Shown in pieces: positions 1 through 64,000 of a stretch of 64,000 bases of DNA (position 1 is its first letter; every line of letters begins with the position of its first letter). The stretch covers positions 28,379,485 through 28,443,484 of the forward strand of contig OZ038433.1 of NCBI GenBank assembly GCA_964036275.1, in the 5' to 3' direction. A program made the position numbers and the translations under genes. The DNA is from Litoditis marina (lineage: Eukaryota; Nematoda; Chromadorea; Rhabditida; Rhabditidae). Under the pieces are notes generated by a model. That model saw nothing but the letters and a program-made list of their open reading frames with translations. It searched no databases and was not told where the DNA came from.

Positions 1-4
1 TTAA

Positions 5-325
5 ATCAAACCCAAGTTTTCTCTACCACTTTTCAGTGGCGGTCAATATTACAGCGAATTCTCAAATTTACCTAGGGTTGTTCCCCCGAAATCCCCCTCA
101 AACCTCAAACTAGAAGAACTGAGGAACTTCCGAGGCCAAGAACCAATTCACGGTTTCTGCCCACCAGTTATAGCTTTGACTATAGCTCTCCATCCTTATC
201 TAAGGGAATCGTACGGTAGCAAATACCGCACGGTTATCATTGCTGATAATGGTTTTACAACACCACCGAAACCCTTCCTAGACGACAACCATCTGGTTGT
301 AAATCCCCGCTGGCAATATCAGTAA
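5..325 (+). CDS. C-terminal part of an unknown protein upstream of gag
   Basis: An open frame follows the stop codon at 2-4 and runs for 106 codons to TAA (323-325), backed by a TAG directly after it. The composition looks like protein: Pro-rich at first (VVPPKSP), then an ordered stretch with HGFCPP, YLRESYG and RTVIIADNG, ending in NPRWQYQ. It contains no Met near its start, so the beginning (or an upstream exon) must lie left of the window or be joined by splicing. I recognise no family. It sits 0.9 kb before gag, and no copy of the 3' LTR (14275-14635) separates the two, so it probably belongs to the same giant element as an extra 5' gene. It could instead be a flanking gene or a chance open frame. 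Confidence 0.4.
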   Translation: MKPKFSLPLFSGGQYYSEFSNLPRVVPPKSPSNLKLEELRNFRGQEPIHGFCPPVIALTIALHPYLRESYGSKYRTVIIADNGFTTPPKPFLDDNHLVVNPRWQYQ

Positions 326-1225
326 TAGACCCCACCCATCTAAAATTCAATTATCATTACTGAGTGTCATAAGGAAAGGTGACCAACCTACTACTTTCTT
401 CTCGTTTCTTGTTCAATCCACTTTGATAATTTTCCCTCAGCAACTAGTAACGACTTCGGACTGTTTAAAACACCATAAGTGTTTCCCCTGAAAAAATAGT
501 ACTTTCAAATAGTCCCTTTCTTCATCGCGTTAACATACCTAACAACCAGTGTTATCCCATTCTATTTTACTCTCATACATTACACAGTCCCCGTAAATAT
601 GCGAATATACTTCTTTTCTTTTAGGACAACTCTTTGTCCCCAAGCTTGCCAGCATCCAGTGTCCGACAAGGACCAAAGGTAAGACATGCGAAAAACTCGG
701 TCGAACCACCATGTTTTCCCCTTGACACTTTCCATACCTAACGTTTAACAATAGTTTTTTAGCTTCCAGCCCTCAGAGCCAACCCGTCGCCTCGCGCCAC
801 GGAAGAGACCACACAAGGACCACACTAACCGGTAACAACATCCACTCTTTAACTAGAGAAACTTAAATGTTGAAAAACAAATGTATATAGCGTACCTTTT
901 GCTCAACTTTCCTTCCCACGATACACATCCTTTCACCCGAAAAGATTATTCTTCACTTGAAAGAATCAGTCACCATTCAACGAAAGAGAACCTGAAAAAA
1001 AAACTCACAGGTTATAGCATTCGATTTTTTCAAACAATCTTTTTTTACACAACGGACTATTTCCAGTCCTCCGATTCCCGCCTGCTACCCAGCCGCGGAC
1101 GAAAGAGAAGCCCAGCTTCCAAAAAGGTACGAACGTTTACGTTTATAGTCTTTCTACACCCCATTCTTTTTTTTTTCTCTTTCCGAACTTTTTCTCTCTC
1201 TTACTCTCAACACGGTGGATATCAC
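326..1225 (+). other. Leader upstream of gag with candidate splice donors
   Basis: This stretch is pyrimidine-rich and has no convincing gene. The gag frame is open from 881, but that segment (residues 1-115 of the longer reading) is dominated by Phe/Ser/Lys runs and hydrophobic patches, which is more like leader than Gag. Two good 5' splice donors are visible: AAAG/GTAAGA with GT at 679-680, and AAAAAG/GTACGA with GT at 1127-1128. These are candidate leader donors for spliced mRNAs of the downstream accessory ORFs, whose ATGs directly follow acceptors. A weak acceptor (TTTTCCCTCAG) lies near 440. No primer-binding site or LTR was recognised. Confidence 0.4.
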
Positions 1226-4144
1226 ATGGTAGAAACCCGGAGACAAAAGAGAGAACGAGAAAACCCAGACATCGAATCAACTTCGGTATCTAGCTCCAAT
1301 ACTCAACGAGTATCTAGAACTAAGGACACACAGCCAACCAAAAGACCAGCAAAAACATCTGAAAACAAAGTAACTCCAGTAGTATCATCTGATACAACCC
1401 CTGCTACCAGCTGGTCTTTAGTGCTCAACATTCCGTCCACACCTCAAAGTTCAGAGAACCTTTCCACACCTCAAAACCAAACTAACTCTCAATCGAATAG
1501 CGAAACAAGAGGTAACACGAACTGGGGATTCGAATCTGATTTTTACACACCAAACACTGGTTTAGAGGTAGAGTCACCCCCTCGTGACGAGTCAAGTTTT
1601 GATCAAACTCTAGAGCAGTCTCTACTTACGATCGCAAATACTACTCGTCTGGCACATCACACCGCCACACCTCTCACGAGACTCTCTCAACCTAGACTAA
1701 ACTCGTCCGCGAGCCAAATCACAGCCAAAACAGTACCCACACTAACAGTTCCTAAGTCAGCTGGTTCTAAACCACTTTACCAACCTCTTACAAACACTAC
1801 CCCTAGATCTTTTACCCACCAAGCAAAAGTTTGGGCATCCAATTTCAAGTTTTACTCTTTTCCCTCTCCCAACCTTTTTACCAGAACAACAAGTTCTAGT
1901 AACCTCCCACAAAGAGGAAATAGACGGTCAAATAGTACGCTACCCAGCCCTGTGAACCCACCCTCCCCAATTGTAACACTTCCTGCCACACCTATAACGA
2001 CTATGTCAACAGGAACGGGTTCTACAAACCCACAAGCGCCCCCTCCACCACCCCATGTCGCCCCAGCGCCTATTGCCGCCAATGCTCCGCTCACCCCGCA
2101 GCAAATGGCACAGCAACTCCAGGCACTGCAGCAACAGTTTCAAAACCTGCAACCTCAACTACCCAATGTTCAGCAACCCCGGCAAAATATTTCCCCTATT
2201 CAAATAGCAAAGATCCTTGAGAATAGAATAAGCAAATTTAGCGGTGATGGAGAGGAGATTTTTGCCACTTGGCTGGAAAAATTCGTGGACGTACTAGAAA
2301 CGTTTGGGATTCCTACAGACAATGCCAAAATTCTCCTTCCCTTATACCTAATTGATGGGGCACGCGTCCATTACGATGCGATTCAGAATCGCCAAAACCT
2401 GACGTGGGCAGAGATCACAACTGAACTATGTAGAAAACTGAAAAACAACTTTCGCATAGAAAATGCCCGAGAGGAACTCTTTGACCTTTGCCAAGGGGCT
2501 GACACAGTCGGTCAATTTGCAAAGAAAATCAAAGAGAAGTGTCTAGTAGCTTATCAAGGTAGAGACCCTGCTGAAATAAGCAACAACCAAATAGTACACT
2601 TCCTCCGCGGACTAAGACCCGACATCCGAAGAACTCTTCGCAGATTAGATACTAACCCAACCACCTTTGAGGAGGCTATTCAAAAAGCTGAAAAGGAGGC
2701 ACGTATCTTAACTCAAGAGCAATTTGAACGTTTAGAACGTGATGAAAAAATCAACTCGATAGCTATCGAATCTAAACTCGAAAAGCTCGAACAAGAAATT
2801 CGAAACCAAATTAAGAGTTCTCGGAATCAAAAAAATAACAAACCTGACCAACCTCCTAATACAGGGAAAAATGACCATCAAAACCAAACTTTCTGGAATG
2901 GAAACCGTCCAAACTTCAATAAGCGAGATAACAACTTTCGATCTAACCAAAGGTCATTTGATGACCGACCCCCAAGGCAAAATAATGGTTACAACTCCAA
3001 TTATCGGGGTAACCAACCAAACGATAGAGGTAACCACCAATCGCAATCTCGCCCTCAAAACTGGGGAAATAGATCCTCGAATCAGTGGTCACCTCGAAAT
3101 GAGAACGGTTATTCGAATTATTATTCCAATCAGAACTCGAATAATTATTCCAACCGAAATTCGAATAATTACTCCAACCAAAATTGGAACAACTCTTCCA
3201 ACCAAAATTCGAATAACTACTCTAACAATGGGAACAACCACCCAGGGAACAGGAACCCACAATCCTATTCTAACCAAGGACAACGGTCCAATTCCCAAAA
3301 CGATCAAACTTACATCCGATCTTTTCCCGTACGAGGTAACTCACTCTCATACCCTCAAATGTATCTCTGCATAGCGCTTCTAGTTTTATGTGGTTTTACA
3401 TCCGCAACCAACCATGGACTCACGGAATTCCAGATTTGCGGTTTCCATCAAAACGGTGTTCTTTACCGTCCTCCAAAAATGATAACGTCCCCTATCCATC
3501 TTAATGATCATACCCTTCTCACTCCCCTCAAAGCGATAATGTATACTGAAAACAGTAATGGATTTGAAATTAGAGCCACGAGATGTTTTATGACACCAAT
3601 TTTGATCAAAATCAATGTTTCCTTCCTTCGGTTTGGAGTAACGACTGAAGTAACATACCAAACGACAAGAGCGATCTCTCGTGAGGAATGTATTCAAGCC
3701 CGAAACTCAGGAACAATCGACGGAAAACTTTTGAAAACAGTAGCTTCTGGCATAAAACAAACCGAATTCGATATACCTACTACCGGTGAATTACCCTGGT
3801 TCGGAGAACAAACTCTAATCAGGAAAATTTATACCACAGAGGATAGTATTCTCACATCTTTAGATGGAATTCACATCTCCTCACCACTAGGAGACACTAG
3901 CGCATGCAAATTAACGGATGACTCTTGCAAAAGAGAAACTTACACCATTGTTTGGGACAAAATTATCGTACAACCCTGGTGCAAATTCAAGAAACTAGCA
4001 GAATATGATGCCCTGGTTACACCGACTCACATAGCTGTACCAGACACAGCTAGTATCTTTGAATTTGAATCCGATTACGAACATACGAACCAAGTGACTC
4101 AATTCTGTGAAATGCCAAATAGCTATCTGACTAAAGAGAACTGA
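1226..4144 (+). CDS. gag: Gag polyprotein of a Ty3/gypsy-like element, fused in frame to the N-terminal half of an Env-like glycoprotein
   Basis: I chose ATG 1226 because the protein there begins with a basic Gag-like segment (MVETRRQKRERE); the frame itself is open from 881. The N-terminal 320 residues are low-complexity Ser/Thr/Pro with a PPPPP run and a QQLQALQQQ stretch. Residues about 325-495 form a retrotransposon-Gag capsid domain (FATWLEKF, LPLYLIDGA, FLRGLRPDIRR). A basic, Asn/Gln/Tyr-rich region with many YSNQN-like repeats follows (about 545-700). No CCHC zinc knuckle is present. At residue 712 (nt 3359) a signal-peptide-like run starts (MYLCIALLVLCGFTSA), followed by about 245 residues of Cys-containing ectodomain. 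Translation ends at TGA 4142-4144, and the glycoprotein appears to continue in another frame in the next ORF. The capsid assignment is firm; the signal peptide is strong; the function of the ectodomain is inferred. Confidence 0.85.
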   Translation: MVETRRQKRERENPDIESTSVSSSNTQRVSRTKDTQPTKRPAKTSENKVTPVVSSDTTPATSWSLVLNIPSTPQSSENLSTPQNQTNSQSNSETRGNTNWGFESDFYTPNTGLEVESPPRDESSFDQTLEQSLLTIANTTRLAHHTATPLTRLSQPRLNSSASQITAKTVPTLTVPKSAGSKPLYQPLTNTTPRSFTHQAKVWASNFKFYSFPSPNLFTRTTSSSNLPQRGNRRSNSTLPSPVNPPSPIVTLPATPITTMSTGTGSTNPQAPPPPPHVAPAPIAANAPLTPQQMAQQLQALQQQFQNLQPQLPNVQQPRQNISPIQIAKILENRISKFSGDGEEIFATWLEKFVDVLETFGIPTDNAKILLPLYLIDGARVHYDAIQNRQNLTWAEITTELCRKLKNNFRIENAREELFDLCQGADTVGQFAKKIKEKCLVAYQGRDPAEISNNQIVHFLRGLRPDIRRTLRRLDTNPTTFEEAIQKAEKEARILTQEQFERLERDEKINSIAIESKLEKLEQEIRNQIKSSRNQKNNKPDQPPNTGKNDHQNQTFWNGNRPNFNKRDNNFRSNQRSFDDRPPRQNNGYNSNYRGNQPNDRGNHQSQSRPQNWGNRSSNQWSPRNENGYSNYYSNQNSNNYSNRNSNNYSNQNWNNSSNQNSNNYSNNGNNHPGNRNPQSYSNQGQRSNSQNDQTYIRSFPVRGNSLSYPQMYLCIALLVLCGFTSATNHGLTEFQICGFHQNGVLYRPPKMITSPIHLNDHTLLTPLKAIMYTENSNGFEIRATRCFMTPILIKINVSFLRFGVTTEVTYQTTRAISREECIQARNSGTIDGKLLKTVASGIKQTEFDIPTTGELPWFGEQTLIRKIYTTEDSILTSLDGIHISSPLGDTSACKLTDDSCKRETYTIVWDKIIVQPWCKFKKLAEYDALVTPTHIAVPDTASIFEFESDYEHTNQVTQFCEMPNSYLTKEN

Positions 4145-5760
4145 AACACGACGAATTCCTAGTTGATCACATTCTATCTAATTCAGCTAGGAAATATAAA
4201 AGGGACACGTTCTCAGTACAAGATTCAAATGGTCGCACATCACACTACCACCAAATTCCAATTATTACCACACCCTTGGTCATGCGAATGTTCACTACAC
4301 CATCACAACAACCACCTCGATTCACAACGAGGCCGATCAGTGACCACAGAATACTTAGGGAAATCCATCATTGGAACGTAACTAATAGGTTGTTAAGTAG
4401 TATGAACCACATATACGGAAATAATAACGAACAAATAATGGTCCTCAGAGCCATTCGCTATGCAGAGTATTGTACCTTACAACGTCGCCAATTCGATCAG
4501 ACAACACGAATTCGACCTCTGTCCTATAGCGAACAGTTCTTAGAACAAACCATTAGTTCTCCGACCGTGACAGATAAATTTGATAATTATCTCGACCGAG
4601 AATTCGGGTCAGCCAAGAGTAATTACCGAAACATCCACTCAAATAGTACTGGACCATATTTCAATGTGCCCCTACGAAATTACCACCCTGTAAGTGAACA
4701 GGAATATGTTAGACCAACCTCACCAGTACTGAATTCCAGGTCTCCCACCGGACCATCCCGATCCCGAACCATTCCAATCCCGAACAAACGAACAACCACC
4801 GACCGAACGAGTGAGTCTAGAATTCAACCAATAGTTTCAAACTTAACATTAGTAAAGAAAAATGTTCAACTAGCTGTGAATGATGCGCAAACTGGCATGG
4901 TAAACCAGAAGGAACAGGTACACACCAGCACCTCCTTCACTGCACAGCACGTTAGTAACACGGTTCAAATTTTCAACGAGATTAGCATGAAATACTGGTT
5001 GAAATGGACCACAGCCACCTCACTCCTAACTATTAATCCAACTATAGGTGCACGTTTCATATTTCAACGTGAAGATCTCATAGCTAAGTTTGCTGGTGAA
5101 GCACTACTGATATCTGACTGCACACCAGCAAACCCAACGGATTTTAATTGGAACCAACGCATTAACGATACTTGCTATGAGTTCATCCCAGTAACTGTTG
5201 ACAATACCACATGGTTTTGGAAACCGGGCACCCATGATCTTTTTGAGTCATCACCTAAATTACCATGCAATCAATGGGTTCCCCCAGTTTACACCGAAAA
5301 CCTCAAGTGGAGGACAATTTTGGGAGAAGTTGAAATTCACACCATACCTTTTCAACAACCGACAAAACGGAAACGTACAACCTCCGTAGCTACATCCCCA
5401 TTACTATACAAGCAGTTAGATGAATCACTGAACATCAATCTTTTCAAAAGATTATTCAGAGAATCAAGAAAACTATGGAACGACACAAAATGGTCGGATT
5501 TTTCGGATACACTTAGGAATAATACAGTCATCAATACTGTGGAAGAACTGTACGACACTACTTCCACGAAAATAAGTGACAGCATTACATCGATTTCTAA
5601 CTCGATACAAACCTACACGTATGCCATCATCCTAGTTCCCATCACATTCATAGTTCTTTTAGTCACTGCATATTGCGCCATCCGTTACATAATTATTCGG
5701 AAAACGACTAACTTTGTCTCAAAACGAACAATTGACCAATTAGACGGCTTAATAGATAGA
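3359..5760 (+). other. Env-like glycoprotein region placed between Gag and protease
   Basis: This region spans the junction of the two large ORFs. It opens with a signal-peptide-like segment at 3359 and carries scattered Cys in both halves. Two multibasic, furin-type motifs are present: RKYKR at 4189-4203 and KRKR at 5365-5376. Several N-glycosylation sequons occur, and a strongly hydrophobic anchor lies at about 5614-5700 (AIILVPITFIVLLVTAY), followed by a basic stop-transfer (RYIIIRK). That is the layout of a class I style, type I membrane glycoprotein. I do not recognise the family: the Cys-dense pattern of phlebovirus-type Gc, known from nematode BEL/Pao elements, is not apparent. Because the reading frame changes at about 4140, the full product needs a frameshift, splicing or another recoding event. 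The same membrane protein would be fused to protease-RT at its cytoplasmic side. Confidence 0.65.
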
Positions 5761-8700
5761 GCTACCCATCTACCACCATTACAAAATTTACGAGATCGTT
5801 TCGCTCAAGTGAATAATGTAACCACGGAAGCCCATGAACTAGATGAAATTCACATTCAGCCTACACGTATCGCACCTAGCTGCCCCCCAATTGAAAGAGA
5901 ACGCTATTTTATCCCGAAGATTTATGCCGTGATCTGTAATGTTGAAGGGAAAAGCAGCGCACTACCCTACATAGAAGCGAAACTGAATGGTACACGACAT
6001 AACTGTTTGTTGGATTCAGGAGCATCAGTATCCTACCTTGGGATCTCTACTTTGAAATCTTTGAATCTACCATCCTTGAACGACACTACCCCACGCACTG
6101 CTCGCACTGCAAATGGTTCAACTTTCCAGTTTCTAGCTAGTGCAGATATCCAAATTTCAATTGGTAGCCAGACCTTTTTACACACGTTCCAAATTTCCCC
6201 AGATGATTCATATCCAGCACCTGTACTATTAGGAGCAGATTTCATCCGAACTATGAACAAGGCAGGTCACAGGGTCTCACTTGATTTAGTTGACAACAAC
6301 GTTGAAATAGGAAATGTTAGAACACCTTTAATTCAAGTTAACAACGTAATCGAACCCAGTGCACATGGAACAAATCCACTTTCAGTACATTTGCTTGACA
6401 CCATCAAAATGGAAAAACAAACTGAGAACATCGTTCCAGTTCAAATTAGGAATAGGAACCTACGTGTAAACACAGAATTCCTCCTCGAGGATAATCATCG
6501 CGTAGACGAACAGATGTACCTCGTAGGACGCACGCTGGTCCATCCAGACTCATTGGGATTCTGCAACGTTATAATTACTAATCCTTCGAATAGTATCATC
6601 ACACTCTATCGAGATTCTAACATAGCGAACGCATTTCCTATTCCTACCAACGTGAACGATTTCGAACACCAAATTTCATATATCGATAACGCGAACATCT
6701 ATGTTCCACCAGAGGCTCACTGGGAAAACAACCTACCATCTTTCCCTCACCCCGAACCAAATAACTACGACATCGCAACCGAAGTCGATCTGTCCACATC
6801 TAATTTAACTAGACAGGAAAAAAATCAACTTGTTGACATAATTAGAGCGCATCAGAACGCCTTTGTAGGACCCGACGGACGTTTGGGCCATTACAACGGA
6901 CCCATTAGACACAGAATTGACCTACAACCAGATGCAAAAATACCCGCGGCAAAAATGTACCGTGTGCCTTTAGAAAAACGCGTTGAAATTGCTAAACAAA
7001 TTGACCAGATGCTGAAAGACGACATAATTTGTCCATCTGACTCTCCTTTCAGTGCACCAATAGTGCTAGTAAAGAAAGCAGATAAAACATCTTATCGTTT
7101 CACCATCGATTTTAGAGCTTTGAATGCGATCACGAAAAAATCCCAGTCAATTTTACCTAACATTCATGACATTGTCGACTTATGCGCTAACCAAGCCTTT
7201 TACACCACAATGGATTTTCAATCCGGCTTTCATCAGATACCAGTAGAAGAATCACACTGCGAACGAACAGCTTTCGCCGCCAGTTTTCTTGGAAATTTCC
7301 AATATAAGATGATGCCTCAAGGCCTAGCCCAAAGTCCAATGACATTTCAAAAAATCATGAACAAACTAGCAAAATCAATGCAAGCCAGAGTTTTCATCTA
7401 CGTAGACGACCTTATCATTACCTCCGAGACTGCCTCAGAACACCTCAAGGATATTGATCACGTTTTGAACCACATTGAAAACATAGGCATGAAACTCAAA
7501 GCGTCAAAATGCAAATTTGCTCAAACTGAAGTAAAATTTTTGGGGTTTATTTTATGTAGTGACGGAATCCGACCAAACCCGGAGAAAACGAAAGCTATCG
7601 CAAAATATCCAACACCTAAGAATATTACAGATATAAGAGCTTTCCTAGGAGTCACCTCATTTTTTCGCCGATTCGTACCACATTACGCTCAAATAGCAGC
7701 ACCTTTGATTGAACTCACTAAAAAAGACGTCCCATTTCTTTGGAGCGAAACTTGTGAAAATTCTTTGAAAGTTTTAAAAACTGCATTGACATCTGCACCC
7801 ATCCTTGTAGCGCCAAAACTTGGAAAACCGTTTGTGATTGAGACCGATGCATCCGCACTCGGAGTAGCAGGTGTTTTGAAACAAGGTGAACCTAACGATC
7901 TACGTGTCATAGCATACGCAAGCAGAACGTTGAATAAACACGAAGCACGCTACCCAGCTATTGAACTAGAGGCCTTAGGAATCGTTTTTGCAGTTAAAAA
8001 GTTCAAACCATATATTGATGGAGCAAAATGCACAATAATAACCGATCACTCACCTTTAAAATCACTTCTATTCCGTAAAGATCTCAGCAGTCGCTTGGCA
8101 CGCTACCAAATAACACTCCAGGAATTTGATATTGACATAATCTATCGTCCTGGAAAACAAAATCAGTTATGCGACGCCTTAAGCAGACATCTTCCCGAAA
8201 ATATCGAAACCATCGCCGCCATTCAGTCCGATCCTATCCTACCAATCAAAATATCACAAGCTGATATAAGGATCGAACAGAATAGCTGCTCATGGATTCA
8301 AGATATTAAGGAAAAGATAGCGAAATCTGATCGTACAGATGAACACACTCAACGTTACATAGTTATTGATGACATTTTATATCATCTGCCCGAAAGGAGA
8401 GACAAACCTCCCCAAATCGTATTACCAGAGACCTCTCAATTGAAGTTTGACATAATTCGTAACATGCATGAGTCAAATTTTGGGACCGCTCACTTAGGCA
8501 TCCAAAAGACGAAATCGGTCGTTACGAACCTTGCAATTTGGCGAAATATGATCGATGATGTAAAAATCGTCATTGCGAACTGCGCATCATGTCAAAGAAT
8601 TAAAGATCCTAACGCATATAGGAATTCAGCTCCTATGCAAAATTTTGAGGTCCCCCTTTCACCTTTCCAACGAGTTCATGCAGATTTTGTCGGTCCTTTA

Positions 8701-9495
8701 AAATTAACAACAAAAGGAAATCAATACATTTTTGTCATTGTAGACGCTTTCACAAAATTCGCAATTGCTGAACCACTAGCAGACCAACGTGCCATTACTA
8801 CCATCCAAACTATGGTTGATCGAGTAATATCACGTTTCGGCACCCCCGAAATTTTTATCACCGATCAGGGTAGCAATTTCACTAGCAAGTACTTCAAACA
8901 ATCGATGACTCTCATGAACATCAAACACGTCACGAGTGTGGCTTACCACCACCAAACGAATGGACTGGTGGAAAGATTCAATCGAACGCTAGAAGAATTA
9001 ATCGCTAATGACATTGATAAGGGTAGAGATGATTGGGATGAGAACATCCAACTCCTAGTACATGCTTACAACTCTTCGGAGAACGCTACAACTAAAATGA
9101 GCCCATTTTACTTGATGCATGGACGTGTTCCCCACTCACCCTTTGTTTCCGCATTGAACCACCCACAGATCCAATTTCGAGATCAAACGGATTATGTAGA
9201 GTATCTGAAAATGAATTTACAGCATGCATGGGAATACAATAAATTTACCATCACACAAGCACAGAAACAGCACAAAAAGCACTACGACACCAGGAACCGC
9301 ACTCAATTCACCCAATTCACAGTTGGAGAGAAAGTAGTCACACGGTTGAATAGAAGAACAAAAATCAACCCTATTTACGGTAAACCAGGTGTTATCGTCG
9401 TACTAGATTATCCGAATTTGACCATCGAAGATGAGAACGGCCATTTTAAGACATTTCATGCCAACCAGATCAAGAAGTTCCAAGAACTTCACTAA
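4135..9495 (+). CDS. pol: Env-like C-terminal half plus Pol (protease, reverse transcriptase, RNase H, integrase)
   Basis: The frame is open from 4135, overlapping the Gag stop by about 10 nt; the first ATG (4276) lies inside the glycoprotein part, so entry is probably by recoding or splicing. The order is: glycoprotein remainder and membrane anchor (to about 5700), short linker, aspartic protease with DSGA at 6013-6024, RT with YVDD at 7399-7410, RNase H (ETDAS near 7840, TDHSPL near 8040), and integrase. The integrase shows an HHCC zinc domain at about 8463-8600 and the D,D(35)E triad at codons 8683, 8863 and 8971. A GPY/F-like tail ends the protein. The order RT-RNaseH-integrase is that of Ty3/gypsy (Metaviridae). 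All catalytic motifs are intact and there is no internal stop over 5.3 kb, which suggests recent activity. The unusual part is the membrane glycoprotein fused upstream of protease. Confidence 0.9.
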   Translation, partial: RELKHDEFLVDHILSNSARKYKRDTFSVQDSNGRTSHYHQIPIITTPLVMRMFTTPSQQPPRFTTRPISDHRILREIHHWNVTNRLLSSMNHIYGNNNEQIMVLRAIRYAEYCTLQRRQFDQTTRIRPLSYSEQFLEQTISSPTVTDKFDNYLDREFGSAKSNYRNIHSNSTGPYFNVPLRNYHPVSEQEYVRPTSPVLNSRSPTGPSRSRTIPIPNKRTTTDRTSESRIQPIVSNLTLVKKNVQLAVNDAQTGMVNQKEQVHTSTSFTAQHVSNTVQIFNEISMKYWLKWTTATSLLTINPTIGARFIFQREDLIAKFAGEALLISDCTPANPTDFNWNQRINDTCYEFIPVTVDNTTWFWKPGTHDLFESSPKLPCNQWVPPVYTENLKWRTILGEVEIHTIPFQQPTKRKRTTSVATSPLLYKQLDESLNINLFKRLFRESRKLWNDTKWSDFSDTLRNNTVINTVEELYDTTSTKISDSITSISNSIQTYTYAIILVPITFIVLLVTAYCAIRYIIIRKTTNFVSKRTIDQLDGLIDRATHLPPLQNLRDRFAQVNNVTTEAHELDEIHIQPTRIAPSCPPIERERYFIPKIYAVICNVEGKSSALPYIEAKLNGTRHNCLLDSGASVSYLGISTLKSLNLPSLNDTTPRTARTANGSTFQFLASADIQISIGSQTFLHTFQISPDDSYPAPVLLGADFIRTMNKAGHRVSLDLVDNNVEIGNVRTPLIQVNNVIEPSAHGTNPLSVHLLDTIKMEKQTENIVPVQIRNRNLRVNTEFLLEDNHRVDEQMYLVGRTLVHPDSLGFCNVIITNPSNSIITLYRDSNIANAFPIPTNVNDFEHQISYIDNANIYVPPEAHWENNLPSFPHPEPNNYDIATEVDLSTSNLTRQEKNQLVDIIRAHQNAFVGPDGRLGHYNGPIRHRIDLQPDAKIPAAKMYRVPLEKRVEIAKQIDQMLKDDIICPSDSPFSAPIVLVKKADKTSYRFTIDFRALNAITKKSQSILPNIHDIVDLCANQAFYTTMDFQSGFHQIPVEESHCERTAFAASFLGNFQYKMMPQGLAQSPMTFQKIMNKLAKSMQARVFIYVDDLIITSETASEHLKDIDHVLNHIENIGMKLKASKCKFAQTEVKFLGFILCSDGIRPNPEKTKAIAKYPTPKNITDIRAFLGVTSFFRRFVPHYAQIAAPLIELTKKDVPFLWSETCENSLKVLKTALTSAPILVAPKLGKPFVIETDASALGVAGVLKQGEPNDLRVIAYASRTLNKHEARYPAIELEALGIVFAVKKFKPYIDGAKCTIITDHSPLKSLLFRKDLSSRLARYQITLQEFDIDIIYRPGKQNQLCDALSRHLPENIETIAAIQSDPILPIKISQADIRIEQNSCSWIQDIKEKIAKSDRTDEHTQRYIVIDDILYHLPERRDKPPQIVLPETSQLKFDIIRNMHESNFGTAHLGIQKTKSVVTNLAIWRNMIDDVKIVIANCASCQRIKDPNAYRNSAPMQNFEVPLSPFQRVHADFVGPLKLTTKGNQYIFVIVDAFTKFAIAEPLADQRAITTIQTMVDRVISRFGTPEIFITDQGSNFTSKYFKQSMTLMNIKHVTSVAYHHQTNGLVERFNRTLEELIANDIDKGRDDWDENIQLLVHAYNSSENATTKMSPFYLMHGRVPHSPFVSALNHPQIQFRDQTDYVEYLKMNLQHAWEYNKFTITQAQKQHKKHYDTRNRTQFTQFTVGEKVVTRLNRRTKINPIYGKPGVIVVLDYPNLTIEDENGHFKTFHANQIKKFQELH

Positions 9496-9584
9496 TCTTT
9501 GACATGGGTCACATCTCTCGCGTAGTTAATTAGTGTTACTAGTATAAAAAAAATTGTTTATAATGAATCTCTCATCTTACGAAA

Positions 9585-9607
9585 TGGAAAAAATAAATAC
9601 CTAATAA
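9585..9607 (+). terminator. Polyadenylation signals after pol
   Basis: AATAAA at about 9592 and a second overlapping TAATAAAT follow the pol stop by about 100 nt. They could end a gag-pol mRNA before the accessory genes, although a genomic RNA must read through to the 3' LTR. Confidence 0.3.
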
Positions 9608-9697
9608 ATTAGAATACAACCAAAACCCCCCAACAAAGTAGCTTTAACAATGTGCTTGTATCGTTTGCTTATCCCATGCTTAATGCTTATAACCCCG

Positions 9698-9713
9698 CTT
9701 TCCTTCCTTCAGA
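9698..9713 (+). promoter_or_regulatory. 3' splice acceptor directly before accessory ORF A
   Basis: A pyrimidine tract TTTCCTTCCTTCAG ends at 9712, and the ATG follows after one A. This matches the nematode acceptor consensus and decides the ATG at 9714. It could serve cis-splicing from the 5' leader or SL trans-splicing. Confidence 0.6.
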
Positions 9714-10355
9714 ATGGACAGCCAGACACAACGAGCCAATTATTACTGGCAAGAACTGACCACCATCGACGAGGCTACTCGAAATCCATATACAAGTCAA
9801 CCAACCCTGGGAAAAGCCTATGCTACCCTCGAAGGCGTGACCCGGCACACCACCCTTCGCAGCATCTCAATTGAGATGAAACCTAATGATTGTGTAACGA
9901 TGTCGGTCATCTTCCACGACGGCATCCAATTGGTTATGCCAATAGGCTCAAAACACGCATATTATAAAGACGGAGCCGGAAATATATCCTGCTCCGTCTC
10001 AAAAACCACACAGGTCTCTCCATACGAGAGTGGATCGGTATTCGACCGCTTTGAGCTGCACCCAACCTTACACCAGGTGCAGCTCACAGCAGGGAAAATA
10101 CTGATCCACTGTCCTAAGGAAGAATGCGAGCTTCCTGCAACTCTTCTACAGTTCTTACTGAACATAAGAGGAGTGCAGGAAGTTCAAATCTACGGTCAGA
10201 AACCCAACCAGGGTGGCCGCTTTGAGCGCCTCGCAGAGAAGTGCGGATGCAGGTGTACTTTCCACCCTTACAAGGAGGCAGAGTACACCTGCAGTCGCAT
10301 CGACCTAAGCGACGCTCACAAGCGACCATTCCTGCACCACAAATACCACATGTAA
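9714..10355 (+). CDS. Accessory ORF A, paralogue of ORF B at 13444
   Basis: A 213-residue protein starting one base after a strong splice acceptor. I recognise no known family. Residues 50-162 align almost without gaps to ORF B of the same element: shared positions include the N-D pair, TxSxxF..G (62-70), P..S.H.Y (76-83), PY..G, FEL.P.L (113-119), P..L..FL (141-148) and a final G. The C-terminal part is different and Cys-rich (KCGCRC and a later Cys). No signal peptide or membrane segment is seen, so it is probably cytosolic or nuclear. It lies 218 nt after pol, and an AATAAA at about 10514 may end its mRNA. By analogy with retroviral accessory genes it may regulate expression or oppose a host defence, but nothing in the sequence proves a role. 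Confidence 0.75.
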   Translation: MDSQTQRANYYWQELTTIDEATRNPYTSQPTLGKAYATLEGVTRHTTLRSISIEMKPNDCVTMSVIFHDGIQLVMPIGSKHAYYKDGAGNISCSVSKTTQVSPYESGSVFDRFELHPTLHQVQLTAGKILIHCPKEECELPATLLQFLLNIRGVQEVQIYGQKPNQGGRFERLAEKCGCRCTFHPYKEAEYTCSRIDLSDAHKRPFLHHKYHM

Positions 10356-11048
10356 ATATTGTTCATATTATACCTTTGTTACATATTCCACCCATGCTCA
10401 CTGTACATACCAATGTCTATACAATTTGTTTTACTTGTCAACTACCTCCTGTCATCATGTCAATATAAAATATTCCCTGGCTATCAACCAGATCCGTATA
10501 GCACTAATTTAAAAATAAAAGGGATAACATGTTTTATATACACGGAGGTAAACACAGTAATACAGAAATTGAGACCATGGGAAAACGGGACACATCGGAA
10601 AAATGGAATATATATGAGTACCGGTTGAAAAAACAAAACAAAAGAACGTGTTGGGAAAAAGAGTTAACCAACAACATTCCACTCGTAAGATTTTGATTAA
10701 ATATCGTGAGACCGGGAAAATAACCATAACACTCTAGAACAAAACAACTGTTGCCAGATAACACTGAGATCAAAACAACACGATTTTGGATATAAGACCA
10801 TGGAGAAAACAAGGGAGAACAACTGAACAACTCGCCAACAACACGGAAACGAATCAACAAAAATCCGTACTACCACAGATGTCTAGTTTAGTTTTATAAA
10901 CTCCCTCTAAATCAATCTCCATAAAACCACGAGAAACGGTTGCCAAATTTGGAGAGAATTAAAAAAAAAGGCTAGACATTTGAACAGTCGAATAATCTCA
11001 CAACAAGAAACAACGAGATATAGTTTGATACTTAATCTGTATCACGAG
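10356..11048 (+). other. Non-coding stretch between ORF A and the antisense gene
   Basis: A/T-rich sequence with AATAAA at about 10514 on the plus strand. The short open frames here are biased and lack splice or domain support. It would contain the 3' UTRs of ORF A (plus) and of the antisense EGF gene (minus). Confidence 0.4.
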
Positions 11049-12063
11049 CTAACCATCAATATCGACTGAGATACGTACAGGATCACGCACATTCTGCGAA
11101 TATTTAACTAACTTAACGGTACTAGCTCCTTCAAGAGGCGGCGCAGATGGTCGCTGACGATTACGCGTCCCAGGCTCATTCTCCCGCTTGAAAAGACCGC
11201 AGAGACAACAGAAGCAACTGCTAGTCCATTTCCAGCACGGCGAAGGCCAAACCCGGTCCTGAGTCTTCCACCAGCGGTACAAACCATAGAAGAGAGCGAA
11301 CAACAATAGGATGAGTGCAATCAACCCAGCTGAAATAGCAGAAAAAAATTAAGAACTACAAAAAGCTATTTTTTTGTTTCCTGGGAATTAGAAAAAAAAA
11401 AAGAACATCACTCTCATACATCAGTAAAGTTGTTTGGAAAGCCAGAAAATATGGAAATCAGGCAACTATTCCGCGAAAACAAGAACAATTGTTCATTTTT
11501 GATACAAAATCTATAATTTTCACGCAATTCAATAGAAAAACGGACTACTTTTGACGAATAGTCAGATCTTACTGGTGTATGATTACTCTAGAACGACAAC
11601 ATCCTCTAGACGGAAAATTTAAAAACAGGATTTTCCATGCTCTACCCTTTAAATCCCCAACTAAATTGAAATAGGTACTTCACATTCTACCTCTTCAGTT
11701 TCATGAACCTTTTCAGTAACATCGAACTCCATAGGAGCAGAATTCAAAAATTAAATCTAACGTCACAAATTTCGAATTTTTCCACGAACCGGGAAAACAT
11801 AGGGAGATGAACCAATCATTCTGTTTTAACTAAACAAAAATAGAAAAATTTCTCACCTAGAATGATCCAAGCAGGAATACCAGCTGAAACGACCGCTTCG
11901 ATTGTAGACGAGATTAATTCAACGCAGCTGTCATCCATACCAAGTTGATCACATAGGCAAAAATAACGGCCCATCTCTTTCATACAGCGACCAGCACCAT
12001 TGCAGAAATTGAAAGATTTACAATGATGAAACGGAACCACCGACATAGCTGTAGTTTCTGTCC
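11049..12063 (-). CDS. Antisense spliced gene: EGF-like, single-pass membrane protein with PSAP tail motif (5' end unresolved)
   Basis: Two minus-strand exons are well supported. The upstream exon (12063-11857) begins after TTTCAG and ends at CTAG/GTGAGA. It encodes one EGF-like module with the pattern C-x5-C-x5-C-x8-C-x1-C-x8-C (CKSFNFC, CNGAGRC, CLC). The downstream exon (11329-11049) begins after TATTTCAG. The phases match (1/1), and joining them completes a hydrophobic transmembrane helix of about 25 residues spanning the junction. The cytoplasmic tail follows: RWW, a Cys cluster (SCFCCLC) that may be palmitoylated, a basic patch, then RPSAPPLEG and a stop at 11049. PSAP is the classical ESCRT/Tsg101-binding late-domain motif. 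The N-terminal exon is uncertain. The gene is flanked on both sides by plus-strand accessory ORFs of the retroelement. It may be a captured host gene or an element-encoded membrane protein. Confidence 0.7.
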
Positions 12064-12102
12064 CTGAAACGGAATCAATTACGTTTAAAATGATCAACGT
12101 AC

Positions 12103-12294
12103 GGACATTGAAGACATGCAGAAAACAACAACCAGGAGAAAATGAATTAAATAATTCTTCCAAAAACAAAAAAAAAATCTCCGTTTCGTAATTAATATTT
12201 CATCACACGTCGTTTTTTCTGTACGGTCTTCATGAACGGTTGTAAACAGCACACACTGTGAGTGTAAATGGTTAGGCAACCTCGTAGTAAACAA
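12103..12294 (-). other. Possible signal-peptide exon of the antisense EGF gene
   Basis: A minus-strand open frame contains a short hydrophobic run (FLLVVVFCMSS) near 12110-12150, a plausible signal peptide, about 50 nt upstream of the EGF exon. No ATG in this frame precedes it, and the best donor (TCC/GTACGT) gives the wrong phase for the EGF exon. It is therefore only a candidate for the missing 5' exon. Confidence 0.25.
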
Positions 12295-12305
12295 ATCTTT
12301 CCAGA
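12293..12305 (+). promoter_or_regulatory. 3' splice acceptor directly before the zinc-knuckle ORF
   Basis: AATCTTTCCAG ends at 12304, followed by one A and the ATG at 12306. The arrangement (CAG, A, ATGGA) is the same as before ORF A, which supports a common splicing plan. Confidence 0.6.
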
Positions 12306-13226
12306 ATGGAAGAATTGAACTGGGAATTCGAAGACCTGTTGCACACCTCGGACAGTGAAGTTCGCAAAGAGGAAGGGATTGAACTACTGAGTGATTCAGA
12401 AGCTTCCGGACCTCCGCCTTCTTCAGGAAAAATCGAAAAAACGATTAAAAAATCGAAAAAATCTGCGAAGAAAATTAAGACTATTCAAGACAAGGTGAAA
12501 TCCTCTTTGAAATCTAGGATAACCTTTGTGAATACCCCTGAACTTGTCACGTCTGAACCAATTGCACCACCAGTAGAAACAGTCAACAACCCGGTCAAAA
12601 TTGTCCCTATTGCTGCACGTCAACCTGTCATCATACCCGGGAGTGTGAAATCGTTTAATCGATCTTTCAACAAACACTCGTCCCCACTCACCGTTAACCT
12701 GCCAAAACAACCTGTTCAACAACCTAACAACTCCCACCATTCCAAACAAACCCCACGCAGTTACACACGCATCTTCACACGTAAAACTCCCTACCATACC
12801 TCTCACCGCCCAAATGCACCCCGCCATTATAAAGCAAACTTTTATAACACAAATTCCACTTCACACATCCCACCACTTTTAAGCATGACCCATTCTCGCC
12901 CAATTTCTTACTTTCACAACCCCACAAAACCTTTCTTCCCACCTCCTCAACCTACCCCACCATCATTCTCACAATTTCCGACACAAACCAACCCGGTTGG
13001 TCGACCATCTTTGACCTGCCTCTTGTGTCAGGGCAATCATCACACGAACATTTGTCATATTCAAATGCCATACGGAGAACGCATGCGTCTCCTAGTCGGC
13101 TTGAAAGGACTATGTGTTGCATGTCTGGAACTAAACATTCCCAACCACCGTTGCACCGTACCAACACAATGCATGTACTGCAGCGCTATCAACCATGCCA
13201 CTGCACTTTGTCCCCTCAAAATGTGA
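12306..13226 (+). CDS. Separate zinc-knuckle (nucleocapsid-like) protein
   Basis: A 306-residue protein. The first 45 residues are acidic, with SDSE motifs and an IELLSDSE segment that resembles a SUMO-interacting motif. A Lys-rich, NLS-like patch follows at about 42-70 (IKKSKKSAKKIK). Residues 80-230 are Pro/Ser/Thr/His/Asn-rich and probably disordered. The C-terminus carries three Cys/His modules: a variant CLLC..HH..C, a CVAC...H.C module, and a canonical CX2CX4HX4C (CMYC...H....C), joined by an RMRLL..LKGLC segment. The whole array resembles the C-terminal zinc region of BEL/Pao-type Gag proteins. The element's own Gag has no zinc knuckle, so this protein may supply RNA binding or packaging in trans; that is inference. 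The ATG directly follows a splice acceptor. Confidence 0.8.
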   Translation: MEELNWEFEDLLHTSDSEVRKEEGIELLSDSEASGPPPSSGKIEKTIKKSKKSAKKIKTIQDKVKSSLKSRITFVNTPELVTSEPIAPPVETVNNPVKIVPIAARQPVIIPGSVKSFNRSFNKHSSPLTVNLPKQPVQQPNNSHHSKQTPRSYTRIFTRKTPYHTSHRPNAPRHYKANFYNTNSTSHIPPLLSMTHSRPISYFHNPTKPFFPPPQPTPPSFSQFPTQTNPVGRPSLTCLLCQGNHHTNICHIQMPYGERMRLLVGLKGLCVACLELNIPNHRCTVPTQCMYCSAINHATALCPLKM

Positions 13227-13429
13227 GAATTAGGCTCTAGTTTAGGAATGAAGATCACAATTTTATTCACCCATAGTTGTACCCTTCATTAACCATAGTG
13301 AAACAAAATGTTGTTGTTTATTTCCAGAAGAAAATTTTTTTTCTAACATCTGTAAAATTTTCTCCGCGAAAAAGAAAACACAAACAAACAAAGGGTTGAA
13401 TTTGAAAAAAAAACTGACAGATAACGTTT

Positions 13430-13443
13430 GTACATCCGTTTAG
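13430..13443 (+). promoter_or_regulatory. 3' splice acceptor directly before accessory ORF B
   Basis: ACATCCGTTTAG ends at 13443 and the ATG starts at 13444. This is the third accessory ORF in the element to start 0-1 nt after an acceptor. Confidence 0.5.
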
Positions 13444-14106
13444 ATGACCTTCCATGAAATCCCGGAGTACAACGATCCTTTCAACATCATTCGAGAAATG
13501 GTAGTACTGTTGCGTCAGCGAAACCGCACCATAACAATCGAACTGGTCTACCAGGAAATCGAGAAGTTGATCCCACAACACAAGATCGAAGAGATAACAG
13601 TGAAATTCATTGAGAACGATATCATCACTTTCTCCTTCTTGTTCGAAAATGGTCCAAATGTCATTATTCCTCTGGCCTCTCCACATTTGTATTCGAGTTA
13701 TGGAGTGCCAGAAATCCTTCGGGGAAAAAATGTACATCGTCACATCACGATTCCATACAACAAAGGTGGCTTTGGAGATTTCTTCGAGTTATCTCCTATG
13801 CTAAAAAGACTCAGCTTCGCCACTGAAGTTCTACGTGTGTTCTCGAATAGTACATTTACTCGCATACCAAATGACTTAGTTCGATTTTTGAACTTCAACA
13901 TAAGTGCAAAAATCACCTACGTCTCAGGGTTCAGTCAACACAATGGACTGAATCTGTTGTTCGGAAACAAGTTACATCAAGGACTAGTCTCTTACAAACC
14001 ACTACCATCACCAGGAGACTATTTCATTGACTCACTTGATTTCGGAAAATGGTTTGCGAGACCCAATGTACCTTATTGTCAAACCATCTCCCCTCACATC
14101 AAGTAA
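13444..14106 (+). CDS. Accessory ORF B, paralogue of ORF A
   Basis: A 220-residue protein, the last gene before the 3' LTR. From residue 50 to 162 it aligns with ORF A with a single one-residue shift. Shared features include IxIxxxxND, ITxSxxFxxG (61-70), P..SPH.Y (76-83), IPY..G, FFEL.P.L (113-120), IP..L..FL (141-149) and a G at 162. The C-terminal third differs from ORF A: it lacks the Cys cluster and ends in PYCQTISPHIK. No membrane segment or known motif is visible. An AATAAA (about 14176) and the polypurine tract follow within 170 nt. Duplication and divergence of accessory genes suggest selection for different roles. Function unknown. Confidence 0.75.
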   Translation: MTFHEIPEYNDPFNIIREMVVLLRQRNRTITIELVYQEIEKLIPQHKIEEITVKFIENDIITFSFLFENGPNVIIPLASPHLYSSYGVPEILRGKNVHRHITIPYNKGGFGDFFELSPMLKRLSFATEVLRVFSNSTFTRIPNDLVRFLNFNISAKITYVSGFSQHNGLNLLFGNKLHQGLVSYKPLPSPGDYFIDSLDFGKWFARPNVPYCQTISPHIK

Positions 14107-14262
14107 TAATGTCACACATTATTCTCTGTTACCCTTTTAGTACGTAATTATTATCTTTTTTGTCATTTTATAGCCAAATAAAAGTTATGTTTTGAACAAA
14201 CTTTTTGTTTTGTTCCACAAGGACGAGTTGGGGACAAACTCCTTCGTTTCACTCAGCTTCTT

Positions 14263-14274
14263 GGCGAGGGGGGA
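14263..14274 (+). other. Polypurine tract of the first element
   Basis: GGCGAGGGGGGA lies directly before TGTCATG, the start of the 3' LTR. This is the standard position for plus-strand DNA priming in Ty3/gypsy elements, and it fixes the LTR start. Confidence 0.75.
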
Positions 14275-14635
14275 TGTCATGATCATCATGCTATGATGTA
14301 CATGAGTGAAACCATTCACATTTATTACAGATATATTCTATTCTACCAGACAACAGGAAAGTATCGGAAGGAGGAGCGACGACCAGACGAAGGAGATAAG
14401 GAAGACGGCAGAACGACGGGACTCGGCACCACAGCATGCGGGAAGGCATACTGTAACGACGACACATTTTATTTACATGTTATTTTAATTCTCATTTTGT
14501 AAATGAATCTATTTGTTTCTCTGTGTTTGTTCACCACTTCAAGACTTGGAATAGTTACCAAAGGGGTAACTATTCGAATCATATTAACAATTGTCTTTAA
14601 TTGTAATACACTTTCTATAACGTCTAACTGTAACA
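14275..14635 (+). repeat. 3' LTR of the giant Gag-Env-Pol element
   Basis: The LTR begins TGTCATGATC after the polypurine tract and most likely ends at ...CTGTAACA (14635), giving 361 bp with TGT...ACA ends. The right end is supported independently: directly after it, the reading frame of a second element's pol resumes without a stop. No second copy is present in the window, so the 5' LTR must lie to the left. A purine-rich middle part (14355-14420) and a T-rich 3' part are visible; no obvious TATA box was assigned. Confidence 0.65.
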
Positions 14636-17600
14636 TTTCGGGCCATCGGAACTTATATTGAAAGATCTTGAGTCCAAAAGGCTCAAGGTTAACATGGGCC
14701 AGGTCTCGATGAAACCTGACAAGTCTGAAACATTGGCTTGTAAAGACTCCAATCTGTATCCAAAACAGAGGAGCCAGACTACCAGTCTGCCAGCCAACGT
14801 GAACAAGGATAAGAGCTCAAGGGAAAATTTTCCTACACTGATCAATAGTGTAAAAAACGAGCCACCTTGTCTGCTGGATCTTGAGATAAACGGTAAATCC
14901 GTGCCCTGCGAGCTAGATACAGGCGCATCAATCTCAATAATTGACTATGACGTATGGGTCGGAATTGGCAAACCAACCCTATTGCCAGTGAAAACACAGG
15001 CAATGGCTTATAATAAAAGTCCTATCCGCTTCGCCGGAATGTCAAAAGTCAAAGTCAAATTCAACGGAAACCAAGCCATCATACCTATTCATGTTCTAGA
15101 AGGACAGAATAGTGGTTATCCGTTGTGTGGACGTGACATGATACGTTCACTAGGCATCGATTGTGGTTCACACTACCGCACGGTGTTCGAGGTCAAGACG
15201 CTAGATCGTCAGACACTCAAATCCGAGCTAACCGAGATGTTAGAGCAGAACAAGGCACTATTCAACCCAGAACTGGGAAAGTGTACTACGGTCCAGGCAC
15301 ACCTCAAATTCAAAGAGGATACGCCAACCCCGAAATTTTTTCGGGCAAGACCGATTCCGTTCGCTCTCAGACCGAAGGTTATTGAAAAGCTCGATGAAAT
15401 GGTACGAAACGGTACCTTGGTCAGAGTAGAACACTCTGACTGGGCAACACCTCTCGTGGTTGTGCCTAAACCCGGAGGCAAAATAAGGGTATGCGGTGAC
15501 TACAAAGTAACAGTCAACCAGCAATTGGATATCAACCAATACCCGTTGCCCATTCCAGACGATCTGTTCCATATGCTAAATGGAGGGACAAAGTTCTCTA
15601 AGATGGATCTGTCTGATGCATACATGCAAGTGGAACTAGACCAAGAGTCTAGAAAATACACCACTATCAATACGTTGAAAGGCATGTTCGAGTATACACG
15701 AGTCCCATTTGGTGTAGCCTCTGCCCCAGCCATATTCCAACGCATAATGGAAACAACGCTGGCAGGTATAGAAGGTGTTCTCGTATACCTAGACGACATC
15801 ACGGTCACCGCGCCGGATGATCGCACGCATCTCGATCGACTCAGACGAGTGCTAGACCGCCTTAATAAGGCAGGTTTTCGACTAAAACGTGAAAAATGTG
15901 AATTCCTAACAGAAAAAATGGATTTTCTGGGACACGTTGTCGATGCCAATGGCATAAGACCCTCGCAAGAGAAGCTGAAAGGCATGGTCAATATGTCAGA
16001 ACCGAAAAACCTCAAGGAAATCGAATCCTTTTTGGGGATGGTTCAATATTATGGCAAATTCATCCCGAATCTATCTACCTTGGCAGCCCCGATGAATGGT
16101 TTGCGTAAAAAAGGAGTAGTATTCAAATGGGAGAAGGAACAGCAAACTGCGTTCCATGCTATCAAGAAAAGGTTGATGGAAACCGATATCTTGACGCATT
16201 ATGACCCCCAAACTCCAGTCGTATTGGCCACTGATGCCTCCGATTATGGATTGGGAGCAGTCATTTATCACAAATACGCCGATGGCAAAGAAAAAGTCAT
16301 CGCCTATGCCTCACGTTCACTCACAAAAGAGGAACGAAACTATGCTCAAATTGAGAAAGAGGCATTAGGCATTGTATATGGCGTTGAGAAATTCAATCAA
16401 TTTCTCTATGGAAGGAAATTTACCCTCCTGACCGATCATCAACCATTGGTGAAAATATTCGGTCCCAAGCATGAACTACCAATCATTGCTGCGAAGAGAT
16501 TGCATCGCTGGGCACTGAGGTTAATGGTGTATTCTTTCGAAATCGAATATAGAAACACCCACGAGTTCGGAAATGCAGATGGGTTATCCAGACTGCCCGA
16601 CCCTCGAGAATTACCCAGTGCAGAAGCCATCGTACGAGAAGTACAGATGATAGATATGCAAGATGAATATCTCGAAAAACTTCCTATGTCTGAAAAAGAC
16701 ATTTCAGAAGCAACTCAAAAGGACACTTTGTTGCAAGTGGTGAAACAGTACATTATAAATGGCTGGCCACCAAAGGTCCGAAATGAGGCTCTGAAGGCAT
16801 TCACTGGCAAGAAAGAGGAACTGAGCATTCATAAAGGGTGCATCCTCTGGGGTACACGCGTAGTAATACCGACCCAATACAAGAAGAAAATTCTTGAAAT
16901 GTTGCACAGTAGCCACTATGGGAAGAGCAGAATGATATCTTTAGCCCGAATGAAGGTTTGGTATCCCGGAATTGATAGCGACATCACCAAATTGGTGGCA
17001 GCGTGTGACACATGCGCAATTTTCGCTAGGGATCCAGTAAAAACAAAACTGCATCCATGGGAAGAGCCGGCAAAGCCCTGGCAACGACTCCACATGGACT
17101 TCTGCCAGACAGAAGATGGCAGTATGTGGTTAGTTGTGGTCGAAGCAAAGTCAAAATGGCCGACAGTGGTAAAAATGAGAACCACAACAACTGAAAAAAC
17201 CACCGCAGTACTCAAGCAACTGTTCTCATTACATGGATTGCCCGAACAAATAGTATCGGATAATGGACCTCAATTTGCGTCCAGAGAATTCGAAGAATTC
17301 TTCCAGTTGCGAAATATTGAGTTAACACTCACTCCGCCCTATCACCCTAATTCAAATGGGGAAGCGGAAAGACTGGTTCAAACATTCAAGAAGGGACTGT
17401 ATAAAGGTATCAGATCAGGCAAAAGCACTGACGAAGCCGTAACAGACCTCTTGTTTCAATATAGAGTGACACCCCATCCTGCAACAGGCAAATCGCCAGC
17501 AGGGATATTAATGGGCAGACAACTCAGAACCGCCTTTGACTTCATAAAAACCGACAAAAAAGTCGTTCCTGATAATCAATACAGAGAAAATATGAAGAAA

Positions 17601-18629
17601 CATTACAAAGGTAAGGCAGTAAAGACTTTCAAACCAGGCCAAGAAGTCTACCTACGCAATTATAATGCAAAAGGAGACAAATGGCTACCTGGGATTGTCA
17701 CGGAAATTTCCGGCGCTAATACGTACATAGTACACTATGGCACCGGTCATAGAAAAGCGCATGCTGACCAACTGAGAAAGAAAGTCACTTTCTGGGAAGA
17801 TTTGGACACTACCGTTCTTGTACAAATGCCTACTCAGAATAAGGGTAATGGTCAGAAACGTACACCAAAGACGAAGGTCCCTCGAGCAATTCCGAATGCA
17901 CCGAGAAAATCTAACCGGATGAGGAAACCAGTAGATAGGTATCAAGCAGCCAACATGGTGCAAACCTACCACCACAACCCCACCGTTAATAGCATTTCCA
18001 TGAAAATGAAAACCGTGGATGTGGAAATCGCACGCCGTAAACAGGCAACCAACGACGTAAACAAACCTGTTGAACCGTTGAAGAACTCAAAATCACGTGA
18101 AATGCAGCGTGAAAAGTGCAATTTGAGGAATGAAAACCAGGGGAGGGAATATCCGACCCGGAGAAGGTTTCATTCCAGTAGAAGGTTTCACAAGTACACA
18201 CAGATTGGACACCTGATCCATATTCAACGAAGATGTAGAGTAGCATTGAACTTCGCTCACACGATTGAGGGGAGATGTAGATCTAACTCGAACTTCACAA
18301 AAGATCGTATGCAGAGAGGTACACCTAGCAATGTGAACTCCACTTCCTCAAACAAAGACAGGGAGTGGAGACGTAACACTAGGGAGAACTCTGCCAACCC
18401 GTTCTCGGGTCTGATCAACAATTTTGGTCATCGCCGCGCCAGAGATCCTAGTAGTATTGATGAGTCATCAATAGGGGAGGTGTTATGGCACAGACCGCTT
18501 TCATTCCGAGAACGACTAGAAAGGAGAGAACAAGAAGAAGAAGCGAGTCAAGCCATCCTGACAAGAAGAACAAAGAGTGCAGTCTACGCTTCTGGAAGAC
18601 GCTTCACGCTGTCTGGGAAATGGGTATAA
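14636..18629 (+). pseudogene. pol: Second Ty3/gypsy element: 5'-interrupted Pol (protease to integrase)
   Basis: The frame is open from 14634, exactly at the first element's LTR edge, to a stop at 18627-18629 inside its own 3' LTR. Its first ATG is 14694 and no Gag precedes it, so the N-terminal part was cut off, probably by insertion of the first element. Domains: aspartic protease (DTGA at 14916-14927), RT (YLDD at 15786-15797), RNase H (TDASDYGLG near 16230; LLTDHQPL near 16430), integrase zinc domain (HSSHYG...CDTC, about 16905-17020) and catalytic core (D near 17097, D 17259, E 17367, spacing 35). The tail holds RKSNRMRKPVDRY, typical of C. elegans K02A2.6-like gypsy elements. The enzyme part is intact and diverged from the first element's Pol, so the two are different families. 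Confidence 0.85.
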
Positions 18630-18689
18630 ATACCCCGATCACTCTCCAATAAACAGTTCCAAACCTACTGTGTGCTTGTTGTATCAACA
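18470..18689 (+). repeat. Polypurine tract and 3' LTR of the second element
   Basis: AATAGGGGAGG (18470-18480) is followed by TGTTATGGCAC (18481). The LTR ends at ...GTATCAACA (18689), so it is 209 bp with matching TGTT...AACA termini. It contains TATAAATA at about 18625 and AATAAA at about 18650, a normal promoter and poly(A) layout. The Pol stop codon lies inside the LTR. The 5' LTR is not in the window. Confidence 0.75.
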
Positions 18690-19796
18690 CTTCTAAGTAA
18701 TAGGTTTATCAATGTAAACGGTTGTTCATCTTCTGTTCATGATGCTAACCAACATACTTGTCAGAAACTTTTTGGCACGCTGTAGTAGTTTCATTGAGAA
18801 TAGGGCTATAATACGTGTGCACGTGCTTCGTGCTAGTATGAACACACTAATGTACCTTTGAGACCTGAGAAGAAAATCAACAATCGCGGGGTCAACCTAG
18901 ATTACTGTTCCGTTTGATATTCTGAACTGAACTACATTGCTTCACTCTGAAGTTCAATGAGCTAGTAGTGTATGTCATTCAGATTGAAAATGATTATTGA
19001 ACTGCGGGCCAACCCGACCGCGGTAGGTAGACGTTCGGAATTGAACATTGAGTACACATTGAGGCGTGAAATTCGGAGAACAGACTATCCGGCCTGTTTG
19101 ACAATTCAAGATTAAAATCCGACAATGGGACATTGGGACAGTTCTAGTCTCTGCACTCAACCACATCCCACCCAGAATGTTCACACTGAAGGTTTTCAAA
19201 CGAAACAAACCAATGGCTCTCTATAAAACATTACACAGTGAAACCCATGCTTCAACTTTCCTCAAACAATGACTTAAATAAATTCAACTTGTACCTGATT
19301 ATATGGTATTCCGTTTTATTTTACTGTCGCTTGAGTTACCTAATTTATTTAGTAAATTATTAAATGGGTTCTTCTTCTAGAACTAAGCCATTGGTGCGAC
19401 TTGGTGAACTGTAGTCTCCGACTGCATGCCAACAAGTCCCAGAACTCCTCTTCTAATTGTTCCGTTAAACACAAAATAAATGATGGGCGAAATTCCTGAC
19501 ATTGAAATTCGTTAATCTATTTGTTTTATTCAAAACATCATTGGTTTAATTGATAATGTCTGCATAAAACAGAGTTTACCGTACACACGAGTGCTTCAGC
19601 CATGCATGTTAATACATTGGTTTATCAGTTGGGATCGAAACCCATTCGAAATTCAATATTTTTGACGAAATTAGACTTCATTTTACAGAAGCTAACATAA
19701 CCATTTTATCTCGAGACTCGAAAACTCGAAAACTGGAAACTCAAGTTTCGATCTAGATGAATGCATACACTTACCACCACTAATCTGACACAGTAG
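18690..19796 (+). other. No gene seen
   Basis: A/T-rich sequence without convincing coding or splice structure. The one 77-codon minus-strand frame (about 18975-19208) has no domain or splice support. It is probably old intergenic or repeat DNA. Confidence 0.4.
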
Positions 19797-20640
19797 TTTG
19801 ACATTTGCCGATCATTGCAAACGTATAGTCGCTGCAGCTAAAAGAAGGACATACAATATGTTCAAAACTTTGAAACTGGAGAATAAGTTCACGTGGATTA
19901 AGGTTTACAAAACATACATTCGTCCTGTTGTTGAGAGTGGCTGCACTGTGTTCAACTCTGAGAGAATGTGTGTAAAAGCAATCGAATCAGTGCAGAATGA
20001 CCTCACTAGGAAGTTATTCATGCGACTAGGAGGTTATACGTATTGTAAAATACCGTCAGCTGAGTTCAGAAATAAGAAATTAGGTCTTCAGTCTTTAGAG
20101 AAAAGACGTAACGTCTTTGATTTGATCATGGTTCACAAGATTGTACATGGAAACTCTGGCGTTGAGACTGCAAAGTTTTATACCTTTGAAAACTCGCGAA
20201 CCAGGGGTACAAGGTTGAAATTACGTTTCACCGCTCCCAAATTCAAGACTAGAGCACAATTTTTCACTGTCAGAGCTGGTTCTAAATACTTGAAAATCAC
20301 GAAAAACAAATCTGTACCTGTTTCAGTCAAATGTATGAAAAAATATTTGTTTGAAACCCTTAACTAATTAATGAATTGAACGTTTCTGTTGGAACCCATT
20401 TGAGTTTTGTAGGTCAGTGGCTTGTGTTAGTTAACTTCTTGCTCAGTTTCCGTTTTTATTGTTGTGTGAACCATCATCATTCCGACATATATATCGTTAC
20501 TGTGTTGTTGTAGTACTGTTCTCATTTCACATCCCACTTTATCACTTTGTTCTATGTTTTATTTCTGTTTCCACCACTTTTTCCCACTTCTCATCTCATT
20601 TTTTCACGTATTTATATGCGTAATAAATCAATCAATCAAA
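19797..20640 (+). mobile_element. 5'-truncated CR1-like LINE (end of reverse transcriptase and 3' UTR)
   Basis: An open frame to the stop near 20367 encodes 189 residues without an initiator Met. It matches the thumb and C-terminal part of non-LTR reverse transcriptases: YKTYIRPVVESG, then IESVQNDLTRKL and LGLQSLEKRRNVFDL. The 3' UTR of about 270 nt ends in AATAAATCAATCAATCAAAC, the short tandem-repeat tail expected of CR1/jockey-type LINEs. The abrupt 5' start at about 19797 is a typical truncation point. No stop interrupts the remaining coding part, so the insertion is fairly young. It is not functional because the catalytic region is missing. Confidence 0.75.
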
Positions 20641-20669
20641 CATAATGGTCCACACCAGGATCCAAAATT

Positions 20670-21211
20670 TGTTGATGTCAACAAATTGCACCAACAGGAA
20701 AGTGTAGCCGGTGAGCACATTAGTTTTTGTTCAAAGGTCTGCAGACATTACAAAACAGATTATTACAATTTTCTTAAAAGTACGTTGAGCATTTTCTTAG
20801 ATTTTTGCATGAATCACTGAAGGGCAACACGTCTACAAGATACCAAGTTCATTTTCCAAGTAGTTATTTATTGAGAGGAGTTAGAAAACCCAACGTCTCG
20901 CAAAAATGCCTTCCGTGCGGGGCGGCGGCGGCGGCGGCGGCGACAAAAGTGTCCTTCTCAAATCTCGGCATAGTTTCGCACAAAATTATTGAAAAGCTCT
21001 AAAAAAAGTTGAGATATACGTATTTTTCAGGTGTGTCGTAAATTTGAATATTACGTGTGAGAGAGCCGGAAATGGTCTCGCAAAAAATCATGGATAGACC
21101 GGTTCCGTGAAAACAAAAATGAAATAAGAGTTTAACGTGTAGTAGGAAAACGTTTTTCAATGAAGAACTCATGACAGGCGGGTACAGCTTGGTTTTCACC
21201 CCTATTCACAT
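20670..21211 (+). repeat. Left part of a repeat block also present at 57415-57940
   Basis: The same succession of sequence occurs at about 57.4 kb: GTTTTTGTTCAAAGGTCTGCAGACATT, then GGCAACACGTCTACAAGA, a (GGC)n tract at about 20917-20941 preceded by TCTCGCAAAAATGCCTTCCGTGC, and a segment with GGTCTCGCAAAAA. The (GGC)n tract with its CTCGCAAAAATG leader partly resembles the GC-rich part of the 24721/26833 repeat. It has no credible coding. Confidence 0.6.
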
Positions 21212-21283
21212 GTCTGATTGGCGGATTGGATAAACGCTCTATTCACGCACGGCGAACGGAGGTTCGATTCCTGCCTGGAGCAC
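21212..21283 (+). other. tRNA-like sequence with Pol III A and B boxes
   Basis: TGGCGGATTGG (21219-21229) fits the A-box consensus and GGTTCGATTCC (21261-21271) the B box, at tRNA-like spacing. A 7-bp acceptor stem is not evident, so it is a tRNA relic or SINE head rather than a working tRNA. A diverged copy lies at about 57940. Confidence 0.45.
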
Positions 21284-22380
21284 AAAATTTGCTATCACTT
21301 GAGCGAGGTTACAACTACACAAACGTTCTGAACTACGGCGCGGTTCAAACTCCAATAGAAAAACATAAAATTCCTTGTTTAGATTATTGTTCAAAAATAT
21401 CATTTTTACCAAAAATGACCGTTACTTCGTAACCATACAAAAAGAGTTCAATTAGTATAAAAAACGAGTGTAAAGAAAGTAAAGATTAGTTTCGGATAAA
21501 CATGTACAAGAAATATAAAAGAAGTCCAATAAAAGTATTTTGAGGAAAATGCTAATCTCGCTTCTCTTGAAAACAACGGAGTATAAGCTAGACTATTGTG
21601 AGTCGCAGTCAGAAGTTTTCTTCCGGTAGCAAAAAAACTCGGTATCCTTCAAAGTGTTGGAGTCTTGCCTGTTTCACTATAACTGTACATTCATCATTTA
21701 TTATTGTCATACCGCATGCGATAGATCCCAGGTAGGTCATCAGAACGGGATGAGTACAGAAAACCGCTCCAATGATAGTGAAATATCCAGCAAACACCAA
21801 GTGTATTAAAAGGTTGAGAATATCGTTGATACCAATGAAAAACATAATTTTAAAACAAGAATTGCCAAGCATGCTGCGGTTAACCATGACCGCTAGGCAG
21901 GGAATATGAGTTTTTTACTTTACAGAGATCTATTTTTCTGAGCCGTTTCTTGAAAGTTCTAATGGTTTTTGATTTCAGCAAATGAAAGTCATGAGCAGAT
22001 AGCATTATAAGCCATCTCGAGGTGCGTAAGGAAAAAGCATAATAACGAGTATTAACGAGTATAAGTGAACCGTCAATATACAGACACGTTTGTACGCTAA
22101 CTGAAAACATCTAAACTGTTACATAGTGAAAACTTTATGTTTGCATAGAAGTATAGCGGTAAAATGTCGTTTCATACTGGGAATTGATCCAACCTAACTA
22201 TGAAGCAGTAAGTGAAAAGAAAAAGACGACACATATTCCCTATCACTGAACATGAATAATACAGCAAATAGGTGTAGAATATGTTATGTAGGTGATGCGT
22301 AATATTGAGTACATTCATGTACGTTAGAGCGGAAATTCAATATCAATACTGAAACTAAGTTGAGTACCTATATAGAACCG
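21284..22380. repeat. Repeat-derived sequence, no gene
   Basis: Most of this stretch matches 58015-59110 at moderate divergence and in the same order. The part at 21450-21600 is one arm of the foldback element seen complete at 58183-58505. Short frames here lack splice or domain support. Confidence 0.5.
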
Positions 22381-22460
22381 AATATGTTCAGGGTGCGATC
22401 GAACCCACGTCATGTGGAGCAGCAGTATGCAGCTAACCACTTGACAGTTTGCTCGCCTAT
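22381..22460 (-). other. tRNA-like sequence (minus strand)
   Basis: Read on the minus strand, AAGTGGTTAGCTGC resembles a D-arm/A box and GGGTTCGATCGC a B box, about 35 nt apart. The D-arm motif resembles the one at 58762. Acceptor pairing is poor, so this is probably a SINE or tRNA relic. Confidence 0.4.
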
Positions 22461-23775
22461 ATAACAGTCGGTGCGCTACTGTTACGTGTGGATCGTTGTT
22501 TAAGACCGTTTCAAAAACACTTTTTTGAACACGCGCAAGTTTTCTTTTGGCAAAGTGGGATTCTGAATCGACATCGACCGCCTGCCACCAACCGAAGATG
22601 CGATGGTTTCTACGGAAGTTCGTGATGGATTCGAGCAGCCGGGGAAATCTGTAAAACAACCAATAAGGAGACTTAAATCGTACAACCCATTTGAGTATGG
22701 TTCGAGCGTAATAACATAACCATCTAACCGTTTTTCGAAACTACTCAATCCTCGTCGCATATGCCAGTTATAGAGGTACGTTTATTGTGTACCAGAAGTA
22801 GAACAGTTCCGTGAAACATGAAAAACTTCAGATAAGGGTGGAAAGTGTTCTCTATTCCGTTTTCACTGAAAGTCCATCCCGAACTCACGAGTGAACAGTT
22901 TCCAAATATATTTTCTATACGATTCATGGAACAACAGTGTTGTGATGGTGGACGCGGTACCATGTGAACACAAACACAAAAACACGATATCGGAAATTAC
23001 TGCAAGTAGTTTTCTCGGAGATCATAGAGACGATATAATTGATCTATGTGGTCATTGATTTTCTCAGTTCTGTAATAGCCAAAGATTGACTATTAAAATA
23101 AAACTGAACTATCTCGCTGTTTTCGGCAAAATACTTTCCGAAAGATGTCGCAGGTTTTGGGTTTTGGGGAGATTACTACGCCACCTCTATAGTGATATAG
23201 TTCACCAGATAAAAATCCGTGAAGCAAGCGTACGAAGCCGAATCGAACTTACTTCTACATGGCGCATCGAAGTTTATCGATAATATTACGTAGAACAAGG
23301 TGAGAGCCGGTATCATCACAAAAACGAATGGGAATCCGACCTGAAACAAAGTGAACTAGAATTCGTCAGCAGTCGCCGCCAGGATGTAATCTATCGACAA
23401 AAATTAGAAGGAAAGTTCATGAAATAGGGTGTTCATTCCCCAATAAAGACGGCAAACGATCTTAAATTTAGAATTAAATGAATATCCTTCATTGAAAAAC
23501 TATTCTCAACATAAAAACTGAGTGGATCCACACTATAAATTACTGAAAGATCAATTCTTAAAGTAAACGCACATTCACATCTTTTCATTTCACGTTCTCG
23601 AATTGTGATGTGTCAAAACAGCGTACGTTTACGTTGTTATGAAATTGATTAGACGTATATATATATATATACATACATCATTTTTTCGGTCATAACTGTG
23701 TTTTTTTCAATCCGTTCAGAGGATCCAAATGCATGCTCTGTCTGCACTAAAGCGTGATACTCGATATTATACAAA

Positions 23776-24274
23776 TTTGTATAAAAAAACGATGTAAAGT
23801 GAGAGACGATTAGCTTTTGAGATTGTACTGCATGGAATATAGAAAAGGAGGACAATAACTCAAGAGGGAAATAAAAAATCTAATCTCGCAATTTTCATGG
23901 GTCAAAAACATTTTGTTTTTCCGTGAAAAAAAACCTTGCAGCAAACAATTAGATGAAACGTCCTGATATGATTATCATGTGCACTTTGTCGTTTCACGTT
24001 TCCGAGTTCTGCTGTGTTTAACATGTTTCACGTGACTGTGCGATAGACTGACAGTATAGCTGATTTTTGTTTTAGATACGTTTTTAGTGTAAGCGGACTT
24101 TTCTAAAAGATTTAGCATATATTTTTTGAATCAGTCTGTCAGGATGATCATGAAAATTGGGAGATTAGACTTTTTATTTCCCTCTTGAGTTATTGTCCTC
24201 ATTTTCTATATTCCATGCAGTTCAATCTCAAAAGCTAATCGTCTCTCACTTTACATCGTTTTTTTATACAAATT
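23776..24274. mobile_element. Foldback element with about 125-bp inverted arms
   Basis: The left arm (about 23776-23899) reappears inverted at about 24149-24274. Shared text includes GAGACGATTAGCTTTTGAGATTG and AACTCAAGAGGGAAATAAAAA with its reverse complement. The spacer is non-coding. This is a MITE-like or foldback element within an intron of the receptor pseudogene. Confidence 0.65.
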
Positions 24275-24504
24275 GTCCTCATTTTCTATATTTCCGAAGG
24301 AAATAATGAATCAATAGATAGGAAATAATGAACATCTAATCAATTATTATTAAACTTTTTTGAACGTAACAATGAATACTAAGTTGATATGCAGAACATA
24401 AACTGCGTTAGAACTCTGGTTAGTAAGCATTCTCTCAGAAACCGTGATCAATCCTTGATTTCGGGCAGCGCACGTGTGGCGCCGTCCATTTTTTCTTTCT
24501 TCGT

Positions 24505-24580
24505 GACGATTTGGCTCAGTCGGCAGAGCAGCGCACTACAGTTCAGTAGGCCGAGGGTTCGAATCCTTTCACGGACAGCA
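24505..24580 (+). other. tRNA-like sequence, best of the set
   Basis: The D-arm GGCTC..GAGC with A box TGGCTCAGTCGG and the B box GGTTCGAATCC are perfect matches to consensus. A CGTGA/TCACG pair is available as part of an acceptor stem. The anticodon arm (CTAC...GTAG) has an abnormal loop and the T-stem has wobble pairs. I call it a tRNA pseudogene or SINE head; no anticodon is assigned. Confidence 0.45.
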
Positions 24581-24720
24581 TTTTTGTTTTTGTTCGATTA
24601 ACCTTTTTATGTAGTCAGGATCTCTACGGATTAACACAATTGTTTTTCCAATATATTTTGATCTATTCAAACCACCAAAAGGCGGAACAACAGCTCACTG
24701 CGCACACTCCGCACATCTAG

Positions 24721-25149
24721 AAGTGATTGTCAAAGCAGCTAAATGCAATGTTTCCAAGGCGATAACATGACTCATTTTCAACCGATTGGTCCAAGATTTT
24801 AGATTTACCCATAACTCTGCTGTTTCTAACTATATTCCAAATTTCAGACGAATCGGTTAAATTCGTCGGTTTTGCGGCCGCCGCGCCACGCCGCGCCGCG
24901 CCGCCGTCGGAAGACATTTTTGCGAGACGATATTCAGCATAACTGTAGATCACTGGTCGCACATTAAATATCAAATAGCTCAATGATAAAGCCTTTCCTC
25001 CTCTATCTCTTTCCATCAAAATCTCAAAAATCCGTTCAGGAGTTTTTGAGAAAATGGCATAAAACCACTTTTGAAAGTCCGCAATGTTGTGATCAAAAAC
25101 TAATCTGCGCAGCGCTTCGCGCTGCGCGCGATTATCAGGAAACAATTAC
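24721..25149. repeat. About 430-bp repeat in a receptor intron, copy 1
   Basis: It is almost identical (a handful of differences) to 26833-27262. It starts GAAGTGATTGTCAAAGCAGC, has a GC-rich core (GCGGCCGCCGCGCC) and ends in a near-palindrome CGCAGCGCTTCGCGCTGCG just before the 5' splice site of the receptor exon. A minus-strand frame of 142 codons runs through it but begins with TTG and reads through the palindrome, so I do not treat it as a gene. Confidence 0.7.
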
Positions 25150-25308
25150 CTGCATCAAAAGAAATATGATGAACTTTTTCTGCATTCTCTGTGTTTCTCT
25201 TGACATATGAGAAGAGTTTTTGCGTAGAGTTCGGAATGACTCGAACACTAGACCCCATATGACAACGATGATCACTCCTATGAGTGCAATGAGCACCAGC
25301 AATAGCAT
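25150..25308 (-). pseudogene. Extra copy of the receptor TM5/6 exon
   Basis: This 159-nt exon has intact splice sites (TTTCCAG before ATGCT; GATGCAG/GTAATT after) and the same 53-codon frame as the exons at 27421-27263 and 60401-60243, including MSRETQRMQKKF. Sequence similarity to the 27-kb copy extends further upstream, to about 25700. It is the product of a local duplication of one exon with its introns. Confidence 0.7.
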
Positions 25309-25899
25309 CTGGAAACGAAATATTACTGGAAAATGATCGCGCATACTGCATGTCGGCTAGATGTGGAGCGTGCACAACGTACAGATACATCAAGCGAGCC
25401 CTAAGTCAGACAAACCCAATGTTCTCTACAGACTACTTCCCCGACAATTGAGATGGTCGTATGTCCGCTCAGCTGCTTGTTCAAACATTTATTGAAATTC
25501 AGATTGTAAGTTTGGAATAGAAACCTTGTATATTACTGGTTTTAGCGGTTTTGTATTCGCTCTACTATCTCCTTCAACGTCCAGAGTTTATTACTACCTG
25601 TACATCTTCATACGCGTAAATCACCATTCTTGGTAGGTCGATGACTGATTTGGCACAAGAATATGTCTGGAACAATTATTATCTTCAAACTGCTCTCGAA
25701 AAATGAGTTACAGTTGGTGCCGAATATTCAGAAACAAGGTACGTTTCTGTGTTCTGTAAGGCGAGAACTGTACGCACGCGGGTCTGATAGTAATGGATTT
25801 CATGAACATCTCTCAAACATCTGAATTTGGCTGAAGGTTATTCTACAATATTAAGGTTCACTGCTCATGGAAATAACGACGTGAATTGCGCACGAGTTG

Positions 25900-26714
25900 A
25901 GGCAGGGTTCATACTTTCTGTCGCCGAATTAGGCGACAGCAGCAGTCGCCGCGTAGCATTTTCGAAATGCTGCTGTCGCTCAATTTGGCAGCAGCAATGT
26001 CGCTTAATCTAGCTACCAAAAAGTATGAACGACTTTTTCCTCTGTTTGTTACTAAATGTCATATTTTTGTTTAAAACAATGCTCTTTTTGTAAAATGTCA
26101 GTTTTACTTGATAATTTTGATTCAGATTGTTCGAAAAACCTTATTGCATGGTGAAAATTTCTATCATGATGCAAAGAGCGATGTTTCTATACGATTCAAT
26201 GTTTTACTCCAGACTAATGATCAAATTTGTTTTAAAACTCACTTAAAGTTCGAAAGTGTGATTTTCGAAGTTTTAATAAACTTACAATCAATATAGAGTG
26301 TAGACGATTTGTTTTGATAGCTTTAGAAAGTCAAAACCAGATCATTTCCCACTCCATTTACCGGGAAATAATTTTGAAAGAAGTAATATATGTTTTAACT
26401 GAGTTAGTATCTACCCAAATAATCATTTAAAATTGAAAAATTGAGGTAATGGAGAAAAAACTGAACAAAAACCAATTAGCGACGCTTCATGTATTTTACT
26501 AGCTAGTAAACTACACTTGTCGCTGAATTCGGCAGCAATTGTCTCCTAATTGAGCGACAGCGACGTGATTTGGCAACAAAAAGTATGAACACCCAATTGG
26601 CGGCGCGACGTCGCTGTAGCGGAATTCGGCAACAAGCGACGCGATCGATAATCATGATTTGTGTGTTGTCGCGCGTGCTGCCGAATTCAGCGACAGGAAG
26701 TATGAACCTTGCCT
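25900..26714. mobile_element. Non-autonomous DNA element with terminal inverted repeats (815 bp)
   Basis: The left end AGGCAGGGTTCATACTTTCTG matches the reverse complement of the right end AGGCAAGGTTCATACTTCCTG, and similarity continues inward as TGTCGCYGAATTxGGC. Near both ends many short GCGACAGCGAC / GAATTCGGCA motifs recur in both orientations. The interior has no gene. Parts of the same family lie at 37737-38085, 50964-51312 and 57206-57285. Confidence 0.7.
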
Positions 26715-26832
26715 GAGAGTTCGCTATACCTTTCACCAAACTTTCTTGGTTCACAAGGTTCACAAACGACGTTCCACACGTGTGTTCTAATCACGTGCAA
26801 ATAGTACGATGTTCAACCGCCCATAGAAAATT

Positions 26833-27262
26833 GAAGTGATTGTCAAAGCAGCTAAATGCAATGTTTCCAAGGCGATAACATGACTCATTTTCAACCGATT
26901 GGTCCAAGATTTTAGATTTACCCATAACTCTGCTGTTTCTAACTATATTCCAAATTTCAGACGAATCGGTTAAATTCGTCGGTTTTGCGGCCGCCGCGCC
27001 ACGCCGCGCCGCGCCGCCGTCGGAAGACATTTTTGCGAGACGATATTCAGCATAACTGTAGATCACTGGTCGCACATTAAATAACAAATGGCTCAATGAT
27101 AAAGCCTTTCCTCCTCTATCTCTTTCCATCAAAATCTCAAAAATCCGTTCAGGAGTTTTTGAGAAAATGGCATAAAACCACTTTTGAAAGTCCGCAATGT
27201 TGTGATCAAAAACTAATCTGCGCAGCGCTTCGCGCTGCGCGCGATTATCAGGAAACAATTAC
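26833..27262. repeat. About 430-bp repeat in a receptor intron, copy 2
   Basis: Second copy of the 24721-25149 repeat, at the same place: immediately inside the intron after a TM5/6 exon. The flanking exons differ from each other much more than the two repeat copies do. The third exon copy (60243-60401) has no such insert. Confidence 0.7.
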
Positions 27263-28728
27263 CTGCATCAATAGAAATATAATGAACTTTTTCTGCATTT
27301 TCTGTGTTTCTCTTGACATATGAGAAGAGTTTTTGCGTAGAGTTCGAAATGATTCGAACACTAGAGCACATATGACAACGATAATCACTCCTATGAGCGC
27401 AATGAGCACCAGCAATAGCATCTGGAAAGAAATGTTACTGACACATCTGACAAATGATCGCGACGCGGGTGCAGCGTACAGGCACTACAAGCCGGCCCTA
27501 AAGCCAGACAAACCCACTGTTCTTTACCGACAACTTCTCTTGGTGAATGTTATTGTCGGCGGCATGTCCGTTCAGCTGGGGTTATTCAAATAATTATTTT
27601 AATTCAGATTGTCAGTTCGGAATAGCGACTTCAATGGTTTCAGCTTATTCGTATTTGCTCTACCATCTCTTCAACCTCCAGAACTTGATACTACCTGTAC
27701 ATCTTCATAGGCGTATATCACCATTTTGGGTAAATGGATTACTGATTTGGCACAAGAATATGTCTGGAACATGGAACGATTTTCTATTATGTCACGAAAC
27801 AAATCAGGTGCGTTTGATAATTTTGTAACAGTAGTATTGTTCTATTTCATGCAGTATACTTCTGCTATAGTATTCTGAGAATGTGTTCAAAATGTTCAAT
27901 CTGTTCACTGATAAAGATTTAAGCAAGCAAAAATAGAACATTTGCTGCCCCTTCTCTCCTGTTTTCGCTGTGTTCTTCCGTGTTTTTGGTGATATCTCGT
28001 ACATTAAACATTCTTCCACAGTCGTTATACCTCTATTGAAAAGTAAACGCTGAGCTGCACTATTTGGTCAACACAATCTAGGTTGTAAATACCTACTTTT
28101 TACTCTGACATGTTAAATAGCAATCATGGTGGCAGAATGTACTTAGAGTATGGATCATGTTGAACTCACTACTGTAACGACTTTGCTATGGTGCCTGCTA
28201 AGTAAATTCAAATTGAAAACCCACCTGCAGGTACTTCTGAGCGGAAAGATGGGGTTCGTAGTTTACAGAAGAAATTAGGGTCACGGCTGGGAAAATAATA
28301 AAAATATATAATCCAACGAAAAAAACTCGTTGTCCCATTTTTTCGAGTTTCAATGGGTGCGATTTCGCTAAGACTTTCTGGAATTGAAATTGTTTCGATC
28401 GAATGGTACCACGGAGACCCTTGACTATTCAATTTGATATTTGAACAATTGCAGAAATCCGTACAAAATGCATGCGAATCGTTGTCAAAATTAATATGAA
28501 TTTGATTCTGACTATTCTGCACTACAAACTATTCAGAAAACATGTCAACCACCTGAGCTCTATAGAAGAACAAATACACCACTGAACCGAGTGTGAAAAC
28601 CACAGAATCGAATACAGCCACTGTGAGAACATGCGTACTTAATCCCAAGTACGAGGATAGAAATCCCATCGGATATCCCATTGGCAGGGGTAGAAACATA
28701 ACTGGTACCTGCATCACACTAGCATGTT

Positions 28729-28800
28729 GGGGCCGAGTGATCAAATGATTAGCGTTTGGCTGTCGCTCCGTCTGACCCGGGTTGAACCGCTTCGTCGCAA
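28729..28800 (+). other. tRNA-like (SINE head) sequence
   Basis: It begins GGGGCCGAGTGATCAAATGATT, which closely resembles the head of the SINE at 34719 (GGGGCCGAGTGGTCGACTGGTT). A degenerate B box (GGGTTGAACCGC) follows about 55 nt later. No (AATAAAG)n tail was seen. Confidence 0.4.
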
Positions 28801-30163
28801 TAAATTATCAATCTCGCGCCAAAGTTTAGTATATCTTGCCATGTTCTTATCAGACTACGTTTTTGAGTTGGATAACTAGACATGGTTAGAAAACGTTCGG
28901 TGGAGGGAAAGAAAACTGGAGTTCTATGATGTTATCAAGTCATACTGGGGGATTCCGAGTAAGAATGAAAAGGACAAGATCGATATCATATTCTACGCAC
29001 CGTAACTGTACTGAATAAGAAGTCAACACAAGAACAACAAATATGATAATGCATCAAACACCATCTGTACGAATGGAGTTGACCGGATTGTGTTACTGAA
29101 AAACACCTAGATTCCTACTGTTCCATTCCGAGTAGGATTGAAAGGGATGTGATCGATTTAAAATTATCCTTTCCATGCAGAATTCCATGTTTTTCTCGAA
29201 CTTTTTAACAAACGGAAGTTTATCTGATGTGGTCTATAAACTAATCAAAATGATCGGTACAGTGTTGAAGACACGACATGAAAATGAAGCCTTACATGAG
29301 ATTATCTCATAAGCTATTGTTGATATCAAGTAAATGTTGAGAGAACATTCAATCATGCAAAACATGTCATAAATACGTGTAATAATTGTGAGCTATACTT
29401 CAAATAACAGCCTGTAGAAGATGAACTGCAACTCACCGATGATGAATCCGGCGAATATGTTCAAGGGCAGGGAAACACAGGCGAAATAATTCATGATGCT
29501 CACGTAAATCGAGGGAGAAGTTTCGAATCCCGCACACTGAATCATGGTCTGAAAAAATACTACTACTATTTTGAAGTATTAAATGAGCCCCGAAAATTAT
29601 TTTCCTTTTTTGATTCGGAGAGGTGAGACGACAGCGGAATTCCGATTGACGATTATATTCTCATAGTCGGAAAAATATCACAATATTTTCTGTAGGCAGA
29701 CCAAGAGTGCGTTTGTAGAGCACACCTAAACATGTTCCAGCTAGACTTATCATATATGTATGATACTAAAACTCGTATAAACATTAGTTCACAAACGTAA
29801 ACGGTATACATCAAATTTCGTTCCATTCAGAGAAGAAAACTCACATCAAAGCACCATTCAATACTCATATGCCTGCTACCAGACTTATTTCAATTTTTTT
29901 GCAAGAGAACAAGAACGACACTATGTATGCATGAAATCAAATGTTTGCTGAATGATAAACTTTCGTTGATTACAACTGAGCAGGTGCAGTAGCCAACAAA
30001 ATTACTTGCACCTGTTTTATTTAGAGCCATCCACATACATGTTAAGTGAGGACTTGTACACGTGATTTGATTCTGAGATTTGACTTGAATTTCCATGAAA
30101 TAGCACATAGTTACCAAGTTAGTCGAGTGTTTGACTGAGAACACCAAGAATAAGCTAACCAAA

Positions 30164-30191
30164 TCAGTTTTATTGTCGACAATAAAACTGA
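30164..30191. repeat. Perfect 28-nt palindrome, unit 1
   Basis: Fourteen bases on each side of GTC/GAC are exactly complementary: TCAGTTTTATTGTC and GACAATAAAACTGA. It would form a hairpin without loop, or a cruciform. Confidence 0.9.
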
Positions 30192-31919
30192 CTGTTTCTG
30201 TGTGAACTGAATTTTATCCAAGGTTCCAAAATTACCACAGAACAACTCAATTTGGAAGATTCAACAGAGAATAAGAAAAAAAGAATGCGTACTTCACGTG
30301 ACTATTCAAATGTTTTGTGAACGATCAGGGGTTGGAGAGCCACGATTAGCGAATATAGGGAGAAATGAGGACATACTGAGCATGCTACTTCCATTTAAGA
30401 TTAGTCTTTTCAGCATTTAGATCGAAAGTTTAAATTGGATACAATATAAATACCGTGCACAAAATACAAAACGAACTGGAAACGTAATACAAATGGGATT
30501 GTTTGCAGCTAGCAGACTTGGCTTTTTTCACGTTTATAAAAATTTCTCAGAGTGCAATTGTCTCCAATTGAGGGCATGAAAGGGGGAGGGGTGGTATAAC
30601 GTTATGGTTGTAAGGGGGGTCATAGTTATATAAAAAGTAGTCGAAACACCAGAGGTGGTTGTGATGCAAAACGTGTTGTCGAAACTACTCTCTACTTCCG
30701 AATATCAAACTACGAAAAAACTCTTTTTCCGGAACGGGTCTATGTCAAGCGGGTTGACACACTCCACAACATTCTGAACGATTTCGTGTCTTCATTATTT
30801 TTAATGTGAAAAGACGCACTGTGCAACTATATTTGTCAAAGTAAACATAAGAATGATTTTGACCGTTGGTCGTTTTTCTAAATCAACTTAATTGCTCTCC
30901 CATGTCACAATTTTCCCCGAACAGTTTAAGAAGAGGAAACTAACAATTTTGGTCGGAAAATTATAAGTTTTCAATAAGCAGTTTTCAATCTCCGAAAATA
31001 AGACACACTAAAAACCGTAAACTGTCCAATAACTTTTCTTCAAAGCATTTACAACATTATACGATCCATATAAGTGGGCAAAATTGAAGATATGTAATTG
31101 TAACAGGAAAGATATTCTCAATCACATGAATGAATGTTGAACGGATGAGTGAATAAAAATATACTATGTCAGTGATGCGTATGATGAAAATATAATGAAT
31201 GCAGTGGAATAGAAGTTTTGAATTACCTGGAACTTCGATAATTACAATATCAAATCTACACAGAACTACATACAAATCGAGTTGGAAAAAATTGACACAT
31301 CATGGAGGCTGTGAAGTTGAGGTAACAATACAGTTCAGAGACGATAATATTGAAATGCGAACAGTCTTACAACCAAATGTCAGTATTCATTCGAAACTAA
31401 AAGTGGCATTGTGGCACGATAGAAAACCCCGATCTTGCCAAAATCTGTTTCGAACAAAATATCTTCTACTTTGTTAATTTTTCTCATAAGAGCGATGTGC
31501 CCAGTGTCGGTATTTACATAAGGTGAGGTCTACGTACTGAAACTCAGAGAAATACGTTTATATTTTTTAAACAGCTCAATAACTATTCGTTTCACCCATC
31601 GATAGCAGGCAGCCATGCTGTCCGAGCGCGCCCTACATTGCAGGCAACTGATCTGGCAGCTTGCCAGTGTTTTCATTGCAAATAAAAATTCGAAAACTTG
31701 TTATTTTAGGATTTTAGCAATTTTTTTGTTTTAAAATGATTCCCACATGATCGGGGAGCAATTTAAACCACGTTTTGTGTGATAAAATAAGCATTGAACA
31801 ACGGCCAGAAAAGATGATTTGATATCACTGTTTTTAGTTTGGGACAACATGTTCAGATGGCCGGCTGCTTGTGGGCGCCGCACCACCTATCCCAGCTGAG
31901 TTCAATACCCAGCTGGTGC

Positions 31920-32085
31920 ACAATTTTGACTCAGACAATTCCCAGCCAATTGGCCAGCTATTTTTTTATTGGCTGAGCGAGAGAGTGTGCAGGTCGGAGA
32001 GACCCAGATGTCTGCGGCCTCATTGACCTGCACACTCTCTCGCTTTTGTAGCTGGCCAATCGAAGAAAATTGGCGCCAATCGTTC
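31920..32085. repeat. Hairpin-forming inverted repeat, unit 1
   Basis: TTGGCCAGCTA and GCGAGAGAGTGTGCAGGTC are followed, after a short spacer, by GACCTGCACACTCTCTCGC and TAGCTGGCCAA. A 19-bp stem plus an outer 11-bp stem suggests a small MITE. It has no coding capacity. Confidence 0.75.
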
Positions 32086-33059
32086 TGAGAATTAGGCTGA
32101 TCGCTGTTGGAAACTTTCCAATACAATTGACTCCGCCCACTAAAATATACTGTAACTGGCTGCTATCGATGGTTGAAACGAACTATACCACAACCAACGA
32201 AGTGATGATAAAGTCAACTTTGAATGAAAATACTCGCACCAAAGCTGATTGCGTTACAGTGAGAAACGTTAGTGTTCATATTGCTTGATGATTTTTCATA
32301 TTTTAATTCGTAAGTTCGCAGAATCTATGTTAAACACGATCTTGTTTTGGGGAGATTTAATTCATGGAAACATGTTCACTTTAATAATGTCATGTTAAAG
32401 GAGATCGGAACACAACTTGAGCAGAGATTTTGTTTCGGGCTGCTTTTGACTGTATTGAGGTAAGAAAGCACAAATAACTCGTATATTAGTTTGATCAGTC
32501 CACGTGACATTCACATGACAATGCCGCGCGACACGCAACGTGTACAATCAAAAGTAGGATATATCAGCTTTACGAGAAACCATGTTGCTCTCCGATCTCC
32601 TTTAACGTTCCAATCAGTTGAGCTTGTACAGCGCAGAACCTCTTTCGACAGTGAAGAACAGCTTTGCGTTATGAGTGGTAAATGATAAGCAAAACTACAT
32701 CGTCACTTTTCCGGTACGGAGGCAGCAACTAGAATGTGTCTTGCCACAACTGCGGTGCTCGAGCCCTCGGTGGGCAACCTTCTTTTCACGACGAGTAGAT
32801 GAAATGAAGAGCGAAGACGTCTGAAAAATTAGTATAGTTTTGAAACGTTGAGCCGTGTATGCAGAACATCTTAACGTTTTGAATACAAAAAAGTCAGCTG
32901 AGGCCGATATTTGTTCACTTACCCTCACATTCCATGTATCTGTTGTGGGAACTTTGATTTGGACAATCCAGTAAGAAAAGGACATCATATATCGATTTGT
33001 CTCAGTTCTATCTTTTATTTGAGAATTCATTGCAGTCCCCCTTTAATACGCTCAAAGTG

Positions 33060-33281
33060 CTACATTTCCATTAACACCTGGCTGAATTCAAAGTAAAAGT
33101 GGTATGGACTACTTGTAACCCACTTATTGAATACGAGATAAATAACGGGATGAATTCCGTTCATCACTACCCAGACCATCATGGAGGCGTAATCCCAGAA
33201 TACGCCTTCCATGGTGAACCAATCCACCACGTAGTTCCAGTACATGAACGAGAAGAAGAAATACAGAACAAGTATCGACAC
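33060..33281 (-). pseudogene. Isolated exon of a 7TM receptor (TM6-TM7), unit 1
   Basis: After a CATTCAG acceptor (exon from 33281), the frame reads VSILVLYFFFSF, a Trp-rich loop, then NGIHPVIYLVFNKWV, and stops at 33060. The P-x-x-Y-L-x-F-N signature is that of the end of TM7 in nematode Srx/Srt-like or rhodopsin-like receptors, not the HG..ST motif of the neighbouring srh/sri genes. No partner exons were found upstream on the minus strand, so this is a gene fragment. Confidence 0.5.
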
Positions 33282-33483
33282 CTGAATGGAACATCCTAGT
33301 GGTCTGACTACTTTGTTTGCTGGTCACGTGCGTGATTGAATTCACTCTAAATTAATAATTCATTATCCATGTAGAATGACATCAACAACACTTAAATCAA
33401 AATTACGTACGTGATGAATGGATTTTAACAAAAAAAATACATGAAAAACCTATTCTTAAAATGGAACGATTGATTATGAGCAC

Positions 33484-34500
33484 CTAGGTCGTATTATTGT
33501 AGTGGGAAATGTGGCGTTGAACATGGTAACGGAATCCGTAAACATCAAAGTACGACTGAGATATGGCTTCAGCAATGGTTGGGTCAGTTGAACACACAGA
33601 GCGGAAATATTCATACCTATCTCTAATAGAAACACCATTCTCATACATCTCATTTAAAGCAACCACAGTATCCGGAATTTTCCGATTAAACACAAAGTCA
33701 GCTGGGACAATGAAACCGGCAGGTAGTTTGTAGCCACCAGGGAAAACAATTTCAGACTGAGAGGGTACAGATGAATCAATTGTAGAGGAAGAAGGCACAG
33801 GCAAATCAGCAGGAGCAACCAAGTTAGGAGTTTCAACCGGAACGGTTTCAACAGGTTTTACGGTTGGAGATAACAAAGCAAATGACTCGGACAATTCAGG
33901 ACGTGGAGACACATCAATAATTGGAAAAACGGGAACAATATCTCTAGGTTGTTCAAATACCTTCATTTCGGTTTGTAGGTTGGCATCAGCGGGAATGGGA
34001 ATTGTAGTTTGGTCGGTGACCTCAGCTCGGGCGGCGTCTCGTTTCGATTGTCTGGCGAGGAATCCGGCCTTTCGCTGTTCCGGGGTTTCGAACTTCCGCA
34101 CATGAAAAGTTGACATAGAATCTTCGGATTTCATAGCAGTAGAAAGATCAATTAGACGAGGAAACGGAATACCATCTTTGACCGAAACTTTGAGTGGGCG
34201 AGGCAGACCATCTTGACGAGGTTTACCCAAACGGTGTAGAATAGAGATATTGGATGGAGAAACGGACACCAAATTGAAAATTGCATTCACCTTTTTCTTT
34301 GTTGAAGAATCCTCTGGTAGGCCATAAATAGTGAGACATCGACGATCATGGAAACGGTGGAGTTCAGATTGAATAATGGTGGGCAGAGATTGGGTCAGAC
34401 TGTCGAGTTTGGAGTTGAGTGTTTTTATTTCACTCAAAATGGTGGAAAAATGGGTTCGAGATGGTATCATTTTTGGACGAGGTGATGGCATATTAATCAA
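33484..34500 (-). CDS. LINE ORF1-like RNA-binding protein, unit 1
   Basis: A 338-residue minus-strand ORF. Residues 15-48 form a predicted coiled coil (ILSEIKTLNSKLDSLTQSL). An RRM-like fold follows, as in L1 and other non-LTR ORF1 proteins: RCLTIYGLPE near residue 55, ILHRLGKPR near 85, PLKVSV near 100 and FHVRKFETPEQRKAG near 130. A Lys/Arg-rich segment (RQSKRDAARAE) comes next, then a Pro/Ser/Val-rich linker and a conserved-looking C-terminal domain (ALNEMYENGVSIRDRYEYF). No reverse transcriptase ORF lies beside it. It may be the surviving ORF1 of a truncated LINE or a domesticated copy. The single-exon frame is intact here. Confidence 0.65.
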   Translation of the reverse strand: MINMPSPRPKMIPSRTHFSTILSEIKTLNSKLDSLTQSLPTIIQSELHRFHDRRCLTIYGLPEDSSTKKKVNAIFNLVSVSPSNISILHRLGKPRQDGLPRPLKVSVKDGIPFPRLIDLSTAMKSEDSMSTFHVRKFETPEQRKAGFLARQSKRDAARAEVTDQTTIPIPADANLQTEMKVFEQPRDIVPVFPIIDVSPRPELSESFALLSPTVKPVETVPVETPNLVAPADLPVPSSSTIDSSVPSQSEIVFPGGYKLPAGFIVPADFVFNRKIPDTVVALNEMYENGVSIRDRYEYFRSVCSTDPTIAEAISQSYFDVYGFRYHVQRHISHYNNTT

Positions 34501-34718
34501 TCGAGAGAGGTCACCTCACACGACCGAGACAAGGGGTGGGGCAAAATTCAACCAGGTATTTATGGAATCTGAGTGGACCGGACCATAACTTTTTGTAGAC
34601 TCCCGCATTATAAACATGCGTACTCAAGACACTATGCTCCCATGAGCGATATAACATGGAACCTCCTGGCGCAGGAGACACATCAAACACTCCATAATAG
34701 TATAGAATAAATGAAATA

Positions 34719-34927
34719 GGGGCCGAGTGGTCGACTGGTTGTGTGCGCGCTACCACTCAAAACACCATGGTTCCAACCCACTCGGCGCGGTATCTTCATG
34801 GCGGACCGCATGAGCTGGTAATAAAGCTCACCCATGCCTAGTTTCTCTTCTGCGGACCCCACCTTCTACGGATACTACAATGTGATCATTGTCTTGGTTG
34901 TATATGTATGAATAAAGAATAAAGAAT
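34719..34927 (+). mobile_element. tRNA-derived SINE, unit 1
   Basis: The head GGGGCCGAGTGGTCGACTGGTT resembles a tRNA A-box/D-arm, and GGTTCCAACCC a B box about 45 nt further on. A unique body of about 130 nt follows, then a tail of AATAAAG repeats ending near 34927. AATAGTAT occurs on both sides (about 34696 and 34924) and may be the target-site duplication. The sequence lies upstream of the ORF1-like gene, in opposite orientation. Confidence 0.6.
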
Positions 34928-35300
34928 AGTATCATCTCATCAACACAAGTTCACTAATCACTCGTCAGGTTTCCTATCGCAGTTCCACAATTGAGAACTC
35001 GTGAGTGGATCACAAGACGTTCGATACGTGAAAAACATTGAAAACTTCCACTAAGTTTGAAGATAATCTTTATGCGCTGCCAGTGAGAATGAACTGTCAT
35101 ACCTGAATTGTTATTCTCAGCTCCCGTTTCGTAAGCTTCGTTTTGTTCTGAAATTCGCTGATTAGAAATTTTATCCATGGTTAAACGTCCTACCATAACT
35201 AATCCAATAATTAATCTTTATGAAAGTTGTGTATGGTCGTTGTTAAAGTAATACTAATCACATTTCAACTACTATGTATTCAGACAAATGACGAAACACT

Positions 35301-35513
<213 letters not shown>

Positions 35514-35562
35514 TTAATATACATTCCATATTTCAGTCTCTCCTCTTTTCTGAAGTTCCCCA

Positions 35563-37718
35563 CCAAGTTGTTTCACTAGATTCTCCCAAAATTAACTTGT
35601 AAAACAAGGTTCCGCCAAATTTTCCAACTTGTAAAACAAGGTCTTACGGTAGACAAACGCAAAACTGCGGATATTGCGTACGCAAAATGCGTCGGGGTTA
35701 CGGTATATTTTCAAACTCGAAATTTTCTATTTTTTCTTTATTTTTGTATTATTTTTTGTTTTTACGTTATTTGCGGACGTTTTTGGTTCCATCTGTCGTG
35801 AATAACTGTTTGCTTACCTCTGTTAGTGTGCGCGTGAGGTATACATCCCAAAAAAGCAAATTAAGTGGCCGCATAGACTAGATTTCAAAAAACTGGTTAT
35901 GATAGTGTGATTCATTGTTTTTAGTTCGCATTGCATTTCAAATGTTTATTTTGTGTTTTCCGGTAACTTTAACTTAAACTTTTAACGTTTGGTGAAATTT
36001 TCGATTTATCTGGTTCGGAGAGTTCGGACATTTCACATTTGTAATTCACGAAGTCACCAGGTCCATAATTTCATTCCTTATTCCATTCACTAGTAAAATT
36101 GTCCGAGTTTCCAAAAAATTTCCGAAAACGGACTACTTTTTTCATCGAAAACGACAAAATTGGTCCAGTTTTGATGAAAATCGGGTTCATTTTTATGGGA
36201 CAGTCGAATCATACTGGTGCATGCTTATTTTTCGAAGTTGGGCATTTTTCACTTCTTTCCAGGTTTCTCCGTGAATAGGATCTTATTTGGATCATGGATG
36301 CACTACAAGATGACTGGGAATGTCGCCCTAGTATCAAGGTACATTAAGTTTTGTAATACAATAAATTAATCGAATACAAACAAGGTCTTGTTTTTGTTTT
36401 TATGTTTCTTTTAAATAGGCGGCAAAAAGCAGATTTATTGCGCGAATCGCTGTGTTATTTGTCTTTGCTGCTTTGCTCCGACTAATCTCAGTATATTTAC
36501 GCATTTCATTTGAACAACTTTGGCCTAATTCACTGTACAAACAACTCGAAAAACTGGGTATATTTCATTCCATTTTGATAGTAATTAGCAATTTGGTTTT
36601 CAAACCCAATAAAATGTTAATCGCGTAGTTTAATCGAAAAGAACGGTTGTTATCTTTGTCCTCAAAAGTAGACCATACTAGATACCACTAGGATTTAGAA
36701 TTTCAATTTTGTAGACGGCACGAGATTTGACGAGATGTTTAACCCTAGGACGTTGGACGTTATCAATCATCCCATTACCTCATCTATTTATTTATAGTTC
36801 ATTTTGCGAGACAATAACATGAGAGGCTTACAAAATTGTCAGTGTTTTCATACATGCATAGCATAGTGCGTATGTGTTTTGTTCACTTATCTTTAACTCA
36901 GCTCCTTACAATGCGGCGACACACCAGTAAACACATTTTCAGTCCACGTTTTAGTAATCGTCGCCTCCAAAAAGAGTGAGCATGATCTATGTACCACCTC
37001 AGTTCAATCCCGGATGAAGATGAACAATTTAGCTGATTTCAGGGTCAGGCTCTCCACAGCTATGGTTGTTGGACGGAACGTAGTTAGGGTTTCGTTGATA
37101 ACTACGTGGAGAAAGGCATCTCCGGTATAACCGAGGTGAGTTATTATTTCTCTAAGTTTCACGTGTTATTTCAGCTCTTTGCGAGGCCAAACTTATTTGA
37201 ACACTCAAATGTAGTTATATATTTTCTTGCCCAAGTGGTGTCGGGTGTCTACAAGACAATGTAAACTAACGGTTTTAATACCCGAATAGATTTGAATCGA
37301 AATCGAAACAATTTGCAAAACTGCAATTTAAATGTCATTTGGCTTGTGACCAATTGCAACGTATCGAAATTACCAGGATATCATCTGATGAAACCGTTTA
37401 GATTCAAAGTTTGACTGGTTCTAACGTTCTGAAACGTTCTAGCTCCATGTGCGAAGAACTGGTGTTGCGTGCATACACCAGCAACGTTGTCCGAATAGTC
37501 AGAAAAGTTCGAAAACAGACTACTTTTCAGCCGAAAAAAAATCTACTACTGTGTCGGATATGATTTATAAGCTGGTATTGAGGGAAGAGCCAGCCTGCCC
37601 TGACCCGTTTGACCGGCTACCGTAACCCCGCGCCCAACTTGTAAAACAAGCTTCAAATACCGAGCTTGTTATCCACTAGTGCACAAGCTAGTGAAGAGAA
37701 TCTAGTGAAACAACTTGG
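35563..37718. mobile_element. TIR DNA transposon of about 2.2 kb, unit 1
   Basis: The ends are perfect 23-bp inverted repeats: CCAAGTTGTTTCACTAGATTC at 35563 and its reverse complement ending at 37718. Just inside, AACTTGTAAAACAAGG occurs twice at the left end, and a relative at the right (about 37640). No transposase is recognisable. The interior (about 36295-36560) contains what looks like a spliced gene piece: MDALQDDWECRPSIK/GTACAT, then TTTTAAATAG followed by an exon with a hydrophobic segment (IAVLFVFAALLRLISVYL) ending LEKLG/GTATAT. It is therefore a non-autonomous element, possibly carrying a captured host fragment. Confidence 0.7.
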
Positions 37719-37736
37719 ATTTTAACTTCAGAGCAT

Positions 37737-38085
37737 AAGAATAATTTGTTTTGATAGCTTTAGAAAGTTCAAAATCAGATAAGTCCCCACCCCAATTATC
37801 GGTGAACAATCTTGATACAAGTTATATATCTATTTTAACTGAGTTAGTGAATACCATAATAATCATTCGAATTTGAGAAATTGAAGGAATGAAGAAAAAA
37901 TTGAGCGAACCAATCAGCGACGCGACATGTATTTTACTGGCTAGTAAACTACACTTGTCGCTGTATTCGGCAGCAATCGTCGCTCAATTAAGCGACAGCG
38001 ACCTGATTTGGCATTAAAAAAGTATGAACACCCAATTGGCGACGCGACGTCGCTGTAGCGCAATTCGGCAACAAGCGACGCGATT
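37737..38085. mobile_element. Fragment of the 25900-type TIR element, unit 1
   Basis: It matches the right half of the element at 25900-26714 (from TTTGTTTTGATAGCTTTAGAAAG to GGCAACAAGCGACGCGAT). The match stops where another repeat (38085-38712) begins, which suggests that the second repeat inserted into it. Confidence 0.65.
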
Positions 38086-38712
38086 TTCGCACCGGCATAG
38101 ACACGAAATAATATGGAAATAGATGGTGGTGGTTCAGTGGTCCTGTCTACACCGGGCGAAGACTATACTTGCCACTAAGATATTGTTTTAGAAGAACAAA
38201 TAGATTTTAACAAGTTTCCAACAATAGTTTACCCTTTGACTACGCACGACTTACTGTGGCGTACGTAGTTATTGAATTACACGAAAACTATACAAAACAC
38301 TTTTGAATAATATGTTTCATATACAAAATATATACACGAATACAATAATAAACAGAAAGGTTTAATCGATGGTTTCGTTGTCTCGTTTCTAATTGTGTTT
38401 CTCGCTTTATTACTCGATTCCTGTCTCGTTTCGCTCACATTTCTAATAGCGATACAGAGAGTATAATTATAGAAAGAGAACTTTAATATTTTCGCTTTTA
38501 TACTCGTTCCTGTCTCGATTCGGTCACATTTTAGGCCGCGATATAATAATCGAATTTCGATCATATTTTAGGCCGCGAAAGTCTAATTTTGGCTCTGATT
38601 GGCGAGCTGGAGAACTCAGCTGCGAACCATTCCGACGCCTGCGCATCTAACTTGTAGCGGCGCGCGTTTGAATGTACAGTTTCGGCGGAATATGTATTTT
38701 GTCGCCGCGACA
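38085..38712. repeat. Interspersed repeat of about 620 bp, unit 1
   Basis: It starts TTTCGCACCGGCATAGAC and ends GTCGCCGCGACA; the same sequence occurs at 51312-51945 and, outside the tandem unit, at 56582-57205. The third copy shows it as an independent repeat with defined ends. Its left end contains CCGGCATAGAC...GTCTACACCGG, a short inverted repeat. No gene is credible inside. Confidence 0.65.
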
Positions 38713-39276
38713 AGCTCCCCACTGACAAGAAGAATGTCATTCCGAAACTGTATCGCTAGCGATACCACAAACTGAGTAAAAGAGATCGATACAGTCTGGT
38801 GTGATCATCACACTCCAATATGGTAGTCGGACAATTAGTGTGAGAGACTGTGTTTGAAATCGGTACCAGTATTAGAGTGGTAATTTGTAACATGACTCTG
38901 AATTGAATGAATATCGGTGAGGTAAATTGTAGATATAATAGATAGTACAGAACTATTCTGGTCGATAGACGTATTAATCGCTAATCGCTCAACCACAAAC
39001 AGAAAACTCAATAAACAAACAACATAAGACTAAGACAATGAAAATACGGCTAAGAGAAATAATCAAACGAAGAGAACCGACAAATAGAAGAATCCAGTTG
39101 CTGACAGCTGACAGTCTTCTTTCCATCTCCGAAACTCAGTCGTGAATCATTCTGCCGCGTCTGACGTCGAGTCGTTTCGATTACGTCGGGTACATCGATC
39201 TCGGTAGCATGATCGATATGACCTAAAACATTTAGGTCAACCTCCCCACTTTCACAGAAACATAATCGATTTCTAT

Positions 39277-39687
39277 TTAGGTATGATAGAGTTGATCAGT
39301 GATGACTTTTGATTCGAAAATACTTATAACAGAATGTCTTAGTATGGTTATCACTGCACTCGGTGCAGTGTGGGTTCGAATAATTAGCAGAATGGTGGTC
39401 GCTACTGAAGCCCTTGAGACACCCAACTTTCGCATTCTCTCTCGTTGCTCTGATATAGTAGGAAATCGATGACAGTAGAAAGCTATGTGACCTACTTCGC
39501 TACATGGAAAACATATTCTGACATCGTTACTCGGTGCAGGTATATTTCCAACATTTGGATCGCTATGTTCGAGTTCGAGATAAGTTGACTCGATATAACT
39601 GGTGTGATTTTTCAAATGGTAGTCAACTGCCTGCCGTCTGCAGCGTCGCGTAGTTTGATGACAAAAATTTTCGGAAACTTTCTTCAA
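39277..39687 (-). pseudogene. Frameshifted zinc-knuckle (gag-like) protein fragment, unit 1
   Basis: The minus-strand frame contains CFPCSEVGHIAFYC, a canonical CX2CX4HX4C knuckle, followed by a SEQRERMRKLG segment. After a one-base frame change near 39420 a second knuckle becomes readable (CTECSDNHTKTFC, also CX2CX4HX4C). The arrangement knuckle, R-R-M-R-x-L, knuckle resembles the array at the end of the protein at 12306-13226 and BEL/Pao Gag tails. It is a decayed retroelement remnant. No LTR or pol was recognised next to it. Confidence 0.55.
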
Positions 39688-40724
39688 ATTGATCGTAATA
39701 TGGAAAACTTTCTCTAACTAGGTCTCGATGACTAGTAGAATGAAACAAGATACTCACTCGTTAGACATCATAATAAAGACTCCTCTAGTCGAGACTCGGT
39801 GCATTCAGTATACTTATATAGTTCATCGATTGCCGCCGCTGCGCCTCGCTTATAATCGATAGAATCATAATGACTCAATAATAATTTAGCCTAATCGATT
39901 GATAATTTCGATCAATAAATAACCTTGGAAATTTTCGATTTGATAATAAACTCACTTGATCTCATATAACCAGACAACAAGAGAATCTCATAACGACTAC
40001 GACTACGACTAAATTCGCTCTGATTCGATTTCGGGATATTTAGTTAAATCCCTCAATTTTGAAAATATAGTTCGATTCGGTTACGCCACCCCTGTGGGTA
40101 CTATCGAGTCACCGCGAAATTTGATTTTCAATTCATAAATATATCGTCATATTCGCTCTGATCTGATCCAAATATAACAAATCGATCATCGGCTGTCAAT
40201 AATTATAATCGCTCGATAACAGTAGTATTACAAACCTAGGACACAAAGGTTCACTTGATCTCCAAAAATACTTGATGTTAGTTCTAAGAAAATAGAACCG
40301 AAAAACAGTAAGTAAAGAAGTTGTATAGAATCTAGACTGTATGGAAGTTTATTCGGTGAAACATGAGTTGCAAGTCTCAGTTTCAATTCGTTGGGCAATT
40401 CGATCTTTATAACTAAATAGGGTGATTTTAGAGTCTGAAATACCTAGTCGCTAGTATGATAGTACCATAATTGATAATTCAATGGTAGTTCCATAATTTA
40501 GAAAAACGAAAGTCATTGATTTGATATTCACTGAAAGTCACATTCACAAAGTCACTGATAATCGCTACTAAATGGGAAAACCACTGGTATTAAATCGATG
40601 AAATATCAAGTCACTGGTCACTTAGAAAGGTATGAGTCGCTCGGGAATGGAAACTCGCTGAATTTGAAGTTCTGAGTGTTACTTCGTTATCGATGAAAAA
40701 CTAGATTTGGAGAGCTCGAAATGT

Positions 40725-41310
40725 CTCTCCGGAGTCATTGAAACATGACAGTCACTAAATACCATGTCGCTAAGAGTCATTGTGTGAATGACAGTCACTA
40801 CATGCTATGTCTCAAAAGAGTCATTATGAAAATGACAGTCACTAAATACCTTGGAGAGCTTAAAATATCTCTCCGGAGTCATGGAAACATGACAGTCACT
40901 AAAAGCTAAGTATCTTGAATTATTCGAATTATGACAGTCACTGAATGTGAAGTCTAGGGAGTCATATAAACAAATGACAGTCACTGAGTATGAATATGAA
41001 GTATAGGGAGTCATTGATCAAATGACAGTCACTAAAGGCTAAGTCGCTTGAATCGTTCGAATTATGACAGTCACTGAATGTGAAGTCTAGGGAGTCATTG
41101 GAACAAATGACAGTCACTGAGTATGAATATGAAGTATAGGGAGTCATTGATCAAATGACAGTCACTATAGGCTAAGTCGCTTGAATCGCTCGAATTATAA
41201 CAGTCACTGAATGTGAAGTCTAGGGAGTCATTGAAACAAATGACAGTCACTGAGTATGAAGTATAGGGAGTCATTGAAACAAAATGACAGTCACTGAATA
41301 TTGAGTATTT
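40725..41310. repeat. Minisatellite of ATGACAGTCACT hairpin units, unit 1
   Basis: At least ten copies of ATGACAGTCACT alternate with GGGAGTCATTG-type segments, at spacings of about 30-70 bp. In many copies GTCATT and AATGAC are separated by only a few bases, so each repeat can form a hairpin. Minus-strand frames (SDCH, YSVTVIC repeats) are artefacts of the array. Flanking DNA (40500-41600) contains diverged copies of the GTCACT core. Confidence 0.85.
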
Positions 41311-42621
41311 GTTGTTCGATAATCGATAAAAATGCAAGTAACCGAGAAAAATGTATTCTCATTCTCTGAAGTGACTAATAACCGTCGATCGCTAAAATAA
41401 GAAAATTATTAGAGAATAGGAATGAAGTCACTCGGTGTATTATAGTTGCTAAATTAAGAGAGTCAATGTAAACGCTGAAGAATTAGTAACATCGAATTGG
41501 TGTAGTCGCTAATGTGGACAGTCAGTGAAAGTGAAATCAATGTTTTCACTAGATGGGAAGATGGTCTCGTATTCATTTGCAATAATTAGGAGCTAAATCA
41601 AAATTACTGATGAACTAGATGAATTCGCTAGATGGTCGTTGATTTGAAATTTTACATCAAATCGATTACATCATCGATTACATCAAATCTGAGTCAATTT
41701 TCTGACTCGTGCTAACATGACCCTTGCAAAAGTACACATAGCGTAAATTAATGTAACCAATTATTTGAAAAAAAAATTCAGAACTCTATTTCTCGATAGT
41801 GATATATTGGGTTGGCAATGATGTGCTACTCGGTAACATTTTTACACCCCCGATCCCCTTCTGAATTGAAGTGGGGTTTGATTCGAAATTCGATACATTA
41901 AATAATAGGTATATCAAGAAATTGGTTAGAGATGCTGGTCATAATGAATTCGATAGAATTGATATTATAAAAGTTGCGCAAAAAAAGGAAAACGATTGAG
42001 CGAAACTCAAGCTTTAGCACATTTTACTATACTAAAAAGGAAATACTGATTTCGCTTTGGCTGATTTAGTGTCCTAGGTATAGTGTAAAGGGTGTATATT
42101 CTAGTAACAAAGAGAACAAGACTGATTTAAAGCCTAGGGGAGACAGTAATCTGCCACATAAACTGTTAACCTGGCTAACAAATTTAGCTTGATCTAAGTG
42201 CTACAAAATATATTCGGGTATACTACTATTATCGATACATTCGTTAACTTTTCGTGTAACTCACTCTCAGTCCATATATCGGTGAAACTATCATGAATCA
42301 ATCGTACAAAGAAAATAGCTTCACCAATAGCTACTTAGATAAACATGACACAAAATAATAGCAAAACAAGTAAAAACCAACCTGCGTCCAGATGAGTGTT
42401 CCTCGGTTCCTCCTATCATTGAACTTTTCTGTCATCTCCGTTCACAATGTGTGTGAAGTGTCATCTAATAGGTAGAACGACTGGTCAAATCTTCCATCCA
42501 TGAGTGGTGATCCCACTTGATCACTGAAAGTGTTTCGATTCGTTTCCATTTGAGTCGTTTTCGCTCTCGTTTTTGAATATCTAGAAACTCTTCAACTTGA
42601 TTTCTCTATCGATCAACTCAC

Positions 42622-42733
42622 CGATGATGAATCCGGCGAATATGTTCAAGGGCAGGGAAACACAGGCGAAATAATTCATGATGCTCACGTAAATCGAGAG
42701 AGAAGTTTCGAATTCCGCACACTGAATCATGGT
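42622..42733 (-). pseudogene. Second copy of receptor exon 1 at the start of unit 2
   Basis: It is the counterpart of 29437-29548, with splice sites and frame kept and a few amino-acid changes (for example SPS to SLS). The rest of the receptor gene is not duplicated here, so this exon is orphaned: downstream on the minus strand lies the end of unit 1. Confidence 0.75.
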
Positions 42734-43348
42734 CTGAAAAAATACGACTACTATTTTGAAGTATTAAATGAGCCCCGAAAATTATTTTCCTTTTTTGATT
42801 CGGAGAGGTGAGACGACAGCGGAATTCCGATTGACGATTATATTCTCATAGTCGGAAAAATATCACAATATTTTCTGTAGGCAGACCAAGAGTGCGTTTG
42901 TAGAGCACACCTAAACATGTTCCAGCTAGACTTATCATATATGTATGATACTAAAACTCGTATAAACATTAGTTCACAAACGTAAACGGTATACATCAAA
43001 TTTTGTTCCATTCAAAGAAGAAAACTCACATCAAAGCACCATTCAATACTCATATGGCTGCTACCAACCTTATTTCAATTTTTTTGCAAGAGAACAAGAA
43101 CGACACTATGTATGCATGAAATCAAATGTTTGCTGAATGATAAACTTTCGTTGATTACAACTGAGCAGGTGCAGTAGCCAACAAAATTACTTGCACCTGT
43201 TTTATTTAGAGCCACCCACATACATGTTAAGTGAGGACTTGTACACGTGATTTGATTCTGAGATTTGACTTGAATTTCCATAAAATAGCACATAGTCACC
43301 AAGTTAGTCGAGTGTTTGACTGAGAACACCAAGAATAAGCTAACCAAA

Positions 43349-43376
43349 TCAGTTTTATTGTCGACAATAAAACTGA
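43349..43376. repeat. Perfect 28-nt palindrome, unit 2
   Basis: Identical to the palindrome at 30164-30191; no mismatch has arisen between the units. Confidence 0.9.
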
Positions 43377-45195
43377 CTGTTTTTGTGTGAACTGAATTTT
43401 ATCCAAGGTTCCAGAATTACCACAGAACAACTCAGTTTGGAAGATTCAACAGAGAATAAGAAAAAAAGAATGCGTACTTCACGTGACTATTCAAAAAAAA
43501 AGTTTTGTGAATGATCAGGGGTAAGAGAGCCACGATTAGCAAATATAGGGAGAAATGAGGGCATACTGAGCATGCTACTTCTATTTAAGATTAGTCTTTT
43601 CAGCATTTAGATCGAAAGTTTAAATTGAATACAATATAGGTACCGTGCACAAAATACAAAACGGACTGGAAACGTAATACAAATGGGATTGTTTGCAGCT
43701 AGCAGACTTGGCTTTTTTCACGTTTTTCTCAGAGTGCAATTGTCTCCAATTGAGGGCATGAAAGGGGGAGGGGTGGTATAACGTTATGGTTGTAAGGGGG
43801 GTCATAGTTATATAAAAATTTCTCAGAGTGCAATTGTCTCCAATTGAGGGCATGAAAGGGGGAGGGGTGGTATTACGTTATGGTTGTAAGGGGGGTCATA
43901 GTTATATAAAAAGTAGTCGAAACACCAGAGGTGGTTGTGATGCAAAACGTGTTGTCGAAACTACTCTCTACTTCCGAATATCAAACTACGAAAAAACTCT
44001 TTTTCCGGAACGGGTCTATGTCAAGCGGGTTGACACACTCCACAACATTCTGAACGATTTCGTGTCTTCATTATTTTTAAAGTGAAAAGACGCACTGTGC
44101 AACTATATTTGTCAAAGTAAACATAAGAATGATTTTGACCGTTGGTCGTTTTTCTAAATCAACTTAATTGCTCTCCCATGTCACAATTTTCCCCGAACAG
44201 TTTAAGAAGAGGAAACTAACAATTTTGGTCGGAAAATTATAAGTTTTCAATAAGCAGTTTTCAATCTCCGAAAATAAGACACACTAAAAACCGTAAACTG
44301 TCCAATAACTTTTCTTCAAAGCATTTACAACATTATACGATCCATATAAGTGGGCAAAATTGAAGATATGTAATTGTAACAGGAAAGATATTCTCAATCA
44401 CATGAATGAATGTTGAACGGATGAGTGAATAAAAATATACTATGTCAGTGATGCGTATGATGAAAATATAATGAATGCAGTGGAATAGAAGTTTTGAATT
44501 ACCTGGAACTTCGATAATTACAATATCAAATCTACACAGAACTACATACAAATCGAGTTGGAAAAAATTGACACATCATGGAGGCTGTGAAGTTGAGGTA
44601 ACAATACAGTTCAGAGACGATAATATTGAAATGCGAACAGTCTTACAACCAAATGTCAGTATTCATTCGAAACTAAAAGTGGCATTGTGGCACGATAGAA
44701 AACCCCGATCTTGCCAAAATCTGTTTCGAACAAAATATCTTCTACTTTGTTAATTTTTCTCATAAGAGCGATGTGCCCAGTGTCGGTATTTACATAAGGT
44801 GAGGTCTACGTACTGAAACTCAGAGAAATACGTTTATATTTTTTAAACAGCTCAATAACTATTCGTTTCACCCATCGATAGCAGGCAGCCATGCTGTCCG
44901 AGCGCGCCCTACATTGCAGGCAACTGATCTGGCAGCTTGCCAGTGTTTTCATTGCAAATAAAAATTCGAAAACTTGTTATTTTAGGATTTTAGCAATTTT
45001 TTTGTTTTAAAATGATTCCCACATGATCGGGGAGCAATTTAAACCACGTTTTGTGTGATAAAATAAGCATTGAACAACGGCCAGAAAAGATGATTTGATA
45101 TCACTGTTTTTAGTTTGGGACAACATGTTCAGATGGCCGGCTGCTTGTGGGCGCCGCACCACCTATCCCAGCTGAGTTCAATACCCAGCTGGTGC

Positions 45196-45361
45196 ACAAT
45201 TTTGACTCAGACAATTCCCAGCCAATTGGCCAGCTATTTTTTTATTGGCTGAGCGAGAGAGTGTGCAGGTCGGAGAGACCCAGATGTCTGCGGCCTCATT
45301 GACCTGCACACTCTCTCGCTTTTGTAGCTGGCCAATCGAAGAAAATTGGCGCCAATCGTTC
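45196..45361. repeat. Hairpin-forming inverted repeat, unit 2
   Basis: Counterpart of 31920-32085, same 19-bp and 11-bp stems. Confidence 0.75.
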
Positions 45362-46336
45362 TGAGAATTAGGCTGATCGCTGTTGGAAACTTTCCAATAC
45401 AATTGACTCCGCCCACTAAAATATACTGTAACTGGCTGCTATCGATGGTTGAAACGAACTATACCACAACCAACGAAGTGATGATAAAGTCAACTTTGAA
45501 TGAAAAAACTCGCACCAAAGCTGATTGCGTTACAGTGAGAAACGTTAGTGTTCATATTGCTTGATGATTTTTCATATTTTAATTCGTAAGTTCGCAGAAT
45601 CTATGTTAAACACGATCTTGTTTTGGGGAGATTTAATTCATGGAAACATGTTCACTTTAATAATGTCATGTTAAAGGAGATCGGAACACAACTTGAGCAG
45701 AGATTTTGTTTCGGGCTGCTTTTGACTGTATTGAGGTAAGAAAGCACAAATAACTCGTATATTAGTTTGATCAGTCCACGTGACATTCACATGACAATGC
45801 CGCGCGACACGCAACGTGTACAATCAAAAGTAGGATATATCAGCTTTACGAGAAACCATGTTGCTCTCCGATCTCCTTTAACGTTCCAATCAGTTGAGCT
45901 TGTACAGCGCAGAACCTCTTTCGACAGTGAAGAACAGCTTTGCGTTATGAGTGGTAAATGATAAGCAAAACTACATCGTCACTTTTCCGGTACGGAGGCA
46001 GCAACTAGAATGTGTCTTGCCACAACTGCGGTGCTCGAGCCCTCGGTGGGCAACCTTCTTTTCACGACGAGTAGATGAAATGAAGAGCGAAGACGTCTGA
46101 AAAATTAGTATAGTTTTGAAACGTTTGAGCCGTGTATGCAGAACATCTTAACGTTTTGAATACAAAAAAGTCAGCTGAGGCCGATATTTGTTCACTTACC
46201 CTCACATTCCATGTATCTGTTGTGGGAACTTTGATTTGGACAATCCAGTAAGAAAAGGACATCATATATCGATTTGTCTCAGTTCTATCTTTTATTTGAG
46301 AATACATTGCAGTCCCCCTTTATTACGCTCAAAGTG

Positions 46337-46558
46337 CTACATTTCCATTAACACCTGGCTGAATTCAAAGTAAAAGTGGTATGGACTACTTGTAACCCAC
46401 TTATTGAATACGAGATAAATAACGGGATGAATTCCGTTCATCACTACCCAGACCATCATGGAGGCGTAATCCCAGAATACGCCTTCCATGGTGAACCAAT
46501 CCACCACGTAGTTCCAGTACATGAACGAGAAGAAGAAATACAGAACAAGTATCGACAC
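46337..46558 (-). pseudogene. Isolated exon of a 7TM receptor (TM6-TM7), unit 2
   Basis: Counterpart of 33060-33281 with the same acceptor, HPVIYLVFN motif and stop; no coding difference was noticed. Confidence 0.5.
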
Positions 46559-46795
46559 CTGAATGGAACATCCTAGTGGTCTGACTACTTTGTTTGCTGG
46601 TCACGTGCGTGATTGAATTCACTCTAAATTAATAATTCATTATCCATGTAGAATGACATCAACAACACTTAAATCAAAATTACGTACGTGATGAATGGAT
46701 TTTAACAAAAAAAAAATACATGAAAAACCTATTCTTAAAATGGAACGATTGATTATGAGCACCTAGGTCGTATTATTGTAGTGGGAAATGTGGCG

Positions 46796-47779
46796 TTAAA
46801 CATGGTAACGGAATCCGTAAACATCAAAGTACGACTGAGATATGGCTTCAGCAATGGTTGGGTCAGTTGAACACACAGAGCGGAAATATTCATACCTATC
46901 TCTAATAGAAACACCATTCTCATACATCTCATTTAAAGCAACCACAGTATCCGGAATTTTCCGATTAAACACGAAGTCAGCTGGGACAATGAAACCGGCA
47001 GGTAGTTTGTAGCCACCAGGGAAAACAATTTCAGACTGAGAGGGTACAGATGAATCAATTGTAGAGGAAGAAGGCACAGGCAAATCAGCAGGAGCAACCA
47101 AGTTAGGAGTTTCAACCGGAACGGTTTCAACAGGTTTTACGGTTGGAGATAACAAAGCAAATGACTCGGACAATTCAGGACGTGGAGACACATCAATGAT
47201 TGGAGAAACGGGAACAATATCTCTAGGTTGTTCAAATACCTTCATTTCGGTTTGTAGGTTGGCATCAGCGGGAATGGGAATAGTAGTTTGGTGGGTGACC
47301 TCAGCTCGGGCGGCGTCTCGTTTCGATTGTCTGGCGAGGAATCCGGCCTTTCGCTGTTCCGGGGTTTCGAACTTCCGCACATGAAAAGTTGACATAGAAT
47401 CTTCGGATTTCATAGCAGTAGAAAGACCAATTAGACGAGGAAACGGAATACCATCTTTGACCGAAACTTTGAGTGGGCGAGGCAAACCATCTTGACGAGG
47501 TTTACCCAAACGGTGTAGAATAGAGATATTGGATGGAGAAACGGACACCAAATTGAAAATTGCATTCACCTTTTTCTTTGTTGAAGAATCCTCTGGTAGG
47601 CCATAAATAGTGAGACATCGACGATCATGGAAACGGTGGAGTTCAGATTGAATAATGGTGGGCAGAGATTGGGTCAGACTGTCGAGTTTGGAGTTGAGTG
47701 TTTTTATTTCACTCAAAATGGTGGAAAAATGGGTTCGAGATGGTATCATTTTTGGACGAGGTGATGGCATATTAATCAA
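46796..47779 (-). CDS. LINE ORF1-like RNA-binding protein, unit 2 (shortened)
   Basis: Counterpart of the ORF at 33484-34500, with the same coiled coil, RRM-like segment and C-terminal domain. A single base change turns the CAA codon after YGFRYHV into TAA, so the last 11 residues are lost. A few substitutions occur elsewhere (for example D to G after PRLI, and VTD to VTH). Loss of a short tail may not matter, but it fits relaxed selection on the pair. Confidence 0.65.
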   Translation of the reverse strand: MINMPSPRPKMIPSRTHFSTILSEIKTLNSKLDSLTQSLPTIIQSELHRFHDRRCLTIYGLPEDSSTKKKVNAIFNLVSVSPSNISILHRLGKPRQDGLPRPLKVSVKDGIPFPRLIGLSTAMKSEDSMSTFHVRKFETPEQRKAGFLARQSKRDAARAEVTHQTTIPIPADANLQTEMKVFEQPRDIVPVSPIIDVSPRPELSESFALLSPTVKPVETVPVETPNLVAPADLPVPSSSTIDSSVPSQSEIVFPGGYKLPAGFIVPADFVFNRKIPDTVVALNEMYENGVSIRDRYEYFRSVCSTDPTIAEAISQSYFDVYGFRYHV

Positions 47780-47997
47780 TCGAGAGAGGTCACCTCACAC
47801 GACCGAGACAAGGGGTGGGGCAAAATTCAACCAGGTATTTATGGAATCTGAGTGGACCGGACCATAACTTTTTGTAGACTCCCGCATTATAAACATGCGT
47901 ACTCAAGACACTATGCTCCCATGAGCGATATAACATGGAACCTCCTGGCGCAGGAGACACATCAAACACTCCATAATAGTATAGAATAAATGAAATA

Positions 47998-48206
47998 GGG
48001 GCCGAGTGGTCGACTGGTTGTGTGCGCGCTACCACTCAAAACACCATGGTTCCAATCCACTCGGCGCGGTATCTTCATGGCGGACCGCATGAGCTGGTAA
48101 TAAAGCTCACCCATGCCTAGTTTCTCTTCTGCGGACCCCACCTTCTACGGATACTACAATGTGATCATTGTCTTGGTTGTATATGTATGAATAAAGAATA
48201 AAGAAT
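47998..48206 (+). mobile_element. tRNA-derived SINE, unit 2
   Basis: Counterpart of 34719-34927, with a change at the B box edge (CAACCCAC to CAATCCAC). The tail of AATAAAG repeats is the same. Confidence 0.6.
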
Positions 48207-48579
48207 AGTATCATCTCATCAACACAAGTTCACTAATCACTCGTCAGGTTTCCTATCGCAGTTCCACAATTGAGAATTCGTGAGTGGATCACAAGACGTT
48301 CGATACGTGAAAAACATTGAAAACTTCCACTAAGTTTGAAGATAATCTTTATGCGCTGCCAGTGAGAATGAACTGTCATACCTGAATTGTTATTCTCAGC
48401 TCCCGTTTCGTAAGCTTCGTTTTGTTCTGAAATTCGCTGATTAGAAATTTTATCCATGGTTAAACGTCCTACCATAACTAATCCAATAATTAATCTCTAT
48501 GAAAGTTGTGTATGGTCGTTGTTAAAGTAATACTAATCACAACTCAACTACTATGTATTCAGACAAATGACGAAACACT

Positions 48580-48740
<161 letters not shown>

Positions 48741-48789
48741 TTAATATACATTCCATATTTCAGTCTCTCCTCTTTTCTGAAGTTCCCCA

Positions 48790-50945
48790 CCAAGTTGTTT
48801 CACTAGATTCTCCCAAAATTAACTTGTAAAACAAGGTTCCGCCAAATTTTCCAACTTGTAAAACAAGGTCTTACGGTAGACAAACGCAAAACTGCGGATA
48901 TTGCGTACGCAAAATGCGTCGGGGTTACGGTATATTTTCAAACTCGAAATTTTCTATTTTTTCTTTATTTTTGTATTATTTTTTGTTTTTACGTTATTTG
49001 CGGACGTTTTTGGTTCCATCTGTCGTGAATAACTGTTTGCTTACCTCTGTTAGTGTGCGCGTGAGGTATACATCCCAAAAAAGCAAATTAAGTGGCCGCA
49101 TAGACTAGATTTCAAAAAACTGGTTATGATAGTGTGATTCATTGTTTTTAGTTCGCATTGCATTTCAAATGTTTATTTTGTGTTTTCCGGTAACTTTAAC
49201 TTAAACTTTTAACGTTTGGTGAAATTTTCGATTTATCTGGTTCGGAGAGTTCGGACATTTCACATTTGTAATTCACGAAGTCACCAGGTCCATAATTTCA
49301 TTCCTTATTCCATTCACTAGTAAAATTGTCCGAGTTTCCAAAAAATTTCCGAAAACGGACTACTTTTTTCATCGAAAACGACAAAATTGGTCCAGTTTTG
49401 ATGAAAATCGGGTTCATTTTTATGGGACAGTCGAATCATACTGGTGCATGCTTATTTTTCGAAGTTGGGCATTTTTCACTTCTTTCCAGGTTTCTCCGTG
49501 AATAGGATCTTATTTGGATCATGGATGCACTACAAGATGACTGGGAATGTCGCCCTAGTATCAAGGTACATTAAGTTTTGTAATACAATAAATTAATCGA
49601 ATACAAACAAGGTCTTGTTTTTGTTTTTATGTTTCTTTTAAATAGGCGGCAAAAAGCAGATTTATTGCGCGAATCGCTGTGTTATTTGTCTTTGCTGCTT
49701 TGCTCCGACTAATCTCAGTATATTTACGCATTTCATTTGAACAACTTTGGCCTAATTCACTGTACAAACAACTCGAAAAACTGGGTATATTTCATTCCAT
49801 TTTGATAGTAATTAGCAATTTGGTTTTCAAACCCAATAAAATGTTAATCGCGTAGTTTAATCGAAAAGAACGGTTGTTATCTTTGTCCTCAAAAGTAGAC
49901 CATACTAGATACCACTAGGATTTAGAATTTCAATTTTGTAGACGGCACGAGATTTGACGAGATGTTTAACCCTAGGACGTTGGACGTTATCAATCATCCC
50001 ATTACCTCATCTATTTATTTATAGTTCATTTTGCGAGACAATAACATGAGAGGCTTACAAAATTGTCAGTGTTTTCATACATGCATAGCATAGTGCGTAT
50101 GTGTTTTGTTCACTTATCTTTAACTCAGCTCCTTACAATGCGGCGACACACCAGTAAACACATTTTCAGTCCACGTTTTAGTAATCGTCGCCTCCAAAAA
50201 GAGTGAGCATGATCTATGTACCACCTCAGTTCAATCCCGGATGAAGATGAACAATTTAGCTGATTTCAGGGTCAGGCTCTCCACAGCTATGGTTGTTGGA
50301 CGGAACGTAGTTAGGGTTTCGTTGATAACTACGTGGAGAAAGGCATCTCCGGTATAACCGAGGTGAGTTATTATTTCTCTAAGTTTCACGTGTTATTTCA
50401 GCTCTTTGCGAGGCCAAACTTATTTGAACACTCAAATGTAGTTATATATTTTCTTGCCCAAGTGGTGTCGGGTGTCTACAAGACAATGTAAACTAACGGT
50501 TTTAATACCCGAATAGATTTGAATCGAAATCGAAACAATTTGCAAAACTGCAATTTAAATGTCATTTGGCTTGTGACCAATTGCAACGTATCGAAATTAC
50601 CAGGATATCATCTGATGAAACCGTTTAGATTCAAAGTTTGACTGGTTCTAACGTTCTGAAACGTTCTAGCTCCATGTGCGAAGAACTGGTGTTGCGTGCA
50701 TACACCAGCAACGTTGTCCGAATAGTCAGAAAAGTTCGAAAACAGACTACTTTTCAGCCGAAAAAAAATCTACTACTGTGTCGGATATGATTTATAAGCT
50801 GGTATTGAGGGAAGAGCCAGCCTGCCCTGACCCGTTTGACCGGCTACCGTAACCCCGCGCCCAACTTGTAAAACAAGCTTCAAATACCGAGCTTGTTATC
50901 CACTAGTGCACAAGCTAGTGAAGAGAATCTAGTGAAACAACTTGG
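48790..50945. mobile_element. TIR DNA transposon of about 2.2 kb, unit 2
   Basis: Same 23-bp perfect TIRs and interior, including the possible two-exon gene piece, as at 35563-37718. The constant spacing to unit 1 shows that no indel has occurred inside it. Confidence 0.7.
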
Positions 50946-50963
50946 ATTTTAACTTCAGAGCAT

Positions 50964-51312
50964 AAGAATAATTTGTTTTGATAGCTTTAGAAAGTTCAAA
51001 ATCAGATAAGTCCCCACCCCAATTATCGGTGAACAATCTTGATACAAGTTATATATCTATTTTAACTGAGTTAGTGAATACCATAATAATCATTCGAATT
51101 TGAGAAATTGAAGGAATGAAGAAAAAATTGAGCGAACCAATCAGCGACGCGACATGTATTTTACTGGCTAGTAAACTACACTTGTCGCTGTATTCGGCAG
51201 CAATCGTCGCTCAATTAAGCGACAGCGACCTGATTTGGCATTAAAAAAGTATGAACACCCAATTGGCGACGCGACGTCGCTGTAGCGCAATTCGGCAACA
51301 AGCGACGCGATT
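50964..51312. mobile_element. Fragment of the 25900-type TIR element, unit 2
   Basis: Counterpart of 37737-38085, again ending where the 620-bp repeat begins. Confidence 0.65.
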
Positions 51313-51945
51313 TTCGCACCGGCATAGACACGAAATAATATGGAAATAGATGGTGGTGGTTCAGTGGTCCTGTCTACACCGGGCGAAGACTATACTTGCC
51401 ACTAAGATATTGTTTTAGAAGAACAAATAGATTTTAACAAGTTTCCAACAATAGTTTACCCTTTGACTACGCACGACTTACTGTGGCGTACGTAGTTATT
51501 GAATTACACGAAAACTATACAAAACACTTTTGAATAATATGTTTCATATACAAAATATATACACGAATACAATAATAAACAGAAAGGTTTAATCGATGGT
51601 TTCGTTGTCTCGTTTCTAATTGTGTTTCTCGCTTTATTACTCGATTCCTGTCTCGTTTCGCTCACATTTCTAATAGCGATACAGAGAGTATAATTATAGA
51701 AAGAGAACTTTAATATTTTCGCTTTTATACTCGTTCCTGTCTCGATTCGGTCACATTTTAGGCCGCGATATAATAATCGAATTTCGATCACATTTTAGGC
51801 CGCGAATTAGAAAGTCTAATTTTGGCTCTGATTGGCGAGCTGGAGAACTCAGCTGCGAACCATTCCGACGCCTGCGCATCTAACTTGTAGCGGCGCGCGT
51901 TTGAATGTACAGTTTCGGCGGAATATGTATTTTGTCGCCGCGACA
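51312..51945. repeat. Interspersed repeat of about 630 bp, unit 2
   Basis: Counterpart of 38085-38712. It carries GCGAATTAGAAAGTC where unit 1 has GCGAAAGTC, a 6-bp difference; the third copy (56582) agrees with unit 2, so unit 1 has the deletion. Confidence 0.65.
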
Positions 51946-52509
51946 AGCTCCCCACTGACAAGAAGAATGTCATTCCGAAACTGTATCGCTAGCGATACCA
52001 CAAACTGAGTAAAAGAGATCGATACAGTCTGGTGTGATCATCACACTCCAATATGGTAGTCGGACAATTAGTGTGAGAGACTGTGTTTGAAATCGGTACC
52101 AGTATTAGAGTGGTAATTTGTAACATGACTCTGAATTGAATGAATATCGGTGAGGTAAATTGTAGATATAGTAGATAGTACAGAACTATTCTGGTCGATA
52201 GACGTATTAATCGCTAATCGCTTAACCACAAACAGAAAACTCAATAAACAAACAACATAAGACTAAGACAATGAAAATACGGCTAAGAGAAATAATCAAA
52301 CGAAGAGAACCGACAAATAGAAGAATCCAGTTGCTGACAGCTGACAGTCTTCTTTCCATCTCCGAAACTCAGTCGTGAATCATTCTGCCGCGTCTGACGT
52401 CGAGTCGTTTCGATTACGTCGGGTACATCGATCTCGGTAGCATGATCGATATGACCTAAAACATTTAGGTCAACCTCCCCACTTTCACAGAAACATAATC
52501 GATTTCTAT

Positions 52510-52920
52510 TTAGGTATGATAGAGTTGATCAGTGATGACTTTTGATTCGAAAATACTTATAACAGAATGTCTTAGTATGGTTATCACTGCACTCGGTGCA
52601 GTGTGGGTTCGAATAATTAGCAGAATGGTGGTCGCTACTGAAGCCCTTGAGACACCCAACTTTCGCATTCTCTCTCGTTGCTCTGATATAGTAGGAAATC
52701 GATGACAGTAGAAAGCTATGTGACCTACTTCGCTACATGGAAAACATATTCTGACATCGTTACTCGGTGCAGGTATATTTCCAACATTTGGATCGCTATG
52801 TTCGAGTTCGAGATAAGTTGACTCGATATAACTGGTGTGATTTTTTAAATGGTAGTCAACTGCCTGCCGTCTGCAGCGTCGCGTAGTTTGATGACAAAAT
52901 TTTTCGGAAACTTTCTTCAA
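52510..52920 (-). pseudogene. Frameshifted zinc-knuckle protein fragment, unit 2
   Basis: Counterpart of 39277-39687; the same frame change separates the two knuckles, so the break predates the duplication. Confidence 0.55.
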
Positions 52921-53957
52921 ATTGATCGTAATATGGAAAACTTTCTCTAACTAGGTCTCGATGACTAGTAGAATGAAACAAGATACTCACTCGTTAGACA
53001 TCATAATAAAGACTCCTCTAGTCGAGACTCGGTGCATTCAGTATACTTATATAGTTCATCGATTGCCGCCGCTGCGCCTCGCTTATATTCGATAGAATCA
53101 TAATGACTCAATAATAATTTAGCTTAATCGATTGATAATTTCGATCAATAAATAACCTTGGAAATTTTCGATTTGATAATAAACTCACTTGATCTCATAT
53201 AACCAGACAACAAGAGAATCTCATAACGACTACGACTACGACTAAATTCGCTCTGATTCGATTTCGGGATATTTAGTTAAATCCCTCAATTTTGAAAATA
53301 TAGTTCGATTCGGTTACGCCACCCCTGTGGGTACTATCGAGTCACCGCGAAATTTGATTTTCAATTCATAAATATATCGTCATATTCGCTCTGATCTGAT
53401 CCAAATATAACAAATCGATCATCGGCTGTCAATAATTATAATCGCTCGATAACAGTAGTATTACAAACCTAGGACACAAAGGTTCACTTGATCTCCAAAA
53501 ATACTTGATGTTAGTTCTAAGAAAATAGAACCGAAAAACAGTAAGTAAAGAAGTTGTATAGAATCTAGACTGTATGGAAGTTTATTCGGTGAAACATGAG
53601 TTGCAAGTCTCAGTTTCAATTCGTTGGGCAATTCGATCTTTATAACTAAATAGGGTGATTTTAGAGTCTGAAATACCTAGTCGCTAGTATGATAGTACCA
53701 TAATTGATAATTCAATGGTAGTTCCATAATTTAGAAAAACGAAAGTCATTGATTTGATATTCACTGAAAGTCACATTCACAAAGTCACTGATAATCGCTA
53801 CTAAATGGGAAAACCACTGGTATTAAATCGATGAAATATCAAGTCACTGGTCACTTAGAAAGGTATGAGTCGCTCGGGAATGGAAACTCGCTGAATTTGA
53901 AGTTCTGAGTGTTACTTCGTTATCGATGAAAAACTAGATTTGGAGAGCTCGAAATGT

Positions 53958-54543
53958 CTCTCCGGAGTCATTGAAACATGACAGTCACTAAATACCATGT
54001 CGCTAAGAGTCATTGTGTGAATGACAGTCACTACATGCTATGTCTCAAAAGAGTCATTATGAAAATGACAGTCACTAAATACCTTGGAGAGCTCAAAATA
54101 TCTCTTCGGAGTCATGGAAACATGACAGTCACTAAAAGCTAAGTATCTTGAATTATTCGAATTATGACAGTCACTGAATGTGAAGTCTAGGGAGTCATAT
54201 AAACAAATGACAGTCACTGAGTATGAATATGAAGTATAGGGAGTCATTGATCAAATGACAGTCACTAAATGCTAAGTCGCTTGAATCGTTCGAATTATGA
54301 CAGTCACTGAATGTGAAGTCTAGGGAGTCATTGGAACAAATGACAGTCACTGAGTATGAATATGAAGTATAGGGAGTCATTGATCAAATGACAGTCACTA
54401 TAGGCTAAGTCGCTTGAATCGCTCGAATTATAACAGTCACTGAATGTGAAGTCTAGGGAGTCATTGAAACAAATGACAGTCACTGAGTATGAAGTATAGG
54501 GAGTCATTGAAACAAAATGACAGTCACTGAATATTGAGTATTT
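53958..54543. repeat. Minisatellite of ATGACAGTCACT hairpin units, unit 2
   Basis: Counterpart of 40725-41310 with the same copy order and number and only point differences, although such arrays usually change length quickly. Confidence 0.85.
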
Positions 54544-55828
54544 GTTGTTCGATAATCGATAAAAATGCAAGTAACCGAGAAAAATGTATTCTCATTCTCT
54601 GAAGTGACTGATAACCGTCGATCGCTAAAATAAGAAAATTATTAGAGAATAGGAATGAAGTCACTCGGTGTATTATAGTTGCTAAATTAAGAGAGTCAAT
54701 GTAAACGCTGAAGAAATAGTAACATCGAATTGGTGTAGTCGCTAATGTGGACAGTCAGTGAAAGTGAAATCAATGTTTTCACTAGATGGGAAGATGGTCT
54801 CGTATTCATTTGCAATAATTAGGAGCTAAATCAAAATTACTGATGAACTAGATGAATTCGCTAGATGGTCGTTGATTTGAAATTGTATTCGATTACATCA
54901 AATCTGAGTCAATTTTCTGACTCGTGCTAACATGACCCTTGCAAAAGTACACATAGCGTAAATTAATGTAACCAATTATTTGAAAAAAAAATTCAGAACT
55001 CTATTTCTCGATAGTGATATATTGGGTTGGCAATGATGTGCTACTCGGTAACATTTTTACACCCCCGATCCCCTTCTGAATTGAAGTGGGGTTTGATTCG
55101 AAATTCGATACATTAAATAATAGGTATATCAAGAAATTGGTTAGAGATGCTGGTCATAATGAATTCGATAGAATTGATATTATAAAAGTTGCGCAAAAAA
55201 AGGAAAACGATTGAGCGAAACTCAAGCTTTAGCACATTTTACTATACTAAAAAGGAAATACTGATTTCGCTTTGGCTGATTTAGTGTCCTAGGTATAGTG
55301 TAAAGGGTGTATATTCTAGTAACAAAGAGAACAAGACTGATTTAAAGCCTAGGGGAGACAGTAATCTGCCACATAAACTGTTAACCTGGCTAACAAATTT
55401 AGCTTGCTCTAAGTGCTACAAAATATATTCGGGTATACTACTATTATCGATACATTCGTTAACTTTTCGTGTAACTCACTCTCAGTCCATATATCGGTGA
55501 AACTATCATGAATCAATCGTACAAAGAAAATAGCTTCACCAATAGCTACTTAGATAAACATGACACAAAATAATAGCAAAACAAGTAAAAACCAACCTGC
55601 GTCCAGATGAGTGTTCCTCGGTTCCTTCTATCATTGAACTTTTCTGTCATCTCCGTTCACAATGTGTGTGAAGTGTCATCTAATAGGTAGAACGACTGGT
55701 CAAATCTTCCATCCATGAGTGGTGATCCCACTTGATCACTGAAAGTGTTTCAATTCGTTTCCATTTGAGTCGTTTTCGCTCTCGTTTTTGAATATCTAGA
55801 AACTCTTCAACTTGATTTCTCTATCGAT

Positions 55829-56581
55829 ATCGAATAACAAATTGGTATGAATCGAGTTTTCTCACCTCAAAAACTGTATTCCATTATTCTAGAATCGATT
55901 CAATGAAGTCGCTGACTCGATGAATCGATTTGACCTGCAATAACAATTTAATAATAAATTTCATCAATTTGTAAATTGGAAATGTTCGAGAAATATTCGA
56001 TAATCAAACAATATAGAATGAACTAGTAGAGATAGAATGATTGATTAGGTACGAACAACTTCAAGTCGATAAACAACTGTCGAGAAATGGTTCCATTGCG
56101 GTGCTTGAGTAAAATCGATTAGCCAAAATCGTCTTGGGTGGCAAGCCCACAATAGACGATTTCTCGATTCACAGTAAACAGAGCTAAGAAACTACACAAA
56201 ATTTGTTCAAATTCGAGCAGTATGTTGTGAAAATAGTCTTACACTATTAGTGAAGTTTTCGTTGAATTATATTAACGTAAAGATCAGTTAAATAGATGTA
56301 TAAACTTTCGAAACTAATTGAAATGAATGGATCGCTATTCGATTGCGGCGGCGGCGCCTTTGATTTCGATGGGATGGTTGTCGTTTTCGCGCCCTTTTCT
56401 GTCTGCGGCTTAACATGTAAACAACCGTGGGAATTCGACTTTTCCTCAAGATTTCGATGGTCAATTCGATTCATAGCAAAGGGAAACTATTTCGAATGTT
56501 GGATAATGTTAAATAAACTCGATATCGGTCAATTAGTTAACAATAATATAGTAATCGGACCTTTTCCCGGTCGATGCACCA
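55829..56581. other. Unique sequence after the duplication, no gene
   Basis: A/T-rich, with many TCGAT motifs as in the tandem units. A GCGGCGGCGGCGCC stretch lies near 56345. A 107-codon plus-strand frame crosses it but has no domain, splice or repeat support as a gene. Confidence 0.4.
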
Positions 56582-57205
56582 TTTCGCACCGGCATAGACA
56601 GGAAATAATATGGAAATAGATGGTGGTGGTTCAGTGGTCCTGTCTACACCGGGCGAAGACTATACTTGCCACTAAGATATTGTTTTAGAAGAACAAATAG
56701 ATTTTCAACAATAGTTTACCCTTTGACTACGCACGACTTACTGTGGCGTACGTAGTTATTGAATTACACGAAAACTATACAAAACACTTTTGAATAATAT
56801 GTTTCATATACAAAATATATACACGAATACAATAATAAACAGAAAGGTTTAATCGATGGTTTCGTTGTCTCGTTACTAATTGTGTTTCTCGCTTTATTAC
56901 TCGATTCCTGTCTCGTTTCGCTCACATTTCTAATAGCGATACAGAGAGTATAATTATAGAAAGAGAACTTTAATATTTTCGCTTTTATACTCGTTCCTGT
57001 CTCGATTCGGTCACATTTTAGGCCGCGATATAATAATCGAATTTCCATCACATTTTAGGCCGCGAATTAGAAAGTCTAATTCTGGCTCTGATTGGCGAGC
57101 TGGAGAACTCAGCTGCGAACCATTCCGACGCCTGCGCATCTAACTTGTAGCGGCGCGCGTTTGAATGTACAGTTTCGGCGGAATATGTATTTTGTCGCCG
57201 CGACA
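56582..57205. repeat. Third copy of the 620-bp interspersed repeat
   Basis: It matches 38085-38712 and 51312-51945 but sits outside the tandem duplication, in other flanks. About 14 bp are missing near 56705. It shows where the repeat ends: before TTTCGCACC and after GTCGCCGCGACA. Confidence 0.65.
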
Positions 57206-57285
57206 GCGATCGATAATCATGATTTGTGTGTTGTCGCGCGTGCTGCTAAACTCAGCGACAGGAAGTATGAACCCTGCCTAAAGAG
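57206..57285. mobile_element. Right-end fragment of the 25900-type TIR element
   Basis: GCGATCGATAATCATGATTTGTGTGTTGTCGCG up to CAGGAAGTATGAACCCTGCCT matches the last 80 bp of the element ending at 26714. Together with the repeat before it, this repeats the arrangement seen at 38 kb, where the 620-bp repeat is joined to the same element. Confidence 0.65.
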
Positions 57286-57414
57286 TTCAATATTTTCAAG
57301 TGTGCTGATCTAGGCCAGATATCTGTTGAAAGACTACAAGTCAGGTTTGGTTGCTCCCATATTTTAACGGAATTCAATTGGATGTTGGACTTCCTTCTCA
57401 CACAACATCGGGCG

Positions 57415-57940
57415 CAGGATTAGTTTTTGTTCAAAGGTCTGCAGACATTACAAAACAGTTTATTACAGTTTTCTTCAAAGTACGTCGACCATTTCCCTAG
57501 ATATTCGCATGAATTACTGAAGGGCAACACGTCTACAAGAAATTGAGTCCACGTTCCAAGAAAAAAATTGTTGAGAGGAGTTAGAGGACCCAACGTCTCG
57601 CAGAAATGGCTTCCGTGCGGGGCGGCGGCGGCGGCGGCGGCGACAAAAGTGTCCGCCTCCTAAAATCTGGGCATAGTTTTGCTCAAAATCAACTTATTCC
57701 GAAATTTCTCACACTGTTAGAAAGCCATAAAAAAGTTGAGGTATACGTATTTTTCAGGTGTGTCGTGAATTTGAATATTACGTGTGAGACGACCGAAAAT
57801 GGTCTCGCAAAAATTATGGATAGACCGGTTTTGTGAAAATAAAAATGAAAGAAGAGTTAAACGTGTAGTAGGAATCATTTTTCCAATGGAGATCTCATGA
57901 CAGGCGGGTACAGCTTGGTTTTCATTCCTATTCACATGTA
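57415..57940 (+). repeat. Repeat block paralogous to 20670-21211
   Basis: It carries the same ordered blocks as the 20.7-kb copy, including the (GGC)n tract at about 57620-57642 after CTCGCAGAAATGGCTTCCGTGC, with moderate divergence. The pair, with the flanking receptor exons, indicates an older segmental duplication. Confidence 0.6.
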
Positions 57941-58010
57941 TGAATGGCGGATTGGATAAAAGCTTTATTTACGCACGGCGAACGGAGGTTCGATTCCTGC
58001 CTGGAGCACA
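57940..58010 (+). other. tRNA-like sequence, copy of the one at 21212
   Basis: A box TGGCGGATTGG (57945) and B box GGTTCGATTCC (about 57988) are both retained although the DNA around them has diverged. Confidence 0.45.
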
Positions 58011-58182
58011 AAATTTGCTATCACTTCAACGAGGTTACAACTACACAAACGTTCTGAACTACGGCGCGGTTTAAAACTCCAATAGAAAAACATAAAATTC
58101 CTTGTTTAGATTATTGTTCAAAAATATAATTTTTATAAAAAACGACCGTTACTTCGTAACCATAGAAAAAGAGTTCAATTAG

Positions 58183-58505
58183 TATAAAAACGAGTGTAAA
58201 GAAAGTAAAGATTAGTTTTGGATAAGCATGTACAAGAAATATAAAAGAAGTCCAATAAAAATATTTTGAGGAAAATGCTAATCTCGCTTCTCTTGAAAAC
58301 AACGGAGTATAAGCCGGATTATTGTGAGTCACAGTCAGAAGTTTTCTTCCGGTAGCAAAAAACTCGGTATCCTTTTTTTCAATTTTTAAACCGAGCGAGA
58401 TTAGACTTTTCCTCAAAATATTTTTATTGGACTTCTTTTATATTTCTTGTACATGTTTATCCAAAACTAATCTTTACTTTCTTTACACTCGTTTTTATAC
58501 TAATG
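58183..58505. mobile_element. Foldback element with about 105-bp arms
   Basis: AAAAACGAGTGTAAAGAAAG to CTAATCTCG (left arm) returns inverted from GAGATTAG to CACTCGTTTTTAT (right arm). The copy at 21450-21600 has the left arm only. Confidence 0.65.
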
Positions 58506-58761
58506 GGTATAGATTTCAATTGAATCGTCTTGTACTACTAAATTTTCTTTTTCTTTTTCTGGTCTTTTTTGAATGCGATCTGCTGTGGCTCTTTGACGTT
58601 GTTCAATCAATCAATCATAAATGAGAGAACAGTGAATATACATTCACTATATTATAATTTTGGTTTATTAAAGGTTCATAGCCGTCGCCAACAGGAAGGT
58701 GGGAGGGTAGTGTATATCTCACTTTCCGCTCTCCGATTCCAAGACTTACGGTACTATAATA

Positions 58762-58822
58762 GCAGTGGTTAGCGCCGTGCTACGAATCTTTTGCTCGCAG
58801 GTTCGATTCTGCCGAGATACAG
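58762..58822 (+). other. tRNA-like sequence
   Basis: TAGCAGTGGTTAGCGCCGTGC resembles a tRNA D-arm with a small deletion, and GGTTCGATTCTGCC a B box about 40 nt on. It has no proper acceptor stem. Confidence 0.4.
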
Positions 58823-59127
58823 AAATTTATAAATTTGGCACCCACTATACTGAACGCCAACTGAAAACATCGAAACTGTTACATGGTATAAACTTTATGT
58901 TTGCCTAACAAATGGACGGAAAGTGTCGTTTCCTATTGGGGAACGAACATCAAACTGAGATGGAGGAATTAGAGAGATGAAAAAAATGTCGTAAGAGGAC
59001 GCTTATTTCCTATCACTAAACTTAACTAATACTGCAAATGGGTGTAGAATCTGTTAAGTAAGTGATGCGTAATATTGAATACATTCATGTACGTCAGAGC
59101 GAAAATTTAATATCTGCTTATCGTAGT

Positions 59128-60401
59128 TCAAGACCGTTTCAAAAACACTTTTTTGAACACGCGCAAATTTTCTTTCGGTAAAGTGGGATTCTGAATCGAC
59201 ATCGACCGCCTGCCACGAACCGAAGTTGCGATGGTTTCAACGGAAGTTTGTGATGAAGTGGAGCAGCCGGGGCAATCTGTGAAACGAAAACAAATAGACT
59301 AAAATCAGTTGTATTAACCATTTGAATAGATTTTGAGTGTGACATAACCATGTTAAGGTTTTTGAAAGCTTCTCAATTATCGTCGCCTATGCCAGTTTCA
59401 GAGGTACGTTTATTTTGTAACAGAAGTAAACTAAACAGTTTCGTGAAACATGAAAAACGTTCAAATAATGGTTGAAATTTCCGTTTCCCTTGGAAGTCCA
59501 TCCCCAAACTCACGAGTAAACAGTTTCCAAATATACTTTCTATACGATTCATGGAACAACAGTGTGGTGATGGTGGACGCGGTACCATGTGAACACAAAC
59601 ACAAAAACACGATATCGGAAATGACTGAAAGTTGTTTTTGTCGGAGATCATAGAGACCAAATTCGATATAATTGATCTTTGTGCTCATTGATTTTCTTAG
59701 CTTTATAATAGCCAAAAATTGATTATTGAATTAAAATTTACTGAACTGTCTCGCTGTTTTTTCCGGCAAAATACTTTCCGCAAGATGTCGCAGTTTTCGG
59801 GTTTTGGAGAGATTACTACGCCACCTATAGAGTGATATATATCACTATGCATAACTATAGTTTACCCTAGAAAAATCCGTAAGGCAAGCGTACGAAGCCG
59901 AATCAAACATACTTCTACATGGCGCATCGAAGTTTATCGTTAATATTACGTAGAACAATGTGAGAGCCGGTATTATCACAAAAACGAATGGGAATCCGAC
60001 CTGAAATTATTTTAAATAGAATTCGTTATCATTCGCCATTGGATAATCTTTCAATCAAAAATAAAATGCAATGATGTTCATTCCCAACAAGGACAGCAAA
60101 TGATCAAATCGTGTCAGATCAGCAATAAATTAATATCTTTCATCCAATAACTGGTATCAACATAGTCAAGTCAGAAAGAAACACCTTATTTCGTCATAAC
60201 TGTGATGATGGATAATAAAACTGCTTATTCGGAAACATATACCTGCATCAATAGAAATATGATGAACTTTTTCTGCATTTTCTGTGTTTCTCTTGACATA
60301 TGAGAAGAGTTTTTGCGTAGAGTTCGGAATGACTCGAACACTAGACCACATATCACAACGATGATCACTCCTATGAGTGCAATGAGCACCAGCAATAGCA
60401 T
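59128..60401 (-). pseudogene. Partial srh/sri-type chemoreceptor (gene B, 3' half)
   Basis: Four minus-strand exons correspond to gene A: 60401-60243 (TM5 and MSRETQKMQKKF loop), 60000-59866 (VGFPFVFVIIPALTLF, TM6), a TM7 exon ending at 59514 with LSVISDIVFLCLCSHGTAS, and 59276-59128 (C-tail, ending FLKRS). Donors and acceptors are intact (for example ACTC/GTGAGT and TTCACAG), and the TM7 to C-tail phase (1/1) agrees with gene A. Here the frame into the TM7 motif is continuous, unlike gene A. The C-tail shows mostly frame-preserving changes against gene A, so both were under selection for some time. Exons for TM1-TM4 were not found: a foldback element lies just upstream at 60427. It is therefore probably a truncated gene. 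Confidence 0.65.
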
Positions 60402-60426
60402 CTGGAAACGAAATGCTACTGGAAAC

Positions 60427-61146
60427 TCATGAAAAGGGCCCAACGACTGTGAAATTTGTCTTCTGCTGTGCGCCCCTTAGACAACTACTCTCAAATGGAG
60501 CAGCTACTGCTACAAAAACCGAAAAATACTAATATACTCAAGTATAACTGTTTATTACAAACAAACAAAAGTCGGTAAAATATTTTCTCAAACCTGTAAA
60601 CTAGAATCTACAAGTAACCGGAAAATACTAAGATACTCAAGTATGACTGTTCATTACAAAAATACGAAAGTCGTAAAATATTTTCTCAAACCTGTAAACC
60701 AGAATCTACAAATCACAGATGTTAACTCAACGTAGTCAATTATGGAGTTCCTGGTTTTGTGCACAATGGTTGGCATATTTTTCTCATTACTTCAACTCTA
60801 GGTGCTATAACGTTTGTCATCTTATTTAACAGTTATTCTCTCTTTCGCAGCTGTGATTTGTAGATTCTAGTTCACAGGTTTGAGAAAATATTTTACGACT
60901 TTTGTATTTTTGTAGTGAACAGTCATACTTGAGTATATTAGTATTTTCCGGTTACTTGTAGATTCTAGTTTACAGGATTGAGAAATTTTTTTACCTACTT
61001 TGTATGTTTGTAATGAACAGTTATACTTGAGTATATTAGTATTTTTCGGTTTTTGTAGCAGTAGCTGCTCCATTTGAGAGTAGCTGTCTAAGGGGCGCAC
61101 AGCAAAAAACAAATCTCACAGTCGTTGGGCCCCCACTTTTTCATGA
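60427..61146. mobile_element. Foldback element with arms of about 280 bp
   Basis: The left arm begins TCATGAAAAGGGCCCAACGACTGTGA and the right arm ends in its near-complement, ...CAGTCGTTGGGCCC...TTTTTCATGA. Each arm holds two related sub-repeats (CTCAAGTATRACTGTTCATTAC, TTTTCTCAAACCTGTAAAC). The central spacer (about 60723-60847) is non-coding. The minus-strand frame in the right arm is not a gene. Confidence 0.8.
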
Positions 61147-61254
61147 ATTTTTCTCTTTTTGTATACATGCCGTAGGTATGTAGTTTGATCTGTACGGTGC
61201 AGATAAAATTGTTTTCTTATTGAATGACTTGTCAAGTATTACCATCATTCGAAA

Positions 61255-61850
61255 AAAAAATATGACGTCAACATTGCAGTTCTGAAAACTTATTTTATCT
61301 GGCCTTCAGAATCCCAGAATACGTCATGTTTGAATGAAGTTTTATCGTGGATTGACCATTTTTAAGAAACTTTCAGCATTCGAAAACATATTTCACGTTA
61401 ATTTTTTTAAAAGTTAACGTCATCTGGCTTTCTGAAATCCAGAATAAGTCATATTTAGATGAATTTTCATCGTTAATATACCATTTTTAAGATATTTTCA
61501 GCATTTGAAATAATATGTGACGTCAACTTTGCACTTTTCAAAAATGACGTCATCTGGTCTCCAGAATCGCAGAATACGTCACTCTTAGATTGAGTTTCAT
61601 CGTTGATTGGCCCTTTATAAGATGTTACCATCATTTGAAAATATATGTGACGTCAACTTTGCACTTTTCAAAAATGACGTCATCTGGTCTCCAGAATCCC
61701 AGAATACGTCACTCTTAGATTGAGTTCCACCGTTAGTTGACCCTTCCTAAGATATTACCATCATTTGAAAATATATGTGACATCAACTTTGCACTGTTCG
61801 ATTATGACGTCATCCGAGCTCCAGAATCCTCGATGACGTCATCAGTAGGA
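61255..61850. repeat. Minisatellite with TGACGTCA sites, period about 125-135 bp
   Basis: About five tandem copies contain TATGTGACGTCAACTTTGCACT, AAAATGACGTCATCTGG, CCAGAATCCCAGAATACGTCA and a TTTCATCGTTGATTGACC part. The palindrome TGACGTCA is the CRE (bZIP) site and occurs repeatedly. The leftmost copies are the most diverged. Confidence 0.75.
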
Positions 61851-61859
61851 GACTTACAT

Positions 61860-62446
61860 CTAAATCGATGTCAGTTCATGTCGTGATATCATACTTCAAA
61901 TTTTACTTGAATTGGTCAGGACTGAGCTGAGTTATAACGCAATTTGGTTTACCGCGACAGAGTGGGCGAGAGAGTGCACAAAATGAAGAGACACAGAACC
62001 ATTTTCAAAGACCTATAACTTAATGAAAAACATTTTTTTTGAAAAAAAAGTTTGCGCCCCCAAAGTTTGAGTGGAGTATCTATCGTGTCCCAAATTTTCA
62101 GTCAAATCGGTTCTCACATAAAAATATCCCAGGAGTGCGCACCAACACACACAGACAGATAGATACACGACGGAAGTTGGCGGTCTGCATGAAGCGCATA
62201 ACGTCATAACTCGGCTCAAACTCAATCAATTTCGTTCAAACTTCAAACATAGCTTGTAAATGTGCCATAGAAAATCAGCATATCATAAAAGTTTTTATTT
62301 GCACAATTGGACCTTTTTGAGAGTGAACTAAAAAAATGAAAGCACGCATTAGCCGGACCAAAGACAAATCTCGTGTTACAAACAGAAGTTTGTGTAAATC
62401 ATAAAATCGATGATAGAATAGAAATAATTAGTGGAAAGCCACTAAA
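61860..62446. other. No gene seen
   Basis: Contains an A-rich stretch (GAAAAACATTTTTTTTGAAAAAAAAG) and a segment (TTTTCAGTCAAATCGGTTCTCAC ... ACACACACAGACAGATAGATACACGACGG) that reads like a dispersed nematode repeat. Short frames are not supported. Confidence 0.35.
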
Positions 62447-62710
62447 TGTTATGCACGAAAACGCTTTTGATTAGACTTTATTAATATAAAATATTATATG
62501 CGCGAGTTACAGACATTAAAATAAAGAAAAACAAGCTACACTCTACTCTACATTACAAGAAACACAAAGAACAGCCGAGATTCCCGAATGATGATGCAAA
62601 CTTTAAAGGACTGTGCCAGGAGCGGCGAGACCCATAATGCAATACGTACAGTAACATTATCAATAGAGCATGAAATACTATACACGTTATATTATTAATA
62701 TAATATTACA
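62447..62710 (-). repeat. Probable 3' LTR of a minus-strand LTR retroelement
   Basis: On the minus strand CCCCCGGGGAAGT, a purine-rich run, is followed by TGTAATATTA (62710) and the segment ends GTGCATAACA (62447): TGT...ACA termini, 264 bp. AATAAA occurs near 62485 on the minus strand. The other LTR would be beyond the right edge, so this is unconfirmed. Confidence 0.4.
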
Positions 62711-62799
62711 ACTTCCCCGGGGGCCCGAATGCCTGGTCCCACAGGCATAAGAAATATAGAATACAACAAACGGAAGAGATAGTAGTGAACCATGGGAAA

Positions 62800-63075
62800 A
62801 CATGAAAGAAGGTATATGCCTGACGGCACCACGATAACTATATGCCCGGAGACATCAAAGAAACATTATAACAAGGTAGCTATATGCCTGACAGCACCAC
62901 GATAACTATATAAACACATGAAAAACTATATGCTAGAAAGCATCACGGTAACTATATAAACACATGAAAAACTATATGCTAGAAAGCATCACGGTAACTA
63001 TATGCCAGGGCACCACGGTAACTGTATGTCCAAAGGCATCACGGTAGCAATATGCGCGGAGGCATCACGGAAATA
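62800..63075. repeat. Minisatellite, CATCACGGTAACTATAT units
   Basis: Repeats of about 25-50 bp with GGCATCACGGTAACTATATGCC and one perfectly duplicated 48-bp unit (ACACATGAAAAACTATATGC...). It lies inside the decayed minus-strand element between gag-like ORF and LTR. Confidence 0.8.
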
Positions 63076-63168
63076 TCAAGAACTCCAAACATCTTCGACG
63101 ACTTCTGTGCATTGTTCTCGCATGTCTACCAAAGATCATGCCGCAGAGATTGTTCACTCCATCCTGAA

Positions 63169-63654
63169 TCAGTTCACTCCTTTTGGTCTCCGACCCAAAG
63201 AACAATCAGTATAAAACTGTTGCCTTTGTCTGGCATCACCTGCCCTTCCCAGCTTCTCCCGATCCTCTAGATCCAAGGCTTCTTCTGATCCTTGTTCCCA
63301 TTGGCCACTAGTAAAATGCGAAAATTCTTTCAGTTGGGAAGATCCATCCATCACTCCATCAGAATAATTTCCATTTTTCGGGCTTTCCTTTGACAATCTG
63401 GACCGATTCTCCTTCCTCCGATTGAATCGCTCAATCAACCATTCAAAGTCTATCGAGACTTCCACTCTCTTCCCTTCCTTGATAATGCCTCGTCTGGCAA
63501 TATCCCTTGATGTTACTTGTCGTGCAAACTTGATCAACTTCTTCTCGCTTCGCTCGACCATGTACATACTCTTCATTTCTGTCTGCAACTCATCCTTCTT
63601 TTTCTGTCTCTGTTCACTCATCATTGCGTCACTGTTTTCCGAACCAGTACACAT
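63169..63654 (-). CDS. Charged, gag-like ORF of the minus-strand element
   Basis: A 161-residue minus-strand ORF with an N-terminal Lys/Glu/Gln-rich, probably helical stretch (MMSEQRQKKKDELQTEMKSM), a region LIKFARQVTSRDIARR, and a FEWLIERFNRRKENRSRL segment. No zinc knuckle, signal peptide or known domain is visible. It is placed between a leader on the right and a probable 3' LTR on the left, with pol missing. I therefore suggest the N-terminal part of Gag of an internally deleted LTR element. It could also be an unrelated host exon. Confidence 0.35.
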   Translation of the reverse strand: MCTGSENSDAMMSEQRQKKKDELQTEMKSMYMVERSEKKLIKFARQVTSRDIARRGIIKEGKRVEVSIDFEWLIERFNRRKENRSRLSKESPKNGNYSDGVMDGSSQLKEFSHFTSGQWEQGSEEALDLEDREKLGRAGDARQRQQFYTDCSLGRRPKGVN

Positions 63655-63859
63655 TCAATAGAAAATTGAAATTTGCGCAGTAATTTCCCCCTGACCACCC
63701 GTTGATAACGACCACTTGAAAATTTGGGCAGCACTTCCCCTGAGGAAAAGGCTTCACCAGCAATTCAACTGGGTGCTACACAGCGGGGGTCGGTGACAAT
63801 ACGTCGGGTAGAGCCTCTACCTAGTATTTCACAAAATAGAAATTGTAGTCCGGAGGTAG

Positions 63860-64000
63860 TGTTCAAGGTACTCCCCAAGAACACTACGATGGCGATGCAG
63901 CAGATTTAGCGTTCAAGGTACTCCCCAAGGACATTAAACTGTTGATGTTGGCGATGCAGCAGTATTATTGCCCAAGGTACTCCCCAAGGACAATAAACTG
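63860..64000. repeat. Tandem repeat at the right edge
   Basis: CAAGGTACTCCCCAAGRACA occurs three times at about 55-bp spacing, with GGCGATGCAGCAG between copies, and the array runs to the window edge. Confidence 0.8.

What the first reader, a model, noticed from the sequence alone, without database searches (positions are those of the whole stretch)
1226..9495. Ty3/gypsy-class element with Env-like glycoprotein between Gag and Pol
Seen: the capsid domain, an internal signal peptide (3359), multibasic cleavage motifs, a membrane anchor (about 5614-5700) and then protease-RT-RNaseH-integrase, with all Pol catalytic motifs intact. Established: in retroviruses and env-bearing gypsy and BEL/Pao elements, env lies after pol and is made from a spliced RNA. 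An Env-like module upstream of protease would be a different genome organisation. The family of the glycoprotein is not recognisable to me.
Basis: partly seen in the sequence, partly recalled or inferred. Interest (0 to 1): 0.9.

Follow-up and report, generated by a model that had tools for sequence, protein, structure and literature searches.

The report
Envelope gene between Gag and Pol
This retrovirus-like element of a nematode lineage carries a glycoprotein related to herpesvirus fusion proteins in the middle of its genome, between the capsid and the enzyme genes instead of at the end, and it is likely made as part of one long polyprotein that would thread through the membrane.

Summary
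The window holds a Ty3/gypsy-type element ordered Gag, signal peptide, Env, membrane anchor, protease, RT, RNase H, integrase. The Env piece hits Pfam Monjiviricetes_fusion (E 5e-13). A profile of nine related Env cores, the window's included, finds solved herpesvirus glycoprotein B structures and nothing else below E 0.4 (54 of 58 hits), so it is a class III fusogen by sequence. The arrangement is not a local insertion: 28 of 120 listed relatives carry the module, and all 15 that also have Gag show Gag-Env-Pol. The carriers fall in one 35-row RT clade (100/100); its 27 named database members are all nematodes. Correction: this copy changes frame inside Env, at 4135-4144; otherwise the Gag and Pol frames are open. 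gB-like Env in LTR elements is known (Tas; annelid Dingle, downstream of integrase). The middle position I did not find in print, but the key paper (Chary and Hayashi 2025) was not held. One Gag-bearing relative, P0093, lacks Env together with protease and most of RT. No RNA or protein data; no LTR pair found.

The parts
1226..3340 (+). Gag: capsid domain PF03732 at 2339-2620; no CCHC knuckle; N/S/Q/R-rich C-terminal tail
   Evidence: PF03732 E 3.7e-06; family Gag profile E 2.1e-57; no CCHC
3359..3406 (+). predicted internal signal peptide at the start of Env
   Evidence: a hydrophobic segment at the same place in 15 of 15 relatives
3368..4141 (+). Env N-terminal part, in the Gag frame
   Evidence: family Env profile positions 7-255, E 2.2e-51
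4135..4144 (+). overlap of the two reading frames: frame change inside Env in this copy
   Evidence: relatives carry this part of the module within one protein
4189..4203 (+). basic site RKYKR at the family's furin-type site
   Evidence: last R in 13 of 13 relatives; R-X-[KR]-R at the aligned site in 9 of 13
4165..5727 (+). Env C-terminal part, in the Pol frame; PF24664 Monjiviricetes_fusion match at 5011-5328
   Evidence: profile positions 271-751, E 1.2e-77; PF24664 E 5.3e-13, 48.3 bits against a cut-off of 27
5623..5697 (+). predicted membrane anchor
   Evidence: a hydrophobic anchor near the end of the module in 15 of 15 relatives
5971..6249 (+). aspartyl protease, active site LLDSGAS at 6007
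   Evidence: PF13975 E 7.3e-12
7201..7554 (+). reverse transcriptase, C-terminal part of the PF00078 match (the query piece began at 7201); YVDD at 7399
   Evidence: E 8.7e-28
7822..8127 (+). RNase H domain
   Evidence: PF17917 E 1.2e-33
8434..8949 (+). integrase: H2C2 zinc domain (8434-8607) and core (8659-8949)
   Evidence: PF17921 E 1.8e-11; PF00665 E 6e-17
678..679 (+). candidate leader splice donor (AG|GTAAGA)
   Evidence: joint best donor match (7 of 8) in 1-10800; consensus match only
9712..9713 (+). candidate splice acceptor 1 base before the ATG of the downstream ORF
   Evidence: CCTTCAG, 5 of 7; consensus match only
9714..10355 (+). downstream ORF X (213 aa), in the usual env slot but with no Pfam hit
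   Evidence: related to ORF 13444-14106 (E 3e-13)

Best explanation
This is a Ty3/gypsy-type element of a nematode clade that encodes a gB-related glycoprotein, with a predicted signal peptide and membrane anchor, between Gag and protease, and it is likely translated with them as one Gag-Env-Pol polyprotein that would cross the membrane twice. Shown: the order, its conservation in relatives, the shared RT clade, the profile match to gB, and the two flanking hydrophobic segments. Inferred: unspliced RNA is translated; Gag is made in the cytosol; the internal signal then sends the Env part into the ER; signal peptidase and furin cut it; the anchor stops transfer, so protease, RT and integrase end up in the cytosol; and the element's protease separates Gag and Pol from Env. 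Two crossings leave both Gag and Pol on the cytosolic side, a logic like that of the flavivirus polyprotein (recalled). Env would then act as a class III fusogen on particles, giving cell-to-cell or between-host spread. The usual env slot after pol holds another ORF behind a splice-acceptor-like site, possibly an RNA-export factor as in Cer1 (inferred from position, not from similarity). The copy in this window changes frame inside Env and so would not make the whole polyprotein by plain translation.
For: Family: PF24664 on the window piece and on 9 of 9 Env cores, with PF00606 gB on 8 of 9. The nine-row profile hits 54 distinct PDB gB sequences at E 5e-10 to 4e-4, next hit 0.43. Order: 15 of 15 relatives with Gag and Env hits read Gag, Env, RT. 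Twelve of the 15 had supplied the Gag profile from the stretch before Env; with profiles built from three members each, 11 of 12 and 12 of 12 held-out members have Gag before Env. Of 20 Env-bearing proteins scanned with Pfam, 19 show PF24664 at E <= 0.01, each before protease; P0006 shows none. P0021 is 2534 aa on a 9889-base contig. One module: window pieces searched apart match profile positions 7-255 and 271-751. Topology: signal and anchor in 15 of 15. Cleavage: conserved R in 13 of 13. Co-inheritance: all 29 Env rows lie in one 35-row RT clade; Env-RT r = 0.85, Env-Gag r = 0.93. Against a spliced Env RNA starting at M3359: no acceptor-like site of 5 of 7 or better in 2672-3358.
Against: No RNA or protein data were available. 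Many relatives are database gene models whose introns may have been removed. P0093 (C. japonica, 1276 aa) has a clade-like Gag and no Env; it also lacks protease and most of RT, so it reads as a cut-down copy or gene model, and its RT was too short for the tree. PF24664 scores are below Pfam's cut-off in 8 of 20 Env-bearing proteins scanned and absent in one. A strong donor-like site at 3335 lies 23 bases before the Env start, so splicing at the Gag/Env border is possible. The acceptor before ORF X also scores only 5 of 7, so the splice-site argument is weak. AlphaFold2 on the two window pieces, without an alignment, gave pLDDT 34 and 38 and shows nothing about the fold. Direct searches with the window's Env found no relative. 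Two family cysteines are serine in this copy, and its frame is broken.
Confidence: 0.7

Rival explanations
1. The gene order is the same, but Env and Gag-Pol are made from differently spliced RNAs: Env sits in a retained intron-like segment that is spliced out to make Gag-Pol, or is reached by splicing from the leader.
For: The two best donor matches in 1-10800 are in the leader (678) and 23 bases before the Env start (3335). An acceptor-like ATTCAG ends at 5859, after the anchor. Cer1 makes its CERV protein from a spliced RNA (PMC10309623, passages read).
Against: Joining 3335 to 5860 is out of frame for Gag-Pol in this copy (worked out by hand from the coordinates). No acceptor of 5 of 7 or better lies in the 687 bases before the Env start. 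Open frames run across Gag-Env and Env-Pol, and P0021 spans all three on one contig.
Confidence: 0.2
2. A foreign glycoprotein gene was inserted into this one copy, or the assembly is chimeric.
For: The frame changes inside Env in this copy.
Against: The same module lies at the same place in 15 of 15 relatives that have Gag and Env, and it co-diverges with Gag and RT.
Confidence: 0.02
3. The region is an extended Gag or linker with a membrane-binding stretch, not a viral glycoprotein.
For: Single-sequence searches of Pfam with the N-terminal piece and of the PDB with both pieces found nothing significant, and the fold models are poor.
Against: Family profile to gB structures, signal peptide and anchor in 15 of 15, conserved cysteines and furin-type site.
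Confidence: 0.03
4. The frame change is real programmed frameshifting or a small intron rather than damage to this copy, so that Env-Pol is made at a lower level than Gag-EnvN.
For: ORF1 and ORF2 overlap by only ten bases.
Against: I saw no standard slippery heptamer in 4135-4144 (by eye; no scan was run). Relatives carry this part of the module within one protein.
Confidence: 0.08

Closest known systems
Dingle, Ty3/gypsy element of the annelid Dimorphilus (PMC7854359, passages read)
   Same: Ty3/gypsy element with an Env similar to herpesvirus glycoprotein B
   Different: In Dingle the protein lies downstream of integrase, the usual place; here it lies between Gag and protease
Tas of Ascaris (described in PMC9094657, passage read, citing earlier work)
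   Same: Nematode LTR element whose env has weak similarity to herpesvirus gB
   Different: Named among BEL/Pao elements with the envelope-like protein downstream of the polyprotein (PMC7642597, passage); not compared here by sequence
Atlas virus of Ancylostoma ceylanicum (PMC9094657, passages)
   Same: Nematode element with all proteins in one polyprotein (2828 residues), including Env
   Different: Order Gag-Pol-Env, BEL/Pao family, class II phlebovirus-type Env
Anakin, BEL/Pao elements with chuvirus glycoprotein (PMC7642597, passages)
   Same: Glycoprotein of the chuvirus (Monjiviricetes) kind captured by an LTR element
   Different: Mosquito BEL/Pao elements; the RT here groups with the gypsy-type proteins of the search (no BEL reference was in the tree)
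Cer1 of C. elegans (PMC10309623, passages)
   Same: Nematode Ty3/gypsy element, no stop between gag and pol, spliced ORF downstream of pol
   Different: No Env; three CCHC fingers in Gag; the downstream ORF is part of an RNA-export protein
Errantiviruses and envelope-carrying gypsy elements (Chary and Hayashi 2025, not held; cited in PMC13172572, passages, and PMC12859917, passages)
   Same: Env-bearing Ty3/gypsy elements across animals
   Different: Env in the canonical place as I recall it; whether that paper describes Gag-Env-Pol nematode elements could not be checked

Membership tests
Ty3/gypsy (Metaviridae) | Pol order protease-RT-RNase H-integrase | tested here: met
   coordinates; for relatives
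Ty3/gypsy (Metaviridae) | RT groups with Ty3/gypsy RTs | tested here: inconclusive
   groups inside a tree of the search's gypsy-type relatives; no named Ty3, Cer1 or BEL reference RT was in the tree
Ty3/gypsy (Metaviridae) | two long terminal repeats and a tRNA primer site | tested here: inconclusive
   no repeat pair; no exact TGGGGGC (start of the Cer1-type PBS) in 1-1300; other tRNA primer sites were not sought; the window may start inside the element
class III fusion glycoprotein (gB / Monjiviricetes type) | sequence profile match | tested here: met
class III fusion glycoprotein (gB / Monjiviricetes type) | signal peptide, type I anchor, conserved cysteines, cleavage site | tested here: met
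   (family); the window keeps 10 of 12 family cysteines and has KYKR, not R-X-[KR]-R, at the cleavage site. Hydropathy only, no signal-peptide program
class III fusion glycoprotein (gB / Monjiviricetes type) | class III trimer fold | tested here: inconclusive
   pLDDT 34 and 38 without an alignment; no folding jobs left for a family alignment
retrovirus / errantivirus with canonical gag-pol-env | env downstream of pol | tested here: not met
   Env lies between Gag and protease
Cer1 | CCHC fingers in Gag | tested here: not met
   none in the window and in 0 of 15 relatives
Cer1 | CERV homologue downstream of pol | not tested
   ORF X has the same position; no CERV sequence was compared

The most novel reading that the evidence does not exclude
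A whole clade of nematode retroviruses abandoned the gag-pol-env plan: a gB-type fusogen sits between Gag and Pol and is made straight from genomic RNA as a membrane-threading Gag-Env-Pol polyprotein, flavivirus fashion, while the spliced-RNA slot behind pol serves an accessory RNA-handling gene. Capsid, fusogen and polymerase would then be born membrane-linked in equal numbers.
Probability: 0.5. Interest if true: 0.88.

Novelty: new variant of a known kind. Interest (0 to 1): 0.76.

Why it matters
In the retroelements with a captured fusogen that I read about here, it lies behind pol, expressed separately or at the end of a polyprotein. A clade that keeps the fusogen in the middle shows that the gag-pol-env order is not a fixed rule, and it poses testable questions: how an internal signal sequence works in a Gag precursor, how the element balances Gag and Env, and whether nematodes pass such particles between cells or hosts. 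Several members are in Caenorhabditis species that can be kept in the laboratory.

Tried and rejected
Tried without result: homologue searches with the window's Env alone and viral contigs found nothing; relatives came only from a Pol-region search. PDB searches with the single window pieces found nothing; the family profile did. AlphaFold2 without an alignment was uninformative, so no fold search was run. Own-genome copies, LTRs and an empty site could not be examined because the genome search did not complete. NCBIfam gave only chance hits. The first run of the Env profile search printed nothing because of an output pipe; redid it.

Considered and rejected: local insertion or chimeric assembly; plain Gag linker; Env RNA starting at M3359 by ordinary splicing (weakly disfavoured).

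Dropped rows and choices: the RT tree left out 7 of 122 proteins whose RT match was short (P0043, P0044, P0050, P0052, P0060, P0084, P0093). P0093 looks like a clade member and has Gag without Env; it was checked apart. The careful tree used 54 of the 115 rows, with 19 outgroup rows of my choice. Only the best 120 of 2530 hits were listed, from 7974 scored. The Env profile was built from 13 proteins, so 15 of the 28 carriers are held-out hits. The first Gag profile was built from 12 of the 15, which is why repeats the test held out; with one of its two small profiles P0031 does not pass. In one search the anchor of P0024 was sought just after the profile match instead of within its last part.
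Full report
What is in the window. Two long open frames cover the finding. ORF1 (881-4144; Gag M at 1226) holds Gag and the first part of Env. ORF2 (open from 4135 to 9495) holds the rest of Env, a membrane anchor and Pol. The longest frame, 1786 codons, compares with at most 220 in 300 shuffles. Pfam finds the Gag capsid, protease, RT, RNase H, integrase zinc domain and integrase core in order. The Env C-terminal piece matches PF24664 Monjiviricetes_fusion (E 5.3e-13, 48.3 bits, cut-off 27); the N-terminal piece has no significant Pfam hit. The two frames overlap at 4135-4144, inside Env. I treated the two Env parts apart throughout.

Relatives. Searches with Env alone found nothing; that search needs shared exact words. 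A search with the protease-RT region gave 2530 proteins at E <= 1e-10 among 7974 scored, of which the best 120 were listed. I built an Env profile (766 positions) from 13 of them and searched all 120, the window pieces and 200 shuffles. The profile hits 28 of 120 proteins, 15 of them not used to build it, and 0 of 200 shuffles. The window's pieces match positions 7-255 (E 2.2e-51) and 271-751 (E 1.2e-77), so together they cover one continuous module. Fifteen of the 28 also match a Gag profile, and all 15 read Gag, then Env, then RT. Because 12 of these 15 had supplied that Gag profile from the stretch before Env, I repeated the test with two Gag profiles of three members each: 11 of 12 and 12 of 12 held-out members have Gag before Env. 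PF03732, which is independent of my profiles, lies before Env in P0003, P0004, P0005, P0009 and P0014 above its cut-off, and in P0006 and P0010 below it. I scanned 20 Env-bearing proteins with Pfam. PF24664 is above its cut-off in 11, below it (E <= 0.01) in 8 and absent in one (P0006); in the 19 it always lies before protease. Four outgroup proteins with Gag and RT have no Env; three have a CCHC knuckle above cut-off and one (P0085) a weak one.

Clade. An RT-RNase H tree of 115 rows puts all 29 Env rows, the window's included, in one group of 35 (SH-aLRT 100). A careful tree of 54 rows gives the same split 100/100. The six group members without an Env hit are P0015, P0017, P0018, P0023, P0033 and P0034. 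Five are 848-1181 aa long, and the sixth, P0033 (1775 aa), has an RRM domain at 137-195; none has a Gag hit. P0093 (C. japonica, 1276 aa, 64 percent identical over 34 percent of the query) was too short in RT for the tree. It has Gag at 292-479, no Env, no protease hit and only the last part of RT from 575. It is the one Gag-bearing likely member without Env; I read it as a cut-down copy or gene model, because the missing stretch also removes protease and most of RT. Of the 34 database members in the clade, 27 carry an organism name, and all are nematodes, of 14 species. Env distances follow RT distances (r = 0.85) and Env distances follow Gag distances (r = 0.93), each with permutation p = 0.0001 (15 proteins). 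This is what one old acquisition, inherited with the rest of the element, would give. Horizontal spread of whole elements would give it too.

What the protein is. A profile of nine Env cores (eight relatives and the window) was searched against all PDB sequences. It matched 58 distinct sequences at E <= 10. Fifty-four are herpesvirus gB (E 5.4e-10 to 3.9e-4); four of these are listed under the names ORF8, GP110 or BALF4, which I recall as gB of gammaherpesviruses. The best of the other four hits is at 0.43. Each core was also scanned alone: 9 of 9 hit PF24664, 8 of 9 hit PF00606 (gB) and 4 of 9 hit Borna virus G weakly. PF00606 scores of the full proteins stay below Pfam's cut-off, so the gB kinship is distant. 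A signal-like segment at the start and an anchor near the end are present in 15 of 15 full relatives; outside the module, 24 of 22162 19-residue windows are as hydrophobic as the anchor threshold. Twelve cysteine columns are near-invariant, and the window keeps 10. The furin-type position has R in 13 of 13 and R-X-[KR]-R in 9 of 13; the window has KYKR. gB also has its furin site in the middle of the chain (recalled).

How it likely works. With one signal and one anchor, Gag at the front and Pol at the back both end up in the cytosol and Env in the lumen. A Gag-Env-Pol precursor is therefore topologically workable, and the in-frame Gag-Env and Env-Pol junctions are seen directly. Expression by splicing was weighed. 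The leader has a donor-like site at 678, and an acceptor-like site lies one base before the ATG of the downstream ORF X, as in a spliced subgenomic RNA. No acceptor-like site of similar quality lies in the 687 bases before the Env start. A second donor-like site at 3335, just before Env, keeps splicing around Env possible. All splice-site statements rest on consensus matching, and the consensus is recalled.

Compared with what is known. gB-like Env in LTR elements is reported for Tas (PMC9094657, passage) and for the annelid Ty3/gypsy element Dingle, there downstream of integrase (PMC7854359, passages). Chuvirus glycoproteins are reported in mosquito BEL/Pao elements (PMC7642597, passages). 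A polyprotein with Env at its end is reported for Atlas virus (PMC9094657, passages). Cer1 has no Env, and its ORF after pol makes part of an RNA-export protein (PMC10309623, passages and abstract). In the listings of ten literature searches and the passages I opened, I saw no description of an Env between Gag and protease. The library lacks Chary and Hayashi 2025, which surveys Env-carrying gypsy elements in animals and may mention such elements.

Limits. There are no RNA or protein data, no LTRs, no copies from the window's own genome and no usable fold model. The host of the window is not identified; its RT is nearest to Oesophagostomum and Ancylostoma proteins (69 percent identity at best).

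Noticed in passing
window 9714-10355 and 13444-14106: Two ORFs related to each other (24 percent identity over 119 aa, E 3e-13). The first follows pol behind a splice-acceptor-like site; the second stands before another Ty3/gypsy Pol. Neither has a Pfam hit.
   Followed up: partly
window 3104-3223 and Gag tails of relatives: Gag has no CCHC zinc knuckle in the window or in 15 of 15 relatives; instead it ends in a tail rich in N, Q, R or P, in the window with four overlapping 48-base copies at 24-base spacing. An unusual nucleocapsid.
   Followed up: partly
P0030, P0032, P0037, P0033 (Caenorhabditis): Two aspartyl protease stretches between Env and RT, with an integrase-type H2C2 zinc domain before RT, in P0030, P0032 and P0037; P0033 also has two protease stretches and an RRM at 137-195. 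Could be a duplication or gene-model artefacts.
   Followed up: no
window 3488 and 4984: Two family-conserved Env cysteines (13 of 13 and 12 of 13 relatives) are both serine in this copy; they could be partners lost together.
   Followed up: no
P0093 (C. japonica): 1276 aa protein with clade-like Gag joined to the last part of RT, without Env and protease; internal deletion, splicing or gene-model artefact.
   Followed up: partly
window 12306-13226: ORF of 306 aa with several Cys-rich knuckle-like motifs near its end; looks like a Gag remnant of another element (recalled resemblance to BEL/Pao Gag).
   Followed up: no
window 14658-18629: Second Ty3/gypsy Pol ORF (1323 aa), no Env seen in its first 647 residues by Pfam; its RT is distant from the first (29 percent identity).
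   Followed up: partly
window 33484-34500 and 46796-47779, minus strand: Two nearly identical ORFs about 13 kb apart, a likely duplication.
   Followed up: no
window 24720-25019 and 26833-27132: 300-base direct repeat, 99 percent identical, 2113 bases apart.
   Followed up: no
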